From the IMG/VR virus record IMGVR_UViG_3300025128_000069, positions 1-48,902 of that record: 48,902 nt of DNA; one strand, 5' to 3'. This DNA is from a virus. Under the pieces are notes generated by a model. That model did not search any database. It was given only the letters and a program-made list of their open reading frames with translations, and had not been told where the DNA came from. Numbering within the stretch: the stretch's first letter is position 1; every line of letters starts with the position of its first letter. Made by a program: the position numbers and the translations under genes. Shown here in pieces: positions 1 through 48,902 of the stretch.

Positions 1-1203
1 CGCATACTCTTCAGCCTCAACAGAGTTTCTCCAATCTTTTACATCTGCATCTGGTCTAAACGTAAAATATATATCAGTTACATCTTGTGCAGCATCGTCT
101 AGATTTTCAAACATTACAGTTTTATATCCTGTTGGTGTATGAGTATTTATAGTTCCATACAACTTTATTGGATAAGCATCATCACCAATAAATTGATACA
201 TCATTGCATCATATTCTATTGTTGGTCTAGAATATCTTCCAGTATCATATGCCTCTTTAACTTCATCAGCACTTTTAAAAGCCTCTTCGCCATTTCTAAT
301 ATCTGTAAATGTTTCGGTTGCAAAATAGTCATCTGGATCTATACCATCACCCACTTGCTTAGTTTTTTTTGTCTCTATTAAAGCAACTTTATTGAGTTCT
401 ATTGTATCTACGATTTCTTTCTTAGTAACATTATCATTCTTAAATAAATCTGTTAATCCAGTGGCATCTAACTCATCTTGTTTTACGCCTTTGTTTAATA
501 GAAACCCTGCAAACTGTGCACCTGACCCTTTGTTTTGTTGCATCATCTTAGCTTGACGTTCTGCTTCTGAATAAAATCCAAACTCATCTACGACTTTAGG
601 GTCTTTCATAGCCATACTTGGTGCTTTCAGCTTTGTGTTTGCTATTACTTTTGGCAAAGCTCCTACTGTCTCTTTTGTGTCTACAATTTCTGTAGTAGAT
701 GGTTTACTCTTTAATTTAGTTGCTTGAGATTTAATAAATTTTTTAAGTGGCTTTGCAAATAGTAATCCTTCTAATAACGAAAAGCCTACATCTAAACCTC
801 CACCAATATAATCACCTCTATCCAAAGCTCTTTTTCCTTCTTGGAAATAAAAAGGTATGTTTACTACGGGTGCTAAATCAAGCAATCCAACCTGCTGACT
901 AAAGTTTTCTGCACTAGGATTACCCATAAATCCCTTCGCTAGTCGTTGTGAGGTGCGTCCTGGTAAACCTAAGTATTGTCCAGCGTCAGATATGCCAGTT
1001 CTTATCTTCTCTCTCATAGTAGGTTCATATGGCTCTAATCTACTACCACCATATACTTGTAAGTTTCTTGCTACTTGATTTACAGGCAAACTAGACCCAA
1101 AAAATGTAGGTGCATTTGCTGGATCATCAAATACAGTAGGTGCAACTGACTGTGCTTGTCTTATTCTATTGTCTCTGTAAAAGTTTTCTAACTCTTCTGA
1201 CAT
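1..1203 (-). CDS. Virion-associated protein, C-terminus cut by window edge
   Basis: An open frame of 401 codons runs from the ATG at 1203 to base 1 without a stop, so the C-terminus lies outside the window. The protein starts MSEELENFYRDNRIRQ. It has a small hydrophobic stretch at about residues 110-150 (LLDLAPVVNIPF, then YIGGGLDVGFSLLEGLLF), followed by a hydrophilic, charged half. The ATG overlaps the stop of the neighbouring outer-membrane-like gene. It lies in the late leftward block downstream of the portal gene, so an internal or accessory virion protein is likely. I do not recognise a catalytic motif. Confidence 0.8.
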   Translation of the reverse strand, partial: MSEELENFYRDNRIRQAQSVAPTVFDDPANAPTFFGSSLPVNQVARNLQVYGGSRLEPYEPTMREKIRTGISDAGQYLGLPGRTSQRLAKGFMGNPSAENFSQQVGLLDLAPVVNIPFYFQEGKRALDRGDYIGGGLDVGFSLLEGLLFAKPLKKFIKSQATKLKSKPSTTEIVDTKETVGALPKVIANTKLKAPSMAMKDPKVVDEFGFYSEAERQAKMMQQNKGSGAQFAGFLLNKGVKQDELDATGLTDLFKNDNVTKKEIVDTIELNKVALIETKKTKQVGDGIDPDDYFATETFTDIRNGEEAFKSADEVKEAYDTGRYSRPTIEYDAMMYQFIGDDAYPIKLYGTINTHTPTGYKTVMFENLDDAAQDVTDIYFTFRPDADVKDWRNSVEAEEYA

Positions 1204-1637
1204 TAAAAATTATACCTCATGCCAACTTGACCAAATACATTTTTATTACCTTGCTCATCTCTGTAATATGGATTTACACCACCACTAACATTTACATCTA
1301 GGTTTTCTGTTACTGGAATATTAAGGTACGCTTGTAGTTGATCTACAGTCAATCCACCACCATATTTCTCACTCTCTGGTGCTCCATAGTTTTGTAGCTC
1401 TTGTGGGAACTCAACCTCACCTTTTGTATAACTACCACTTACATCACCACCAAACTCTATGCCACTAGGTGTGACAACGCCTAAACCAACATTACCTTGA
1501 GCTTGATCTATTCTGTTTTTTAAAAATACTGACCCTTGAGGCAACTGCACTTCTGGTGTATTTGTCCTTCTTGATCCCTCAATGTTTACAACTGGGGTTT
1601 TAACTTTAAGATTTGATAAAAATTTTTTTAAGTCCAT
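1203..1637 (-). CDS. Small beta-barrel-like (OMP-like) late protein
   Basis: 144 aa with no signal peptide. After a basic start (MDLKKFLSNLKVKTP) the protein alternates polar and hydrophobic residues in Gly-rich strands (GNVGLGVVTPSGIEFGG, NLDVNVSGGVNPYY) and ends GQVGMRYNF. A terminal Phe with alternating hydrophobics is the usual beta-signal of Gram-negative outer-membrane barrels. The start overlaps the stop of the 63-aa gene upstream and its stop overlaps the next ATG, so it is translationally coupled to virion-type genes. The barrel-like appearance is seen; a membrane role is inferred. About four to six strands would be small for a monomeric barrel, so oligomerisation or a non-membrane beta fold is possible. 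Confidence 0.7.
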   Translation of the reverse strand: MDLKKFLSNLKVKTPVVNIEGSRRTNTPEVQLPQGSVFLKNRIDQAQGNVGLGVVTPSGIEFGGDVSGSYTKGEVEFPQELQNYGAPESEKYGGGLTVDQLQAYLNIPVTENLDVNVSGGVNPYYRDEQGNKNVFGQVGMRYNF

Positions 1638-1828
1638 TATACTTGCCCACCACTAAGCTCTCTTGCTAATATTTTTAGCGTATCTTGGAAACCTTTGTCT
1701 AGTTTTTTGGCGGCAGTCGCAAACTTTTTTGGACTAATCTCATCTGACGTAAGTCCTTTTTTTTCTAGAAATTTTTTTGCTGCTCTTATCTCTGCGTTTG
1801 CTACTTTTTTTACTTTTGCACTAGCCAT
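1637..1828 (-). CDS. Small basic protein, unknown function
   Basis: 63 aa, Lys/Ala-rich and predicted mostly helical (MASAKVKKVANAEIRAAKKFL, then EKKGLTSDEISPKKFATAAKKL). It is one of several small cationic proteins in this late cluster. The stop TAA overlaps the ATG of the following OMP-like gene by one base, and the start lies 1 base after the upstream stop. I recognise no family. Nucleic-acid binding or packaging with the DNA would fit the charge but is only an inference. Confidence 0.65.
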   Translation of the reverse strand: MASAKVKKVANAEIRAAKKFLEKKGLTSDEISPKKFATAAKKLDKGFQDTLKILARELSGGQV

Positions 1829-1829
1829 T

Positions 1830-2726
1830 TTATGTTCCTTCTTCTAATCCTGCTAAAGCTCCAAAACCATTCATATCAAAAAAACTTTTTACTTCGTCTA
1901 TATATCTTTGTGCATTTGGGTCTTTTGTAACTGGCAGAATATCTGCCAAACTTTTTACGTTTTTTGAAAAACTAAAATTTCCTGCATAGTTTTGTAAATC
2001 TTTTGGGTTTTTTATATTACCTTGCACTATTTCATTTATAAATCGTGAATTGCTACTTTTAAGGTTTACTGCTTTATTATCACTAAATCCTTCAGTTTTT
2101 AAAATATTTGGTTTTAGCCCAGACACATCTGCAATAATCTCATCTTGTGCTTCTAACATACCTTTTGTAAATTTTGCTGGATTTGTTACTGTATCAAAGC
2201 CACTTATTTTTTTTTGACCTATTCCTCTTTCTTTAATTTTTTTATTTACATTTCTATTAATCTTGTTTCCATAGGCTGGTAAATAACCCGCAATTCTATT
2301 TCTAGGCACATCATATTTTAACAAAAACGAATCGTCATACATACTACTTTTGCCTTCTGTAAGATAATCGTGTAATTTAAATATTTTGTTTTTATCAATC
2401 AATCCAGAAACTAATTGCTCATTACCAATATTCATCGTTTCTGGTTTGTTTGTTATGATTCTGTAAATTGGTATTGTATCTTTAAAACCCTTTTCATCTA
2501 GTGTCTTATTGCTTTGTTTTTGAAATTGATCATCAGTAATTAGTTTTTTAGCTAATTCTTCTCTTGCAACTGATTTTTCTGCTGATCCACTAATTTTTGG
2601 TTGTATAACATAACTTGATATCAATTCTTCAGTATTGAAATCATCAAAAAATGTAGGTAGATTTTTTAAGCTACCAAACTGATTTACACTTTGTTTTAAT
2701 AGTTTTGATAATGCACCACTAGCCAT
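1830..2726 (-). CDS. Late protein with C-terminal GALAGLEEGT tail
   Basis: 298 aa. The middle (IPIYRIITNKPETMNIG at about residues 85-102, then FLLKYDVPRNRIAGYLPAYG and EAQDEIIADVSGLKP at about 192-206) has the spacing of an Arg, a beta-strand block and a Glu-containing strand that recalls ADP-ribosyltransferase-like phage proteins, but this is weak. The last residues, GALAGLEEGT, match the tail of the ADP-ribosyltransferase-like gene immediately upstream. The ATG overlaps that gene's TAA. Function is unknown; packaging as an internal virion or injected protein is inferred from position. Confidence 0.7.
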   Translation of the reverse strand: MASGALSKLLKQSVNQFGSLKNLPTFFDDFNTEELISSYVIQPKISGSAEKSVAREELAKKLITDDQFQKQSNKTLDEKGFKDTIPIYRIITNKPETMNIGNEQLVSGLIDKNKIFKLHDYLTEGKSSMYDDSFLLKYDVPRNRIAGYLPAYGNKINRNVNKKIKERGIGQKKISGFDTVTNPAKFTKGMLEAQDEIIADVSGLKPNILKTEGFSDNKAVNLKSSNSRFINEIVQGNIKNPKDLQNYAGNFSFSKNVKSLADILPVTKDPNAQRYIDEVKSFFDMNGFGALAGLEEGT

Positions 2727-3523
2727 TATGTACCCTCATCCAAGCCTGCTAGTGCTCCTAAACCTATGGCAGTAGTCGCTGGTGGTATTATAGATGCATA
2801 GATATTACCTTCGTCTACCTTCTTAGGATCAAATTGTGCAAATACACTTCTAACGTCACCTTTTTCTGGGTAGAATAAGCCTACTGTTCTCTTGCCTACT
2901 CTATCTGTTTCGTTAGTAAGGTAACCTCTAAAGCCTAATTGTTTTATTACGCCACTTATTTCTGGTTGTTGTAGTACAAATGCATCACCTATTTTTAAGT
3001 TATAACCCATCTCACCACCTTCTTCCATAGTAGTGCCTAAAGCATCTTCTAATCTATTACGATGCTCGGGATTATTGTAGTCATATATATTGTCCATTTT
3101 TAACTTAACAGGATATATTCGTGCAGTAGAAGAAGGCGTACTGTACATATATTTACCTCTGTCATCCAACACACTTGTGCCACCTTTGCCTTTGAGTGCA
3201 AATCCTTCTACATATCTTTTATCTTCACTAAAGAAAGTTGTAGGCTCACCTTTACGAGCTTCCCTATAACCACCAAATACTGATCTATCTGAGGCTTGTG
3301 GCACAAACTCCATTATGTTTTTTTCTGGACTACCATGATAAAATGTAGAAGGATCAAAACCTTTTTCTACAAGCTCTTTCTCACTTGGTAGGTTGCCAAA
3401 CTCTTGAAGTTGTTCTTTTGTAGGCATAGCATCAAGGACTTCTCCAGCACCTTGAATTGGTACTACGTCTTTACCTCTAGTACCTTTATTAATTAATTTT
3501 GCAAATACACCAAATGGATTCAT
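2726..3523 (-). CDS. ADP-ribosyltransferase-like protein (ART-PolyVal type)
   Basis: 265 aa from the chosen ATG at 3523, which overlaps the end of the upstream gene; an in-frame ATG at 3580 would lie deep inside that gene and is rejected. Motifs in order are FYHGS (residues 61-65), TTFFSED (95-101), a strand ARIYPVKLKM (134-143), GFRGYLTNE (197-205), and then a strand around RTVGLFYPEKGDVRSVFAQFDP. This order (YHG(S/T), aromatic-F-(S/T), YPV strand, GFxG, PE(K/Q)xxSVF..FDP) is typical of ART domains from phage polyvalent proteins. The predicted role is NAD-dependent ADP-ribosylation of a host target after injection; that role is inferred. It ends with the GALAGLDEGT tail shared with the next gene. 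Confidence 0.65.
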   Translation of the reverse strand: MNPFGVFAKLINKGTRGKDVVPIQGAGEVLDAMPTKEQLQEFGNLPSEKELVEKGFDPSTFYHGSPEKNIMEFVPQASDRSVFGGYREARKGEPTTFFSEDKRYVEGFALKGKGGTSVLDDRGKYMYSTPSSTARIYPVKLKMDNIYDYNNPEHRNRLEDALGTTMEEGGEMGYNLKIGDAFVLQQPEISGVIKQLGFRGYLTNETDRVGKRTVGLFYPEKGDVRSVFAQFDPKKVDEGNIYASIIPPATTAIGLGALAGLDEGT

Positions 3524-3524
3524 C

Positions 3525-3782
3525 TTACCACGCCTTACATGACCAATACCTAGCCTTTGTTTTCGGTCCAGGTGTGTCACAGTTATGTCTAGCTCTAAAA
3601 CTCTTTCTATTACCTTTTTGGTTTTTCTTGATCTTCATATTAGGATCACCAAAAGTTACACGCTTTACTCTGTCTCCATCAGTAACATAAACCACAGATT
3701 TCTTTTTGCCATAGGATGTTTCACCTTTAGCAATACGTCTAGGTTTATTGAGTGTAACCTTTTTGCCCTTATAGGTAGCCAT
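3525..3782 (-). CDS. Conserved small basic Cys-containing phage protein
   Basis: 85 aa, strongly basic. Blocks MATYKGKKVTLNKPRR, VTFGDPNMKIKKN and FRARHNCDTPGPKTKARYWSC recur in small proteins of many T7-like and other marine phages. Two Cys lie in the C-terminal third. It sits in a run of lysine-rich mini-genes and its stop precedes the ADP-ribosyltransferase-like ATG by one base. Function unknown; a virion or DNA-associated role is plausible from the charge and neighbours. Confidence 0.8.
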   Translation of the reverse strand: MATYKGKKVTLNKPRRIAKGETSYGKKKSVVYVTDGDRVKRVTFGDPNMKIKKNQKGNRKSFRARHNCDTPGPKTKARYWSCKAW

Positions 3783-3871
3783 TACTTGCTTTCTTCTTTT
3801 TTCTCTTCAGTTGTTTCTTCTTTCTTTTCTTCTTCTTTTTTTTCTTCTACAACTTTAACTTGTATAGGCAT
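3782..3871 (-). CDS. 29-aa Glu/Lys-rich mini-protein
   Basis: MPIQVKVVEEKKEE, followed by more Glu/Lys to ...EESK. The TAA overlaps the next ATG and the ATG overlaps the previous stop, which is the main support for it being a gene. The low-complexity composition makes homology meaningless. It could be a spacer maintained for translational coupling. Confidence 0.45.
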   Translation of the reverse strand: MPIQVKVVEEKKEEEKKEETTEEKKEESK

Positions 3872-4035
3872 TATTTTTTACTCCCTTTATGGATAGTTTG
3901 TATCTCAAATGATGCTTTCGTACTTGCACCTTTGTGTGGTTTATAACCACCTGTTGGATTCTTCATCAATTTAAACCCGCTGCCAGACTTCATCCAATGA
4001 AAACCTTTAGGTGCTTCTACTGCTTTTTTTGCCAT
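3871..4035 (-). CDS. 54-aa basic protein
   Basis: Starts MAKKAVEAPKGFHWMKSGSG and ends IHKGSKK. Net charge is strongly positive, with a compact aromatic core (GFHWMK, GGYKPHKG). The TAA overlaps the following mini-gene's ATG, and it starts just downstream of the 48-aa gene. Short proteins of this type, with FHWM and Lys-rich ends, are common in marine phage late clusters. Function unknown. Confidence 0.6.
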   Translation of the reverse strand: MAKKAVEAPKGFHWMKSGSGFKLMKNPTGGYKPHKGASTKASFEIQTIHKGSKK

Positions 4036-4037
4036 GA

Positions 4038-4184
4038 TTATGCCTTCCCTATTTTAGTTTTTTTCTTTTTGTTTTTTGACGCTATCTTTTTAAATGTTCC
4101 TAGTTTTGGTGCACCTTTAGCACCTTTCTTTCTCATCTTTTCGCCACGCTTTCTCTTGGCATGGATATTAGCATATAAACTCAT
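4038..4184 (-). CDS. 48-aa lysine/arginine-rich protein (MSLYANIHAKRKR type)
   Basis: Starts MSLYANIHAKRKRGEKMRKK and ends KKTKIGKA. The MSLYANI(H/N)AK(R/K) start is a familiar conserved mini-protein of marine phages. It overlaps the stop of the upstream 87-aa gene by an ATGA junction. About 40 percent of its residues are Lys or Arg, suggesting nucleic-acid contact; that role is inferred. Confidence 0.65.
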   Translation of the reverse strand: MSLYANIHAKRKRGEKMRKKGAKGAPKLGTFKKIASKNKKKKTKIGKA

Positions 4185-4444
4185 TTCTTTTTACCCTTCT
4201 TTTTTACGATGGTTTTGACTTTGCTCATAGGGTTAGCTCTTTTTCTTTTTACTGCAGACTTGATTTGTCCTTTTGACATAGCGTTTGCTTTGGCTTTAGG
4301 TACGCATTTTGGATATTTTCTTTTGGCATCCTTCTTTTGCTTTGTTCTACCACACTTAGCAAAGCCACCACCTTTTTTCTTAGACCCAATATCTACCCAG
4401 TCTTGTTTAAACCATTTTGTTAATCCACCACTAGACTTTGCCAT
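4181..4444 (-). CDS. 87-aa lysine-rich protein with Cys pair
   Basis: Starts MAKSSGGLTKWFKQDWVDIG and ends in a poly-basic tail (VKTIVKKKGKKK). GGLTKWFKQDWVDIG(S/A)KKKGGGFAKCGR is a known conserved block of marine phages, with Cys at about residues 31 and 47. It is coupled on both sides (TAATG upstream, ATGA downstream). The basic C-terminus suggests DNA or RNA binding; no experimental function is known to me. Confidence 0.75.
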   Translation of the reverse strand: MAKSSGGLTKWFKQDWVDIGSKKKGGGFAKCGRTKQKKDAKRKYPKCVPKAKANAMSKGQIKSAVKRKRANPMSKVKTIVKKKGKKK

Positions 4445-4620
4445 TACGCTGACCTATAACCCCCACCACGCTTCTTATATGTCTTAACAAGCCAGGCATT
4501 TGCATAAGCGGATGGATATACATCGAACTTACGCTTTGCTTCTGCTTTTACTTTTGCATACAAAGCCTTGTTAGTTGGGATTGATCCACTTTTTTTCTTA
4601 GCTTTCTTTTTCTCTGCCAT
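4444..4620 (-). CDS. 58-aa DUF5872-like protein
   Basis: A basic N-terminus (MAEKKKAKKKSGS) is followed by IPTNKALYAKVKAEAKRKF and YPSAYANAWLVKTYKKRGGG. The K(S/A)EAKRKFxVYPSAYANxWLVKxYKxRGG block is the signature I associate with the DUF5872 family, found in phages and giant viruses. It spans almost the whole protein. The start at 4620 follows a near-consensus ribosome site (AGGAGTTGTT on the minus strand). Biochemical role unknown. Confidence 0.75.
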   Translation of the reverse strand: MAEKKKAKKKSGSIPTNKALYAKVKAEAKRKFDVYPSAYANAWLVKTYKKRGGGYRSA

Positions 4621-4628
4621 AACAACTC

Positions 4629-5894
4629 CTATGTAGCTGGGATTAATCTTTGTGCATACTCATAGGCTTCTTTATCGCCTAGATTTCTTTTTATTTCTAA
4701 GTACTTAGATGCTTCGTCAACTAATTGTTGATCAACTGGCTGAACTGGAAGGTTCAATTGCATTTTTCTTAAATCAGCAGGCATAGATGCAAAAGCTCCT
4801 AAACCTTTACCCTCTGCTCTAACTGTTTTCATGGGTTCTCTCAGCATTATAGTTTTAGGTATTGTAGTATCAAATGTAAATACTTCTGCTCCTGGTGCTT
4901 TGGATATTTTTGTGTCATATGATGGGTGTATACTAGGTGTCATACCTGATTTAATGTCTGTAAATCTACCACCCATACCTAGTTGATCTGCGTCTAATAA
5001 ACCTGGATTTGATGTAGCAATTCTAATTTTACCTATGTCTGGTGCTCCTAACTTCTGTAGTACATCTTTGTCGAATTGTTCAACTAACGCTACTCTTGTC
5101 GTTCCAGGCAATTTTCTAAAATATGTAGCAAATTCATCAATATTGTTGAGATTTGGTATATCTTTAAATGGTTGTGATACTTTATCTTTTTTTCTAAATG
5201 TTTGATTTTTAATGATTTTTGTCATTTCATTAAGATTTTTCTTTGTGTTTGGCTTTACTCTTAATGATTCAATAATTACATTTGCAGTATCTAAAGAAAA
5301 GTCACCAGACCTTTCACCCATAGTTGTTGTCATGCCTACTGGCTTTCCACCCATTTGCTCAACTGTTTGTAATTTATCATCTAATTTTTTTAATAAACTC
5401 TGCATAGATGCCCAACCTTGATCTGAATCATCCATAAATTGTATTCCCCCATGCGTTCTTATTGGGTTCTCAAATTTAAGATCATCTATACCATAAATGA
5501 TAACATCTCTACTTGTTCTATCGCCTACTAAGGGCACTATGGTTTTTCCTTGTAGCATTGATGCATCTGTAGCTAGTGTTGGACTTTTTTGCAAAGCTCC
5601 AACTCCAAAATTTAATCTGTAATCTTTTAGTGGGTCTCTGACTAATCCAGTATATTGTCTTTGAAATGGTGGAAAATTTTTCTTAGTCATATCAATAGCT
5701 CTTGTTTTGTTGCCAAGAGCATCTAATATGTCACTACCAGTCATTTCAAATCTTGGTAATGCACCAAATTCTTTTTTTAGTTGGTCGCTAGTCGCAATAT
5801 TTCCTAAAGCTCCAAGCTCATTACTGCTAAATAATGGCTTAAAGTTATCTGTAAGAAACTTTTTAAGAAATGGTTTAATTGGAACAGAAGCCAT
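4629..5894 (-). CDS. Large late protein, possibly polyvalent-protein-like
   Basis: 421 aa, soluble and mixed alpha/beta. Notable blocks are GVGALQKSP (about 97-105), LQGKTIVPLVGDRTSRDVIIYG (about 114-135), THGGIQFMDDSDQGWASM (about 148-165) and a C-terminal helical part (DQQLVDEASKYLEIKRNLGD). The HGG..FM....GWAS arrangement recalls accessory domains of phage polyvalent proteins, but I cannot name a family. It lies between basic mini-genes and shares the short Gly/Ala/Leu motif (ELGALGN) seen in other proteins here. Likely packaged with, or acting after, DNA entry; inferred. Confidence 0.7.
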   Translation of the reverse strand: MASVPIKPFLKKFLTDNFKPLFSSNELGALGNIATSDQLKKEFGALPRFEMTGSDILDALGNKTRAIDMTKKNFPPFQRQYTGLVRDPLKDYRLNFGVGALQKSPTLATDASMLQGKTIVPLVGDRTSRDVIIYGIDDLKFENPIRTHGGIQFMDDSDQGWASMQSLLKKLDDKLQTVEQMGGKPVGMTTTMGERSGDFSLDTANVIIESLRVKPNTKKNLNEMTKIIKNQTFRKKDKVSQPFKDIPNLNNIDEFATYFRKLPGTTRVALVEQFDKDVLQKLGAPDIGKIRIATSNPGLLDADQLGMGGRFTDIKSGMTPSIHPSYDTKISKAPGAEVFTFDTTIPKTIMLREPMKTVRAEGKGLGAFASMPADLRKMQLNLPVQPVDQQLVDEASKYLEIKRNLGDKEAYEYAQRLIPAT

Positions 5895-6029
5895 TTATGC
5901 CATCTTAGATTTAGTCTTTTTCTTTTTAAGATTAGCTAGTTTTTTAAAATCAGCACCAGTCAACTTGTTTCTTGGCTTTGCTACGTTAGCTATCTTCATT
6001 TGTTTTTTTGAGTATACTTTTCCTGGCAT
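5895..6029 (-). CDS. 44-aa basic protein
   Basis: Starts MPGKVYSKKQMKIANVAKPR and ends KKTKSKMA. Fully compact between neighbours, 2 bases after the upstream stop and directly before the downstream ATG. Lys-rich like the mini-genes at 3.5-4.6 kb. Function unknown. Confidence 0.6.
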   Translation of the reverse strand: MPGKVYSKKQMKIANVAKPRNKLTGADFKKLANLKKKKTKSKMA

Positions 6030-6031
6030 AA

Positions 6032-6316
6032 TTACATCCCCACCTTTGGTGACCCATGACCTAGTATCTCATCCATGACACCACGCATATCGCCACTATC
6101 TACTTTCATTACTTTGACTTTCATATCGCCATCCATATGCTCTTCTTCCATCTCTTCTTCTTCATCTGGAAGAACCATACCTTGATAACATAATAATAGA
6201 AAGTTAACTAGCTGATCTGGCGTTAACTCCAATCCTGGCGAATCGTGAGAAAACCCCATTTTTTCCATGAATAGTTCAGCATTTTCATCCATGTTTTCTA
6301 CATTAATATCAGCCAT
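6032..6316 (-). CDS. Acidic helical protein, unknown
   Basis: 94 aa, acidic (DEEEEMEEEHMDGDMKV) and Met-rich, beginning MADINVENMDENAELFMEKM. ELTPDQLVNFLLLCYQGM forms a hydrophobic helix in the middle. Its start overlaps the end of the 350-aa gene by 8 bases. It lies close to the basic mini-genes, so it could act as a charge partner, but that is speculation. Confidence 0.65.
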   Translation of the reverse strand: MADINVENMDENAELFMEKMGFSHDSPGLELTPDQLVNFLLLCYQGMVLPDEEEEMEEEHMDGDMKVKVMKVDSGDMRGVMDEILGHGSPKVGM

Positions 6317-7361
6317 ATTTTACTCCTTTTTTAATTTTTAAGTTGGCTACAAATCCTAGTCCATAACATATGCTCTCACCTATACGACTAACTACTTTAA
6401 CAACCTTGCTTTTCTTTCCATATCTACCTTTAGATAAATCAAATGCCATTTGTTTTGCCCATGCTAGAGCTAGAGGCTTTGCTATCTTGTAAACAATACC
6501 TTTGTCTCTCATTTTTGTAGCTACATATTTACCCCATAAACAATATCCACGATAGATATTTGGGTCAACTCTCTTTCCATATACTTGATCATATTTGTAA
6601 ATATATTTTTTCATATCGCCCATTTCGTATAGTGCAGTACATATATATGTGCCATCATCGCCACTAGCAGAAGCAGCATCGTCAGCAAATGATTTACTTA
6701 AATCTTTAGTATTTTTAATTGATGTTTGTGCTCCAGTCTGCTCTGTATTACCAAGACCAGTCGGGCCAGATTCGTTCACACCTGGTGATTTGCCAAACCC
6801 AAGAAATCCCCCAGTGCTTCCGCTATATCCAACACCTTTTCCACCACCTAAATCTCCAGTTGATCCTACTGCAGAATTAGTGACACCAAGTCCAGTTGGG
6901 TCTACATTTGTAATATTTGTTTTTGTTATTGTATTTGGCTTGTAGCCTTGCATTGGATTTAACCCTACAGTGTAAGCAGTAAGTCCTTTGCTCATTCCAT
7001 AATTTTGCACTTCTGTGTCTGTAATATTTTTATCGTTATTTGCATCTATTTCTGACCTTAAATCTGTCAATGATTTTCCACTAAATCCTGATAAAACATC
7101 TGTAGGTTTGTTCATAGCTTGATTTGCTAATTGATTGACATTGTAACTCCCAATCATATTACCAACTGTCATAGGCACAGATAAAGGTGGTGCTACATAT
7201 CCTAATGCAGTGGTTAAAGCAGTCTGTGGTGTAACATCGTATCCCATAATACTTCCTATAGGATTGTTTGTGCTTTGTAATCCTTTAGATAAATCACTAA
7301 ACTCATCTTGAGTTAGGCTACCCAACCCACCTAAAGCTCCTATGTTATCCCCTACTGCCAT
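6309..7361 (-). CDS. Virion protein with C-terminal Cys/Trp domain (paralogue domain in 30011-31384)
   Basis: 350 aa. The N-terminus (MAVGDNIGALGGLGSLTQDE) carries the Gly/Ala/Leu motif, with a hydrophobic region at about 47-72. A low-complexity Gly/Thr/Ser linker covers about 145-230. A compact C-terminal domain (about 238-345) starts YICTALYEMGDMKKYIY and includes YRGYCLWGKYVATKMRDKG and ESICYGLGFV. The same domain ends the 457-aa protein at 30011-31384. A linker-plus-terminal-domain build, near the portal gene, suggests an internal or tail-associated virion component. Confidence 0.75.
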   Translation of the reverse strand: MAVGDNIGALGGLGSLTQDEFSDLSKGLQSTNNPIGSIMGYDVTPQTALTTALGYVAPPLSVPMTVGNMIGSYNVNQLANQAMNKPTDVLSGFSGKSLTDLRSEIDANNDKNITDTEVQNYGMSKGLTAYTVGLNPMQGYKPNTITKTNITNVDPTGLGVTNSAVGSTGDLGGGKGVGYSGSTGGFLGFGKSPGVNESGPTGLGNTEQTGAQTSIKNTKDLSKSFADDAASASGDDGTYICTALYEMGDMKKYIYKYDQVYGKRVDPNIYRGYCLWGKYVATKMRDKGIVYKIAKPLALAWAKQMAFDLSKGRYGKKSKVVKVVSRIGESICYGLGFVANLKIKKGVKYG

Positions 7362-7370
7362 AACTACCTC

Positions 7371-7913
7371 TTATGTATTAGGAGCATTGAAAGAATTTAT
7401 TGCATCTCTAGGATTAAATGTTCTATCTTGACCCATAGGATTGTTTCTCATCATTAAATCTTGTGGTCTTTGCATAGGCATTGGCATTGTAGCACCTGTT
7501 GGAACGCCACTTAAAGCACCCATTGGTGGATTGACCATTTGTGGTTGCATCTGTTGAGTTGGCATAGGTGTACCTTCTTGCTTTGGTGCTTGTTGACCAC
7601 TAAATTGTCTTGGATCGACTGGTGGCATATTTTTTTCCATAGCAACTGCTTCTATTGCAGTGGCTTCATCTAATCCCATATCCATTAGCATTTGTACTTT
7701 TTCTAAATCAGTCATTGCTGATCCAGTTTCTCTATTTATGTAACCTTGTGCAACCTCTAATTCTTGTGGAGTTAATGAGGCTCCAGTTGTTTGTCTCATT
7801 GGTCTATTTGCAATAAATTCACCCATATTATTTGGAACTGGTGTTGGTGTATTTACTGGGTTACCAGTTACTGAATCTACCATCTCACCATTTGGCATTA
7901 TTACGATTGGCAT
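7371..7913 (-). CDS. Gln/Pro/Met-rich protein downstream of portal
   Basis: 180 aa. Begins MPIVIMPNGEMVDSVTGNPV. One helical segment (LEKVQMLMDMGLDEATAIEAVAM at about 84-106) looks like a UBA-type three-helix bit. The rest is disordered Gln/Pro/Met (PMPTQQMQPQMVNPPMG). The start overlaps the portal stop by one base (TAATG), so it is co-translated with portal. Probably a structural or assembly accessory; no family recognised. Confidence 0.7.
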   Translation of the reverse strand: MPIVIMPNGEMVDSVTGNPVNTPTPVPNNMGEFIANRPMRQTTGASLTPQELEVAQGYINRETGSAMTDLEKVQMLMDMGLDEATAIEAVAMEKNMPPVDPRQFSGQQAPKQEGTPMPTQQMQPQMVNPPMGALSGVPTGATMPMPMQRPQDLMMRNNPMGQDRTFNPRDAINSFNAPNT

Positions 7914-10345
7914 TATCTTAGCTCCTTTTGTAGTTTGATTGCGTTCTTTTCTCTCTCTAGTTGTAATTCTAATTCTAGCTTTTGCACTTTAGCTTGTAGT
8001 TCTTGTTGTAACTTGGCTTGTTCTATTTGCATATCTTGTTTGGCTTCTGCCTCATTGATTGCTAGTTTCTGTTGTGCTTTAGCTTGGTCTGCTTGTATTT
8101 GTACTTTTGTCCTAGCTTCTAAGGCTTGTGCCTCTAGTTTAGCAAGTTCTTGTGCATACTGTAATGGGTTTTGTGCTTGTTGTTGTTTAGACATAGCTAT
8201 AAGTGGTTTGATGGCTTCCATTTGTGGTGCAGAATTAACTACCTCTGCTGCTCTCTGACTTATAATCATGTCAAGTTGTGGATCAATATCTTCAAACTTA
8301 AATTTAGGATCACGCAGATCAGGCATATTTGGTAGTGACATATTGATACTAGATTGCATCCGCTGCCTGTACAATAACGCTATATGCTCTGCTATATGTG
8401 CAATTAGTAATGGTTGCATAGCTCTAGCACCAGGGTTTCCAGCTAATGATGGATCGCTAATGAACTGCATATGTACTGCAATATGACTATCATGGTCTTG
8501 TTCTGGGAATGCTCTTATGGGTTTACCATACATCAAACTCATATTTTCAGTTATTGGGTCTAGCTTAGATGCCTCTTCTGGTTTCTTTAGTATCTCATCT
8601 ATATTGTTTATGCGTATGGCTTCATACATTCTTTTGAACGCCTCATACTGATCATGTAGTTGAGGTGCTGACTGTGCCATCTGTAATACTGCTTGAGCTT
8701 GTGCAATTCTCTGTGCAGTGCTAAATATGTTAGGATCACTGACTGGGATTACATCTATTCTGCCATCAAAGTCTCTTGCAAATACAGTTGTAGATACGCC
8801 ACTTTGTGCAAACTCAAAACTTTGTGGTAAATATTCTGCATTTAATTTTGCAAGTAATTTAAATTCTTGTCCTTGTGAATAGTGCAGTCTCTTATGTATA
8901 GCACTAAATGATTTGCTACCTTGTTCAATCAACGCAACTGTAGACCCAACGGGAGCATTTGGATTTACATCACCTACATTAAGATCGGCAGTACTAGCAA
9001 ACCTTCTTCCTGCATCTGTTATGGCAGTCATCAAGTTGAACAAGGTATTGGATGGCTCTTTAAATGGTAAAGGCATTATAGCCTTGTTTACATCATCTAC
9101 TGTAGCATCTAGGTCAGCAAACTCTCCTGGGTTGATTTGCATCTCACCCCCAGTAACTCTGCCTTTTAACTTAAAGCCACCTTGCATATTAGCAAAAGCC
9201 GCTGAATCTAATAGTGCTCTAAGTGATCCAGTTGCTGCTCTACCTAATCCACCTATCATATGATACAAACCAAATCCATAGAATCCAGTTCCTGGTAAAA
9301 ACTTATAACTTACAAACCAATCTCTTTTCGCTTTCTTCTTATCTTCCTCATTCCAATTACGTCTTATACTTACTACTGTTTCTGCATCGTAATCAATTGT
9401 AACTACATAAGGCAGTGCTACTATATTTTCATCGTCATTATCGTCAGCACCATCTATGCCATCAAATGTTTCATAGCAGTGTATCTCTAGTAATGTCATT
9501 ACCTCATCAGTAGATTCAGTATTGTAAGGATCAACGCCTTCTATATCGCTACCAATATCCCCACTTGGGTCTATGTCATCTGACATATATTTACTTGGTA
9601 GATAGTGCCCAGTCTTTACATATTTATTAAAATCGTTTCGTGGCATTCTAATTACATGAGTGTATCTAGATGAGGTGTATAAATCTTTACTCTCTGGCGA
9701 GACTACAAAATCTTCTGCTTTCACGAATTGAGAACACTGCCTTTCTAGGTTTGCATCCCACCATACTTTTTTAAATGTGTGACCAATCAAAGGTAGCTGA
9801 AATAACATTTGATCTAAGTCTGGAAAGTATTCTGGCATCTCTTGAGTAATCTGATAATTCATATAATCTTTTACTCTTCGTGCTTGTTCTTCCATCTCCT
9901 CACTAGGCTCACCGACTATAACAGTCTTGACTGGACCACCACTTGGATATAGTTCTGCTATTGCTTTTGCATTAAATTGTGTTGCTGCTTCTGCAATCAT
10001 AGGATGAACTACTGTACTAAGTCCTCTAGTAGCTCTTTGGTTTTCTTCTTCGTCTTGACCACCATTAGGATCAAGAGTTTCTAATCCTCTTTTGTATCTA
10101 CTTTCCCACTCTGATCTAGCTTCTTTATCTGTCTCATAGTTATGGATTAGATCACTTGCCACACGATTAAGTTCTTTTTCATCTATATCTTCAGCAATGT
10201 TTTCATCAAAGCCAGTATCTTTTTCTTCTACTTTGTCTAGCTCTGGATCACCAACTAGAACTTCATCATTACCTATTTCTTCAACTTGAAAATCATCAGA
10301 AGGCATAGCTTCTGCAAATGGAATTACTTGTGGTTCTCTAGCCAT
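7913..10345 (-). CDS. Portal protein
   Basis: 810 aa, the dodecameric DNA-entry vertex of the head. Acidic N-terminus, then RATRGLSTVVHPMIAEAATQF (about 102-122), FVVSPESKDL, DWFVSYKFLPGTGFYGFGLYH (about 341-361), NPNAPVGSTVALIEQGSKSF (about 462-481), and a long Gln/Glu/Lys coiled-coil C-terminus (about 700-810). The length, the GST(V/A)xALxEQxxK(S/V)F block and the position directly after the large terminase identify a podovirus-type portal. The coiled-coil tail is long and could form the barrel. The start overlaps the terminase stop by 8 bases. Confidence 0.9.
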   Translation of the reverse strand: MAREPQVIPFAEAMPSDDFQVEEIGNDEVLVGDPELDKVEEKDTGFDENIAEDIDEKELNRVASDLIHNYETDKEARSEWESRYKRGLETLDPNGGQDEEENQRATRGLSTVVHPMIAEAATQFNAKAIAELYPSGGPVKTVIVGEPSEEMEEQARRVKDYMNYQITQEMPEYFPDLDQMLFQLPLIGHTFKKVWWDANLERQCSQFVKAEDFVVSPESKDLYTSSRYTHVIRMPRNDFNKYVKTGHYLPSKYMSDDIDPSGDIGSDIEGVDPYNTESTDEVMTLLEIHCYETFDGIDGADDNDDENIVALPYVVTIDYDAETVVSIRRNWNEEDKKKAKRDWFVSYKFLPGTGFYGFGLYHMIGGLGRAATGSLRALLDSAAFANMQGGFKLKGRVTGGEMQINPGEFADLDATVDDVNKAIMPLPFKEPSNTLFNLMTAITDAGRRFASTADLNVGDVNPNAPVGSTVALIEQGSKSFSAIHKRLHYSQGQEFKLLAKLNAEYLPQSFEFAQSGVSTTVFARDFDGRIDVIPVSDPNIFSTAQRIAQAQAVLQMAQSAPQLHDQYEAFKRMYEAIRINNIDEILKKPEEASKLDPITENMSLMYGKPIRAFPEQDHDSHIAVHMQFISDPSLAGNPGARAMQPLLIAHIAEHIALLYRQRMQSSINMSLPNMPDLRDPKFKFEDIDPQLDMIISQRAAEVVNSAPQMEAIKPLIAMSKQQQAQNPLQYAQELAKLEAQALEARTKVQIQADQAKAQQKLAINEAEAKQDMQIEQAKLQQELQAKVQKLELELQLEREKNAIKLQKELR

Positions 10346-11843
10346 ATATAGTCATCCTTTTTTCTTCTAATTGATCATCTTCGTCATAATCAGTAGAATG
10401 CGTGATAAACCAACCTTTTCTTAATCTTAGCCAAGCCTGTGTACAAGTGTCAACTATATCATCATTATCACCCGCAGGAAAGGCTGAACATATATCAATT
10501 AAGTTTTTTGCCCATTTTTTTCCTGATGGATAATATATTCTACCATCTTCTAGTAATGCAGAACTACTATGTGCCCTAGCAATCTTATCTCTATCTGGCG
10601 AATATGCTAACACTGGAACGCCACCCATTCGTAAATCTTGTAGTAAACTTTGTCCACTTGCCTTCTTCTCTATTAAGACTGCATCGGGTTGCCATTCATC
10701 GTAAGCCTCTTGTGCAAGTTTTCTCAACTCTGGATACGTTACTCTGTCATACCACATTTCTACTACCATTGCGTTAACTTGCCCATTTTGTCTAAATATA
10801 CCCCATGTAGTTCTTGCACTATAACTGCTCGTTTCTTTTGTACTAAATGCAGTATCATAACTTTGCACCAAGTATTCTATCTCTGGCAGATCGTCTTTCT
10901 CCCAGGGAACCCACCATTCTGCTTTTAATATTCCACCTCCTTTGGGCATAGGTCTCTGTTGCAACTGACCTGCACTTGCGTATGTACCCAAACTTTTTTC
11001 CAAAGTATTAAGAGTTTTCTCATCAATCCTCTTCTGCCACAACAACTCCCCTTCTTTTGTTCTAGGGTCTGTGAAGCCAAGTGATGACTTCGTTGGTGTT
11101 GGATGTCCAATTTCATATCTTGCAGGTAAACAAAGATGATCCCAATCATTATACTCATTCGCTAATATATGTCCAGTAAGGTCGTTCTCATGTACCCTCT
11201 GCATAATTATAATAAAGGCTCCAGTTTTAGGATCATTCAATCTTGTCTGCATGGCTTGATCCCACCACTCAAGAACGCCCTCTCGCACAGTTGATGATTC
11301 TGCTTCCCTTACATTATGAGGGTCATCTATGACAATAATGTCTCCACCTTCACCAGTTAATGCTCCATCTACAGACGTTGCAATCCTCTGACCAGTTTTA
11401 TCATTCTCAAATCTTTGCTTCTGATTTTGGTCAGTGGTTAATGAAAATGTATCTCCAAAGTAACTTTTATACCACCTACTGTCAATCAATCTTCTACATT
11501 TGACACTATCTCTAATAGATAATGATCCAGCATAACTAGCAAATAAAAATCTTTTTGATGGTTGTATTGTCCAAGTCCAAGCAGGCAGAGCTACTGCTAC
11601 GCTTATAGACTTCATATGTCTTGGGGGTATATTTATTATTAGCCTTCTTATTTTACCTTCTACGACTGCTTGTAGATGTTCTGACACTGCATCAATATGC
11701 CAATTGTCATAAAAGTCTCTGCCTGGCTCAATCGCTGACCACGATCTCTTTGTGAACACCTTCAATGATCTCCTCATCTTTTCTTGTGAGGCTCTGCGTT
11801 GAAGCTCTTCTAAGGGTTCGTTCAAGGTTGTCAAGTTCCTCAT
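10338..11843 (-). CDS. terL: Terminase large subunit
   Basis: 501 aa. The packaging motor ATPase plus nuclease. ATPase: RLIINIPPRHMKSISVAVAL (Walker A region, about 67-86) and GEGGDIIVIDDPHN (Walker B, about 163-176). Nuclease of RNase H fold: VQSYDTAF (about 329-336), DAVLIEKKASGQSLLQDL and a late Asp in DIVDTCTQAW. This is a Terminase_6-type large subunit. The ATG at 11843 has AGGA six bases upstream and overlaps the small subunit by 116 bases; the alternative at 11777 would cut a helix usually present in homologues. Confidence 0.95.
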   Translation of the reverse strand: MRNLTTLNEPLEELQRRASQEKMRRSLKVFTKRSWSAIEPGRDFYDNWHIDAVSEHLQAVVEGKIRRLIINIPPRHMKSISVAVALPAWTWTIQPSKRFLFASYAGSLSIRDSVKCRRLIDSRWYKSYFGDTFSLTTDQNQKQRFENDKTGQRIATSVDGALTGEGGDIIVIDDPHNVREAESSTVREGVLEWWDQAMQTRLNDPKTGAFIIIMQRVHENDLTGHILANEYNDWDHLCLPARYEIGHPTPTKSSLGFTDPRTKEGELLWQKRIDEKTLNTLEKSLGTYASAGQLQQRPMPKGGGILKAEWWVPWEKDDLPEIEYLVQSYDTAFSTKETSSYSARTTWGIFRQNGQVNAMVVEMWYDRVTYPELRKLAQEAYDEWQPDAVLIEKKASGQSLLQDLRMGGVPVLAYSPDRDKIARAHSSSALLEDGRIYYPSGKKWAKNLIDICSAFPAGDNDDIVDTCTQAWLRLRKGWFITHSTDYDEDDQLEEKRMTIYG

Positions 11844-12216
11844 CTGATATCCTAGTTAAGTCTATTACTTGTTTATGCTCTACTATAGTTTCTTTCTCTA
11901 TCTTATCTTGCCAACCCGCTCTGTTTTTCAAATAAAATATCATTGCAGTATTATCGCCTTCCAACGCCTTTTCAAATAACTTATTAGTTACTTGTTGAAT
12001 GCCTTTACCCTTACCTCTTTTTATAGCATTTGAAAACTCTGTAAATTCGTTTTGTTTATCATACAATGTAGATGTAGCCATACCCATAACTGCTGCTATC
12101 TGTTCTTGTGTAAGTCCTTGAGATGCATAGGCTTCTGCTCTTTCACACATCTCTTTTGTAACTACAAGTTTTGGTCTGCCAACCCTTTTACTTAGCTTCT
12201 TGGTTTTTTGTTTCAT
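11728..12216 (-). CDS. terS: Terminase small subunit
   Basis: 162 aa from ATG 12216, which has GAGAGAGGGAA upstream; a longer form from 12243 lacks a ribosome site. Residues 1-60 carry a helix-turn-helix (CERAEAYASQGLTQEQIAAV, then MGMATSTLYDKQNEF) for DNA recognition. The following FSNAIKRGKGKGIQQVTNKLF helix and EGDNTAMIFYLKNRAGWQDK block is the standard small-terminase oligomerisation region. It binds packaging sites and feeds the large subunit encoded just downstream. Overlap with the zinc-ribbon gene upstream is 29 bases. Confidence 0.9.
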   Translation of the reverse strand: MKQKTKKLSKRVGRPKLVVTKEMCERAEAYASQGLTQEQIAAVMGMATSTLYDKQNEFTEFSNAIKRGKGKGIQQVTNKLFEKALEGDNTAMIFYLKNRAGWQDKIEKETIVEHKQVIDLTRISDEELDNLERTLRRASTQSLTRKDEEIIEGVHKEIVVSD

Positions 12217-12367
12217 TTCCCTCTCTCTTATCGTGATAAACAATTACTAGAGCTTCACATTTAGGACAAGATAAATTAGTTACTATTGAGTGCTCTTCAT
12301 CATCTTCTGTAGGTATATCGTGATCACCACCCCAAATTAATTCTGTGTTACACGCCCAGCAATTCAT
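12188..12367 (-). CDS. Small zinc-ribbon protein (MNCWxC type)
   Basis: 59 aa: MNCWACNTELIWGGDHDIP and VTNLSCPKCEALVIVY, giving two Cys-x2-Cys knuckles about 28 residues apart and hence a probable zinc ribbon. The C(W)xC..ELIWGGDHD...NLSCPxC pattern is a conserved mini-protein of marine podoviruses and cyanophages, usually near replication or packaging genes. The ATG forms an ATGA overlap with the upstream gene's stop. Zinc binding follows from the motif; the biological role is not known. Confidence 0.8.
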   Translation of the reverse strand: MNCWACNTELIWGGDHDIPTEDDEEHSIVTNLSCPKCEALVIVYHDKREGNETKNQEAK

Positions 12368-12555
12368 AACCCCATCTCAAATTGTTCATCTTCATTAATG
12401 TTTGTATCTACATTTTTTTCAAACCCAACTTTCTCATTAGCTCTTAACCTTGTGTAGAGTTTAAAGTCTTGTTCTTTCAAACATAGCATAGCATCTTCAT
12501 ACTTTTGATCTAGTATTTTTTGTGTTTCTTCATCTATATCAGACGTAATATCCAT
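12364..12555 (-). CDS. Small acidic protein, unknown
   Basis: 63 aa, helical and acidic (EETQKILDQKYEDAMLCLKE, then QDFKLYTRLRANEKVGFEK). It overlaps the primase-helicase C-terminus by 17 bases and is ATGA-coupled to the zinc-ribbon gene. No family recognised. Its position between replication and packaging genes is all that hints at function. Confidence 0.65.
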   Translation of the reverse strand: MDITSDIDEETQKILDQKYEDAMLCLKEQDFKLYTRLRANEKVGFEKNVDTNINEDEQFEMGL

Positions 12556-14311
12556 CTTTTGAACTTTCTACTTCTTCTTCATAAACTTTTTTAACATTGT
12601 TAAAATTAAAATACACTTGACCTATGTGCCCATACACACCTTGTTCTCTGATCTTTCTTGTAATGATTTGTGTAGAATTATCTTCAAAGTCTCTATGTAC
12701 TACAAGAGCTACGTCACTCATGTTTGCCCAATGTGCTGACCCACTAACTTGATAAAGATCAGGTGGTGGTATTACTCCACTGTCATTCCGCTGCAGCTTG
12801 TGTGGGTGAGCTACCATCCAAACAACCATTTGGTGGTTTCTTGCAAACTGCTGACACTTAGCAATTATATCTCTTATGTGCTCATCTTCTCTTTTGGCAT
12901 AGTCACGATCTGGGCTTATCTGATTGAAAGGATCAATAACTAAACCTTTGATACCAAACCTCTGCTTGGCTAACTTAGCCTTCTTGAGTATATAATCTAT
13001 GTTAGGTATTTCTTCTGTACTTTCTATGAATCTAAAATGATCATCTAAAAACTGTATACCTTCATTTAATTCTTCTTGGCTTATTCTTGCGTGTAGACCT
13101 ATATCAAATGGCTTCCTACATCTCTTCTCAAGTAAACGCCTAATGTGATTTGGTGTTGAATGCTCTGGACTAAACAAAGCAAAGTTCCATCCCTCATTCT
13201 CTGCTAAGTTCAATAGTATCTGATCTAGGAAGTTACTCTTACCATGATTGGGTATGCCAGTAATTAGGTTAAATGTACTAGGCATAATCTTATATATTTT
13301 ATCTAGTTCTTTAAACCCAGTGCTAAGTGCCTTCTGCTCATTGCCATCATAAATGTTTTGCACACTATCGTGATACTCTTTTACACCATGTAATCCATGA
13401 ACTGGAAACTCTTCTGCGTATTGTATACACTCTTGTAGTATTTGTGTATCATGGGTTATTAAACATTCGTTGGCATCCTTACACTGCCAATCATCAATTC
13501 TAGGGAAATTGACAACTTTACAAATGTCTTTACCAAATCTATGAATAAGCTCCAACCTCAACGCCTTGCCATTTTCATCAGCATCAGTAGCTACTATTAC
13601 TTCGTCAGCATCAAAAATCCATTTAGAATGTTCAAACGCTTTAAACCTCTTGTCATCTTTATGAAACTTGGCTGTCTGAGGTGCTCCATCTGGTAGACTT
13701 ACTACATTTTGAAACCCAGCTTCATACAATGCTAGTACATCCATTTCACCTTCTACAAATATAACAGACTTAGTGCCAACCTTTTCCCAATGTTTCTTTA
13801 ACATATCTATATTATACAAACACTTAGTAGCATTTTTTTCCTGCAGAAATCTTTTATCTTTAGTCCTACTTTTGATGTTTACAATGTCTCCATCTAAATA
13901 ATATGGGAAACATAGCTTTTGATCTTTTGTGAATAACTTAAATGTTTCTGCAGTAGCTTGAGATATCTTTCTATTATTTAACCAAGCAATTGATCCTTGA
14001 GATAAATCGTGATTCGCATTTGATACAATTGGTATTGGTGGTGCTACTTCTATTGGCTCTTCTCTAACAACTCTAGGTTGTCTGATTGGTAGATTGGTAT
14101 TCTCTTTAACTCCACCATTCCATTCACAGTGGTGACACATCCACAGTATACTTTCATGTGTAACTGTTACAGATAGACATGGGTCATGCTTCTTTCGTCT
14201 TGTTGGAGAGCATTGAGGACACTTAGTTCTGTAATCGCCCACACTATAACTATTTAAAAATATCCCATTATCCATAGCTTTTTCTATTAATGTTTTTTCA
14301 TTGTTCATCAT
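12539..14311 (-). CDS. DNA primase-helicase (T7 gp4/Twinkle-like)
   Basis: 590 aa. The N-terminal zinc ribbon has CPQC (about 30-33) and CHHC (about 59-62). A TOPRIM domain follows: VIFVEGEMDVLALYEAG (about 184-200) and VIVATDADENGKALR (about 238-252). The C-terminal DnaB-type helicase has Walker A GIPNHGKSN (about 354-362), Walker B GLVIDPFNQISPDR (about 448-461) and VWMVAHPHK (about 484-492). It should unwind and prime at the phage fork. No DNA polymerase gene is visible in the window, so a host polymerase is presumably recruited. The first ATG has a second ATG adjacent; either is possible. Confidence 0.93.
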   Translation of the reverse strand: MMNNEKTLIEKAMDNGIFLNSYSVGDYRTKCPQCSPTRRKKHDPCLSVTVTHESILWMCHHCEWNGGVKENTNLPIRQPRVVREEPIEVAPPIPIVSNANHDLSQGSIAWLNNRKISQATAETFKLFTKDQKLCFPYYLDGDIVNIKSRTKDKRFLQEKNATKCLYNIDMLKKHWEKVGTKSVIFVEGEMDVLALYEAGFQNVVSLPDGAPQTAKFHKDDKRFKAFEHSKWIFDADEVIVATDADENGKALRLELIHRFGKDICKVVNFPRIDDWQCKDANECLITHDTQILQECIQYAEEFPVHGLHGVKEYHDSVQNIYDGNEQKALSTGFKELDKIYKIMPSTFNLITGIPNHGKSNFLDQILLNLAENEGWNFALFSPEHSTPNHIRRLLEKRCRKPFDIGLHARISQEELNEGIQFLDDHFRFIESTEEIPNIDYILKKAKLAKQRFGIKGLVIDPFNQISPDRDYAKREDEHIRDIIAKCQQFARNHQMVVWMVAHPHKLQRNDSGVIPPPDLYQVSGSAHWANMSDVALVVHRDFEDNSTQIITRKIREQGVYGHIGQVYFNFNNVKKVYEEEVESSKDGYYV

Positions 14312-14315
14312 TTGT

Positions 14316-14939
14316 TTATCCTACTAATAAGTTTAAGTTTGTTTTTCGTTGTTTAGGTTGCTCTACATCATTAAATCGCTTTTGCGATAACCAAGTCTTA
14401 GCGTGTGGAATAAATCGTTCATCTTTCCCCGATTGCGACTTAGCAAATGATTTTGTCTTAGCTATAAGATTTTCAAAAGATATTTCTTTATCTCTCATAA
14501 CTATGTGGAACTTCTGTGAAGCTCCAAATTTATTATCGTTTGGTCTATTAGGATACTCTTTCCAAAATATTTCAAACTCCTTACTATATTCTTTTTTATT
14601 ATGATAGGTTATTGGTGTCGCATTCTGCATGGGGGGTGGGGTAGCAATTTGCGACTGGGTATCTATTTTCAATTTATATATGTTACTTGTTTGTCTGTGA
14701 TTGTTATTTTCTGTAACTTGAAACCTCTTCTCGACCTCAATAAAATTATTATCTACAAGTCTTTTCAAAGCACGAATCACTGTATCTGTACTACATTCAC
14801 ATAACTCTGCTATCTTCCTATGAGAAGGATAACAACTATTCTCTGCATCAGTAAAGTTTGCCAACACGATTAGAATTAACTTATCTGTGCTACTGCCTAC
14901 CTTTACTTCTGATGCCCACTTTAACGCTGACCATGACAT
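14316..14939 (-). CDS. Helix-turn-helix replication initiation protein
   Basis: 207 aa. The N-terminal domain is a winged helix of the HTH_36 kind used by phage replication proteins: DKLILIVLANFTDAENSCYP, then SHRKIAELCECSTDTVIRAL and KRLVDNNFIEVEKRF. A linker of Thr/Pro/Gln leads to a C-terminal segment (FEIFWKEYPNRPNDNKFGA ... FIPHAKTWLSQKRFND) typical of O-like or DnaT-like replication proteins. The gene sits just upstream of the primase-helicase, so origin binding and helicase loading is the expected job (inferred from family and context). Confidence 0.8.
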   Translation of the reverse strand: MSWSALKWASEVKVGSSTDKLILIVLANFTDAENSCYPSHRKIAELCECSTDTVIRALKRLVDNNFIEVEKRFQVTENNNHRQTSNIYKLKIDTQSQIATPPPMQNATPITYHNKKEYSKEFEIFWKEYPNRPNDNKFGASQKFHIVMRDKEISFENLIAKTKSFAKSQSGKDERFIPHAKTWLSQKRFNDVEQPKQRKTNLNLLVG

Positions 14940-14950
14940 ATAAACTCCCG

Positions 14951-15277
14951 TTATATCTCTGTTATTATAATTGGTGGATCATATGTAGCTAGTATTTTTT
15001 TTCTTAACACATAATCCCTAGTCTTAGTTGCTTTGGACTTAACATCTTCTACTACAACTTCTTCGCCTTTATTGTATCTAAAGTCTGCAGTGTATCTTCC
15101 TATCTTAACACCATTGACCATTAGATCAAACTTTGGATGTATTTCTAAGTTAGTTATTTCTCTTGCTCTAAGCAAAAGCTCTAACTCCATATACCTATTT
15201 AGTTCTTTCTTGCTATCAAATACCTCACCATTATATTTCTGTTTGATGGCGTTGAATTTGTTTCTCGTAAAAGTCAT
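14951..15277 (-). CDS. DUF1064-type PD-(D/E)XK nuclease
   Basis: 108 aa. FDSKKELNRYMELELLLRAR (about 20-39), then IHPKFDLMVNGVKIGRYTADFRY and EEVVVEDVKSKATKTRDYVL. The E...D.F...EDVKS pattern (Glu on helix 1, Asp in TADF, Glu-x-Lys in VEDVKS) gives the catalytic triad of the PD-(D/E)XK fold, and the arrangement matches DUF1064 phage nucleases. The start overlaps the regulator gene by 47 bases and there is no later Met before the conserved region. Probable role: recombination or replication intermediate cleavage. Confidence 0.85.
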   Translation of the reverse strand: MTFTRNKFNAIKQKYNGEVFDSKKELNRYMELELLLRAREITNLEIHPKFDLMVNGVKIGRYTADFRYNKGEEVVVEDVKSKATKTRDYVLRKKILATYDPPIIITEI

Positions 15278-15446
15278 GCCCAGTTACCTCATTGTTAGTA
15301 AAATCAAATATAATTTTAGCTTTATTAAATCTAGGTAAGGTTTCACCTCTACTCCACTTTTCAACATTTCTAAATGAAACGCCTATCTCGTCAGCGAAAG
15401 ACCTATAATTGTAGCCATTTCTTCTAATCCAATCTTGTAATTGCAT
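15231..15446 (-). CDS. Cro/CI-like helix-turn-helix regulator
   Basis: 71 aa, MQLQDWIRRNGYNYRSFADE. The helix-turn-helix is YRSFADEIGVSFRNVEKWSR (about 14-33), followed by GETLPRFNKAKIIFDFTNNEV. This is an XRE-type single-domain DNA-binding protein and it is divergent from the early block, the classical Cro/repressor position. GGAG lies 8 bases upstream of the ATG. It likely binds operators in the adjacent control region (15447-15634) and perhaps the related early promoters; no integrase is present, so lysogeny is not implied. Confidence 0.85.
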   Translation of the reverse strand: MQLQDWIRRNGYNYRSFADEIGVSFRNVEKWSRGETLPRFNKAKIIFDFTNNEVTGHDFYEKQIQRHQTEI

Positions 15447-15513
15447 TTTTAAACTCCATAAAAAAATTACACTAAAACATAAATAAAATAATGTAAACTA
15501 AAAAAACTTATTA

Positions 15514-15534
15514 AAAGGGTTTGACAAACCTTTT
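15514..15534. promoter_or_regulatory. Palindrome over the early -35 box (candidate operator)
   Basis: GGTTTGACAAACC at 15518-15530 is a perfect 6+1+6 inverted repeat centred on the A at 15524; flanking AAAA and TTTT extend it, with one mismatch. The -35 hexamer TTGACA (15521-15526) lies inside it, so a bound dimer would block the promoter. It is close to the divergent regulator gene. The hairpin reading (stem AAAAGGGTTT/AAACCTTTTT) also resembles a terminator. Confidence 0.5.
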
Positions 15535-15549
15535 TTATGGGAGTAGAAC
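15521..15549 (+). promoter_or_regulatory. Early rightward promoter P1
   Basis: A consensus TTGACA at 15521-15526, then 17 bases, then TAGAAC at 15544-15549 (4 of 6 to TATAAT). The predicted transcript starts near 15556-15557, immediately at the leader hairpin. It reads into the recombination genes. Confidence 0.6.
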
Positions 15550-15556
15550 TGTAAAT

Positions 15557-15602
15557 GGAAGTGAATGGGGAAAGTACCAGCGGCGTGTTGGCGTTCACTT
15601 CC
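15557..15602 (+). ncRNA. Candidate structured 5' leader RNA of the early transcript
   Basis: Outer stem GGAAGTGAATG (15557-15567) pairs with CGTTCACTTCC (15592-15602): 11 pairs including one U-G. Inner stem CCAGCG (15577-15582) pairs with TGTTGG (15586-15591) around a GCG loop, with two U-G pairs. The bulge GGGAAAGTA (15568-15576) is single-sided and the two stems stack directly. The three wobble pairs would be A-C mismatches on the minus strand, so the plus strand is favoured. The element is GC-richer than its surroundings and starts at the predicted transcript start. It could be an mRNA-stabilising cap, a put-like antitermination RNA, or a small RNA; none is proven. Confidence 0.6.
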
Positions 15603-15634
15603 AAACATAACGAACAACAAAGAAAGAGTAACCA
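15603..15634 (+). other. Short untranslated leader before the first early gene
   Basis: About 32 bases of A-rich sequence between the hairpin and the ATG at 15635. A weak ribosome site (GAAAGAG) lies about 6 bases before the start. No coding or repeat structure is seen. With the palindrome, promoter and hairpin this completes the 188-base control region between the divergent genes. Confidence 0.5.
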
Positions 15635-15955
15635 ATGTATAAACAAAAATATGAAAACTACAATGTTGAGTTCAACATTCGTAAAAATCTCAAAACAAAA
15701 AGACCCACAGAGGGATACAAGACAGAGCAAGAAAGGCTTTATGCATATGCTTCTAATGTATCTGATTGGGTTGTTTGGTATCAAAATACAATTATAGGCG
15801 AGGTGTATAAGACTACATCCTACTGTGGTGAATGGGCATACTGTTCAATTGATGGCAACATCAAAGGCAACGCTTATTTCAAAACAAATGCAGTAATGGA
15901 ATTGTGGGAAATGTGGAGAGTGCAAAACAATAAGGAGATCAAAGATGAAAAGTAA
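15635..15955 (+). CDS. First early gene, unknown small protein
   Basis: 106 aa. Starts MYKQKYENYNVEFNIRKNLK. Mixed polar protein with several Trp and Tyr (SDWVVWYQNTIIGEVYKTTSY, NAVMELWEMWRVQ). No family recognised. As the first gene after the candidate leader RNA it would be expressed immediately on infection. It overlaps the exonuclease ATG by 11 bases. Confidence 0.65.
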   Translation: MYKQKYENYNVEFNIRKNLKTKRPTEGYKTEQERLYAYASNVSDWVVWYQNTIIGEVYKTTSYCGEWAYCSIDGNIKGNAYFKTNAVMELWEMWRVQNNKEIKDEK

Positions 15956-16712
15956 TAATCCTTTCAAGACGCATGGCATAGAGCACTTATCACCAAGCAA
16001 AATAAATTTATGGGTAGCAGACCCAGCTTTATTTATAGGCACATATTTATGTGGCATGAAGGGTAGTTTTGGTGTTGGTGCATTCAGAGGTAATGCAGTA
16101 GAACACGCCTTACAAAAGAAGATAACTAATAAAGAGTTACCACCTAAAGCTATAGATGAGTTCCTCTATGGATCGTTTGATGCAGAGTGTGTCGAGCATA
16201 ATATATCTGAAAATGATGACAAATTAATTAAAGAAAGAACTGCATTAGAGCTATACTACAATTCAGCATTAGATATTTATTCTGACTTTGGTACGCCTAC
16301 ACATTACCAACATAAAATATATTATTCTATACATGAAGATTTACCTATACCATTTCTAGGTTACATAGACTTTGTGTATGAGGACTACATAAGAGACTTG
16401 AAAACTGTTGGAGCTAGACCTTCAAAATTTTCAGATGCTCATCAAAGACAATTAGCAGTTTATTCAAAAGCATTTCCTGATAAAGAGTTATGGTGTGACT
16501 ATGTTACTAAGAAAGAGGTAATGTCTTTCAAAGTAAATAATGTAGAACAACGCCTTAATGAAGTTATCAAGATAGCTTTTGGCTTACAGAAATTCCTTAG
16601 TATCAGCGATGATGCTTTTGAATTAGCATCCATACTCTATCCTAACTACGATGATTGGAGATGGAATGACGAAATGAAAAAACAATCAACTAAAATTTGG
16701 AGTAACAAATAA
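15945..16712 (+). CDS. PD-(D/E)XK exonuclease (RecB/Cas4-like), recombination
   Basis: 255 aa. HLSPSKINLWVADPALFIG (about 14-32) and RGNAVEHALQKKI (about 49-61) form the opening. The core motif GYIDFVYEDYIRDLKT (about 138-153) has Asp in GxxD and D-x-K, followed by DAHQRQLAVYSKAF (about 163-176). This is the GxxD...DxKT...QxxxY pattern of RecB-family nucleases (PDDEXK_1). It lies directly before the ERF annealing protein, making a two-component exonuclease/annealase recombination module. Ribosome site AAGGAG is well placed before the ATG. Confidence 0.85.
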   Translation: MKSNNPFKTHGIEHLSPSKINLWVADPALFIGTYLCGMKGSFGVGAFRGNAVEHALQKKITNKELPPKAIDEFLYGSFDAECVEHNISENDDKLIKERTALELYYNSALDIYSDFGTPTHYQHKIYYSIHEDLPIPFLGYIDFVYEDYIRDLKTVGARPSKFSDAHQRQLAVYSKAFPDKELWCDYVTKKEVMSFKVNNVEQRLNEVIKIAFGLQKFLSISDDAFELASILYPNYDDWRWNDEMKKQSTKIWSNK

Positions 16713-17443
16713 TGAAATATCAATCAGATTTAACTGCAGTAGTCTGTCAAGCTATTGAAGATGCCAGACTAGAATTTATGCCATTGGAGAAAAATGGTGT
16801 GAATAATTATTTTAAAAACAAAAAGGGTGATCCACATTTATATAGCACATTAGATGATATATTTAATGCTTGTATGCCATCCTTACATAAACACAAACTA
16901 TCAGTCATGTATCAAGTGCAGATATTTCAAACTGAGACTAGCCTAGAGAACGTATTAACGACTACGATTACTCACTTGCCTAGTATGCAGTTTATATCTT
17001 CTGCGACCACGCTTGGTAATCAAACTGCTAAAAGCCAAGATGTTGGGTCAGCAATAACTTATCTTAGAAGATATCAAATACAAGCCATGCTAAATCTTGA
17101 AGCTGACTTTGAAGATGATGGTAATTCAGCATCTGGTAGAGTTGGTAAAGAAGCCAACATAATCGAGCAAACAACTAGTGCCAAAGTAGAAATGCCCAAA
17201 AGAGAGTATGTGTTGTTTGATGCAAAAGGAAAAATCTCTAGTAGAGTAAATAGTTTTCTTACATATATCAAAACACTAAATGAGCATTCAATGAAAAAGC
17301 ACCATGAGTGGTCATCAATTACAATTATTCAGTTGCAAGATATGGTTTCTTGGGCTGAAAAGTTGCCCAAAGAGCATAAGAAGAATGCTGATTCTATGAT
17401 TACTAAATGCAATAACTTAATTCAATTCATAAAAGGAGAATAA
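16712..17443 (+). CDS. ERF-family single-strand annealing protein
   Basis: 243 aa. LYSTLDDIFNACMPSLHKHK (about 50-69) then, at about 115-137, GSAITYLRRYQIQAMLNLEA with the following DFEDDGN. The G(S)xxTYxRRYxxxxxLxxxxDxxDDGN block is the diagnostic ERF motif. The C-terminal part is helical (SITIIQLQDMVSWAEKLP). It anneals complementary strands during phage recombination and genome end repair. The ATG is TAATG-coupled to the exonuclease gene. Confidence 0.9.
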   Translation: MKYQSDLTAVVCQAIEDARLEFMPLEKNGVNNYFKNKKGDPHLYSTLDDIFNACMPSLHKHKLSVMYQVQIFQTETSLENVLTTTITHLPSMQFISSATTLGNQTAKSQDVGSAITYLRRYQIQAMLNLEADFEDDGNSASGRVGKEANIIEQTTSAKVEMPKREYVLFDAKGKISSRVNSFLTYIKTLNEHSMKKHHEWSSITIIQLQDMVSWAEKLPKEHKKNADSMITKCNNLIQFIKGE

Positions 17444-17444
17444 T

Positions 17445-17855
17445 ATGTCGCAGAGAGATAACACAAATTCTGGGATTTTGTATAAAAATACAGACGATTG
17501 GAAAATCATTCAACAAGGTAAATTAAACATTGAGGGTGATGAGCAAAGAATTATAGGCGTAAGTCGCAAGAATAAAGATGGTCAGCCTATGGTAGAGCTT
17601 TACAGAGCTATTGGTACTCTCAAAAAGAATGAGGACAAGCAATCTGAAAAATCACCAAATGCAAAAGGAGTTGTGAACAAAGTCATGGATAAAGGTGCTA
17701 TGACTATATCAGCTTGGAAAGAAACATCAGAAGCAGGCAATCCTTATACAAGTTTAAAGGTAAGAGAGTTTTCATCTGATAGTTCTTACAGTGACCCTAA
17801 CAGTGAAAGAAATGTTCTTCATAAAGAGGAGACTGAAGATGAAATTGATTGGTAG
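17445..17855 (+). CDS. SSB-like / DUF736-like ssDNA-binding protein candidate
   Basis: 136 aa. KGAMTISAWKETSEAGNPYT followed by SLKVREFS resembles the strand pair of DUF736 and OB-fold proteins. The C-terminus EETEDEIDW is acidic and ends in an aromatic residue, like the DDxxPF tail of single-strand-binding proteins that contacts partners. Position third in the exonuclease/ERF set supports ssDNA binding. The fold is inferred, not proven. Good ribosome site AGGAG before ATG 17445. Confidence 0.65.
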   Translation: MSQRDNTNSGILYKNTDDWKIIQQGKLNIEGDEQRIIGVSRKNKDGQPMVELYRAIGTLKKNEDKQSEKSPNAKGVVNKVMDKGAMTISAWKETSEAGNPYTSLKVREFSSDSSYSDPNSERNVLHKEETEDEIDW

Positions 17856-18081
17856 TATACTAATAATTTTACTTGCGACTGCTTGTAGCTCTAGACCTAA
17901 TACAGATATAATCGTAGAAAAGAAAGAGCATCTTATGCATAGGCAAGAAGTCATAAACGCCATAGAGGATTGTAAGACTGCTAACTTGCGACCTATACTC
18001 TTCTTCAGTAAGAGGTTTGTAAATGACAAGCCTATACCTATGGTAGCTGACGTAACTTGTGCACCAAGATCAGGGTATTAA
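17839..18081 (+). CDS. Small lipoprotein
   Basis: 80 aa from ATG 17839, which has AGAGGAG upstream; an in-frame ATG 48 bases earlier would destroy the signal peptide. MKLIGSILIILLATACSSRP is a typical lipoprotein signal: basic start, hydrophobic core, and Cys at residue 16 after LATA. The mature part is about 65 aa with two further Cys. It would be anchored in the periplasmic face of a membrane. An early lipoprotein could act in superinfection exclusion or lysis timing; no homology is recognised. Confidence 0.75.
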   Translation: MKLIGSILIILLATACSSRPNTDIIVEKKEHLMHRQEVINAIEDCKTANLRPILFFSKRFVNDKPIPMVADVTCAPRSGY

Positions 18082-18082
18082 T

Positions 18083-18424
18083 ATGCTTATTCCAAAGTCA
18101 CCAAAGATTAAAAACAAAAAACATTTAATGTTTGTTGCGAATCAAAGATGTTGCCTTTGCACTGTAGCCGCTGATTGGTGCAGAGGTAATGTCCAAGCTC
18201 ACCACTTACTAAAGCCATATGAAGGCAAAAGAGGTATGGGCATGAAAGCTAGTGACAATAATGTAGTGCCACTTTGTTATGGTCATCATGCAGAGCTACA
18301 CGATGTAGAAGGGCATGAGGATAATTTTTGGGTCAACTATAATCTTGAAGAGGATTTTGGGAGAAAGACTGCAGAGTATTGGTGGAACATTTCGCCTTAT
18401 AACAAAGAAAGATTTAAAAAATGA
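18083..18424 (+). CDS. HNH/DUF968-like nuclease-type protein
   Basis: 113 aa from ATG 18083 (an upstream in-frame ATG at 18059 overlaps the lipoprotein). HLMFVANQRCCLCTVAADWC (about 14-33) is followed by VQAHHLLKPYEGKRGMGMKA, then VVPLCYGHHAELHDVEG. The CxxC...AHH...PLC..HH..LH arrangement is the zinc-plus-HNH pattern of DUF968 phage proteins, probably a nuclease or Holliday-junction-type endonuclease. It sits in the recombination-early block. The catalytic His of AHH and the LCxxHH motif are visible. Confidence 0.75.
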   Translation: MLIPKSPKIKNKKHLMFVANQRCCLCTVAADWCRGNVQAHHLLKPYEGKRGMGMKASDNNVVPLCYGHHAELHDVEGHEDNFWVNYNLEEDFGRKTAEYWWNISPYNKERFKK

Positions 18425-18756
18425 ACGAACAAATAATTTCAGAAAAAGAAGTATCAAAAGCCTTAGACTATCTTAGAGATTCCGCTGCGGAGGTAGCTAA
18501 AGCCAAAGCAGAACGTATTTACTTAGAAGAATATAGAAAATCACTCAAGGCGTTACTAATGAAAGATCATTTAGAAATGTCTGTTTCTGCTCAAGAAAGG
18601 GAAGCCTACGCTAGTGATGAATACACAAAACATCTAAGGGCATTGCAAATGGCTATTGAGGTAGATGAAAAACATAAGTTTATGAGAGTAGCCGCTGAAG
18701 CTAAAATAAATGCATGGCAAACTATGTCAGCAAATTATAGAGCTATAAAATTATAA
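18421..18756 (+). CDS. Conserved early helical protein
   Basis: 111 aa, almost all helical and charged (SAAEVAKAKAERIYLEEYRK), with AKINAWQTMSANYRAIKL at the C-terminus. ATGA overlap with the HNH-like gene. Similar proteins occur in the same place in other marine phage early regions, downstream of ERF-type genes; I do not know a function. A structural or chaperone-like helper in recombination is a guess. Confidence 0.7.
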   Translation: MNEQIISEKEVSKALDYLRDSAAEVAKAKAERIYLEEYRKSLKALLMKDHLEMSVSAQEREAYASDEYTKHLRALQMAIEVDEKHKFMRVAAEAKINAWQTMSANYRAIKL

Positions 18757-18777
18757 TAAAAAAACATTTAAAAAGGG

Positions 18778-18806
18778 TTGACTTTTGTATCTACATATCA
18801 TATATT
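18778..18806 (+). promoter_or_regulatory. Early promoter P2
   Basis: TTGACT at 18778-18783, 17-base spacer, TATATT at 18801-18806. The spacer contains TGTATCTACA, with TGTA/TACA arms. Positions 18778-18807 are 26/30 identical to promoter P3 at 20248. Expected transcript start is near 18813, about 36 bases before the next ATG. Confidence 0.75.
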
Positions 18807-18848
18807 ATTTGTATAAGATAAATGAACAACAAAAATAGGAGAAAAGAT

Positions 18849-19139
18849 ATGAACGATTTACTTAGAGATGGTGCTACTTTAGAAAGAATTGAGAGAGATT
18901 TAAACTCGCACAGAGCACTATATGGTGCAGATGATTACTTCCTTACTCAAGCTCTAAAGGCAGTAAAAAAGATGTTAGCTGAGAAAACTAAGCTAATAGA
19001 AGAGCAAACTAAAGCTGATGAAATGACATTTAAAGAGTATGAAGGTTTCATGCAGAATAAAGGTTTTGATCCACAGTTTCTTATAGATCAAGAAGTCGCT
19101 AGGCAAGATGAACTTAAAATTGATAACAATGTTGCTTAG
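18849..19139 (+). CDS. Early protein, unknown
   Basis: 96 aa. Start ATG 18849 has AGGAG well placed; the ATG at 18822 would lie about 9 bases from the predicted transcript start without a ribosome site. Helical and charged (LERIERDLNSHRALYGADDY, LTQALKAVKKMLAEKTKLIEE). First gene after promoter P2. No family recognised. Confidence 0.65.
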   Translation: MNDLLRDGATLERIERDLNSHRALYGADDYFLTQALKAVKKMLAEKTKLIEEQTKADEMTFKEYEGFMQNKGFDPQFLIDQEVARQDELKIDNNVA

Positions 19140-19260
19140 TATATTAAAATTATTGGGGGTTATAGCTTCTGCTATAGCCACCATGTTCTTTTTTTATTAT
19201 CTTTTATGGTTTGTATGCCTAATAGATAATGCTTGTTTTAACGCCAACTTTGGAGTGTGA
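19108..19260 (+). CDS. Small membrane protein
   Basis: 50 aa from ATG 19108 (AGG upstream; a shorter 43-aa form starts at 19129). It is almost entirely hydrophobic: LLSILKLLGVIASAIATMFF then FYYLLWFVCLIDNAC, i.e. one or two membrane helices with two Cys at the end. It overlaps the end of the previous gene and the ribosome site of the next. It could be an early membrane-acting peptide such as a superinfection or host-takeover factor; no homologue known. Confidence 0.55.
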   Translation: MNLKLITMLLSILKLLGVIASAIATMFFFYYLLWFVCLIDNACFNANFGV

Positions 19261-19262
19261 AT

Positions 19263-19589
19263 ATGAAAAATTGTAAAGCAGAAAGAATTAATGCAAGTGC
19301 TAAGTTCTTGAGAAATAAATCAAAAGACTATGGTCAAGCTATGAATGTATACTGCCAAGATCATAGTCGTAAGATAATCAAAGAGATAAACTCTTTAAAT
19401 CGTTCTATGTTGACTGCTATTGAAATAGATCAAATGTTATATGTTATCTATATGTACAAGCAGTTGGATGGATATCATTATGAAATGTCTGATAGACGAT
19501 TAGATAGCCTTGAGAAGAAGTTAAATGGTCTAAAGGCTGACGCTATAGTTACGCCATATGAAATCAAAAAAAATAAAAATGGGGAGTAG
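19263..19589 (+). CDS. Early protein, unknown
   Basis: 108 aa from ATG 19263, seven bases after GGAG; a GTG at 19257 is less likely. Helical and basic (MKNCKAERINASAKFLRNKS, KIIKEINSLNRSMLTAIEID). Ends KKNKNGE. No catalytic motifs. The run of small genes from 18.8 to 20.2 kb looks like typical host-takeover genes. Confidence 0.65.
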   Translation: MKNCKAERINASAKFLRNKSKDYGQAMNVYCQDHSRKIIKEINSLNRSMLTAIEIDQMLYVIYMYKQLDGYHYEMSDRRLDSLEKKLNGLKADAIVTPYEIKKNKNGE

Positions 19590-19591
19590 TC

Positions 19592-19855
19592 ATGTATACA
19601 AGAGTTGTAACTAAGTTGTGGCTTGGTAAATATGTAAGCATAAGAGATTATGAGGTTACCAAAGCTATTGGTAAAGGTGGCTTGATTATAGAGCATGATA
19701 ATAAAAAAATGTTTTTAAATGTAGATGAATTAAAATCTTTAAAACCCAATCCAAAGCCAATACAATCTAAATTCAAAGGTACTTACAAATTAGTAAACAT
19801 AACCTTTGCACCACTAACCACTGATCCAAATCAAGGAGATTTTTTATATGACTAA
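19592..19855 (+). CDS. Early protein, unknown
   Basis: 87 aa. MYTRVVTKLWLGKYVSIRDY then KGGLIIEHDNKKMFLNVDEL, which gives alternating strands, suggesting a small beta-barrel or SH3-like fold. Ribosome site GGGGAG lies before the ATG. No homologue recognised. Confidence 0.65.
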   Translation: MYTRVVTKLWLGKYVSIRDYEVTKAIGKGGLIIEHDNKKMFLNVDELKSLKPNPKPIQSKFKGTYKLVNITFAPLTTDPNQGDFLYD

Positions 19856-20051
19856 TGGCACTAATGAAAATGATATCATAGCCAAAAGAAGAGTAGGTTA
19901 TTTATCTTATTATGCACAAGGAATTGAAGATGCTTGTTGTGATGAAAATCTAAATTCTGAAAATACTTTTTCTGATTATTATAAGAAAGGCTATAAAAAA
20001 GGCTTAGAGATAAAAGAAAAGATGCTGATAAAAGGAATACCATATGGTTAA
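19848..20051 (+). CDS. Early small protein
   Basis: 67 aa, MTNGTNENDIIAKRRVGYLS. AAGGAG precedes the ATG, which lies within the end of the previous gene. Central acidic region, C-terminal basic helix (KKGYKKGLEIKEKMLIKGI). Two adjacent Cys (DACCDENL). Function unknown. Confidence 0.6.
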   Translation: MTNGTNENDIIAKRRVGYLSYYAQGIEDACCDENLNSENTFSDYYKKGYKKGLEIKEKMLIKGIPYG

Positions 20052-20229
20052 ATTAATGGTCAAAGAAGCGTCTGATGAAGTTGTATATCTAAGAAAGTTA
20101 TTACAAAAGCACAAAAGCGATATTGCAAAAGATAATCTATCAAAAGAAGAAAACCAAAAAGCAGTAGAGAACTTTGTCAGAATAACCAATATAATCTATG
20201 CAAAATTAGAATTTGTTAAAAAAATATAA
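20044..20229 (+). CDS. Early small helical protein
   Basis: 61 aa, coiled-coil-like (EVVYLRKLLQKHKSDIAKDN). The start ATG lies across the previous gene's end; a second ATG at 20056 is possible. Last gene before promoter P3. No family recognised. Confidence 0.55.
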   Translation: MVKLMVKEASDEVVYLRKLLQKHKSDIAKDNLSKEENQKAVENFVRITNIIYAKLEFVKKI

Positions 20230-20247
20230 AAAAACTCTTTTTAGGGG

Positions 20248-20276
20248 TTGACTTATGTATCTACAAATATTATATT
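20248..20276 (+). promoter_or_regulatory. Early promoter P3
   Basis: TTGACT at 20248-20253, 17-base spacer, TATATT at 20271-20276. The same spacing, hexamers and spacer core (TGTATCTACA) as P2. Drives the 183-aa gene and DUF932, ending at the terminator at 21782. Confidence 0.75.
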
Positions 20277-20311
20277 AATAAAATAACGATCAACAAAAAC
20301 TGGAGAACTAA

Positions 20312-20863
20312 ATGACTAAATATACTAAAGATCAACTAGAACTTAAATCTTACATCGAAAAGCTAAATAAAAAACACATGGATAAGGTTAGAGCTAATAC
20401 AGACCCTAACATCATGTATTGTACTGTTCCAGAGGTTGTACCATTTTCTGAGCTAGATAAATTTGCTGAGAATGGCATTGTATCAGTCCTTGATTATAAA
20501 AAAGATCAATGTGTTATGTACATTTCTGAATTTGGTAAATCTGCTACTGGGTCTAGAGTAAGAATTGATCCTAATGAGCATACATTAGAAGAACTAGAGG
20601 AAATGGAAAAATATTGGATAGAGCAGTCCAATATAGCTCAAGAAGAAGAGTACAACAGAAAAGCTCAAAATGTTTCTAACTTAGCAAAAAGAATTAAAGA
20701 AACTTGTAAGCTAGGTGCAAAAGACTACAGAACTGCTATCAAGTGGATACTAGAAGCAGATGAGCTTGAAGAGGACAAATCGTATCAAGGTGACCAATTA
20801 TGTTGGGAATTTGACATACCTTTTAAACATAAAAAATTATTTCAACTAGCGAGGGTAGCATAA
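20312..20863 (+). CDS. Early protein, unknown
   Basis: 183 aa. N-terminal helices (TKDQLELKSYIEKLNKKHMD), a beta region (NGIVSVLDYKKDQCVMYIS), and a C-terminal helical region (LGAKDYRTAIKWILEADELE) ending in CWEFDIPFKHKKLFQLARVA. It begins the P3 operon and is TAATG-coupled to DUF932, so the two probably work together. GGAG before ATG. No family recognised. Confidence 0.7.
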   Translation: MTKYTKDQLELKSYIEKLNKKHMDKVRANTDPNIMYCTVPEVVPFSELDKFAENGIVSVLDYKKDQCVMYISEFGKSATGSRVRIDPNEHTLEELEEMEKYWIEQSNIAQEEEYNRKAQNVSNLAKRIKETCKLGAKDYRTAIKWILEADELEEDKSYQGDQLCWEFDIPFKHKKLFQLARVA

Positions 20864-21777
20864 TGTTAGATACTAAATTACAAGATGCGTTACAAGACGT
20901 ATCATTTAAAATCGATGTGAGGGATATTCAAGGTATCCCTTCACACATGGGAAGAAAAATTGTACGCCTAGATAATTTAGGTGCTCAAGATGGTGATCCT
21001 CTAGCGATAGTAGGGTCACGATATAAGCCAATTCATCATGTAGATGCTTTTGGTGGTGCTCTAGAAGCTATGAAAAGTGGTGGCTTAGACTTCTCAAATA
21101 ACGAAATAACTGTAAACACTTACGAAAATGGTGCTATGGCTAAGATGGAATTATTACTTCCAGCACATCATGTACAAGTAGGTGATCACGATTTGTATCT
21201 TAAATTTGTAGCTAGAAATAGTTACAACGCCAAATGGAAGTTTCAATCTTTCTTTGGATGGATGAATGAAGTTTGTTTTAATACTTTGGTAAGTGGTCAG
21301 AAGATTGCCTATACTGCCAATAGACACACTACACATTTCAACGTAGATGCATCTAACAAGAAGATACAAAATGCAGTTACTGCTATCACAGACGAAACAG
21401 AGAGCTTTAAGAAGTGGTGGGATACTAAAGTAGAAGATGAGCAAGTTATTGACTTATTCAAAACTACTATAGCTAAAAGCCAAGCCAATGATATCAAGAT
21501 TGCTAGTGGTCAATCTGACACTAATAAAAAGCAATTATATCATTTGATGGGTTTATATGACGCTGAAGTAGCACAAATACATGGAAGGGGTGATTATGGC
21601 AGAAATGGTGCTAAAGGCTCTCTATGGTGTGCATATCAGTCTGCAACTGCATGGTCTACCCATCTTGGAGATGTAAAGTCTAATAGCACTAATAATCATA
21701 TTGTTCAGCAACGTAGACAAAACGATGTAAGAAGTATGATCAATAGTAAGAAATGGAAAGAGCTAGAGGTAGCATAA
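20863..21777 (+). CDS. DUF932 family protein
   Basis: 304 aa. IVGSRYKPIHHVDAFGGALE (about 49-68), MELLLPAHHVQVGDHDLYLK (about 91-110), FGWMNEVCFNTLVSGQK (about 130-146) and a C-terminal region around LWCAYQSATAWSTHL (about 253-267). This order matches the DUF932 / TIGR03299 phage-plasmid family. Members are often expressed early or from mobile elements, and the molecular role is unsettled. It ends just before a strong terminator. Confidence 0.85.
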   Translation: MLDTKLQDALQDVSFKIDVRDIQGIPSHMGRKIVRLDNLGAQDGDPLAIVGSRYKPIHHVDAFGGALEAMKSGGLDFSNNEITVNTYENGAMAKMELLLPAHHVQVGDHDLYLKFVARNSYNAKWKFQSFFGWMNEVCFNTLVSGQKIAYTANRHTTHFNVDASNKKIQNAVTAITDETESFKKWWDTKVEDEQVIDLFKTTIAKSQANDIKIASGQSDTNKKQLYHLMGLYDAEVAQIHGRGDYGRNGAKGSLWCAYQSATAWSTHLGDVKSNSTNNHIVQQRRQNDVRSMINSKKWKELEVA

Positions 21778-21781
21778 TATT

Positions 21782-21806
21782 AGGGAGCTTTATGCTCCCT
21801 TTTAAT
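21782..21806 (+). terminator. Rho-independent terminator after DUF932
   Basis: GGGAGC (21783-21788), loop TTTAT, GCTCCC (21794-21799), then TTTTAATTTT. A perfect 6-bp GC-rich stem and U-rich tail, 5 bases after the DUF932 stop. The next gene's ribosome site AGGAGG begins at 21810. Confidence 0.85.
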
Positions 21807-21820
21807 TTTAGGAGGTACTT

Positions 21821-22966
21821 ATGGAAGATTTATATGATTTTAAAAATACTGTATTGACTAGTGAGGTTGAGCTTTCTGATATAGACAAAGAGATATTTAA
21901 GAACTTTGACTTTACATTTGATGGCAAGACTGAATTTACTATTCCACATTTCTCAAAAGTAGAAGAGGATTTTTCTATTGGCGTTATATATGGATCAAGT
22001 GGTAGTGGTAAGTCATCTATACTGAAACAGTATGGGAATGAAGAAGAGCTAGTGTGGGATAATAACAAAAGTATAGCGTCACACTTTGATTCTGTAGAGG
22101 ATGCCATAGAAAGACTTGGTGCAGTTGGATTGAATACAGTTCCTACTTGGGCAAAGCCTAGAAAGGTTTTATCTAATGGAGAAGGCTTTAGATGCGATTT
22201 AGCTAGACGTTTAGGTAGTAACATTGTCATAGATGAGTTTACGTCTGTGGTAAACAGAGATGTAGCTAAATCTTGTTCACTATCTTTGTATAAGTATGTC
22301 AAACGCAAAAACCTTAAAAACATTGTATTGGCAACTTGCCACGATGACATATTAGAATGGCTGCAGCCAGATTGGGTCTTTAACACTGATGCAAAGAAGT
22401 TTGCGTCAAGGGGGTTAGTTCGGCAACCCATTGAAGTTAGAATTATCAAAGGGAGCAGAAAATATTGGGAGTTATTTAAAAAGCATCACTATCTAACAGA
22501 AGAACTGCCTGCGTCTGCACAATGTTATTTGGCAGTTTGGGGTAATAGAATTATTGGATTTGCGTCTAGTATGTCACTTCCTGGATGGACACCACCTCTT
22601 TATGAAGGAGACAAAAGACTTAAATGGCGTGAAGCTAGGACTGTAGTTCTTCCTGACTTTCAAGGACTTGGCATAGGTACTAGGATATCTGACGCAGTTG
22701 GTGATATTATGCTAGAGCAAAAGGTAAGATATTATTCTAAAACTTCACATATAAGAATGGGTGAGTACAGAGAAAAGTCACCACTATGGAGAGCTACTGT
22801 AAGTAATCTCAAAGACAGAAGCAGTGACACACATGACCATAAGAAACGCCTTATACCTTTAGCAAGAGATAGGATATGCTATTCACATGAATACATTGGT
22901 GAAAACAATAAATCTTACGATCCTAAGTATAATCGCCCAGATGATAATCAAATAAGTTTGTTCTAA
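21821..22966 (+). CDS. ABC-ATPase fused to GNAT acyltransferase
   Basis: 381 aa, two enzymes in one chain. Residues about 50-190 are an ABC-type ATPase: Walker A GSSGSGKS (58-65), signature-like LSNGE (117-121), Walker B NIVIDEF (134-140) with Asp138 and Glu139, and the switch His174 in TCHDD. It has no membrane segments, so it is not a transporter. Residues about 204-381 are a GNAT domain: HHYL (222-225), WGNRIIGF, then CoA-loop QGLGIGT (281-287), KTSHIRMG, YREKSPLW and CYSHEYIG near the end. The start has the strongest ribosome site of the early block (AGGAGG). It has its own paralogue next door. ABC-GNAT fusions with HHYL occur in some bacteria and phages; the substrate (protein, nucleobase or tRNA) is unknown. 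Confidence 0.85.
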   Translation: MEDLYDFKNTVLTSEVELSDIDKEIFKNFDFTFDGKTEFTIPHFSKVEEDFSIGVIYGSSGSGKSSILKQYGNEEELVWDNNKSIASHFDSVEDAIERLGAVGLNTVPTWAKPRKVLSNGEGFRCDLARRLGSNIVIDEFTSVVNRDVAKSCSLSLYKYVKRKNLKNIVLATCHDDILEWLQPDWVFNTDAKKFASRGLVRQPIEVRIIKGSRKYWELFKKHHYLTEELPASAQCYLAVWGNRIIGFASSMSLPGWTPPLYEGDKRLKWREARTVVLPDFQGLGIGTRISDAVGDIMLEQKVRYYSKTSHIRMGEYREKSPLWRATVSNLKDRSSDTHDHKKRLIPLARDRICYSHEYIGENNKSYDPKYNRPDDNQISLF

Positions 22967-23568
22967 TGCAATACGAATATCATCTAGATCAAAGTAAATT
23001 TCTATCTACAAAATTTGTAAAGCCAAAAATAAATATTAAAATTATTAATGGTGATAGAAAACTTTGGTCTATATTTAAAAGGCATCATTATCTAAGTGAA
23101 GAATTACCATTAGCTACAAGATGTTTCTATGCTTTATGGGGTAATAATATTATAGGATTTAGTGCTACAATAAGTTTTCCAGGAAAAACACCACCTTTGT
23201 ATGAAGGTGATATTAGAAAAAAATGGAGAGAATGCAGAACAGTTTTAATCCCAGACTTTCAAGGATTAGGTGTAGGCACTCGATTTTCAGATGCCATAGC
23301 TGATTTACATATAGAGCAAGGTTATAGATACTTTAGCAAAACCTCACATATGAGAATGGGTTTGTATAGGGAAAAATCTCCACTATGGAAGGCTACGTCA
23401 GCCAATTTACTTGATAGAAGTAAAAGCACCAATGGTAAAGGTTATATAAATCATCACACTATAGAAAGAGATAGATTGTGTTATTCTCACGAATATATTG
23501 GAAAAGATAAAAAGTCTTACAATCCTATCTACAACGCTGAAGAAAATAATCAGATAAGTATATTTTAA
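22966..23568 (+). CDS. Stand-alone GNAT paralogue of the fusion's C-terminal half
   Basis: 200 aa, aligning over almost its full length with residues 204-381 of the preceding protein. HHYL (40-43), TPPLYEGD, the CoA loop QGLGVGT (99-105), KTSHMRMG, YREKSPLW and CYSHEYIG are shared, and both end NQIS(L/I)F. The pair arose by tandem duplication. The ATG overlaps the upstream TAA. It lacks an ATPase half. Probable acyltransferase forming a heteromer or acting on a related substrate; inference. Confidence 0.85.
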   Translation: MQYEYHLDQSKFLSTKFVKPKINIKIINGDRKLWSIFKRHHYLSEELPLATRCFYALWGNNIIGFSATISFPGKTPPLYEGDIRKKWRECRTVLIPDFQGLGVGTRFSDAIADLHIEQGYRYFSKTSHMRMGLYREKSPLWKATSANLLDRSKSTNGKGYINHHTIERDRLCYSHEYIGKDKKSYNPIYNAEENNQISIF

Positions 23569-24314
23569 TTTTTTGCTATACTTCTAAGGCTTTCCATCAC
23601 TTGATCTATGTTTGGCTCCGTTCCATTAGGATTGAGCTTACATTTATATTTTCTGGGGCATCCAATTGATATATCTGTAAACTCCATCTCATATGTTTTT
23701 TGTGCACCTATGTAAATACAAGCCATTTTATCCTTAAAAACTTTTTGTTTCATAAGTCTGCAAGTAGTCATTATTGGTAGTATAATTTTACCTTGATGTA
23801 TCTTTTGTTGTCTAGTGTAGTCTTTTGGGGTGTATTGATATGTGTCTGCATACGCTTTTATTGCCATTACTATACCTATGACGATCACTGCAACTGCACA
23901 GAATATTATGCCCATTGTCTGTAATGTATCTATAATTTCTTTTTGTTGTTGTCTCTTTTCTATTTTGCGTAGTCTAACTGCTTCTTTTGCTTCATTAATT
24001 TTATTAGCTCTTTCAGCAATAATCTCATCCCAGGCAGTCGGTCCAAAGCGGAGATTAATTATATTTTTTAGCTCTGTACGTTTTTCCTCAAGTAACTTTC
24101 TATCTATAAAATCAGACGCAGTTGATTCTATACCAAACTGCTCTTTTATACCTACAGTTCCAGACTTTTTGTTCATTTGAGCTTCACCTTCAAAGAAGCC
24201 ATCAATTTGTTTTGCAATACCTTTTATATCGGATACTGTATTTATATTTGATTTTATGAACTCAACGGACTTCTGGACTAGTGCTATTCCTGTAAGGATT
24301 TCAGCAACAACCAT
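23565..24314 (-). CDS. Membrane-anchored late protein
   Basis: 249 aa. A long N-terminal helical region, coiled-coil-like at about 90-125 (KINEAKEAVRLRKIEKRQQQ), one clear membrane helix at about 131-153 (MGIIFCAVAVIVIGIVMAIK), then a C-terminal domain with four Cys (TTCRLMKQ, MACIYIG, GCPRKYKCKL). A cytoplasmic coil plus periplasmic Cys-rich domain is likely. Its stop overlaps the convergent GNAT stop by 4 bases. It resembles conserved proteins of marine podoviruses; the role is unknown. Confidence 0.75.
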   Translation of the reverse strand: MVVAEILTGIALVQKSVEFIKSNINTVSDIKGIAKQIDGFFEGEAQMNKKSGTVGIKEQFGIESTASDFIDRKLLEEKRTELKNIINLRFGPTAWDEIIAERANKINEAKEAVRLRKIEKRQQQKEIIDTLQTMGIIFCAVAVIVIGIVMAIKAYADTYQYTPKDYTRQQKIHQGKIILPIMTTCRLMKQKVFKDKMACIYIGAQKTYEMEFTDISIGCPRKYKCKLNPNGTEPNIDQVMESLRSIAKN

Positions 24315-24323
24315 AACATTATC

Positions 24324-26486
24324 CTACAACACTTTATCTGACACTGGAGACAAATCTATTAAGTTCATATTCCTAATTTTTTCTTTTGTCTCTGGTTTCA
24401 ATTCTTGTGCAAATTGAACAATTTCACTAGGAGTTTGTGGCTCTTGTAAAACTCCAGATTTCATGTTACTAGCTTCTGCACTTCCAACTAATGTAGGTAC
24501 AAGTGCATTTACATAAGATAAGGCAACTTCAGTCATGCTCTCATCGCCACTAAATATTTCCATAAGTCTACCTAAGTGAAAGTTTACGTCTGCAGGGTTT
24601 TTAGCCATTTTAGGTGCGGCATCTACAAGCCATCTTATAAAATCTGGATTAGTAACTGCTTTGGATGCCAAATATGGAGGTATTAAACCTGATGCCATTG
24701 TTGTCGCACCATATGCAATGTCACCACCAAGCATCATTTGTCCACCTGGTATAAAAGGTGCAAAAGCAAGAATGTTGGATATAGCATCACCAGTTCTTGA
24801 AAAGTTTGTATATTGATCTGCACTTTGAAAGTTTTCCATAAGATCAATAATTGTATCTAAGTCCTTACGATATTGACTACCTTGTTTACCAAACAATGCA
24901 TCTTTAGATGTTTTTGATAAATTTGAAAAGTTAGTTAAAAATGAATTTGTAGAAAATTTGTCTAGCATTTCCTCTGCAGAACCATCATCAATTGATCCAG
25001 GTTTTCTATAACCAAGTCTATTCAGCATAGATGCTTGTACATATTTTCTTTCTTCTGAAGGTAAGTTTCTTAAAACTCTATTGAGTTGCTCACCACTTTC
25101 TTTAGTGCCACTTACTAAAAAATCAAATGCCTTTTTATCTGTATCCATTTTTAAAATTTTATTTATTACTGGCTCAATATCTAATGCCATTCTGTTTTTA
25201 GTATAAGCATCTGCAATTTTTATGGCTTTTTGTGCTTCTGCACCACCTTTGTCTTTAACAATTTCGTTTAAATCATCTGATAGAGCTTTATATATTAGAC
25301 TTATATATTGAGCTTGTGGTTTTGTAGTACCAACTAGACCACCTGGACCAGTTGCATCTGTAGTAAGTCTTATTGCAGTTCTAAGCTCTCTACCTATTTT
25401 TAAATCCATAATGCCATCATTTTCTAACAATTCATCTATTTGTTTTAGTGCAGGATTTATAAAAGGTGCAAAGGCTTTAGGGTTTGATTCTATTTTTTTC
25501 TGCAACTCTGCTCTAAGTTTTATGACTTCATTTAATCTTCCACTTGCTCCATCTGGAACTAAATCAAAAGCCTTATCGTAAAGTTCTTTTTGATCTGCTC
25601 TAAATTTTAATTTTGCTTTATCTATCCCACCCCTAATCTTACCACCAATTTGTTCTCCTGATATACCACTATCTTGTGAATATTTTTTAGAAATATTTTC
25701 TGTGGCTTCCACTAAAGACCTTTTAAATACATCAAAGTTTTCTGCAAATTGATTTTTTGCAGTTGGGAATTGCTCTATTCTTTTTTCTATAAATTGTAAT
25801 AATGGCGATCCTGATGCAACTCCTGCAGTTGGAACTTTTATACCTAGCTCTTGTGCATCAAGCACCATCTTCTTTCCAACTTCTCTTCGTTCTGCACCTG
25901 ATCCAAGTACCTTACGAATTAAATTACCACCCTTTTCACTGACTTGACCCATAAAGTTTTGAAATAATTTTCCACCAACCATTTCACCCATAATATTTTC
26001 AGCAGAATCTAAAGTTGTTTCAACTACACCACCTCTACTTATAGTCTCTGGTATCATGGCATCCATTGCAATATCATAACCCTTAGAAGCCAACTCTGAA
26101 CCTAAAGCCGCAGCCGCTGGAATAGTTATAGCTTCTTCTGGAGTAAACATTTGCGGTCCAGCTTGTCCACCAACTGTTGCAATTGTTGCACCAATCATGC
26201 CACCACCAGTCTGAACTATTTCTCTACCAAACTCCATAACATCTGCTGCAGTTATTCCAGAATTAAATAAACCACCATCTGTCTCATCAAACAATGTTAA
26301 TAATTTAGTATCTGGATCCGTATATACATAATTACCATCACCAAGCATAGTTCCATCTGTTGATTCTGCATCTGGATAAAACTGTTTTAAGGCTTTTAAT
26401 TTATCTTCTGGTTTGTTAAATGAAGCTACAATAGCTCTTACGTTTATTGGTGCACCAGTGGTTCTGTCTATTGCTATTTCAGCCAT
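24324..26486 (-). CDS. Large internal virion protein
   Basis: 720 aa, starting MAEIAIDRTTGAPINVRAIV. It has hydrophobic, Gly/Ala-rich stretches at about 93-135 (GGGMIGATIATVGG, TIPAAAALGSELASKGYD) and about 565-600 (LGGDIAYGATTMASGLIPPY) between long helical segments. No enzymatic motif recognised. Size, soluble-to-amphipathic build and position among the late structural genes fit an internal ejection protein, analogous to T7 gp14-16, which forms part of the DNA channel. The identification is by analogy. Confidence 0.75.
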   Translation of the reverse strand: MAEIAIDRTTGAPINVRAIVASFNKPEDKLKALKQFYPDAESTDGTMLGDGNYVYTDPDTKLLTLFDETDGGLFNSGITAADVMEFGREIVQTGGGMIGATIATVGGQAGPQMFTPEEAITIPAAAALGSELASKGYDIAMDAMIPETISRGGVVETTLDSAENIMGEMVGGKLFQNFMGQVSEKGGNLIRKVLGSGAERREVGKKMVLDAQELGIKVPTAGVASGSPLLQFIEKRIEQFPTAKNQFAENFDVFKRSLVEATENISKKYSQDSGISGEQIGGKIRGGIDKAKLKFRADQKELYDKAFDLVPDGASGRLNEVIKLRAELQKKIESNPKAFAPFINPALKQIDELLENDGIMDLKIGRELRTAIRLTTDATGPGGLVGTTKPQAQYISLIYKALSDDLNEIVKDKGGAEAQKAIKIADAYTKNRMALDIEPVINKILKMDTDKKAFDFLVSGTKESGEQLNRVLRNLPSEERKYVQASMLNRLGYRKPGSIDDGSAEEMLDKFSTNSFLTNFSNLSKTSKDALFGKQGSQYRKDLDTIIDLMENFQSADQYTNFSRTGDAISNILAFAPFIPGGQMMLGGDIAYGATTMASGLIPPYLASKAVTNPDFIRWLVDAAPKMAKNPADVNFHLGRLMEIFSGDESMTEVALSYVNALVPTLVGSAEASNMKSGVLQEPQTPSEIVQFAQELKPETKEKIRNMNLIDLSPVSDKVL

Positions 26487-28247
26487 TTATTTACTCTTCG
26501 TTACTAGAGGTTGAAACAATCCACTACCAGGTTCAGTTTCTATATACATAATACTACCTTGTTTTTTCAGCAATCTACCCATAACCTTACCACCATCTTT
26601 CATGGTATTATCTTTTATTTGCATAGGTAATTTTGATTTTACAAAGTTTTCATCTTCGTTTGCTCCACCCTTTTGTCTACCTTGATTTATGCCATCAATA
26701 GAACCTTTAAAGTATTGCAGTAAAGCATCAATTTTATTTCTAGCTTGTACTTCATTGTCAAAAGTATTAGGCAAATATAATTTTAAATAATTAACCAACT
26801 CTGCTGGTGGAACTGCAGCTCCTGATCTTTCTCTTAAAATAATCTCAATAGCTCTCTGCATTGACTGTATAGTTGTTCGTGCATTATTTGCTATGTCTGA
26901 ACCAGTCAAACTTCCAATTAAACCTAAACTCCAAGTTGGTGCAATATTCATAGTGCCAACTAATTTTTGGTTGTATTTACCATCTGGAAATATAAGACTA
27001 AGTGCATTATTAAGGTCTTTTAATCCACTTTTCGCATTTGTTAAAGATTTAACCTCTGTAGTGCCTAACTTAGAATCTTTTGTACTAAGTATCGTAAATT
27101 TAGTGCCACCTATATTTAATGTTTCAAACTTCTTGCCCTTATCCTTACCCTCACCATCTTGTTCTGATCCACTTGGAGTTATAAATGTATCTGAAGTACC
27201 TAAACCTGCTAATTTTTTAAGTTTATCTACCTTTTCTGTGCCAAATTCTTTTTCTAAAATGTCATACATATTTACACCTTGTTGCAATGTCATAACAGTT
27301 TTATTTGGGTCTTTTGGATCAGGTATAGGCACTAATTTTGTGTCTCTAAGCTCTGTAATGTCAGAAATTAGCTTTGTTGTAAGTCCAGATGGTAAACTTT
27401 CTCCTTCATTTAAATTAAAAAATAATTGTGCATTTTTAACGATGCCATCTCTTAATCTTTCATAGGTATTAGGTTTTGGAGGACTTACTTCTTTAAATGC
27501 AGTTAGATTACCACGAGGTACTTTATTAAATTCAGTTGGCGTAAGGTCTATAATATCACCTTCTTTATAGGCTTCACCAGTGCTTGGATTAGTTGTTGGC
27601 AATGTAATTACTTTGCTGACCTCTGCTACATTTAATATTTTATATTTATCTGGTTTACTTGGTTTTACATTTTTAAGTTTAAGTTCTGCAAGTTTTTTAG
27701 CATCCTCTGCAGATTTTAGTTGCATACCAAGTGTAAGAGCTCCAGACTTCTTAGCTTGTTCTAGTTTTTCATCTTTGTCTTTATCGCTTTGTACTTTGTT
27801 TAGATAATCTTGTGCTACACTTGCTCCAGCTATATTAGCCGCACCTAGTGCAGTTTGACCAGGAACTGACGCAGACGCACCCATTTGTGTAAAGAACTTT
27901 AATGCGGCTCTACCCATGTTTAAATTTCTTTCTTTTTGAGTAGGTTCTTTTGTTGTGCCATAAACAGCATCTAAAATACCTGACGCTTGTTTCACAAATG
28001 GTGCAAGTGCTCCAAGATTTGGATTAAGTTGGGATATACCACCAGAAACGCCAATTTCATTTTGTTTTTTTATAAAAGCATCAGTGTCTTTTGTATCTAC
28101 ACTTGTTGTGCTTCTCATCTTCATTATATCTTCTAGAGTAGGTACTTTGTTACCTTTCACAAGTGCATCTGCTAATTCAGGATAATCACCTATAGTGTGA
28201 CCATATGAATAACTTGCTATATCTCCTGGTTTGGTTTGATGTGGCAT
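26487..28247 (-). CDS. Large internal virion protein
   Basis: 586 aa. A PQ-poor, Lys-rich soluble protein with helices such as LEQAKKSGALTLGMQLKSAE. Motif NPNLGALAPFVKQASG (about 76-91) carries the Gly/Ala/Leu signature. A long helical middle and C-terminal GRLLKKQGSIMYIETEPGSGLF complete it. It lies directly upstream of the 720-aa protein and both probably assemble into the injected apparatus. No family recognised. Confidence 0.75.
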   Translation of the reverse strand: MPHQTKPGDIASYSYGHTIGDYPELADALVKGNKVPTLEDIMKMRSTTSVDTKDTDAFIKKQNEIGVSGGISQLNPNLGALAPFVKQASGILDAVYGTTKEPTQKERNLNMGRAALKFFTQMGASASVPGQTALGAANIAGASVAQDYLNKVQSDKDKDEKLEQAKKSGALTLGMQLKSAEDAKKLAELKLKNVKPSKPDKYKILNVAEVSKVITLPTTNPSTGEAYKEGDIIDLTPTEFNKVPRGNLTAFKEVSPPKPNTYERLRDGIVKNAQLFFNLNEGESLPSGLTTKLISDITELRDTKLVPIPDPKDPNKTVMTLQQGVNMYDILEKEFGTEKVDKLKKLAGLGTSDTFITPSGSEQDGEGKDKGKKFETLNIGGTKFTILSTKDSKLGTTEVKSLTNAKSGLKDLNNALSLIFPDGKYNQKLVGTMNIAPTWSLGLIGSLTGSDIANNARTTIQSMQRAIEIILRERSGAAVPPAELVNYLKLYLPNTFDNEVQARNKIDALLQYFKGSIDGINQGRQKGGANEDENFVKSKLPMQIKDNTMKDGGKVMGRLLKKQGSIMYIETEPGSGLFQPLVTKSK

Positions 28248-29243
28248 CTATCTTCTTCCTAAATAGTAGGCACTAGCTAATGATCCTAGACCACCTATAG
28301 TTTGACCATAAATACTTGGTGATTGAGCATATTGCATTCCTTGCTCTAGACCTATAGTTCTAGTTTCATATGGCACACCTTGAAGTGCACCTAACGCAAA
28401 GTTAAGTTGTTGTTGTGGATACTGTCTTTGTTCAAGGTAATCACCATAGGCTAAGTCTAAAGCTCTTTGATCTAGCTCTCTTTGTATACCCCCAGCAGTC
28501 AGCAGTCCTGATGCGGCTTGTTCTTGTAAGCCTTGTGCTAGTGGTGCAAAACCTTGTAGTGCCTCAGTTGCTCTTAATCTTCCAGCCTCTTGTGTTTCAT
28601 AGGCTTGTCTTTGTGATTGTTCTGCCGCAAGTCTTGCCGCTCTTTCTTGATCAAATCTTTGTGAAGCAAACTCCAATCCTCTTGCTCCAGCTTGTGCCCT
28701 TAGATCACCAGCCAGTCTTGATCCTTCTGTAATAGTTTCTGCTTCTCTTAATCCTTGTCTTGATCCACCGAATGCTCCCATTCTTGCTGCTTCTGCACTA
28801 TCTGTTATTAAGTTTCTTGCAGTTTGCCTTTCTATTTCTGCAATAGCTGGGTCTACGCTTCTTTGATAAGCATCCATAAATGGTTGTGCTTGTGCAGTTG
28901 AAAAACTATCACCTAATAAATCTTGTCTTGTAGCACTATCAAACCCTTGACCTAAACCACTTGCCATATCAGAGGCATCATCTAGAAAACCTTGAAACGT
29001 ATCTGTGCCTCTAGATAGTAGTTGTTGCCCTTCTTGCTCTTGTGCAGTCAACCTATTGGCATCGTCACCATATGTAGCAATTCTGGGTCCAGTAAATGTT
29101 GGAAAGTCTTGTGCGGCAATTTCTGCACTCTGATCATACAGTTGTCTACCCGCTGCGGAAACCCATTCTGGTATGTCTGTTCCAGTTAATACACTCTTTG
29201 GATCAGGTAGAGGCTCTGTTGAAACTGTGCACATACTGCCCAT
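28248..29243 (-). CDS. Helical virion protein
   Basis: 331 aa. Gln/Ala/Arg-rich helices (LRAQAGARGLEFASQRFDQE, RAARLAAEQSQRQAYETQEA) with N-terminal TGTDIPEWVSAAGRQLYDQS. The end IGGLGSLASAYYLGRR repeats the Gly/Leu motif seen in other proteins here. Good ribosome site GGAG. Probably an internal virion protein next to the two larger ones; inferred. Confidence 0.75.
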   Translation of the reverse strand: MGSMCTVSTEPLPDPKSVLTGTDIPEWVSAAGRQLYDQSAEIAAQDFPTFTGPRIATYGDDANRLTAQEQEGQQLLSRGTDTFQGFLDDASDMASGLGQGFDSATRQDLLGDSFSTAQAQPFMDAYQRSVDPAIAEIERQTARNLITDSAEAARMGAFGGSRQGLREAETITEGSRLAGDLRAQAGARGLEFASQRFDQERAARLAAEQSQRQAYETQEAGRLRATEALQGFAPLAQGLQEQAASGLLTAGGIQRELDQRALDLAYGDYLEQRQYPQQQLNFALGALQGVPYETRTIGLEQGMQYAQSPSIYGQTIGGLGSLASAYYLGRR

Positions 29244-29244
29244 G

Positions 29245-29679
29245 TTATTTCTCCATATAAGTTGATCCTATTTTTACTAGTCCTAATCTTTCGTAAAACT
29301 TATCTTTACGATCAAGATCGCCAGAAAAAACATGACCTAATCTAACTTTTAGTTTAGCTTCTTTTGCGATTTTTATAAAGTCAATACATAAATTTTTTGC
29401 GATTGATGATTTTCTATGTTCTGGGAATACATAAAACCAAGCATCAGACATATACATTTCGTCAGACCACCAATCATTTACTGCCATCCCAGCTATTGAT
29501 CCAACTACTCTGTTATTTTCTATTGCCACTAACACTAACCCTTTGTGCATCAAATCATTAATTTTATTTACTAACTTTTGAGTATGTATCTTAGGTACTT
29601 CTACTTCAGTTTCTTTATGCATCTCATTTAACATAAAAATAATAGCAGAAATGTCTAAAACATTTGCTCGTCTTATCAT
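29245..29679 (-). CDS. GNAT-family acetyltransferase
   Basis: 144 aa, one GNAT domain. IRRANVLDISAIIFMLNEMH, VLVAIENNRVVGSIAGMAV (about 49-67), MYMSDAWFYVFPEHRKSSIA (about 75-94), and FYERLGLVKIGSTYMEK at the end. The CoA loop reads RKSSIA rather than the usual (R/Q)xxGxG/A, so CoA binding may be altered. It lies inside the late structural operon and is unrelated in sequence to the HHYL-type GNATs at 21.8-23.6 kb. Target unknown; single GNATs are common in marine phage late clusters. Confidence 0.85.
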   Translation of the reverse strand: MIRRANVLDISAIIFMLNEMHKETEVEVPKIHTQKLVNKINDLMHKGLVLVAIENNRVVGSIAGMAVNDWWSDEMYMSDAWFYVFPEHRKSSIAKNLCIDFIKIAKEAKLKVRLGHVFSGDLDRKDKFYERLGLVKIGSTYMEK

Positions 29680-30008
29680 TACATATTGCCTAATGCACCC
29701 ATATCTTTAGGCATATCATCCATCATTTGATCTTCTGGCATAGCATCGCCTACACCACTTTGCTCAACTGTCTCTATAATTTGTTGTAACTCTGGTAATA
29801 ATTTAATTAAAACCCCAGCAACGTCAGGTGTAATTGCTTTATCTAACATTTGCAATTCTTCTGGTGACATTTCCATAAGTCTTGACATAAGAACAGTACC
29901 TACTGCTTTTGATGGTTGCAAAATCTTTTGTCCAGCCTCTTGCATACCCATCTGCATTTGACTTTCCATAGGTGGTTGATCACCCATCATTCCCATTTCT
30001 TCAGCCAT
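29679..30008 (-). CDS. Met/Gln-rich small virion protein
   Basis: 109 aa from ATG 30008, with AGGAG 8 bases upstream; the longer form from 30077 lies inside the upstream gene and is rejected. Starts MAEEMGMMGDQPPMES, then helical (LMSRLMEMSPEELQMLDKAI), ending DMGALGNM. Low-complexity Met/Gln/Pro and the Gly/Ala/Leu end link it to neighbouring virion proteins. Function unknown. Confidence 0.7.
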   Translation of the reverse strand: MAEEMGMMGDQPPMESQMQMGMQEAGQKILQPSKAVGTVLMSRLMEMSPEELQMLDKAITPDVAGVLIKLLPELQQIIETVEQSGVGDAMPEDQMMDDMPKDMGALGNM

Positions 30009-30010
30009 AA

Positions 30011-31384
30011 TTAAATCTCCTTTTTTCTGTACAATATTGACCAATCTGTTTCTTTGCAAAATGTACCTACAGTCCAACAGATAGGCTCTAGGATTTTTCT
30101 ATATAGCTTACCTAAATAATCTGGCTTGTCTCTTTCACCATATATATAAGCTATTTCGTTTGCTCTGTGCCCAGCGATATGTGCCCACAAACCAACAAAT
30201 CTACCTTTTCTCATTTGCTTCACCATCCATACTGCCCATACATGATACCCAGCAACATGGGTTGGTGTTAAGTAATCTCTTGTAAATTTATAATCTAATA
30301 TAACTTGTTTACGATCCATAATACCTTGTCTCATAAGTTCATTACATATAACTCTACCTACAAAACCACCAACTACGCCACCTATTATAGTTGCAAAGGG
30401 TGCTAGTGGCGTTGCAGTCAATAAAGCAGTTGTAGCATATTGTATTATTCCAGCGTCTGCGGCTGATACTGCGGCGTCATCTACGTCTTGCCCTGCGGCT
30501 ACTCTTCCAACAAAGTTTACTCCTGCTCCAATACCACTTGCGTATAAATTGCTTTGACCAGCATCTGTCATTGGGTTAAATGCATCTGCCATACTAGTCT
30601 CTGTTGGCACAGTTGTAACTGGTTTTAATGCCTGTGCACTATCTTGAGTTGCATCAAACCCTTCTGGAAAACCAGTAGCCTCATCACCAAAATTAACATT
30701 TCTTGCTTTACCAAAATCATTTGTAGGCACATAATCACCAGACGTTCCTATTGGCAATAAAGTACCAGTTTCTAACCCTCTTTCAAATTGTGCAAGGTTT
30801 CCAGTCGCTTCAGCAACTTGCCTATTTGCTAATTCTGGAACAAAATTGTCTGTTAACCCTGAAGCCTGCAAAATATTTTTGGAACTATCTGGTAAATTTG
30901 CAAAAGAAGTACTTCTAGCCAATTCTAGTGGAGTTGATTGACCAGTTCTCATAAGTCCACTAAATCCTTTTTCTAAAGTGCCTTGTCCAACTGCATATGG
31001 GTTTGTTAGTCCTCTACCAATGTTTGCACCTAGTGTTTGACCTATTTGTCCAGCAGACCCTTCTAAGGCTCTCTGTGCCATAATCTCTTGTGGGGTCATA
31101 AAACCTGGAGGTAATTGCTCAAATTTTTTATATTTTTCAAGCATATCTTCGTCAAAAGCATCTCCTGGAGTGTAGCTTCTTTGTCCAGTTTGTATCTTCT
31201 TTGCCCATTCAAATACTGGAAATGCTTGTGTTCCATACAATCTTTGTATGTCTTGATTACTCATAGTTGGTGTTTGAGACTGTGTTTGATATACATTATA
31301 AACAATGGGATCAACTCCTTGATTTTCTTTTTCATCAAGGTTTAATAAGGGTAGTCCAGTTAATGCACCTATTTCTGCCATCAT
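30011..31384 (-). CDS. Virion protein with C-terminal Cys/Trp domain (paralogue of 6309-7361)
   Basis: 457 aa. Starts MMAEIGALTGLPLLNLDEKE; the second ATG is better spaced from GGAG. A disordered middle precedes a hydrophobic glycine-rich segment (about 309-340, ending PFATIIGGVVGGFVGRVI). The C-terminal domain (about 343-445), starting VICNELMRQGIMDRKQVI and including GYHVWAVWMVKQMRKG and EPICWTVGTF, aligns with the end of the 350-aa protein. Two paralogous carriers in one virion suggest related roles, perhaps as tail or internal proteins. Confidence 0.75.
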   Translation of the reverse strand: MMAEIGALTGLPLLNLDEKENQGVDPIVYNVYQTQSQTPTMSNQDIQRLYGTQAFPVFEWAKKIQTGQRSYTPGDAFDEDMLEKYKKFEQLPPGFMTPQEIMAQRALEGSAGQIGQTLGANIGRGLTNPYAVGQGTLEKGFSGLMRTGQSTPLELARSTSFANLPDSSKNILQASGLTDNFVPELANRQVAEATGNLAQFERGLETGTLLPIGTSGDYVPTNDFGKARNVNFGDEATGFPEGFDATQDSAQALKPVTTVPTETSMADAFNPMTDAGQSNLYASGIGAGVNFVGRVAAGQDVDDAAVSAADAGIIQYATTALLTATPLAPFATIIGGVVGGFVGRVICNELMRQGIMDRKQVILDYKFTRDYLTPTHVAGYHVWAVWMVKQMRKGRFVGLWAHIAGHRANEIAYIYGERDKPDYLGKLYRKILEPICWTVGTFCKETDWSILYRKKEI

Positions 31385-31390
31385 CTTCTC

Positions 31391-31714
31391 CTATGTAATC
31401 TCTAAGTAACTCGCTACAACATGAAGCCTATTAGCACTTGCGGCAGTTACCTTTAAAATTTCACTTTCCATTATAATTAATGGCTGACTTAATAATTCTT
31501 TTGTGCTCAATGCACCAACCTCTTCATTCTTATATACACTAAAAACGGCAGCAGCACTATCTGTAATTGTAACTGTTATTGTATCTGCACTACCACTATC
31601 ATTGGATACCAACAAAGACTTGATAATAGCTTGAGTTGCTGATGGTGCAGTGTATAATGTAGTTACATCTGTGTTTGCTAAATCTACCTTACTATTTTTG
31701 TAATTATTAGCCAT
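31391..31714 (-). CDS. Small beta-rich virion protein
   Basis: 107 aa, MANNYKNSKVDLANTDVTTL. Alternating strands with Ala/Ser/Thr (SLLVSNDSGSADTITVTITD, LIIMESEILKVTAASANRLH). This form is common for small head-tail or decoration proteins in marine phages. It overlaps the 54-aa gene by 8 bases. Confidence 0.7.
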   Translation of the reverse strand: MANNYKNSKVDLANTDVTTLYTAPSATQAIIKSLLVSNDSGSADTITVTITDSAAAVFSVYKNEEVGALSTKELLSQPLIIMESEILKVTAASANRLHVVASYLEIT

Positions 31715-31871
31715 TAAACCAACTCTTAGCTTCTGCGTTTTCTTCTGCTTGTTTTGTAGTCGTTGATGTACTTAACTCGTTTGTACGTTGTTGTAATTCA
31801 AGCGTAGATATTAATTGTCTTGCCCATCTGACGTAGTTTTCCATAGTTGTAGGGGATGGTAATCTAATCAT
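31707..31871 (-). CDS. 54-aa helical protein
   Basis: Starts MIRLPSPTTMENYVRWARQL and continues as a polar helix. The ATG is ATGA-coupled to the tail protein's stop, and its end overlaps the next ATG. Strong coupling on both sides supports a real gene. Probably a small structural or assembly protein; unknown. Confidence 0.65.
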   Translation of the reverse strand: MIRLPSPTTMENYVRWARQLISTLELQQRTNELSTSTTTKQAEENAEAKSWFNG

Positions 31872-33754
31872 CTCATGCCATCTTTTCTTGCATTCACTCT
31901 AAAATCACCTAACAACCATTCATCTTCTGTACCAGAGCTAAAAAATCTTACTGCCATTTGTCTGCCTTTAGCTCTAGTGCTTATCTTTTCAGTTGTTGCA
32001 GTTACAGTAAAAGCACCCTTAGTTATCTCTGTGGCAGTTGGGTATTTTCTAGTTTTTATTTGTAAAAATAAATTTGTATTTGCACCCATAGTTGCATCTG
32101 GAATAATTTTATCTACCATAAATTGGTTCTCTCCAGTTGTATCTAATTCAACATCTCCAGTTTCAATGTGTGCTGACATTGCTGATCCATTGTCACTTGT
32201 TCCAGTTTCGTGATTGTACAATCTACCATCTGAATCAAATGCAAAAGGTACATTCCTAAAACCTCCAGCATCATGCCAAACATTTCTGCTCAATGATCCT
32301 ATTGACCAAGCTCCATCTTGGTAATTATAAGTTACATAACTATCTGGCTCAGGGTTTGCAGTTCCCAATGAATTATCTGTACTTACATAAAACCATGATA
32401 TTTCATTAAATTTTTTATTATGTGCGGCATAAGTTTTATCAATATATGCTGGTTGCAATCTATCAAATACAAAGTATTGCACAGAACATGGAAGCTCTTT
32501 CACAATGCCATCATAAACAAAGAAGTTGCTTTTACCTATCCAATATACATCACCATCTACGTTAGCCGCTCCATGTATAGCAACGCCACCACAATTTACT
32601 GCTAATAATCTAAATGAAAATGTAAAAGGCGGCCCGACAAATGTCATACCATATGCGGCTTCATCTGTTTGTATAAAGGTTTCATCTTTAGTTGGTAACA
32701 TTGTAATTATCTTTGTGCCTACTTCTAGACGTTGATCACCCGCAGTGTTTGTAGATGTTGGTGTAAATTTTGTAAAATCTTCTTGATCTGAAAATCTAAC
32801 AAGCATTGGATCAATTACGCTTGATCCTAAAGGTGTAGCACCTCCAGCTATTAAATGTCTATCTGGAAACGATACAGTAACACATCTAACTTTTGTAGGC
32901 ACACCACTTGCTCCAGTTTCTGCTGAAACTAGTTCTGCTCTTGTAGTCTCACCTTCTGACGTATCAAAATAATATATTTGACCATTTCTATTGTTTGCTA
33001 TTAAATCTTCACCCCATAGACTTAAAGACCATTGAGTTGCTTCTAATGATACAGTAATTGACGTACCATCTCTTGGAGTACCCCAAGTTCCTTCACCCCA
33101 AGTTCCAACACCCCAACCAAGTGCTGGATCAGAACTTTGAGCACCTATATTTTCTGCACTACCTATCAAATATGCTATGTCGATAGTTGTGCCACCTCCA
33201 GTTGCATTGCCAGTTGCCGCACTTCCAGCTACAAATGTATATGAGTTATCATCTACTTTTGTTATTTGATACCCTTGTAGTCTATTTAATGTATCAGCAG
33301 TTATCCCACCAGTCGCAGTCGCACTATTAATTACAATAAAATCGCCAGTCGATGCACCATGACTATTATCTGTGACTGTGACTAATGTGTTTCCACTAGT
33401 AACTACTAATGGGTTAGATAAATTTGCTGTTGTTTTTCTTAAAGGTGTTATATCATAAAACAAATTATCTTTAAGTATATACAAATGATTATGTGTGCCA
33501 ATTGCTATTCTATCTGCACCATCGCTATTAGCTCTCCACGCTAGTATCCTTTTAACTTTTCCTGTCACTGCTTCTATTGATGTGTCACCATTAAATTGAT
33601 AAGTTTCTTGTTGCCATCCACCTATTTTAGTTGGGTAGCCATTCCTAAATCTAACTAAATTACCATCTGTATAAAACGGCCCGTTCTTTCCAGACGCATA
33701 CTCTGTAATATCTTTTACAATTCCTGGTTTAAATTTTAATGGCACTAATGGCAT
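31868..33754 (-). CDS. Tail stabilisation / hub protein (P22 gp10-like)
   Basis: 628 aa. Begins MPLVPLKFKPGIVKDITEYA and contains FYTDGNLVRFRNGYPTKIGG (about 27-46), GTHNHLYILKDN, WGVGTWGEGTWGTPRD (about 210-225), NRNGQIYYFDTS and VTVSFPDRHLIAGGA-like strands. The PGxxxD.T.Y...G.W.DGN.VRFR.G.P.KIGGW start is the usual mark of large podovirus tail-hub or stabilisation proteins. Mostly beta, probably a propeller. It seals the portal and receives the tail adaptors encoded upstream. Confidence 0.85.
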   Translation of the reverse strand: MPLVPLKFKPGIVKDITEYASGKNGPFYTDGNLVRFRNGYPTKIGGWQQETYQFNGDTSIEAVTGKVKRILAWRANSDGADRIAIGTHNHLYILKDNLFYDITPLRKTTANLSNPLVVTSGNTLVTVTDNSHGASTGDFIVINSATATGGITADTLNRLQGYQITKVDDNSYTFVAGSAATGNATGGGTTIDIAYLIGSAENIGAQSSDPALGWGVGTWGEGTWGTPRDGTSITVSLEATQWSLSLWGEDLIANNRNGQIYYFDTSEGETTRAELVSAETGASGVPTKVRCVTVSFPDRHLIAGGATPLGSSVIDPMLVRFSDQEDFTKFTPTSTNTAGDQRLEVGTKIITMLPTKDETFIQTDEAAYGMTFVGPPFTFSFRLLAVNCGGVAIHGAANVDGDVYWIGKSNFFVYDGIVKELPCSVQYFVFDRLQPAYIDKTYAAHNKKFNEISWFYVSTDNSLGTANPEPDSYVTYNYQDGAWSIGSLSRNVWHDAGGFRNVPFAFDSDGRLYNHETGTSDNGSAMSAHIETGDVELDTTGENQFMVDKIIPDATMGANTNLFLQIKTRKYPTATEITKGAFTVTATTEKISTRAKGRQMAVRFFSSGTEDEWLLGDFRVNARKDGMR

Positions 33755-34197
33755 TAAGCTACATTCCTCATTCTCTCACAAAGTCTTTCTGCTCTGTTTG
33801 GTACTTGCCTTGCCCATTTACTATCTTCCATTTGTATTGCGGCTTCAATCCAATTCGCATCCATCACGGCTTCATACATCTTACGAAATTTGGTCAATCT
33901 TGGGCGACCCAGATTAAACATCATATTTGCAATTATTCTCTGTGCATCTTCTGGAAGATCATCAAAAAATTCGTAAAGTTTTCTACATTCGTCTATAGTT
34001 ACATCTAAGTCTTTTGCAAAAAGCTCATCAACTCTTTCTACAGAAACTGGATCACCTACCTCTAATTCATTTTCTGGGTCTGTAGCTCTGCACAAATGAC
34101 CCACGCCGCAAGTCTTATATCCAAGATGATCATTATAAATTTCGTAAATTACTCCCTCATCTGCTTTTATTTCTTCTTTTAATTTATCTAAATTCAT
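33754..34197 (-). CDS. Endolysin, T4-type lysozyme (GH24)
   Basis: 147 aa. Catalytic E14, D23 and T29 sit in IKADEGVIYEIYNDHLGYKT, with the same spacing as E11/D20/T26 of T4 lysozyme. NMMFNLGRPRLTKFRKMYEA and ARQVPNRAERLCERMRN give the C-terminal lobe with the conserved R..R motif. No signal peptide, so export relies on the holin. It cleaves peptidoglycan at the end of infection. It follows the 33-aa gene and the holin in the lysis cassette. Confidence 0.95.
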   Translation of the reverse strand: MNLDKLKEEIKADEGVIYEIYNDHLGYKTCGVGHLCRATDPENELEVGDPVSVERVDELFAKDLDVTIDECRKLYEFFDDLPEDAQRIIANMMFNLGRPRLTKFRKMYEAVMDANWIEAAIQMEDSKWARQVPNRAERLCERMRNVA

Positions 34198-34299
34198 CTA
34201 TCTACCTTGTCTTTTTTTTACACATTCTACATGACGATAATAAAAATAATTACCAATTTTATTAAAAAATTTTGATAATTTCAAATAATTCCACATCAT
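34198..34299 (-). CDS. 33-aa lysis-cassette peptide
   Basis: MMWNYLKLSKFFNKIGNYFY followed by a short basic tail ending KKRQGR. ATGA overlap with the holin stop, ending directly before the lysozyme ATG. Amphipathic, aromatic and basic, it could associate with the membrane. The exact fit between holin and lysozyme supports translation. Function unknown. Confidence 0.65.
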   Translation of the reverse strand: MMWNYLKLSKFFNKIGNYFYYRHVECVKKRQGR

Positions 34300-34703
34300 T
34301 TTTTCATATTCTCTCTAGCTATACCTTTTGTTTTTTCAAAACTTCTCATACCGCCAAGTCCTAATAATGAAAGCGTTAAGGTCATAAGTTCGCCAGTATT
34401 AAGTTCTGGAAGCAAAACCTCTGGAGCCCAGACACTTGTTGCCCATTCTGCAATAGGCATAATAAAAAATTGTGTAAACAAACCTAATGCACATATCCAC
34501 ATAATCGCTGGTCGTGCTCCAGCTACAAATAAACTAGGGTGTTTGGCTTGTTCTACGTTAGCTTGTATTTGCCCTTTAGCTAGTTCCTGGGCGTGGCGTT
34601 CTGCAAGTGTAGCCAAATCATGTGACAACTTATTTTTAACATCTTTGTCCTCAATGAATTTGCCAAGAAGATTAGAAACAGGACCTATTAATGCAGTTAA
34701 CAT
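34296..34703 (-). CDS. Holin, gene-transfer-agent-like 3TM family
   Basis: 135 aa. A polar N-terminal helix (IGPVSNLLGKFIEDKDVKNK), then RPAIMWICALGLFTQFFIMP (about 61-80) and ELMTLTLSLLGLGGMRSFEK (about 105-124) as membrane segments. The layout matches the Phage_holin_3TM / GTA holin type, which occurs in alphaproteobacterial phages and gene-transfer agents. It forms inner-membrane holes to release the endolysin encoded downstream. Start TAATG-linked to the EF-hand gene. Confidence 0.8.
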   Translation of the reverse strand: MLTALIGPVSNLLGKFIEDKDVKNKLSHDLATLAERHAQELAKGQIQANVEQAKHPSLFVAGARPAIMWICALGLFTQFFIMPIAEWATSVWAPEVLLPELNTGELMTLTLSLLGLGGMRSFEKTKGIARENMKK

Positions 34704-35026
34704 TATTTTTCACCTTTTTTTGCCATTTGATTAAATCCTATAAAACTACCTATAACACCCATATTACTTAACACCCATATTTCTGCAATACCTGATAAAT
34801 GGTCTATTCTTTCCATAGGGAGTAATGGTGTCATTAATACAACTATAAACAAAGTTACAGATAAAGCACTGAACCAAACTAAATATCTTTGCTGATCTTC
34901 TTTTTTGTCTCTGTTTTCTAAAAGAATAAGTTTTTCTCGCATTTCAAATTCTTTATCGGAAACTATCCCATCACCATTTTTATCAAGTGTTGCAAATTTT
35001 GAGTTTTTTTCTAATTTTTTTGTCAT
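34703..35026 (-). CDS. EF-hand, two-helix membrane protein
   Basis: 107 aa. Residues 15-26 DKNGDGIVSDKE form a canonical EF-hand loop (Asp15, Asn17, Asp19, Ser23, Glu26). A helix leads to two membrane segments (about 50-66 YLVWFSALSVTLFIVVL and 82-97 IWVLSNMGVIGSFIGF). It precedes the holin directly. The loop predicts Ca2+ or other cation binding; a pinholin, antiholin or cation-sensing role is an inference. Confidence 0.8.
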   Translation of the reverse strand: MTKKLEKNSKFATLDKNGDGIVSDKEFEMREKLILLENRDKKEDQQRYLVWFSALSVTLFIVVLMTPLLPMERIDHLSGIAEIWVLSNMGVIGSFIGFNQMAKKGEK

Positions 35027-35229
35027 TGTAATATCTCATTCAAACCAAAAACTTCTAATAACATAAAAGTAAAAAACAACATTAAAATACCACCAGCTAT
35101 AAGTTTACCACTAAAGTTTGTTGAGCCTATTTTTATAGCTACAAATTCATTGCCAAGTATTCTAAGGGAAAGTTCAAAAGAATTGTTACTTAAATCTAAA
35201 TTGATTATTTTCTTTTTTTCTTCAGTCAT
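35023..35229 (-). CDS. Small one-helix membrane protein
   Basis: 68 aa from ATG 35229, which overlaps the upstream TGA (ATGA); the longer 35277 start would lie inside the previous gene. MTEEKKKIINLDLSNNSFEL, then a membrane helix LIAGGILMLFFTFMLLEVF. Likely part of the lysis/membrane group; function unknown. Confidence 0.65.
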   Translation of the reverse strand: MTEEKKKIINLDLSNNSFELSLRILGNEFVAIKIGSTNFSGKLIAGGILMLFFTFMLLEVFGLNEILQ

Positions 35230-35429
35230 CAATAAACCTTTACTTTTTTTGGGTCTACTTTTGGTATTAGTTTGCATATACAGTCATAAACTTGTTCTTC
35301 GTTATTTTTCATATATGTTTGGTTACTTAATTTTTTTTCATACATTAAACAATCATTTACATTCCTAAAATATATTGCTCCTTCTGCAACAAAACCATTT
35401 AATGTACAGTACAACATGAAAGCAGTCAT
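35229..35429 (-). CDS. Small Cys-rich protein with N-terminal hydrophobic start
   Basis: 66 aa, MTAFMLYCTLNGFVAEGAIY. Cys at about 8, 27, 50 and 52 (VYDCICKL). A secreted or lipid-anchored small protein is possible, but no clear cleavage site is seen. It is ATGA-coupled to the gene after it. Confidence 0.6.
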   Translation of the reverse strand: MTAFMLYCTLNGFVAEGAIYFRNVNDCLMYEKKLSNQTYMKNNEEQVYDCICKLIPKVDPKKVKVY

Positions 35430-35432
35430 ACA

Positions 35433-35606
35433 TTACCTAACCAACAAACCTATAAGCATAACAATAGCAGTACCAGATGTGCCAATCATAATATGCTCCA
35501 TTCTTTTTATTCTAAGTATAGTTTCTTTCCATCTTTCATCACTGACTGCTAAATGCTTTTCAAGTTTTACATGAACATCTTGTAGTGTTGGTTTAGCCAT
35601 TTTCAT
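35433..35606 (-). CDS. Small XhlA-like coiled-coil/membrane protein
   Basis: 57 aa. The N-terminal half is a polar helix (LQDVHVKLEKHLAVSDERWK), then a C-terminal membrane helix GTSGTAIVMLIGLLVR. This helix-then-anchor plan matches haemolysin XhlA/holin-helper proteins. ATGA overlap with the gene upstream at 35606. Together with the holin it could help lysis; inferred. Confidence 0.6.
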   Translation of the reverse strand: MKMAKPTLQDVHVKLEKHLAVSDERWKETILRIKRMEHIMIGTSGTAIVMLIGLLVR

Positions 35607-36157
35607 ACCTCATCAGGAAAATCATAAATAGGTGCTTTGCCAGTAGGTTGATTATCGCTATCTACTGGAGTATCAAACAATGCTATGAAAGCAGCTAAAT
35701 CTGAACAATCAGTAATCTTTTTTTCTATTGTTGCTGTTGCTGTCCTCACTGCTGATCTATATGTACTTATGTCAGATGGTATTGCAGTTGATGATTCTGC
35801 TTTTCTAGTAACATACCAATCTGTGTCTACAAGTTTATTGTTACCAGTTGCTTTAGTTTTTGCTATCCATCTTGTTTTAAGACCTGAATCTACTTTTTGT
35901 TTGCCAGTCAAAGGATCGATAACAGCTTTGCCATCTGCATCAACTACATTCACATCATCAAGTTTCTTTGCAACATCCTTTGCCCAGTAAAATCTATTGT
36001 CGTAAGTTTCTTCAACTGGGTCATCTTCCCAAACAAGTCCAGCAGACTTTTTTTCTGCATCTGTGAGGTTATTCCATTGACGAGGATATTTAGTGTTATT
36101 GTCACTAATCCATGATCTCCCTGTCTGTATGGTTCTACCATTGTGTTTCCAAGCCAT
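35603..36157 (-). CDS. Tail-associated protein, assembly-chaperone-like
   Basis: 184 aa. MAWKHNGRTIQTGRSWISDN, then a helical middle, then a C-terminal helix (STYRSAVRTATATIEKKITD) and IYDFPDEV end. The last part resembles the C-terminal domain of small tail-fibre assembly proteins. It lies just after the large LamG tail fibre, supporting a fibre-assembly role. AGGAG before ATG. Family assignment is uncertain. Confidence 0.65.
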   Translation of the reverse strand: MAWKHNGRTIQTGRSWISDNNTKYPRQWNNLTDAEKKSAGLVWEDDPVEETYDNRFYWAKDVAKKLDDVNVVDADGKAVIDPLTGKQKVDSGLKTRWIAKTKATGNNKLVDTDWYVTRKAESSTAIPSDISTYRSAVRTATATIEKKITDCSDLAAFIALFDTPVDSDNQPTGKAPIYDFPDEV

Positions 36158-36166
36158 TATTTTCTC

Positions 36167-38836
36167 CTATTCTGCATTTGCATATTTAAAAGGTTGTTCG
36201 GCAAATGCTATGTAAACAAATGTGTCCTCTTGATTAAATTCATCTGCATTATCTCTAAGTTTAATGCCATTACTTAAAAAATCAACAGACATAGTATTGC
36301 CACTTATGTCAGTTGTTCCATTTCCTCTTTCACCCTCTTTAGCAGTTTTATTAGCATAAAGAGGATTTGAAATATCACCATCAGTCATGCGATTTATGGT
36401 TTTTCTCACATTGTCGTAAATTACCCAAGAGGTAAAAGTACTTGTGTCACTTGCACATTTTATCATAATCCATGCAGGTTTAAAGCCTAGATGCACAAAA
36501 GTACCATCATCAGCAACATTTCCAGTATAACTGCCAAACTTTGAGTAGCCTTCTACCTCTGCAAAACAATAAGCTATATATGTTTTTCCAGTTTCATTGT
36601 ATTGGTATCTAGGTGGAGTAAATAAATTTGTTGTGAAACCAGTATCAGTTCTATGCCACCCTGCATTATTTGAAGCATTAGTTAGTTGTAAAAATAACTG
36701 ATAATTTAAATATGTTGTGTCAGGTTGATAACCTTGATGCCATACATTCCAATGAGGATAAGAACCTCCATCTAAATCTTTAACAATAACAAAGGTTGGC
36801 TTTACACCTAAACCATGAGCAATCGTTGGTGGTGTTCCACTTTCCCCTACATCTGATGAAATATCAGAAGTAAATTTGACTATGCTAAATGCAGCAGTTG
36901 TATTAACACTTATGGCAGTTGCATCTATTGTTCCCTGTGTTGGTGTAAAAGCAACTCCATCTTTAATAAAGTTACCACTTACATCTCCAATATCTCCTCC
37001 TGCTTTCCAATTCCAAGCCACATACGTTCCATTATTTGCATTGACTTGACCTGAACCTGCATTTGTTCCTTTTAATCTAAAACCATCTGCCAAAAATGCT
37101 GTAACACCTGCATCACTTTCTGTGTCTTCAGTACCAGTACCATCAGTTTGTAAATGTTTTAGCGGACCTCGTACACTATCTCGTACATTATGTGAAGCAT
37201 CTGCATCTCGTCTTTTTATCCAAAGCCAATCTGGCTGAAACCCTACACCTGATATATCTTGTGTCGCAGATGAACTAGAACCATTGCCTGTATAAAGAAC
37301 TGTACTCATATAGTCGGTTGCTTGTGAAGTGGAATTAGGACCGATTGTTGGTTCAGGTAGGTTAAATGTGCAAGGAGCTAAGAAACCACTAGGTACTGCA
37401 TAATAAAAATCACCAATACCATTCGCATCAGAGTTGCCTTGTGCAGTTTTTGCTCCTGCAAAAGAGCTATCTGTACCCCAATTGTACATTACTACTCTTG
37501 TTGCACCTGTTCCACCAGATTGAACACCACCTGCTTTCCAACCACCTTCTGATGAAGGTAAGTCTAAAGCCGTTATGTAACTATTATTTACTCCAAATTG
37601 TATTGTTTGATTATCTAAATCTAATTTAAATTGTATAATACTGCCTGCAGCTATTGCACCACCAGTTCCAGTTGCTGCAACTCCTTCTTTGTATGTGTTA
37701 CCATTATCAAGATATAAATTAATTCCACCTCCTGTGTTTAGGGTAAGCGTAGTAGAAAATGTATTTGGTAATCTTTGATGACCTTTTGCCAAAGTTACTG
37801 CTAAATAATTATTTCCTGTAGTAGAAACATATAGAGCTTCCCAGTAATATTTACCAGTTTGTGTAGCATTAAAAGTAAAATTTGAATTTACATTAGCATT
37901 TATAAAAGTAAATTTTGTAGCACCTTCTGAGAGAGTTCCCGGAGCATTGTGTACTACAAGTTCATTTGGACTAAGTGTAGGAAAGTTATTTTCTGGACAG
38001 TCCAGTTTTGCACAGTCATTTGCTGCTATACCACCAGATGTAAAATGATTATTATTGCCACTTGTATCTGCACCTATTGTGCTTGATGAAGCAGTACCTA
38101 CACCTGTGTTTTTAAACTGCAATCTAAAACCATTTGTACCATAAGTAACATTAGGCTCTTTTGGAATCCATATACCATTTTTAAATTCACCAAAATTAGA
38201 TGCTGCATATTGTGTTCCATCAACAAAATTAAATTCTGCTAAGTATCCCTCCAGATATCTTGTGGTGGTATCTATATTTCTTCCAATCCAATGTGGTGTT
38301 GCCTGATTTACATTGTATTCCCAATTTTGAGGAACTGCAGCATGATGCTGATTCATACTTGTGTAATCAAGTTGTACACCATTTACATAATATTTCACTC
38401 TGTTTGCTTCTGTTGCATCTGTAGTATCAAATGCAGCAACTACATGATACCAAGCTGATGGATCATTAAAACCTGTATTTGATTCTAAACTATAATCAAC
38501 AGTGCTACCAGAATCATAGTCATAATAAGTTAATTCATTTAAAGTATCAGTTGCTGCTCCTTGACCTTGACTACTGAAATTTAATGCAAACACACCACCA
38601 CCATCTGGCTCATCTGCATAGAATATAGCATTGTTTTGGTCATTAGCTTCAGAATGGAAAACTTGTGATGTTTTATACCAAAAGCTAATAGTGAATGTTC
38701 TTCTGTTACTTCCACTTGATGGAGTTCTATACAAGTATGCACCACTAGCTTTATCAAATCTCAATGATGTTGTAACAACACCCTTATAAATACCTGAAGG
38801 TGTTTCACCTGCACCATTTGCTTTTATCACACTCAT
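36167..38836 (-). CDS. Tail fibre with LamG domain, receptor-binding candidate
   Basis: 889 aa. Residues about 29-210 form a LamG/concanavalin-like domain (RRTFTISFWYKTSQVF, DPSAWYHVVAAFDTTDATEA, YYVNGVQL, HWIGRNIDTTTRYLEGYLAE, FNFVDGTQY). A second jelly-roll (about 325-480: GKYYWEALYVS, GSIIQFKLDLDNQTIQFGVN) is SPRY-like. The last third has GVGFQPDWLWIKRRDADASH, LGVKPTFVIVKDLDGG and LGFKPAWIMIKCASD repeats, all G(F/V)(Q/K)PxxxxIK. Probably the distal host-recognition protein. It is the largest gene here and is paired with the 434-aa fibre upstream. Confidence 0.85.
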   Translation of the reverse strand: MSVIKANGAGETPSGIYKGVVTTSLRFDKASGAYLYRTPSSGSNRRTFTISFWYKTSQVFHSEANDQNNAIFYADEPDGGGVFALNFSSQGQGAATDTLNELTYYDYDSGSTVDYSLESNTGFNDPSAWYHVVAAFDTTDATEANRVKYYVNGVQLDYTSMNQHHAAVPQNWEYNVNQATPHWIGRNIDTTTRYLEGYLAEFNFVDGTQYAASNFGEFKNGIWIPKEPNVTYGTNGFRLQFKNTGVGTASSSTIGADTSGNNNHFTSGGIAANDCAKLDCPENNFPTLSPNELVVHNAPGTLSEGATKFTFINANVNSNFTFNATQTGKYYWEALYVSTTGNNYLAVTLAKGHQRLPNTFSTTLTLNTGGGINLYLDNGNTYKEGVAATGTGGAIAAGSIIQFKLDLDNQTIQFGVNNSYITALDLPSSEGGWKAGGVQSGGTGATRVVMYNWGTDSSFAGAKTAQGNSDANGIGDFYYAVPSGFLAPCTFNLPEPTIGPNSTSQATDYMSTVLYTGNGSSSSATQDISGVGFQPDWLWIKRRDADASHNVRDSVRGPLKHLQTDGTGTEDTESDAGVTAFLADGFRLKGTNAGSGQVNANNGTYVAWNWKAGGDIGDVSGNFIKDGVAFTPTQGTIDATAISVNTTAAFSIVKFTSDISSDVGESGTPPTIAHGLGVKPTFVIVKDLDGGSYPHWNVWHQGYQPDTTYLNYQLFLQLTNASNNAGWHRTDTGFTTNLFTPPRYQYNETGKTYIAYCFAEVEGYSKFGSYTGNVADDGTFVHLGFKPAWIMIKCASDTSTFTSWVIYDNVRKTINRMTDGDISNPLYANKTAKEGERGNGTTDISGNTMSVDFLSNGIKLRDNADEFNQEDTFVYIAFAEQPFKYANAE

Positions 38837-38845
38837 ACCAAGTTC

Positions 38846-40150
38846 CTATGTAAGTATCGCTGAAGCTGAAACTAATATTGTATCATTACCACTTGCTGCA
38901 CTACAATAATATGATAAATGGTATGTGCCACTTGCACTAATTGTACTTAAAACATCTGCATTTATTGCTACATCAGCATGAGCAGTAATTGTATGATTAC
39001 TACCATTAACAAATTTTATGTTTCCAGATTGACCTGCTGCTGCATTTGTGAATGTTATTGCTAAATTACCACCACTTGTACAAATAAAATCATTTCCTAC
39101 TGCTAAATCAAAACTACCATCATTGTCTGTAGTAACATGACCTGATGCCCTACCAGCAACTGTAATATCATTATTAATTGCAAGAGAAACATTATCCTCT
39201 ACAGTCATAACTGCTGTGCCATCAAACTGTTGAAATATAATATCTTTTGCATCTGTAGCTGGTTTTATAACTGCATCACTTGAACTATTTGAAATAGTAA
39301 GTAAATTTACAGTATCATTTTGAAATTTAAAATCATCACCATCTGCATTTAATATTATATCACCTGCTACATCTAAAGTCAGATCACCAGACGATAAAGC
39401 TATAGTTGTGCCATCAATATTAAAATTATCAATATCTATCCCAGCATCAGCAGTAATTTTTCCAGTAGCTCCCATTGTACCAACAACTGCAATATTAGTT
39501 GCAGTCAGTTCAATAGTGTCTGTTGCTGCAATATCTAAAACTGTAGCACTTGCACCTTGAATAAACTGACTAGCATCATTAAAACAAAGTTTATTTGTAC
39601 TGTTTAAGGTAAGTCCAGTTCCATCAGTATGAGTTAAAGTTGTATCTGCATCAGCACCAAACGATACTACTGCACTATCACTTGTAAAACTTAAATCATC
39701 TTGTACTTTAAGATCAACTACACTTAACGATGCAAAAGCATCTACAACTGCTGCACCACTTCCAGCACCATCTAAATATAACACTTTACAATCGCCTGGT
39801 GGTATTGTTACATTTGCACCTGATCCTTGACTTATAATTATATTCTGTGATCCACTTGTTCCATTTTCTATAATATGGACTCTTTTTATTGTGTTGGGTG
39901 CAATAGTAATGGTACAAGCACTGTCTAGTGTTCCAGTATATTTAACGTACATAGACCTAACTGGGTCTGTTGCACCATCAGCTACTGTGCTTGTGTGCGT
40001 ATCTGCATTTGTTGTTATAGCTTCTGTGTCAAACCCTAGTGCTTCTGCTATTAATTCAAGGTTAGTATTAGTGGTTGTACCCCAAGTACCACTACCATCA
40101 CCAGTCGCTAATTCATTTAATCTGAGGTCATTTACATAGGTACTAGCCAT
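38846..40150 (-). CDS. Tail fibre / spike shaft protein
   Basis: 434 aa. MASTYVNDLRLNELATGDGS (a short head-like region), then a long repeat-rich beta shaft with Asn/Asp/Thr ladders (LTLDVAGDIILNADGDDFKF, ITVAGRASGHVTTDN). ATGDGSGTWGTTTNTNLEL at residues 15-33 is a common N-terminal motif of marine phage tail fibres. A trimeric beta-helix shaft is probable. It attaches the LamG fibre to the tail hub. Confidence 0.8.
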   Translation of the reverse strand: MASTYVNDLRLNELATGDGSGTWGTTTNTNLELIAEALGFDTEAITTNADTHTSTVADGATDPVRSMYVKYTGTLDSACTITIAPNTIKRVHIIENGTSGSQNIIISQGSGANVTIPPGDCKVLYLDGAGSGAAVVDAFASLSVVDLKVQDDLSFTSDSAVVSFGADADTTLTHTDGTGLTLNSTNKLCFNDASQFIQGASATVLDIAATDTIELTATNIAVVGTMGATGKITADAGIDIDNFNIDGTTIALSSGDLTLDVAGDIILNADGDDFKFQNDTVNLLTISNSSSDAVIKPATDAKDIIFQQFDGTAVMTVEDNVSLAINNDITVAGRASGHVTTDNDGSFDLAVGNDFICTSGGNLAITFTNAAAGQSGNIKFVNGSNHTITAHADVAINADVLSTISASGTYHLSYYCSAASGNDTILVSASAILT

Positions 40151-40161
40151 TTATTAAACTC

Positions 40162-40578
40162 CTAATCTATTCTAATTATTCCACTTGTTCCTGCCGTTGG
40201 TAGAACTATCTGAAATGTACCACCAGCGACTGTGAAGTCACCACCAAAAGCCAAAACTGCTATTGCTTTATCACCATTAGTATCATTGTATATTAAAGCA
40301 CCATTTGCAGTAAAAGTTGCACTTGTCCATGTTGGATCAGCAAAATCAAAACAAACAGATGTGCCATGCGTTGTAATTGCCTTACTACCTAATGTTTCAC
40401 CACCAGCAGTATATCCAGTGCCACTTATTTCATTACTTGTTGAGTAGGCAGTCGTGCCTGCACCTAAACTTGCTGAACTTGTAAATAATGCTATTTTTAT
40501 TGTGTCAGCGATTAAATCATGTTGTTCATCTAAAATTTCTGATTTAAAAGATGTACACATTGCTTGTGATATTGACAT
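40162..40578 (-). CDS. Small tail/virion structural protein
   Basis: 138 aa. MSISQAMCTSFKSEILDEQH, DTIKIALFTSSASLGAGTTA, NGALIYNDTNGDKAIAVLAF and a strand-rich end. This conserved beta protein is found next to tail fibre genes in many marine phages. Two Cys are visible (residues about 8 and 75). A tail-tip or fibre-adaptor role is inferred. Confidence 0.8.
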   Translation of the reverse strand: MSISQAMCTSFKSEILDEQHDLIADTIKIALFTSSASLGAGTTAYSTSNEISGTGYTAGGETLGSKAITTHGTSVCFDFADPTWTSATFTANGALIYNDTNGDKAIAVLAFGGDFTVAGGTFQIVLPTAGTSGIIRID

Positions 40579-40587
40579 ATTAACTCC

Positions 40588-41214
40588 TTATATTCCTGCG
40601 TTATATTCTGCTGTGTAGTTTCTTCCCATCTCTTGTTGAAACAATGCAATAGCCTCATCAAATTGAGCCTTGTACAATTGTAGCGTTTCTGGAGCTTTTA
40701 GGAAAGAGGAAACTTCGTATAGTGCTGCAGCCAGTAGCACATTCTCTGCATTGTCACCTATCCAAGTTGTCGTATTGCTGGAGGATAATCCAGTGACTGG
40801 AGCAATAAAATCAACTTGGAAGGCTAACGTAGCACTAGGGGTAGGTGCTAGTGTTATTATAGTGCCACTTGTTGTAGCATTTTTAGTGCTATACATAGTT
40901 GGCGTAGATGTTGTGCTTGTTATAGGATGAAAATCCCTTAGATAACTATCTATCCTATGATCTAAAAAAGATATATTACTGCTACTATCTGTTACAGATA
41001 CTTGTCTAATCATTCTAGCGTTTGGTATTGTATATTCAAAAGTACCTATAACAAAGTTTCCAGTCGCTACTTGTCGAAAGCAAGGTAAACTAGGTAACCT
41101 CTGAAATATCATTTCTTCTGCTTGTGCGATTATATCATTAATAGAATTAGATAGCTCTGTACTATCATCTTCCATAAAATTTTGTATATTAGAAACTAAA
41201 CTTGCATAATTCAT
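40588..41214 (-). CDS. Tail adaptor protein (gp11-like)
   Basis: 208 aa. MNYASLVSNIQNFMEDDSTE, then LSNSINDIIAQAEEMIFQRL (about 21-40), a central beta region, and NAENVLLAAALYEVSSFLK (about 157-175) with C-terminal FDEAIALFQQEMGRNYTAEY. Helix-beta-helix with conserved MI.QRL and ALY is the podovirus head-tail adaptor form. It is TAATG-linked to the cupredoxin-like gene. Confidence 0.8.
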   Translation of the reverse strand: MNYASLVSNIQNFMEDDSTELSNSINDIIAQAEEMIFQRLPSLPCFRQVATGNFVIGTFEYTIPNARMIRQVSVTDSSSNISFLDHRIDSYLRDFHPITSTTSTPTMYSTKNATTSGTIITLAPTPSATLAFQVDFIAPVTGLSSSNTTTWIGDNAENVLLAAALYEVSSFLKAPETLQLYKAQFDEAIALFQQEMGRNYTAEYNAGI

Positions 41215-42227
41215 TATCCATCACCCCATGTTCCATCACCCCATGCCTCATTACCCCAACCACCTATATTGATTGATTCTGTGCCTACTGCACCAGTTCC
41301 AGCAACGCCAGTTGCAACTGGATTAGCAACTAATGTTGAACTTCCTATACCACTTGTACCAGCAACTCCTGTTTCAGTTATACTTAATGCAACTCCAACA
41401 CTACCTACTGGCGTATTAGCAGTCCAACCCATCGCACTATGATTAGTACAGTAATAATAAAGTGTAGGAGCATCACTTGCTACTACTATTTCTGTGTATG
41501 CACCACTTGATCCTGGAGTTCCATTAGTTGTTACGCCAGTTGTGTATTCACTTCCACTAGCATGAGTGCCATTTGCAGTTGTAGAAAATCTAAGTGGGTG
41601 ACCTGAGTTTGAGCTATCTGACTGATCAAATCTATATGTATTACCTTCTATTAAATCAACCTCAACATCAGCAGTAGCAGTTGATCCACCTATTGCGAAT
41701 TTATTAGTTGAGCCTACATTGTAGTATGGGTGATTAGAAGGATTGCCAGACACTACTGTAATTGTTATGGTATTAACTTTATAATTAACTACACCAACTG
41801 CACCACTACCAATAGCTTCTTCTTCTGCTATTTGTGAGTTTATAACAAAAGTGCCTAGAGCTAAAGTGCCTGCTAAGCCAGTTACATCAGCACCAAAATT
41901 AAAATTAAAACCAGTTAAACTTTCTGCAACACCTTTTGCTTTTATGCCTATGCCTTTTTGTGATTTTTCAATTTTACTTGCAAATATATCTTGGGTAAAA
42001 CCTAGATTTAATTTTACATTTTCTTCTGCATTGTCTGGTCGTGGTTGAAATAATGCAGTTGCATCAACAACATTTTTGGCTGGGGTTAGTTGTGGATGCT
42101 TGGGATCAAACTCTTCTCGTTCGACTCTAAGATTATCATAGGTGGTTTTTAAGTCTGTATAGTTGACCTTGAAGCCACTTATGTCGCTTATTGCCTTTGA
42201 TTTTTTGCCACTTGCGTATCTTGCCAT
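41214..42227 (-). CDS. Virion protein with cupredoxin-like domain
   Basis: 337 aa. N-terminal helix region (about 1-130), then a beta domain at about 150-270: HPYYNVGSTNKFAIGG, EGNTYRFDQSDSSNSGHPLR and TLYYYCTNHSAMGW. His210 (GHPLRF), Cys260, His263 and Met266 are in the order and spacing of the type-1 copper site of plastocyanin-like proteins. The C-terminus has GWGNEAWGDGTWGDG repeats. Related GHPLR(F/L)S...YYYC..H(S/G)GMG domains are known in marine phage structural proteins. Whether copper is bound is not known. It lies between two tail adaptors and so is probably part of the connector or neck. Confidence 0.8.
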   Translation of the reverse strand: MARYASGKKSKAISDISGFKVNYTDLKTTYDNLRVEREEFDPKHPQLTPAKNVVDATALFQPRPDNAEENVKLNLGFTQDIFASKIEKSQKGIGIKAKGVAESLTGFNFNFGADVTGLAGTLALGTFVINSQIAEEEAIGSGAVGVVNYKVNTITITVVSGNPSNHPYYNVGSTNKFAIGGSTATADVEVDLIEGNTYRFDQSDSSNSGHPLRFSTTANGTHASGSEYTTGVTTNGTPGSSGAYTEIVVASDAPTLYYYCTNHSAMGWTANTPVGSVGVALSITETGVAGTSGIGSSTLVANPVATGVAGTGAVGTESINIGGWGNEAWGDGTWGDG

Positions 42228-42901
42228 TAGATTATATTCAATGCAGTTGGTTGTACTCTTAGACTTACACCATCATTATCACTTGATGCCGCAAAACTAA
42301 ATGCTCTTTCATACATTTCATTCAACATTTGAAATTTTTCTGGTGCATACTTCATGGCTAGTTTTGACGATAGCCCAGCACATATAGTATCACTCCATCT
42401 ATAAGGTATATCTGTGTCTTGACTAGATGCAGTTATATCTTCTTGTTGGTTCATTGCCCAATAATTTAAAGATAATGTAGATACATTTGGAACAGACCAT
42501 AAATAGATTACTGGAGTATACTGCCTATCTATCATATATTGACTAGGTTTTCCAGCGTTTGTTTTGTTTGGTATTTGATTATATTCTTCTATGGTAATTC
42601 TATTTATTATTTGATCTGTGTCTGATGTACTATCTCTAACAACTACATCTAATAAATCTATAGTTCCAACTGGCAAAGTATAATTAGTAGTGCCACTAAC
42701 CAATGTCAAAGTGTTTTGTGTCACAGTCCAATAATTTATGCCACGATTTGCAAACTCAGAAAATAATAAATTTAAACTTCTTCTTGCAGACCTAGCATGA
42801 TCACCAGTTCTTGTTTGAGGATCAATACCACACCTCTCAAAAGATTCTGCTATAACTTCCTCAACATTAGGTCTAAATGTTACTGTTCCAGATGTTGCCA
42901 T
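42227..42901 (-). CDS. Head-to-tail adaptor
   Basis: 224 aa. VEEVIAESFERCGIDPQTRT (about 13-32), DHARSARRSLNLLFSEFANR, GINYWTVTQ, YTLPVGTIDLLDVVVRD (about 74-90), then PVIYLWSVP and RWSDTICAGLSSKLAMKYAP. This is the podovirus packaged-DNA stabilisation/adaptor type of fold, common in HMO-2011-like and other marine podoviruses. It closes the portal. Ribosome site AAGGA, coupled to the upstream gene by a short gap. Confidence 0.85.
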   Translation of the reverse strand: MATSGTVTFRPNVEEVIAESFERCGIDPQTRTGDHARSARRSLNLLFSEFANRGINYWTVTQNTLTLVSGTTNYTLPVGTIDLLDVVVRDSTSDTDQIINRITIEEYNQIPNKTNAGKPSQYMIDRQYTPVIYLWSVPNVSTLSLNYWAMNQQEDITASSQDTDIPYRWSDTICAGLSSKLAMKYAPEKFQMLNEMYERAFSFAASSDNDGVSLRVQPTALNII

Positions 42902-42910
42902 TTTATATCC

Positions 42911-43516
42911 TTATGTGAAAAAGAATGTCATCATATCTGCGTGATCAAGTGTGTATGATACACTCATACCACTACCAAACAATATACCCTCTGCTGGAAT
43001 AGTTCTATCTACTGTAGTGTTTGCAGTTCCTATAGTTCTAGCAGTAAACAAAGTTGTGCCACTTTCTGGAGTACCATTTACAAATGATATAGTTCCAGCA
43101 GTGCTACCTGACACTATTGACATACCTTTAAGCCTTATTCTTGCTCCACCACCAATAGCTTGAGCACACAAAGTTCCAGACCCAACCTTTATGTTAGCCG
43201 CAAATTTTGCAGAACTTACAACAGACGTTACAGTTAAAAATAATTTTGTTCCAGCCACTGCTTCAGCAGACCCAGTTGATGTGATGACCTCTGTTAAAGC
43301 ATTACCAAAAACATCTGTTCCAGTGATTGTGTTTGTTTTTGCGTTATCGCCAGTTCCTGTTGTGGTTACAATTACATTTCTAGCCGCACCCCCAGCAAAC
43401 GTAGTATTCGCCATAGTGGCAGAAGTATCAGGTCTTGCCGCAGTTACTAGTCTATCATCATCACTAGCATTTTCATCGCTTACAGTTAAAGCACTTACAT
43501 CGGTTGCATAAGCCAT
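42911..43516 (-). CDS. Beta-rich virion protein
   Basis: 201 aa. Thr/Ser/Ala-rich strands with Gly turns (VVSSAKFAANIKVGSGTLCA, GTISFVNGTPESGTTLF). Starts MAYATDVSALTVSDENASDD. AAGGAG before ATG. A small capsid-surface or neck protein is likely. It is separated from the upstream gene by a terminator hairpin. Confidence 0.75.
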   Translation of the reverse strand: MAYATDVSALTVSDENASDDDRLVTAARPDTSATMANTTFAGGAARNVIVTTTGTGDNAKTNTITGTDVFGNALTEVITSTGSAEAVAGTKLFLTVTSVVSSAKFAANIKVGSGTLCAQAIGGGARIRLKGMSIVSGSTAGTISFVNGTPESGTTLFTARTIGTANTTVDRTIPAEGILFGSGMSVSYTLDHADMMTFFFT

Positions 43517-43530
43517 ATAATTCTCCTTAT

Positions 43531-43555
43531 AAAAGTGGGGGAACTTAATCCCCCA
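43531..43555 (-). terminator. Rho-independent terminator candidate
   Basis: On the minus strand TGGGGG, loop ATTAAGTT, CCCCCA, then CTTTT. A 6-bp GC-rich stem with a short U tract between the LamG-like virion gene and the 201-aa gene. The next ribosome site is only a few bases on, so partial read-through is probable. Confidence 0.7.
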
Positions 43556-43562
43556 TTATATT

Positions 43563-44462
43563 TTATTCAAATATTGTTCTACTCATGCATTGATAATGTA
43601 CATCTACTGCTTCAGCCGCTGCCGCTCCAGCCTCAATACCAATGTAAGGTATTAAATCAACATCGTCAGTCATAGCACCAGACTTGGTTGTACCACTTGT
43701 TACAGCAGTACCTCCAGTTGATCCAGATGTGGATGTAATATTATACTGTATGCCATCTACAAAAATAGATAACTTTCTATCTGCATCTATTTCAATTTTA
43801 AAATGATAAATAGTATTAGCCGCAACTGTTATAGGTAAAACACTGATAAAGTCTGTGCCACCAATACTGTGAATGAAATGCCATTTAGTAAAATCAGTAA
43901 AACTTTCAGAGTTTGTGGCATCTGTTTGAAACTTAAAAAATGCTTGGTTTGCGTCAGTTGCAACAAGTTGATCATTAGTAAGTTTAAGTCCTGCCCATAA
44001 CTTTTGGTTGTCTATTGCGTTTGTATTTATAGAACATTCCCAAACTGTTTGGTTTTCTGTTCCCCACTTAGTGCCAGTCCACGCAGTCTGATTACTATCT
44101 AAATGTGGACATACAATTGCTTGATCTTGGTCTGCTCCAGCAGTCGTTAATGTTATACCCGCTGCGGTTGCATTCCTTGTAGATAATGCACTTGTCATAT
44201 TAGTGCCTAGTACCTCAAAGTTTTTATTCGCTAAAACATGAAGTGCTAGTGCTGAAGCATCGTCTGCGTCAGGATCAATAATATTTACTGCATTTAATTT
44301 AGGTAGTTGTGTAAACCACTCTTCTAAATAATATCTACGAGTATCATGTGCTGCATTACCATGTAGAGTTCTATCAGCGATTAAGCCACTAGTTGAATCT
44401 TTGCTTATTAATTTAAGACTGTCTTGCGATCTAACTGGACCGCTAAAAGTTGTAGTACCCAT
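43563..44462 (-). CDS. LamG-like virion/decoration protein
   Basis: 299 aa from ATG 44462, preceded by AAGGAG; an upstream in-frame ATG at 44501 lacks a site. MGTTTFSGPVRSQDSLKLIS (a common start of marine phage virion proteins), then a jelly-roll: WTGTKWGTENQTVWECSINT, WAGLKLTNDQLV, KWHFIHSIGGTDFISVLP and YHFKIEIDADRKLSIFVDGI. The latter is the concanavalin-like domain. Probably capsid-surface decoration directly after the major capsid gene. Confidence 0.8.
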   Translation of the reverse strand: MGTTTFSGPVRSQDSLKLISKDSTSGLIADRTLHGNAAHDTRRYYLEEWFTQLPKLNAVNIIDPDADDASALALHVLANKNFEVLGTNMTSALSTRNATAAGITLTTAGADQDQAIVCPHLDSNQTAWTGTKWGTENQTVWECSINTNAIDNQKLWAGLKLTNDQLVATDANQAFFKFQTDATNSESFTDFTKWHFIHSIGGTDFISVLPITVAANTIYHFKIEIDADRKLSIFVDGIQYNITSTSGSTGGTAVTSGTTKSGAMTDDVDLIPYIGIEAGAAAAEAVDVHYQCMSRTIFE

Positions 44463-44517
44463 ATCATTCTCCTTGTTCTGGGTTAGTTTGCAAAATTGCA
44501 ATCAAGGTTTATGTTTA

Positions 44518-44539
44518 GGAGAGGAGTTATCCCCTCTCC
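44518..44539 (-). terminator. Hairpin downstream of major capsid gene
   Basis: GGAGAGG and CCTCTCC (7 bp) with an 8-base loop. No long U tract follows. A classical place for an mRNA-stabilising or partial-termination hairpin that raises capsid expression relative to downstream genes. Confidence 0.6.
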
Positions 44540-44550
44540 CATCTTAATTA

Positions 44551-45453
44551 TTAGGAAGCACCTTCTGTTCCAAAAATGCCACGCCAATCAGTAAAACCAA
44601 AAGAATATCTTTCTCTTACTTTATAACGTACATTTCCTGTCTCAAAATCACCTTCCATGCCTTTTTTCATAGGACTTCTTTGGAACATTTTAAGACCATC
44701 AGGTACATCTGTTTTAATAAAGAACGCATCACTATCTGTTAAACGCCTCATCACATGATAGCCTTGTGGTAAATATCCACCAGACCTAATTGCGTTAAGA
44801 TCGTTATCAGCAGTTCCAGTTCTTAATTGACTTTCCAATAATCTCTCAGCTACGAAAGTATACGCAGTAGGAATAATTAACATTGTTCCTTGAGCGGCGA
44901 TCCTAAGACCACGATCATCTTTCATATCTGCAATGTTTATCAAGATACTTTCTAATGAAGTTTCAGATAAATCTGCTGCAGTTGCCAAAGTATTACTTTG
45001 ATTGCCATTTTGAGTTGGATGTGCTGTGCTTAATAATGACACTCCATCACCACCAGTTGTACTAGTTGCATTATTCAATACATTAGATGCCTTGATCTCT
45101 TTGGTTGTAGCCATTGATCTCGCTAACGCCTTTGTATATCTAGATGCAATAGACCCATAAAGACCATCTTCTTCAGCTTCTTCTGTAACAGAGAAAGCCA
45201 AAGCAACTGTTTCATGCTGATATCTTGCAGTAAACTGTTGAGAAGCCGCATCATAACTGACACCAGCACCTTCGTCTTTAGTTGGAGCCGCACCAAAACC
45301 AGTTAACAATACATCTTCTTCAAATGCTTTTTGAGATGTGTTGCTTTCAAAAACTGCTTGGTACTCTGGTGGGTAACTATCATATTCTAACCCGAACAAG
45401 GTGTTTAAACCAGGCTCAAGCATTTTTGCAAATTGTGCTCTATTCATTGCCAT
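44551..45453 (-). CDS. Major capsid protein (HK97-fold)
   Basis: 300 aa. MAMNRAQFAKMLEPGLNTLF, YDSYPPEYQAVFESNTSQKA (about 20-39), SQQFTARYQHETVALAFSVT (about 71-90), RYTKALARSMATTKEIKASN (about 104-123), and the C-terminal KGMEGDFETGNVRYKVRERY with SFGFTDWRGIFG. Length and motifs fit the compact HK97-type capsid proteins. It is flanked by the stabiliser gene upstream and a hairpin downstream, and needs the scaffold encoded further upstream. Ribosome site GGGAG. Confidence 0.9.
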   Translation of the reverse strand: MAMNRAQFAKMLEPGLNTLFGLEYDSYPPEYQAVFESNTSQKAFEEDVLLTGFGAAPTKDEGAGVSYDAASQQFTARYQHETVALAFSVTEEAEEDGLYGSIASRYTKALARSMATTKEIKASNVLNNATSTTGGDGVSLLSTAHPTQNGNQSNTLATAADLSETSLESILINIADMKDDRGLRIAAQGTMLIIPTAYTFVAERLLESQLRTGTADNDLNAIRSGGYLPQGYHVMRRLTDSDAFFIKTDVPDGLKMFQRSPMKKGMEGDFETGNVRYKVRERYSFGFTDWRGIFGTEGAS

Positions 45454-45466
45454 TGTCTAAATCTCC

Positions 45467-46021
45467 CTATATTCCAGCACTATCTTTGAGCAGATGCTCA
45501 TTGATAAGTACTTCCATTATTGCATTTGCACCTAAAGCATTATCTGGGCTTTCATATACACCAAGAATTTTGCAAGTGGCAGTGCCATTTGACATTGTTC
45601 CTGACATTTCAAATCCAGATTGTCCTGTAGTAGTAGAACCAGCTCCAGCAACAACATCAGCACAATTACCAATGTTAGTCTGAGCAGGTGTTCCTGCAGA
45701 TTGAACTTTAAACACTGTATATGGATCATCATAAACATATGCAACTATATTTGTTGCAGTTGTTCCTGATGGAAAATACTGTGCATAAACATATGAGCCA
45801 TCTGAAGCAGTATAAGATACCCCTGCGAAAACTCCTATATTATTAACTTCTGTAGCAGTATGAGGTGTAATAACGCCATCTGCAGTTATGATTACTAAAT
45901 CACCAGTAAAGATGTTTTCAGATAATCCTGAAGTAATAGTATATTTATTAGCACGAGAGTAACCATTTCCACTTAGGTGACGAATGGGTACAAACCCAAA
46001 AGCGGCGTCTACATTTGCCAT
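45467..46021 (-). CDS. Capsid decoration / stabilisation protein
   Basis: 184 aa. MANVDAAFGFVPIRHLSGNG, then strands YTITSGLSENIFTGDLVIIT, SDGSYVYAQYFPSG, YVYDDPYTVFKVQS and a C-terminal helix. The NVDAAFGF(V/R)PI.H..G start is typical of small capsid-associated beta proteins in marine podoviruses. It lies immediately before the major capsid gene, as head decoration proteins often do. Ribosome site AGGAG before ATG. Confidence 0.85.
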   Translation of the reverse strand: MANVDAAFGFVPIRHLSGNGYSRANKYTITSGLSENIFTGDLVIITADGVITPHTATEVNNIGVFAGVSYTASDGSYVYAQYFPSGTTATNIVAYVYDDPYTVFKVQSAGTPAQTNIGNCADVVAGAGSTTTGQSGFEMSGTMSNGTATCKILGVYESPDNALGANAIMEVLINEHLLKDSAGI

Positions 46022-46040
46022 TTTTATCTCCTAGTTAAGA

Positions 46041-46523
46041 TTAATCATCCATGACAGACACTTGTCTGCCACCACTAACTGAACTCTTCCTCTCTTGAAA
46101 GATTGGTTGTCCAGCTTTCCGTCCTAACGCATCAAGGTCACCTGCAAGAGAATCATTTTGCTCTTGTGCTTTACCACCATAGTAAGACTTCATTTGTCTA
46201 TGTTTTTCTATAGGCATCTCACAAAGCAACATTCCTTCAATTCCAATACAACCTTCCCACTGCCCATGATTAATCGTCGGGAACAACGTACTTTTCACAG
46301 AACTAGCAGGGCGAGTTTCCCACCCTTCACGCATACGTTTGTATACATTATCAGGTGTGTCCTTCCCCTGAATCGAGGTAGCTACCCATCGTTGAACATA
46401 TCCTGGACGGGGGTCAGGTGCATCCAACAACGCTGGTGGTGTCCATGTAGATTGAGGTCTACTCTCATCATCACGAACACTCTCTCTTATTTCATTTGCT
46501 CTAACATTTCTCTTCTCAGTCAT
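46041..46523 (-). CDS. Conserved head-region protein, unknown
   Basis: 160 aa, basic N-terminus (MTEKRNVRANEIRESVRDDE), then WTPPALLDAPDPRPGYVQRW and YKRMREGWETRPASSVKSTL, GMLLCEMPIEKHRQMKSYYG. The PPxxL(D/E)xPDPxPGY(x)(x)RW(V/I) and (M/R)REGWExR blocks recur in marine phages between scaffold and capsid genes. Function not established; an assembly factor is plausible. Confidence 0.8.
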   Translation of the reverse strand: MTEKRNVRANEIRESVRDDESRPQSTWTPPALLDAPDPRPGYVQRWVATSIQGKDTPDNVYKRMREGWETRPASSVKSTLFPTINHGQWEGCIGIEGMLLCEMPIEKHRQMKSYYGGKAQEQNDSLAGDLDALGRKAGQPIFQERKSSVSGGRQVSVMDD

Positions 46524-46525
46524 AA

Positions 46526-47443
46526 CTAGCTCCTTTGACTTTTTTGTATTTCAGACGCATATTTTTTAAGACTTGCCTCATCATTTATTCCAAGTTCTCT
46601 AGCCATCCTAAGTTGGTCTTGTGTCATTCGCACTCGATTACCTTTGTAAGATGAGCCACCTGTAGATGGTGTTACTACTTTACTACTTTTTGCTCGTGGT
46701 TTACTTTCAGTAACTTCACCATTCGATATTAACTCAGGGAACATTCTTTGTAAACGACTATTTAAATTGTTATAATATTCGTCTGAGTTCTTATCAAATC
46801 CTTCTAGATCAAGTTGTACGTCTATAGCTCTTGCTGCAGCCGTTTCTCTCTCATAACCTTTACCATTAAACCATTGATTACTTTCCCACCAAGACATTGC
46901 TTTTTGTGGTGTAGGATTTGTAGCTACTTGTTGTGCTCTACCTACTGTTGGCGATACTGCTTGGTTTTGTTGCATTTGTCTTTGCATCTCACCAACTCTA
47001 ATAGCCGCTCTCATATCAGCTAATTGTTCTGAAAAGTTTACTTGTGCTTCAGTATCCCCTTCTTCAACTGCCTTTGTGAGTGCTTGTCTTGTAAGATTGT
47101 ATCTTTGGTCAAATTCTTTTTGTTGTATATTTTGTGCTTGGGTTTGTGTGCCTTTTTCAAGTCTTTCAAGTCTTTTTGCTAATTGACTATTAAGTTCTTG
47201 TTGTCTTTTTGTCTCAATCTCAGCATCACGCCTTTGTTCAACTAGTTTTTTAATTCTAGTTTGGACTTTTGCTCCATATTTATCTTCTTCTTCTTTTTCT
47301 TCTTCTTTTTCTTCTTGTTGAGCTTCTACTTTAGGTTCTTCTTCTGCAATTTCGATTTCAAAATTATCTCCACTAGATTTTTTCTTAGTTTCTTGAATTT
47401 CTTTTTCGATTTCTTCTATTACTGGGTTTGTTTCTTCTTGCAT
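46526..47443 (-). CDS. Capsid scaffolding protein
   Basis: 305 aa from ATG 47443, which has GGAG 9 bases upstream; a TTG 15 bases earlier is less likely. Acidic N-terminus, Glu/Gln/Lys coiled-coil at about 60-150 (QTRIKKLVEQRRDAEIETKR, QQELNSQLAKRLERLEKGTQ), then a helical C-terminus ending DEASLKKYASEIQKSQRS. A helical, highly charged protein between portal-side genes and the capsid genes is the standard scaffold. It guides major capsid assembly and is lost on maturation. Confidence 0.8.
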   Translation of the reverse strand: MQEETNPVIEEIEKEIQETKKKSSGDNFEIEIAEEEPKVEAQQEEKEEEKEEEDKYGAKVQTRIKKLVEQRRDAEIETKRQQELNSQLAKRLERLEKGTQTQAQNIQQKEFDQRYNLTRQALTKAVEEGDTEAQVNFSEQLADMRAAIRVGEMQRQMQQNQAVSPTVGRAQQVATNPTPQKAMSWWESNQWFNGKGYERETAAARAIDVQLDLEGFDKNSDEYYNNLNSRLQRMFPELISNGEVTESKPRAKSSKVVTPSTGGSSYKGNRVRMTQDQLRMARELGINDEASLKKYASEIQKSQRS

Positions 47444-47469
47444 GGTTGCGTTCTCCAAGTTATTCGCAT

Positions 47470-47877
47470 TTATAGATAAGCAGTGACTTCTACCCCATCT
47501 GGCAAGATAGATGTTATCTCGTCATCATTAAGTAAAAGAAACCTTACGCCATTTACTACTAGTTTTTGTCCTGCATATTTACCATAAGTAACTTTGTTAC
47601 CTACTCTTGGCTTGTTAGATATCTTCCAACTATCTCCAGTGCCTCTTTCTCTATATGCAAGTTCACCAATACCAACAACCTCACCATGAGCAGTCAAGTA
47701 CGCCTCATTCTCTTTGGCTTTTGTAGGCAGTAATATGCCACCCTTAGTTTGTTGTTTGATTTGATTTGGTTGTATTAGTATTTTCCAACCCATAGGTATA
47801 GGCAGTTGATGTTGCCCTATTGTAGATTTAGTTTCTTCGTCTGTATATAATTTAGCGACTTCATGTGGATGAGGCAT
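47470..47877 (-). CDS. GroES-like co-chaperonin
   Basis: 135 aa. PIPMGWKILIQPNQIKQQTK (about 26-45), mobile loop and GGILLP (46-51), HGEVVGIGELAYRERGTGDS (about 63-82), VGNKVTYGKYAGQKL (about 92-106), FLLLNDDEITSIL. The barrel strands, mobile loop and GGILLP match GroES family order. The predicted job is to replace host GroES on host GroEL to fold the large capsid protein, as with T4 gp31. It lies just before the scaffold. No GroEL gene is visible. Confidence 0.85.
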   Translation of the reverse strand: MPHPHEVAKLYTDEETKSTIGQHQLPIPMGWKILIQPNQIKQQTKGGILLPTKAKENEAYLTAHGEVVGIGELAYRERGTGDSWKISNKPRVGNKVTYGKYAGQKLVVNGVRFLLLNDDEITSILPDGVEVTAYL

Positions 47878-47879
47878 GA

Positions 47880-48077
47880 CTATTCATCTCCTTCGTCTAG
47901 CTTGTTTAATGTTTCGTCAATTATAATACAAGCATCTTCCAATCCTTGTGCTACACCAACGTCTTTTTGATATGAATGAAAATCAGTCTCTCGACCTTCA
48001 ATCATCTTTTCGGCTATTGCCGTTTTCTTCTCCCTCAGATTTTTCTTTATCATTTTTAGGAGTTCTATCGTGTTCAT
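47880..48077 (-). CDS. Conserved small helical phage protein
   Basis: 65 aa, MNTIELLKMIKKNLREKKTA, with YQKDVGVAQGLEDACIIIDE. Matches the familiar short phage protein with MxTIELLKxx(R/K) and VG(V)AxGLxxA. It starts inside the gene encoding the 48-aa Lys/Glu protein and ends 2 bases before the GroES ATG. Function unknown. Confidence 0.75.
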   Translation of the reverse strand: MNTIELLKMIKKNLREKKTAIAEKMIEGRETDFHSYQKDVGVAQGLEDACIIIDETLNKLDEGDE

Positions 48078-48144
48078 TTAAATTACTTTCTCCTGACATA
48101 GATACGCCAGTTACATTAATTTTAACGTCTTTACTTTTTTCCAT
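47998..48144 (-). CDS. 48-aa charged protein, overlaps next gene
   Basis: MEKSKDVKINVTGVSMSGES followed by a Lys/Glu/Asp-rich tail ending NSRKDD. It overlaps the following gene by 80 bases in another frame. The start overlaps the preceding mini-gene's end. The long overlap makes one of the two suspect; the first 22 residues are outside it. Confidence 0.4.
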   Translation of the reverse strand: MEKSKDVKINVTGVSMSGESNLNEHDRTPKNDKEKSEGEENGNSRKDD

Positions 48145-48220
48145 TTTTCTTCTTAGCCATTTTTTTCTTTTTAGTCTTTGTAGTTTTCTTTTTAGCCATA
48201 GCATTTTTACCATAATACAT
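48131..48220 (-). CDS. 29-aa lysine-rich mini-protein
   Basis: MYYGKNAMAKKKTTKTKKKK and a basic tail ending KNGKK. GGGAG precedes the ATG. It resembles the mini-proteins at 3.8-4.6 kb. Overlaps the 48-aa gene by 14 bases. Probably real; function unknown. Confidence 0.55.
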   Translation of the reverse strand: MYYGKNAMAKKKTTKTKKKKMAKKKNGKK

Positions 48221-48274
48221 TTTTTTTCTCCCTTTCTTTATTAAAGATGAAAATTGAGCTCTATTCATAAAAAT

Positions 48275-48302
48275 ATAATAACTACTAAATACTAAAACAC
48301 AA
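48275..48302 (-). promoter_or_regulatory. Weak candidate late promoter
   Basis: Minus-strand TTGTGT (48302-48297), 16-base spacer, TATTAT (48280-48275, 5 of 6 to TATAAT). It lies in the only non-coding gap near the head genes (48221-48306) and would drive the GroES-scaffold-capsid genes. The -35 is poor. Confidence 0.35.
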
Positions 48303-48306
48303 ATAT

Positions 48307-48624
48307 TTATTTTTTTGTATCTACAATAGGCTCTGCCATAGCACTTTCACTATAAACATATCCTCTAGATTGTTTTATAACTTTGCCATATTCGAGTTCA
48401 TTGACTGCTTTTGGGCAATCTTCAAAAAATAATTCATCCTCAGATGGCTCTGTAGGGGTGTTAAGTATCTCTTTGCATACTTTACTAAGCTCATAATTAG
48501 GCATTTGTATGCCTCTGCACTCATAACAAGTTTTATAACTAGTGCGTTTTCTATGACTAGGGCGTAATAGTTTTTGACATTCTATACAATAATCAAATTT
48601 ATTTTTCCCATTGATAAAAGACAT
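48307..48624 (-). CDS. Zinc-knuckle protein, unknown
   Basis: 105 aa. CIECQKLLRPSHRKRTSYKT (Cys at about 13 and 16), then CYECRGIQMPNYELSKVCKE (Cys 33, 36), so a CxxC...CxxC zinc finger in the N-terminal half. The remainder is acidic and polar. Overlaps the hydrolase end by 26 bases. Similar two-knuckle proteins are common in marine phages; zinc and nucleic-acid binding is likely. Confidence 0.75.
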   Translation of the reverse strand: MSFINGKNKFDYCIECQKLLRPSHRKRTSYKTCYECRGIQMPNYELSKVCKEILNTPTEPSEDELFFEDCPKAVNELEYGKVIKQSRGYVYSESAMAEPIVDTKK

Positions 48625-48902
48625 GATCTGCTATTGTCCTTATCTTTCGTTTTTTATTAACCCAATAAGGCTTTACATAAACAGCATGATAATGTGTGGC
48701 ATCTTTTACTACATCTATATTATCAAAAAACCCTTCATGCATACGCCTAGCTAACATTAACGAATAATTCCATGATTGCAAATCTTTTGGTTTATCTGAC
48801 TTACCATCACACCACCAACTAAATTGGCATTTATTTTTTATAGGAAAATTGTTGGAATAATAACCCTGATAAACAACTCCACAAATAGTATTTGGAAATC
48901 TA
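48599..48902 (-). CDS. SleB-type cell-wall hydrolase, N-terminus cut by window edge
   Basis: The last 100 residues are visible, from RFPNTICGVVYQG through CQFSWWCDGKSD, WNYSLMLARRMHEGFF, DATHYHAVYVKPYW to TIADHVFYQWEK. This is the Hydrolase_2 (SleB/CwlJ) pattern. It would digest peptidoglycan, probably as a virion-borne lysin or during entry, separate from the T4-type lysozyme. The N-terminal catalytic Glu lies beyond the window; the frame begins at 48901. Confidence 0.9.
   Translation of the reverse strand, partial: RFPNTICGVVYQGYYSNNFPIKNKCQFSWWCDGKSDKPKDLQSWNYSLMLARRMHEGFFDNIDVVKDATHYHAVYVKPYWVNKKRKIRTIADHVFYQWEK

Follow-up and report, generated by a model that had tools for sequence, protein, structure and literature searches.

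The window, by which we mean the whole 48.9-kb viral record that was analysed, carries P22-like ejection genes, a terminase, a primase/helicase and an ERF recombinase. Its terminase (TerL) is 78% identical to those of Roseobacter phages CRP-901 and CRP-902, and the host is therefore probably a marine Rhodobacterales bacterium; a megablast search with positions 30000–42000 of the window against phage records found no relatives at the DNA level. The locus of interest consists of two genes on the plus strand, as are all features described with them. The first, an open reading frame already noticed in a sequence-only reading of this DNA, encodes an ABC ATPase–GNAT fusion of 381 aa (21821..22966; phrog_11143), and the second a stand-alone GNAT paralogue of 200 aa (22966..23568), the stop codon of the fusion and the start codon of the copy sharing one base (TAATG). 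Directly upstream lies a gene for a 304-aa DUF932 protein (20863..21777; Pfam DUF932, E 8e-14), considered here only as genomic context, which had no match among phage records. This gene occupies the same position in 22 loci and has been kept with the fusion across the clade that includes the window. The gap between the two contains a hairpin resembling an intrinsic terminator (21782..21800), which sets the gene pair apart from the DUF932 gene and is also found at the corresponding place in loci L006, L009, L020, L022 and L027.

The sequence-only reading described the fusion as a soluble ABC ATPase joined to an HHYL-type GNAT, and this description is borne out, as Walker A, the LSNGE signature, Walker B and the H-loop are all present. 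In an alignment of 57 homologues, the invariant positions include G58, S60, G63 and K64 of Walker A (GSSGSGKS, residues 58–65; 21992..22015), S118 and G120 of the signature (residues 117–121; 22169..22183), the catalytic pair D138 and E139 of Walker B (IDE; 22223..22237) and the H-loop histidine H174 (22340..22342). On the GNAT side H223 and Y224 of HHYL (residues 222–225; 22484..22495), R273, Q281 and W323 are likewise invariant; within the acyl-CoA binding motif QGLGIG (residues 281–286; 22661..22678), G282 is also invariant and G284 and G286 nearly so. The C-terminal half matches Pfam Acetyltransf_1 (E 8e-6), and the AlphaFold2 model of the fusion is confident over the core, with a mean pLDDT of 87.

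The fusion is not new. Residues 13–364 match phrog_11143 with an E-value of 1e-107, that is, with full-length family homology, and relatives occur in at least 559 stretches of viral contigs and at least 223 stretches of bacterial genomes, so that the protein belongs to a widespread phage family whose function has already been predicted. Its top match among phage records, QAX98348.1 of Aeromonas phage AsFcp_2 (47.6% identity over 91%), is the named example in PMC7824862 of the pairing of a GNAT with an ABC ATPase, predicted to attach an acyl group of uncharacterised nature to a DNA base; DNA-base acylation by ABC-GNATs is a prediction of Aravind and colleagues, first put forward, as cited there, by Iyer et al. 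in 2013. The DNA modification suggested by the sequence-only reading thus coincides with a published prediction. Other searches were less informative: the PDB sequence search gave only P-loop and ABC matches and one weak GNAT match, and NCBIfam and PADLOC gave nothing specific. ABC and GNAT are encoded by separate adjacent genes at five loci (L042, L044, L050, L054 and L001; Streptococcus, Oenococcus, Lactococcus and Thomasclavelia phages are among them), and fusion of the two is thus not obligatory.

The 200-aa gene had been called a duplication of the GNAT half, and the comparison agrees: the copy is 58% identical to residues 184–381 of the fusion (E 7e-81), a likeness far beyond chance. Its HHYL (residues 40–43; 23083..23094) was located by alignment, and the AlphaFold2 model (pLDDT 85) is confident over the core. 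At its N-terminus the copy keeps a remnant (22966..23025) in which residues 3–20 align with fusion residues 186–203, a stretch covering the C-terminal end of the ABC domain plus the linker. An insertion specific to the window clade, PPLYEGD, is present in the copy as well; the copy therefore descends from a fusion whose ABC domain was lost. Descent from an ancestral free GNAT is ruled out by the same remnant and by the nesting of the copies with the fusions of the clade. Among about 200 loci, a fusion with a free GNAT beside it is confined to the window clade, being present in six contigs of which the window is one. Phylogenetically, the copies form one monophyletic group (support 100/100), with the fusions of the clade as sister (98/94), from which it follows that the duplication predates the clade and that the copy was lost later in several members.

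It had been argued that retention of the duplicate speaks for a two-subunit system, an argument that loses force here, since close relatives lack the copy or carry a Mom gene in its place, and the fusion can thus work without it. That the copy is merely an inactive or regulatory leftover of recombination would fit with these absences and replacements, with its missing ABC domain, and with its branches, which are longer than those of the fusion. Against this, dN/dS among phages with 76–81% identical copies is about 0.07–0.14 (with dS near saturation), indicating purifying selection, and the copy retains every GNAT residue that is invariant in the family. We therefore consider it quite improbable that the copy is such a leftover, and treat it as a putative working enzyme.

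The replacement of the copy by Mom is seen in close relatives of the window (L013–L019, L028 and L036), where a 215-aa Mom-family protein is encoded directly downstream of a fusion that is about 90% identical to that of the window, with at least 89% identity in the GNAT. PF25680 matches this protein from end to end (E 5e-38; for Mu Mom itself the same profile gives 2e-75). The gene is preceded by AATACGAATATCATAAAGG, a relic of the first codons of the copy, and the C-terminus of the L013 Mom protein, PKNNAIADSQFGLF, is similar to that of the L007 copy, PKNNAVKDSQFGLF. The slot is empty in L020, L022, L024 and L027. A Mom-family gene is present in the nearest cultured relative, Roseobacter phage CRP-902, in which a search for ABC-GNAT found none. 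A similar picture emerges from temperate phages: a ParB-like gene overlaps the ABC-GNAT gene in Leptospira LE4 and Pasteurella Pmp13, and in phiEf11 ParB overlaps the Mom gene in an arrangement like that of the ABC-GNAT loci. The hallmark chemistry of the Mom family is methylcarbamoyl transfer to adenine N6. Of the contextual evidence for DNA as the target of ABC-GNATs, these two exchanges with Mom are the strongest. Outside these loci, L222 carries two Mom-family genes near each other (3986–4642 and 5229–6152), the second encoding a protein of 307 aa whose Mom core is interrupted by a large insertion, and both proteins end in QxxL[IF].

The exchange does not extend to detectable homology. The caution of the sequence-only reading that homology to Mom was not shown holds, as the copy has no match to PF25680 at E<=10 and the fusion none at E<=1, and profile comparison of the copy with Mom was negative (hhalign probability 0.3%). 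Mom (PF25680; Mu Mom, PDB ID: 8bv8) is nevertheless a GNAT-type enzyme as well, and has a W...HY near the N-terminus (W14, H19 and Y20, compared with W34, H41 and Y42, which are invariant in the GNATs here), though this is only a short match made by eye. It uses the same gene slot as the copy in close relatives but, unlike the fusion, has no ABC domain.

Gene neighbourhoods, like the exchange with Mom, point to DNA. Among 69 bacterial, mostly prophage, ABC-GNAT loci, a ParB-like gene lies at position -1 in 52 and a terminase downstream in 38. ParB is nearby at only 7 of 121 viral or phage loci, and none was found when ParB_N was looked for in the window and four relatives; the upstream ParB is thus common in prophage members and not defining in lytic ones. 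Of the substrates named in the sequence-only reading (DNA bases, tRNA or a host protein), the DNA base is the one favoured by PMC7824862, the Mom exchange and the ParB and terminase neighbours. We consider it likely that DNA is the substrate of the ABC-GNATs.

The end NQIS(L/I)F, previously assigned to the GNAT half, is indeed shared by both proteins but lies beyond the GNAT core: the core stops at YSHEYIG, and the motif closes an added tail. About 20 residues follow YSHEYIG in the window clade and its sisters, variable except for the terminal motif, and the fusions of these groups end in QISLF, QQSLF, QMDLF, QQDLF, QMSLI or similar. Proteins that bind the beta clamp do so through the consensus QL[S/D]LF or, in its broader form, QxxLF, in many cases located right at the C-terminal end (PMC12309361, PMC4549789), and both QISLF of the fusion (22949..22963) and, more loosely, QISIF of the copy (23551..23565) fit it at that very position, making them candidate clamp-binding motifs. 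Among the open reading frames of the window only these two end in such a motif. When the strict motif is sought in the last 12 residues, it occurs in 15 of 103 viral fusions versus 1 of 1651 other genes of the same loci, counts that come from related sequences, are not phylogenetically independent and do not translate into probabilities. The fusion of the distant P12024S ends in NQISLF and that of L099 in EQLTLL, so the clamp-like motif has multiple origins. Tails of the same kind are common on viral Mom proteins: 62 of 83 distinct proteins, in a sample fetched with a query that itself bears the tail, end in a loose form of the motif (QQVLF, QFGLF, QGVLF, QQLLF and alike), placed after PYPK, the point where the tailless Mu Mom stops. 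The tail does not belong to every Mom, as eight proteins from cultured phages lack it (CRP-902, Riggi, JeffCo, LP-124, Alsa_1, Inception, WaterT and LP-114).

In the predicted structures the tails have low confidence and are probably flexible. Searches for a DnaN clamp and for the PolA, PolB and PolC families found none in the window or four relatives, as expected if the clamp of the host is used. A rule that tails are restricted to phages lacking their own polymerase is rejected, since the L032 fusion ends in QMSLI and has a PolA gene nearby. Known clamp-tethered proteins, such as PolC and many transposases, carry C-terminal QLxLF peptides resembling the Q-x-S/D-L-F found here at the extreme C-terminus; those proteins, however, are polymerases and transposases, whereas the window proteins are predicted DNA-base acyltransferases, and a literature search found no DNA-base acyltransferase with a clamp motif. 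Judging from these motifs, we hold it an even matter whether the tails recruit the enzymes to the host clamp. DNA might be modified just as proposed with QIS(L/I)F being a lineage-specific tail that has some other role or none: most members of the ABC-GNAT family lack a clamp-like tail, the copies in L006, L008 and L009 end in HPLLI, without the Q, and the case for a clamp motif is made by sequence only. Such a tail would not, however, readily account for independent recurrence, with Q, L/M and F/I at the diagnostic positions, in three or more fusion lineages as well as in Mom proteins, for the rarity of the motif in the controls, or for the apparent dependence of these phages on the host replisome, and we regard it as unlikely.

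The sequence-only reading looked to structure for a decision on DNA acylation. The comparison placed the GNAT among generic GNATs with no close relative, a result that counts neither for nor against. For the copy, GNATs acting on proteins or small molecules (GCN5, Naa60 and Ard1) are the nearest solved folds; all matches have 8–17% identity, and nothing about the substrate can be read from them. The presence of protein GNATs among the nearest folds speaks for the idea that a host protein is acetylated, for example an RNA polymerase subunit, as by phage Rac, or a ribosomal protein, with the ABC domain powering or gating the reaction. Other phage GNATs do act in this way (Rac, as cited in PMC7824862), but the exchange with Mom, the ParB and terminase neighbourhoods and the clamp-like tails all point to DNA, and we think a host-protein target rather unlikely. 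Acylation of RNA has a precedent in TmcA, the tRNA(Met) cytidine acetyltransferase that forms ac4C, which, like the fusion, combines an ATPase with a GNAT and which acts on nucleic acid. TmcA (PDB ID: 2zpa) turns up in both fold searches, 48th with the fusion as query and 8th with the copy, though with poor coverage and 9–10% identity. Its ATPase/helicase module belongs to a different class from the ABC domain of the window protein, the window has no tRNA gene, none of the neighbours could be recognised as RNA-linked, and clamp-like tails would make no sense for an RNA substrate. TmcA is a functional precedent only, and an RNA target appears very unlikely.

From these observations we infer that the fusion and the copy may form a module for DNA-base acylation. 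The ABC domain, which should form a head-to-tail dimer on ATP, would clamp or probe DNA and present the acyl-CoA-loaded GNAT domain to the base for ATP-gated transfer, and the ABC-free copy would be a second acyltransferase, either a partner of the fusion or acting at a second site. QIS(L/I)F of both proteins would dock on the beta sliding clamp (DnaN) of the host, so that freshly copied phage DNA could be modified at the replication fork and would resist host restriction; anti-restriction is probably the purpose of the modification. On balance we lean towards the model as a whole, with both enzymes on host DnaN and an anti-restriction outcome. More speculatively, phages using the host replisome might tether unrelated DNA acylators (ABC-GNAT, its paralogue and Mom) to the beta clamp by interchangeable peptides, giving replication-coupled hypermodification with two different marks placed by the two acyltransferases of one cassette, a generalisation that we put forward as tentative and rather doubtful.

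Compared with the published ABC-GNAT system (phrog_11143), the window fusion has the same architecture and motifs, but its clade differs in the additional tandem GNAT, the clamp-like tail, the lack of a ParB neighbour and the slot shared with Mom. The system is thus known and its function predicted, and what is new is a local variant with a GNAT copy and a possible clamp link rather than a categorically new system. The family is found on viral contigs in the hundreds and in numerous prophages, and the tails suggest a route by which non-methyl base modifications could reach newly made phage DNA. The cassette is minimal and belongs to a group of lytic roseophages for which both a relative (CRP-902) and a host are in culture, which makes the proposal practical to test.

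Several further genes were noted in the window and at related loci. A third, unrelated small GNAT of 144 aa (29245–29679, minus strand) lies amid structural genes and is probably the phrog_1249 match; gp35 of CRP-902 is annotated as a GNAT and has a similar position. Also on the minus strand are a GroES-like co-chaperonin (Cpn10; 47470–47877), with a counterpart in CRP-902 gp61, and a weak match to ART-PolyVal, the ADP-ribosyltransferase of polyvalent proteins (2726–3580; E 0.0017, under the curated cut-off). An annotated phosphoribosylglycinamide formyltransferase directly follows ABC-GNAT at L047 (4855–5328) and L051 (4897–5514), in Porphyromonas and Pseudomonas phages, and could be the source of a formyl group or carry out its transfer. 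Finally, a trypsin-like protease gene lies two to five genes upstream of ABC-GNAT at L143 (2424–3485) and at 22 other loci, mostly planctomycete.
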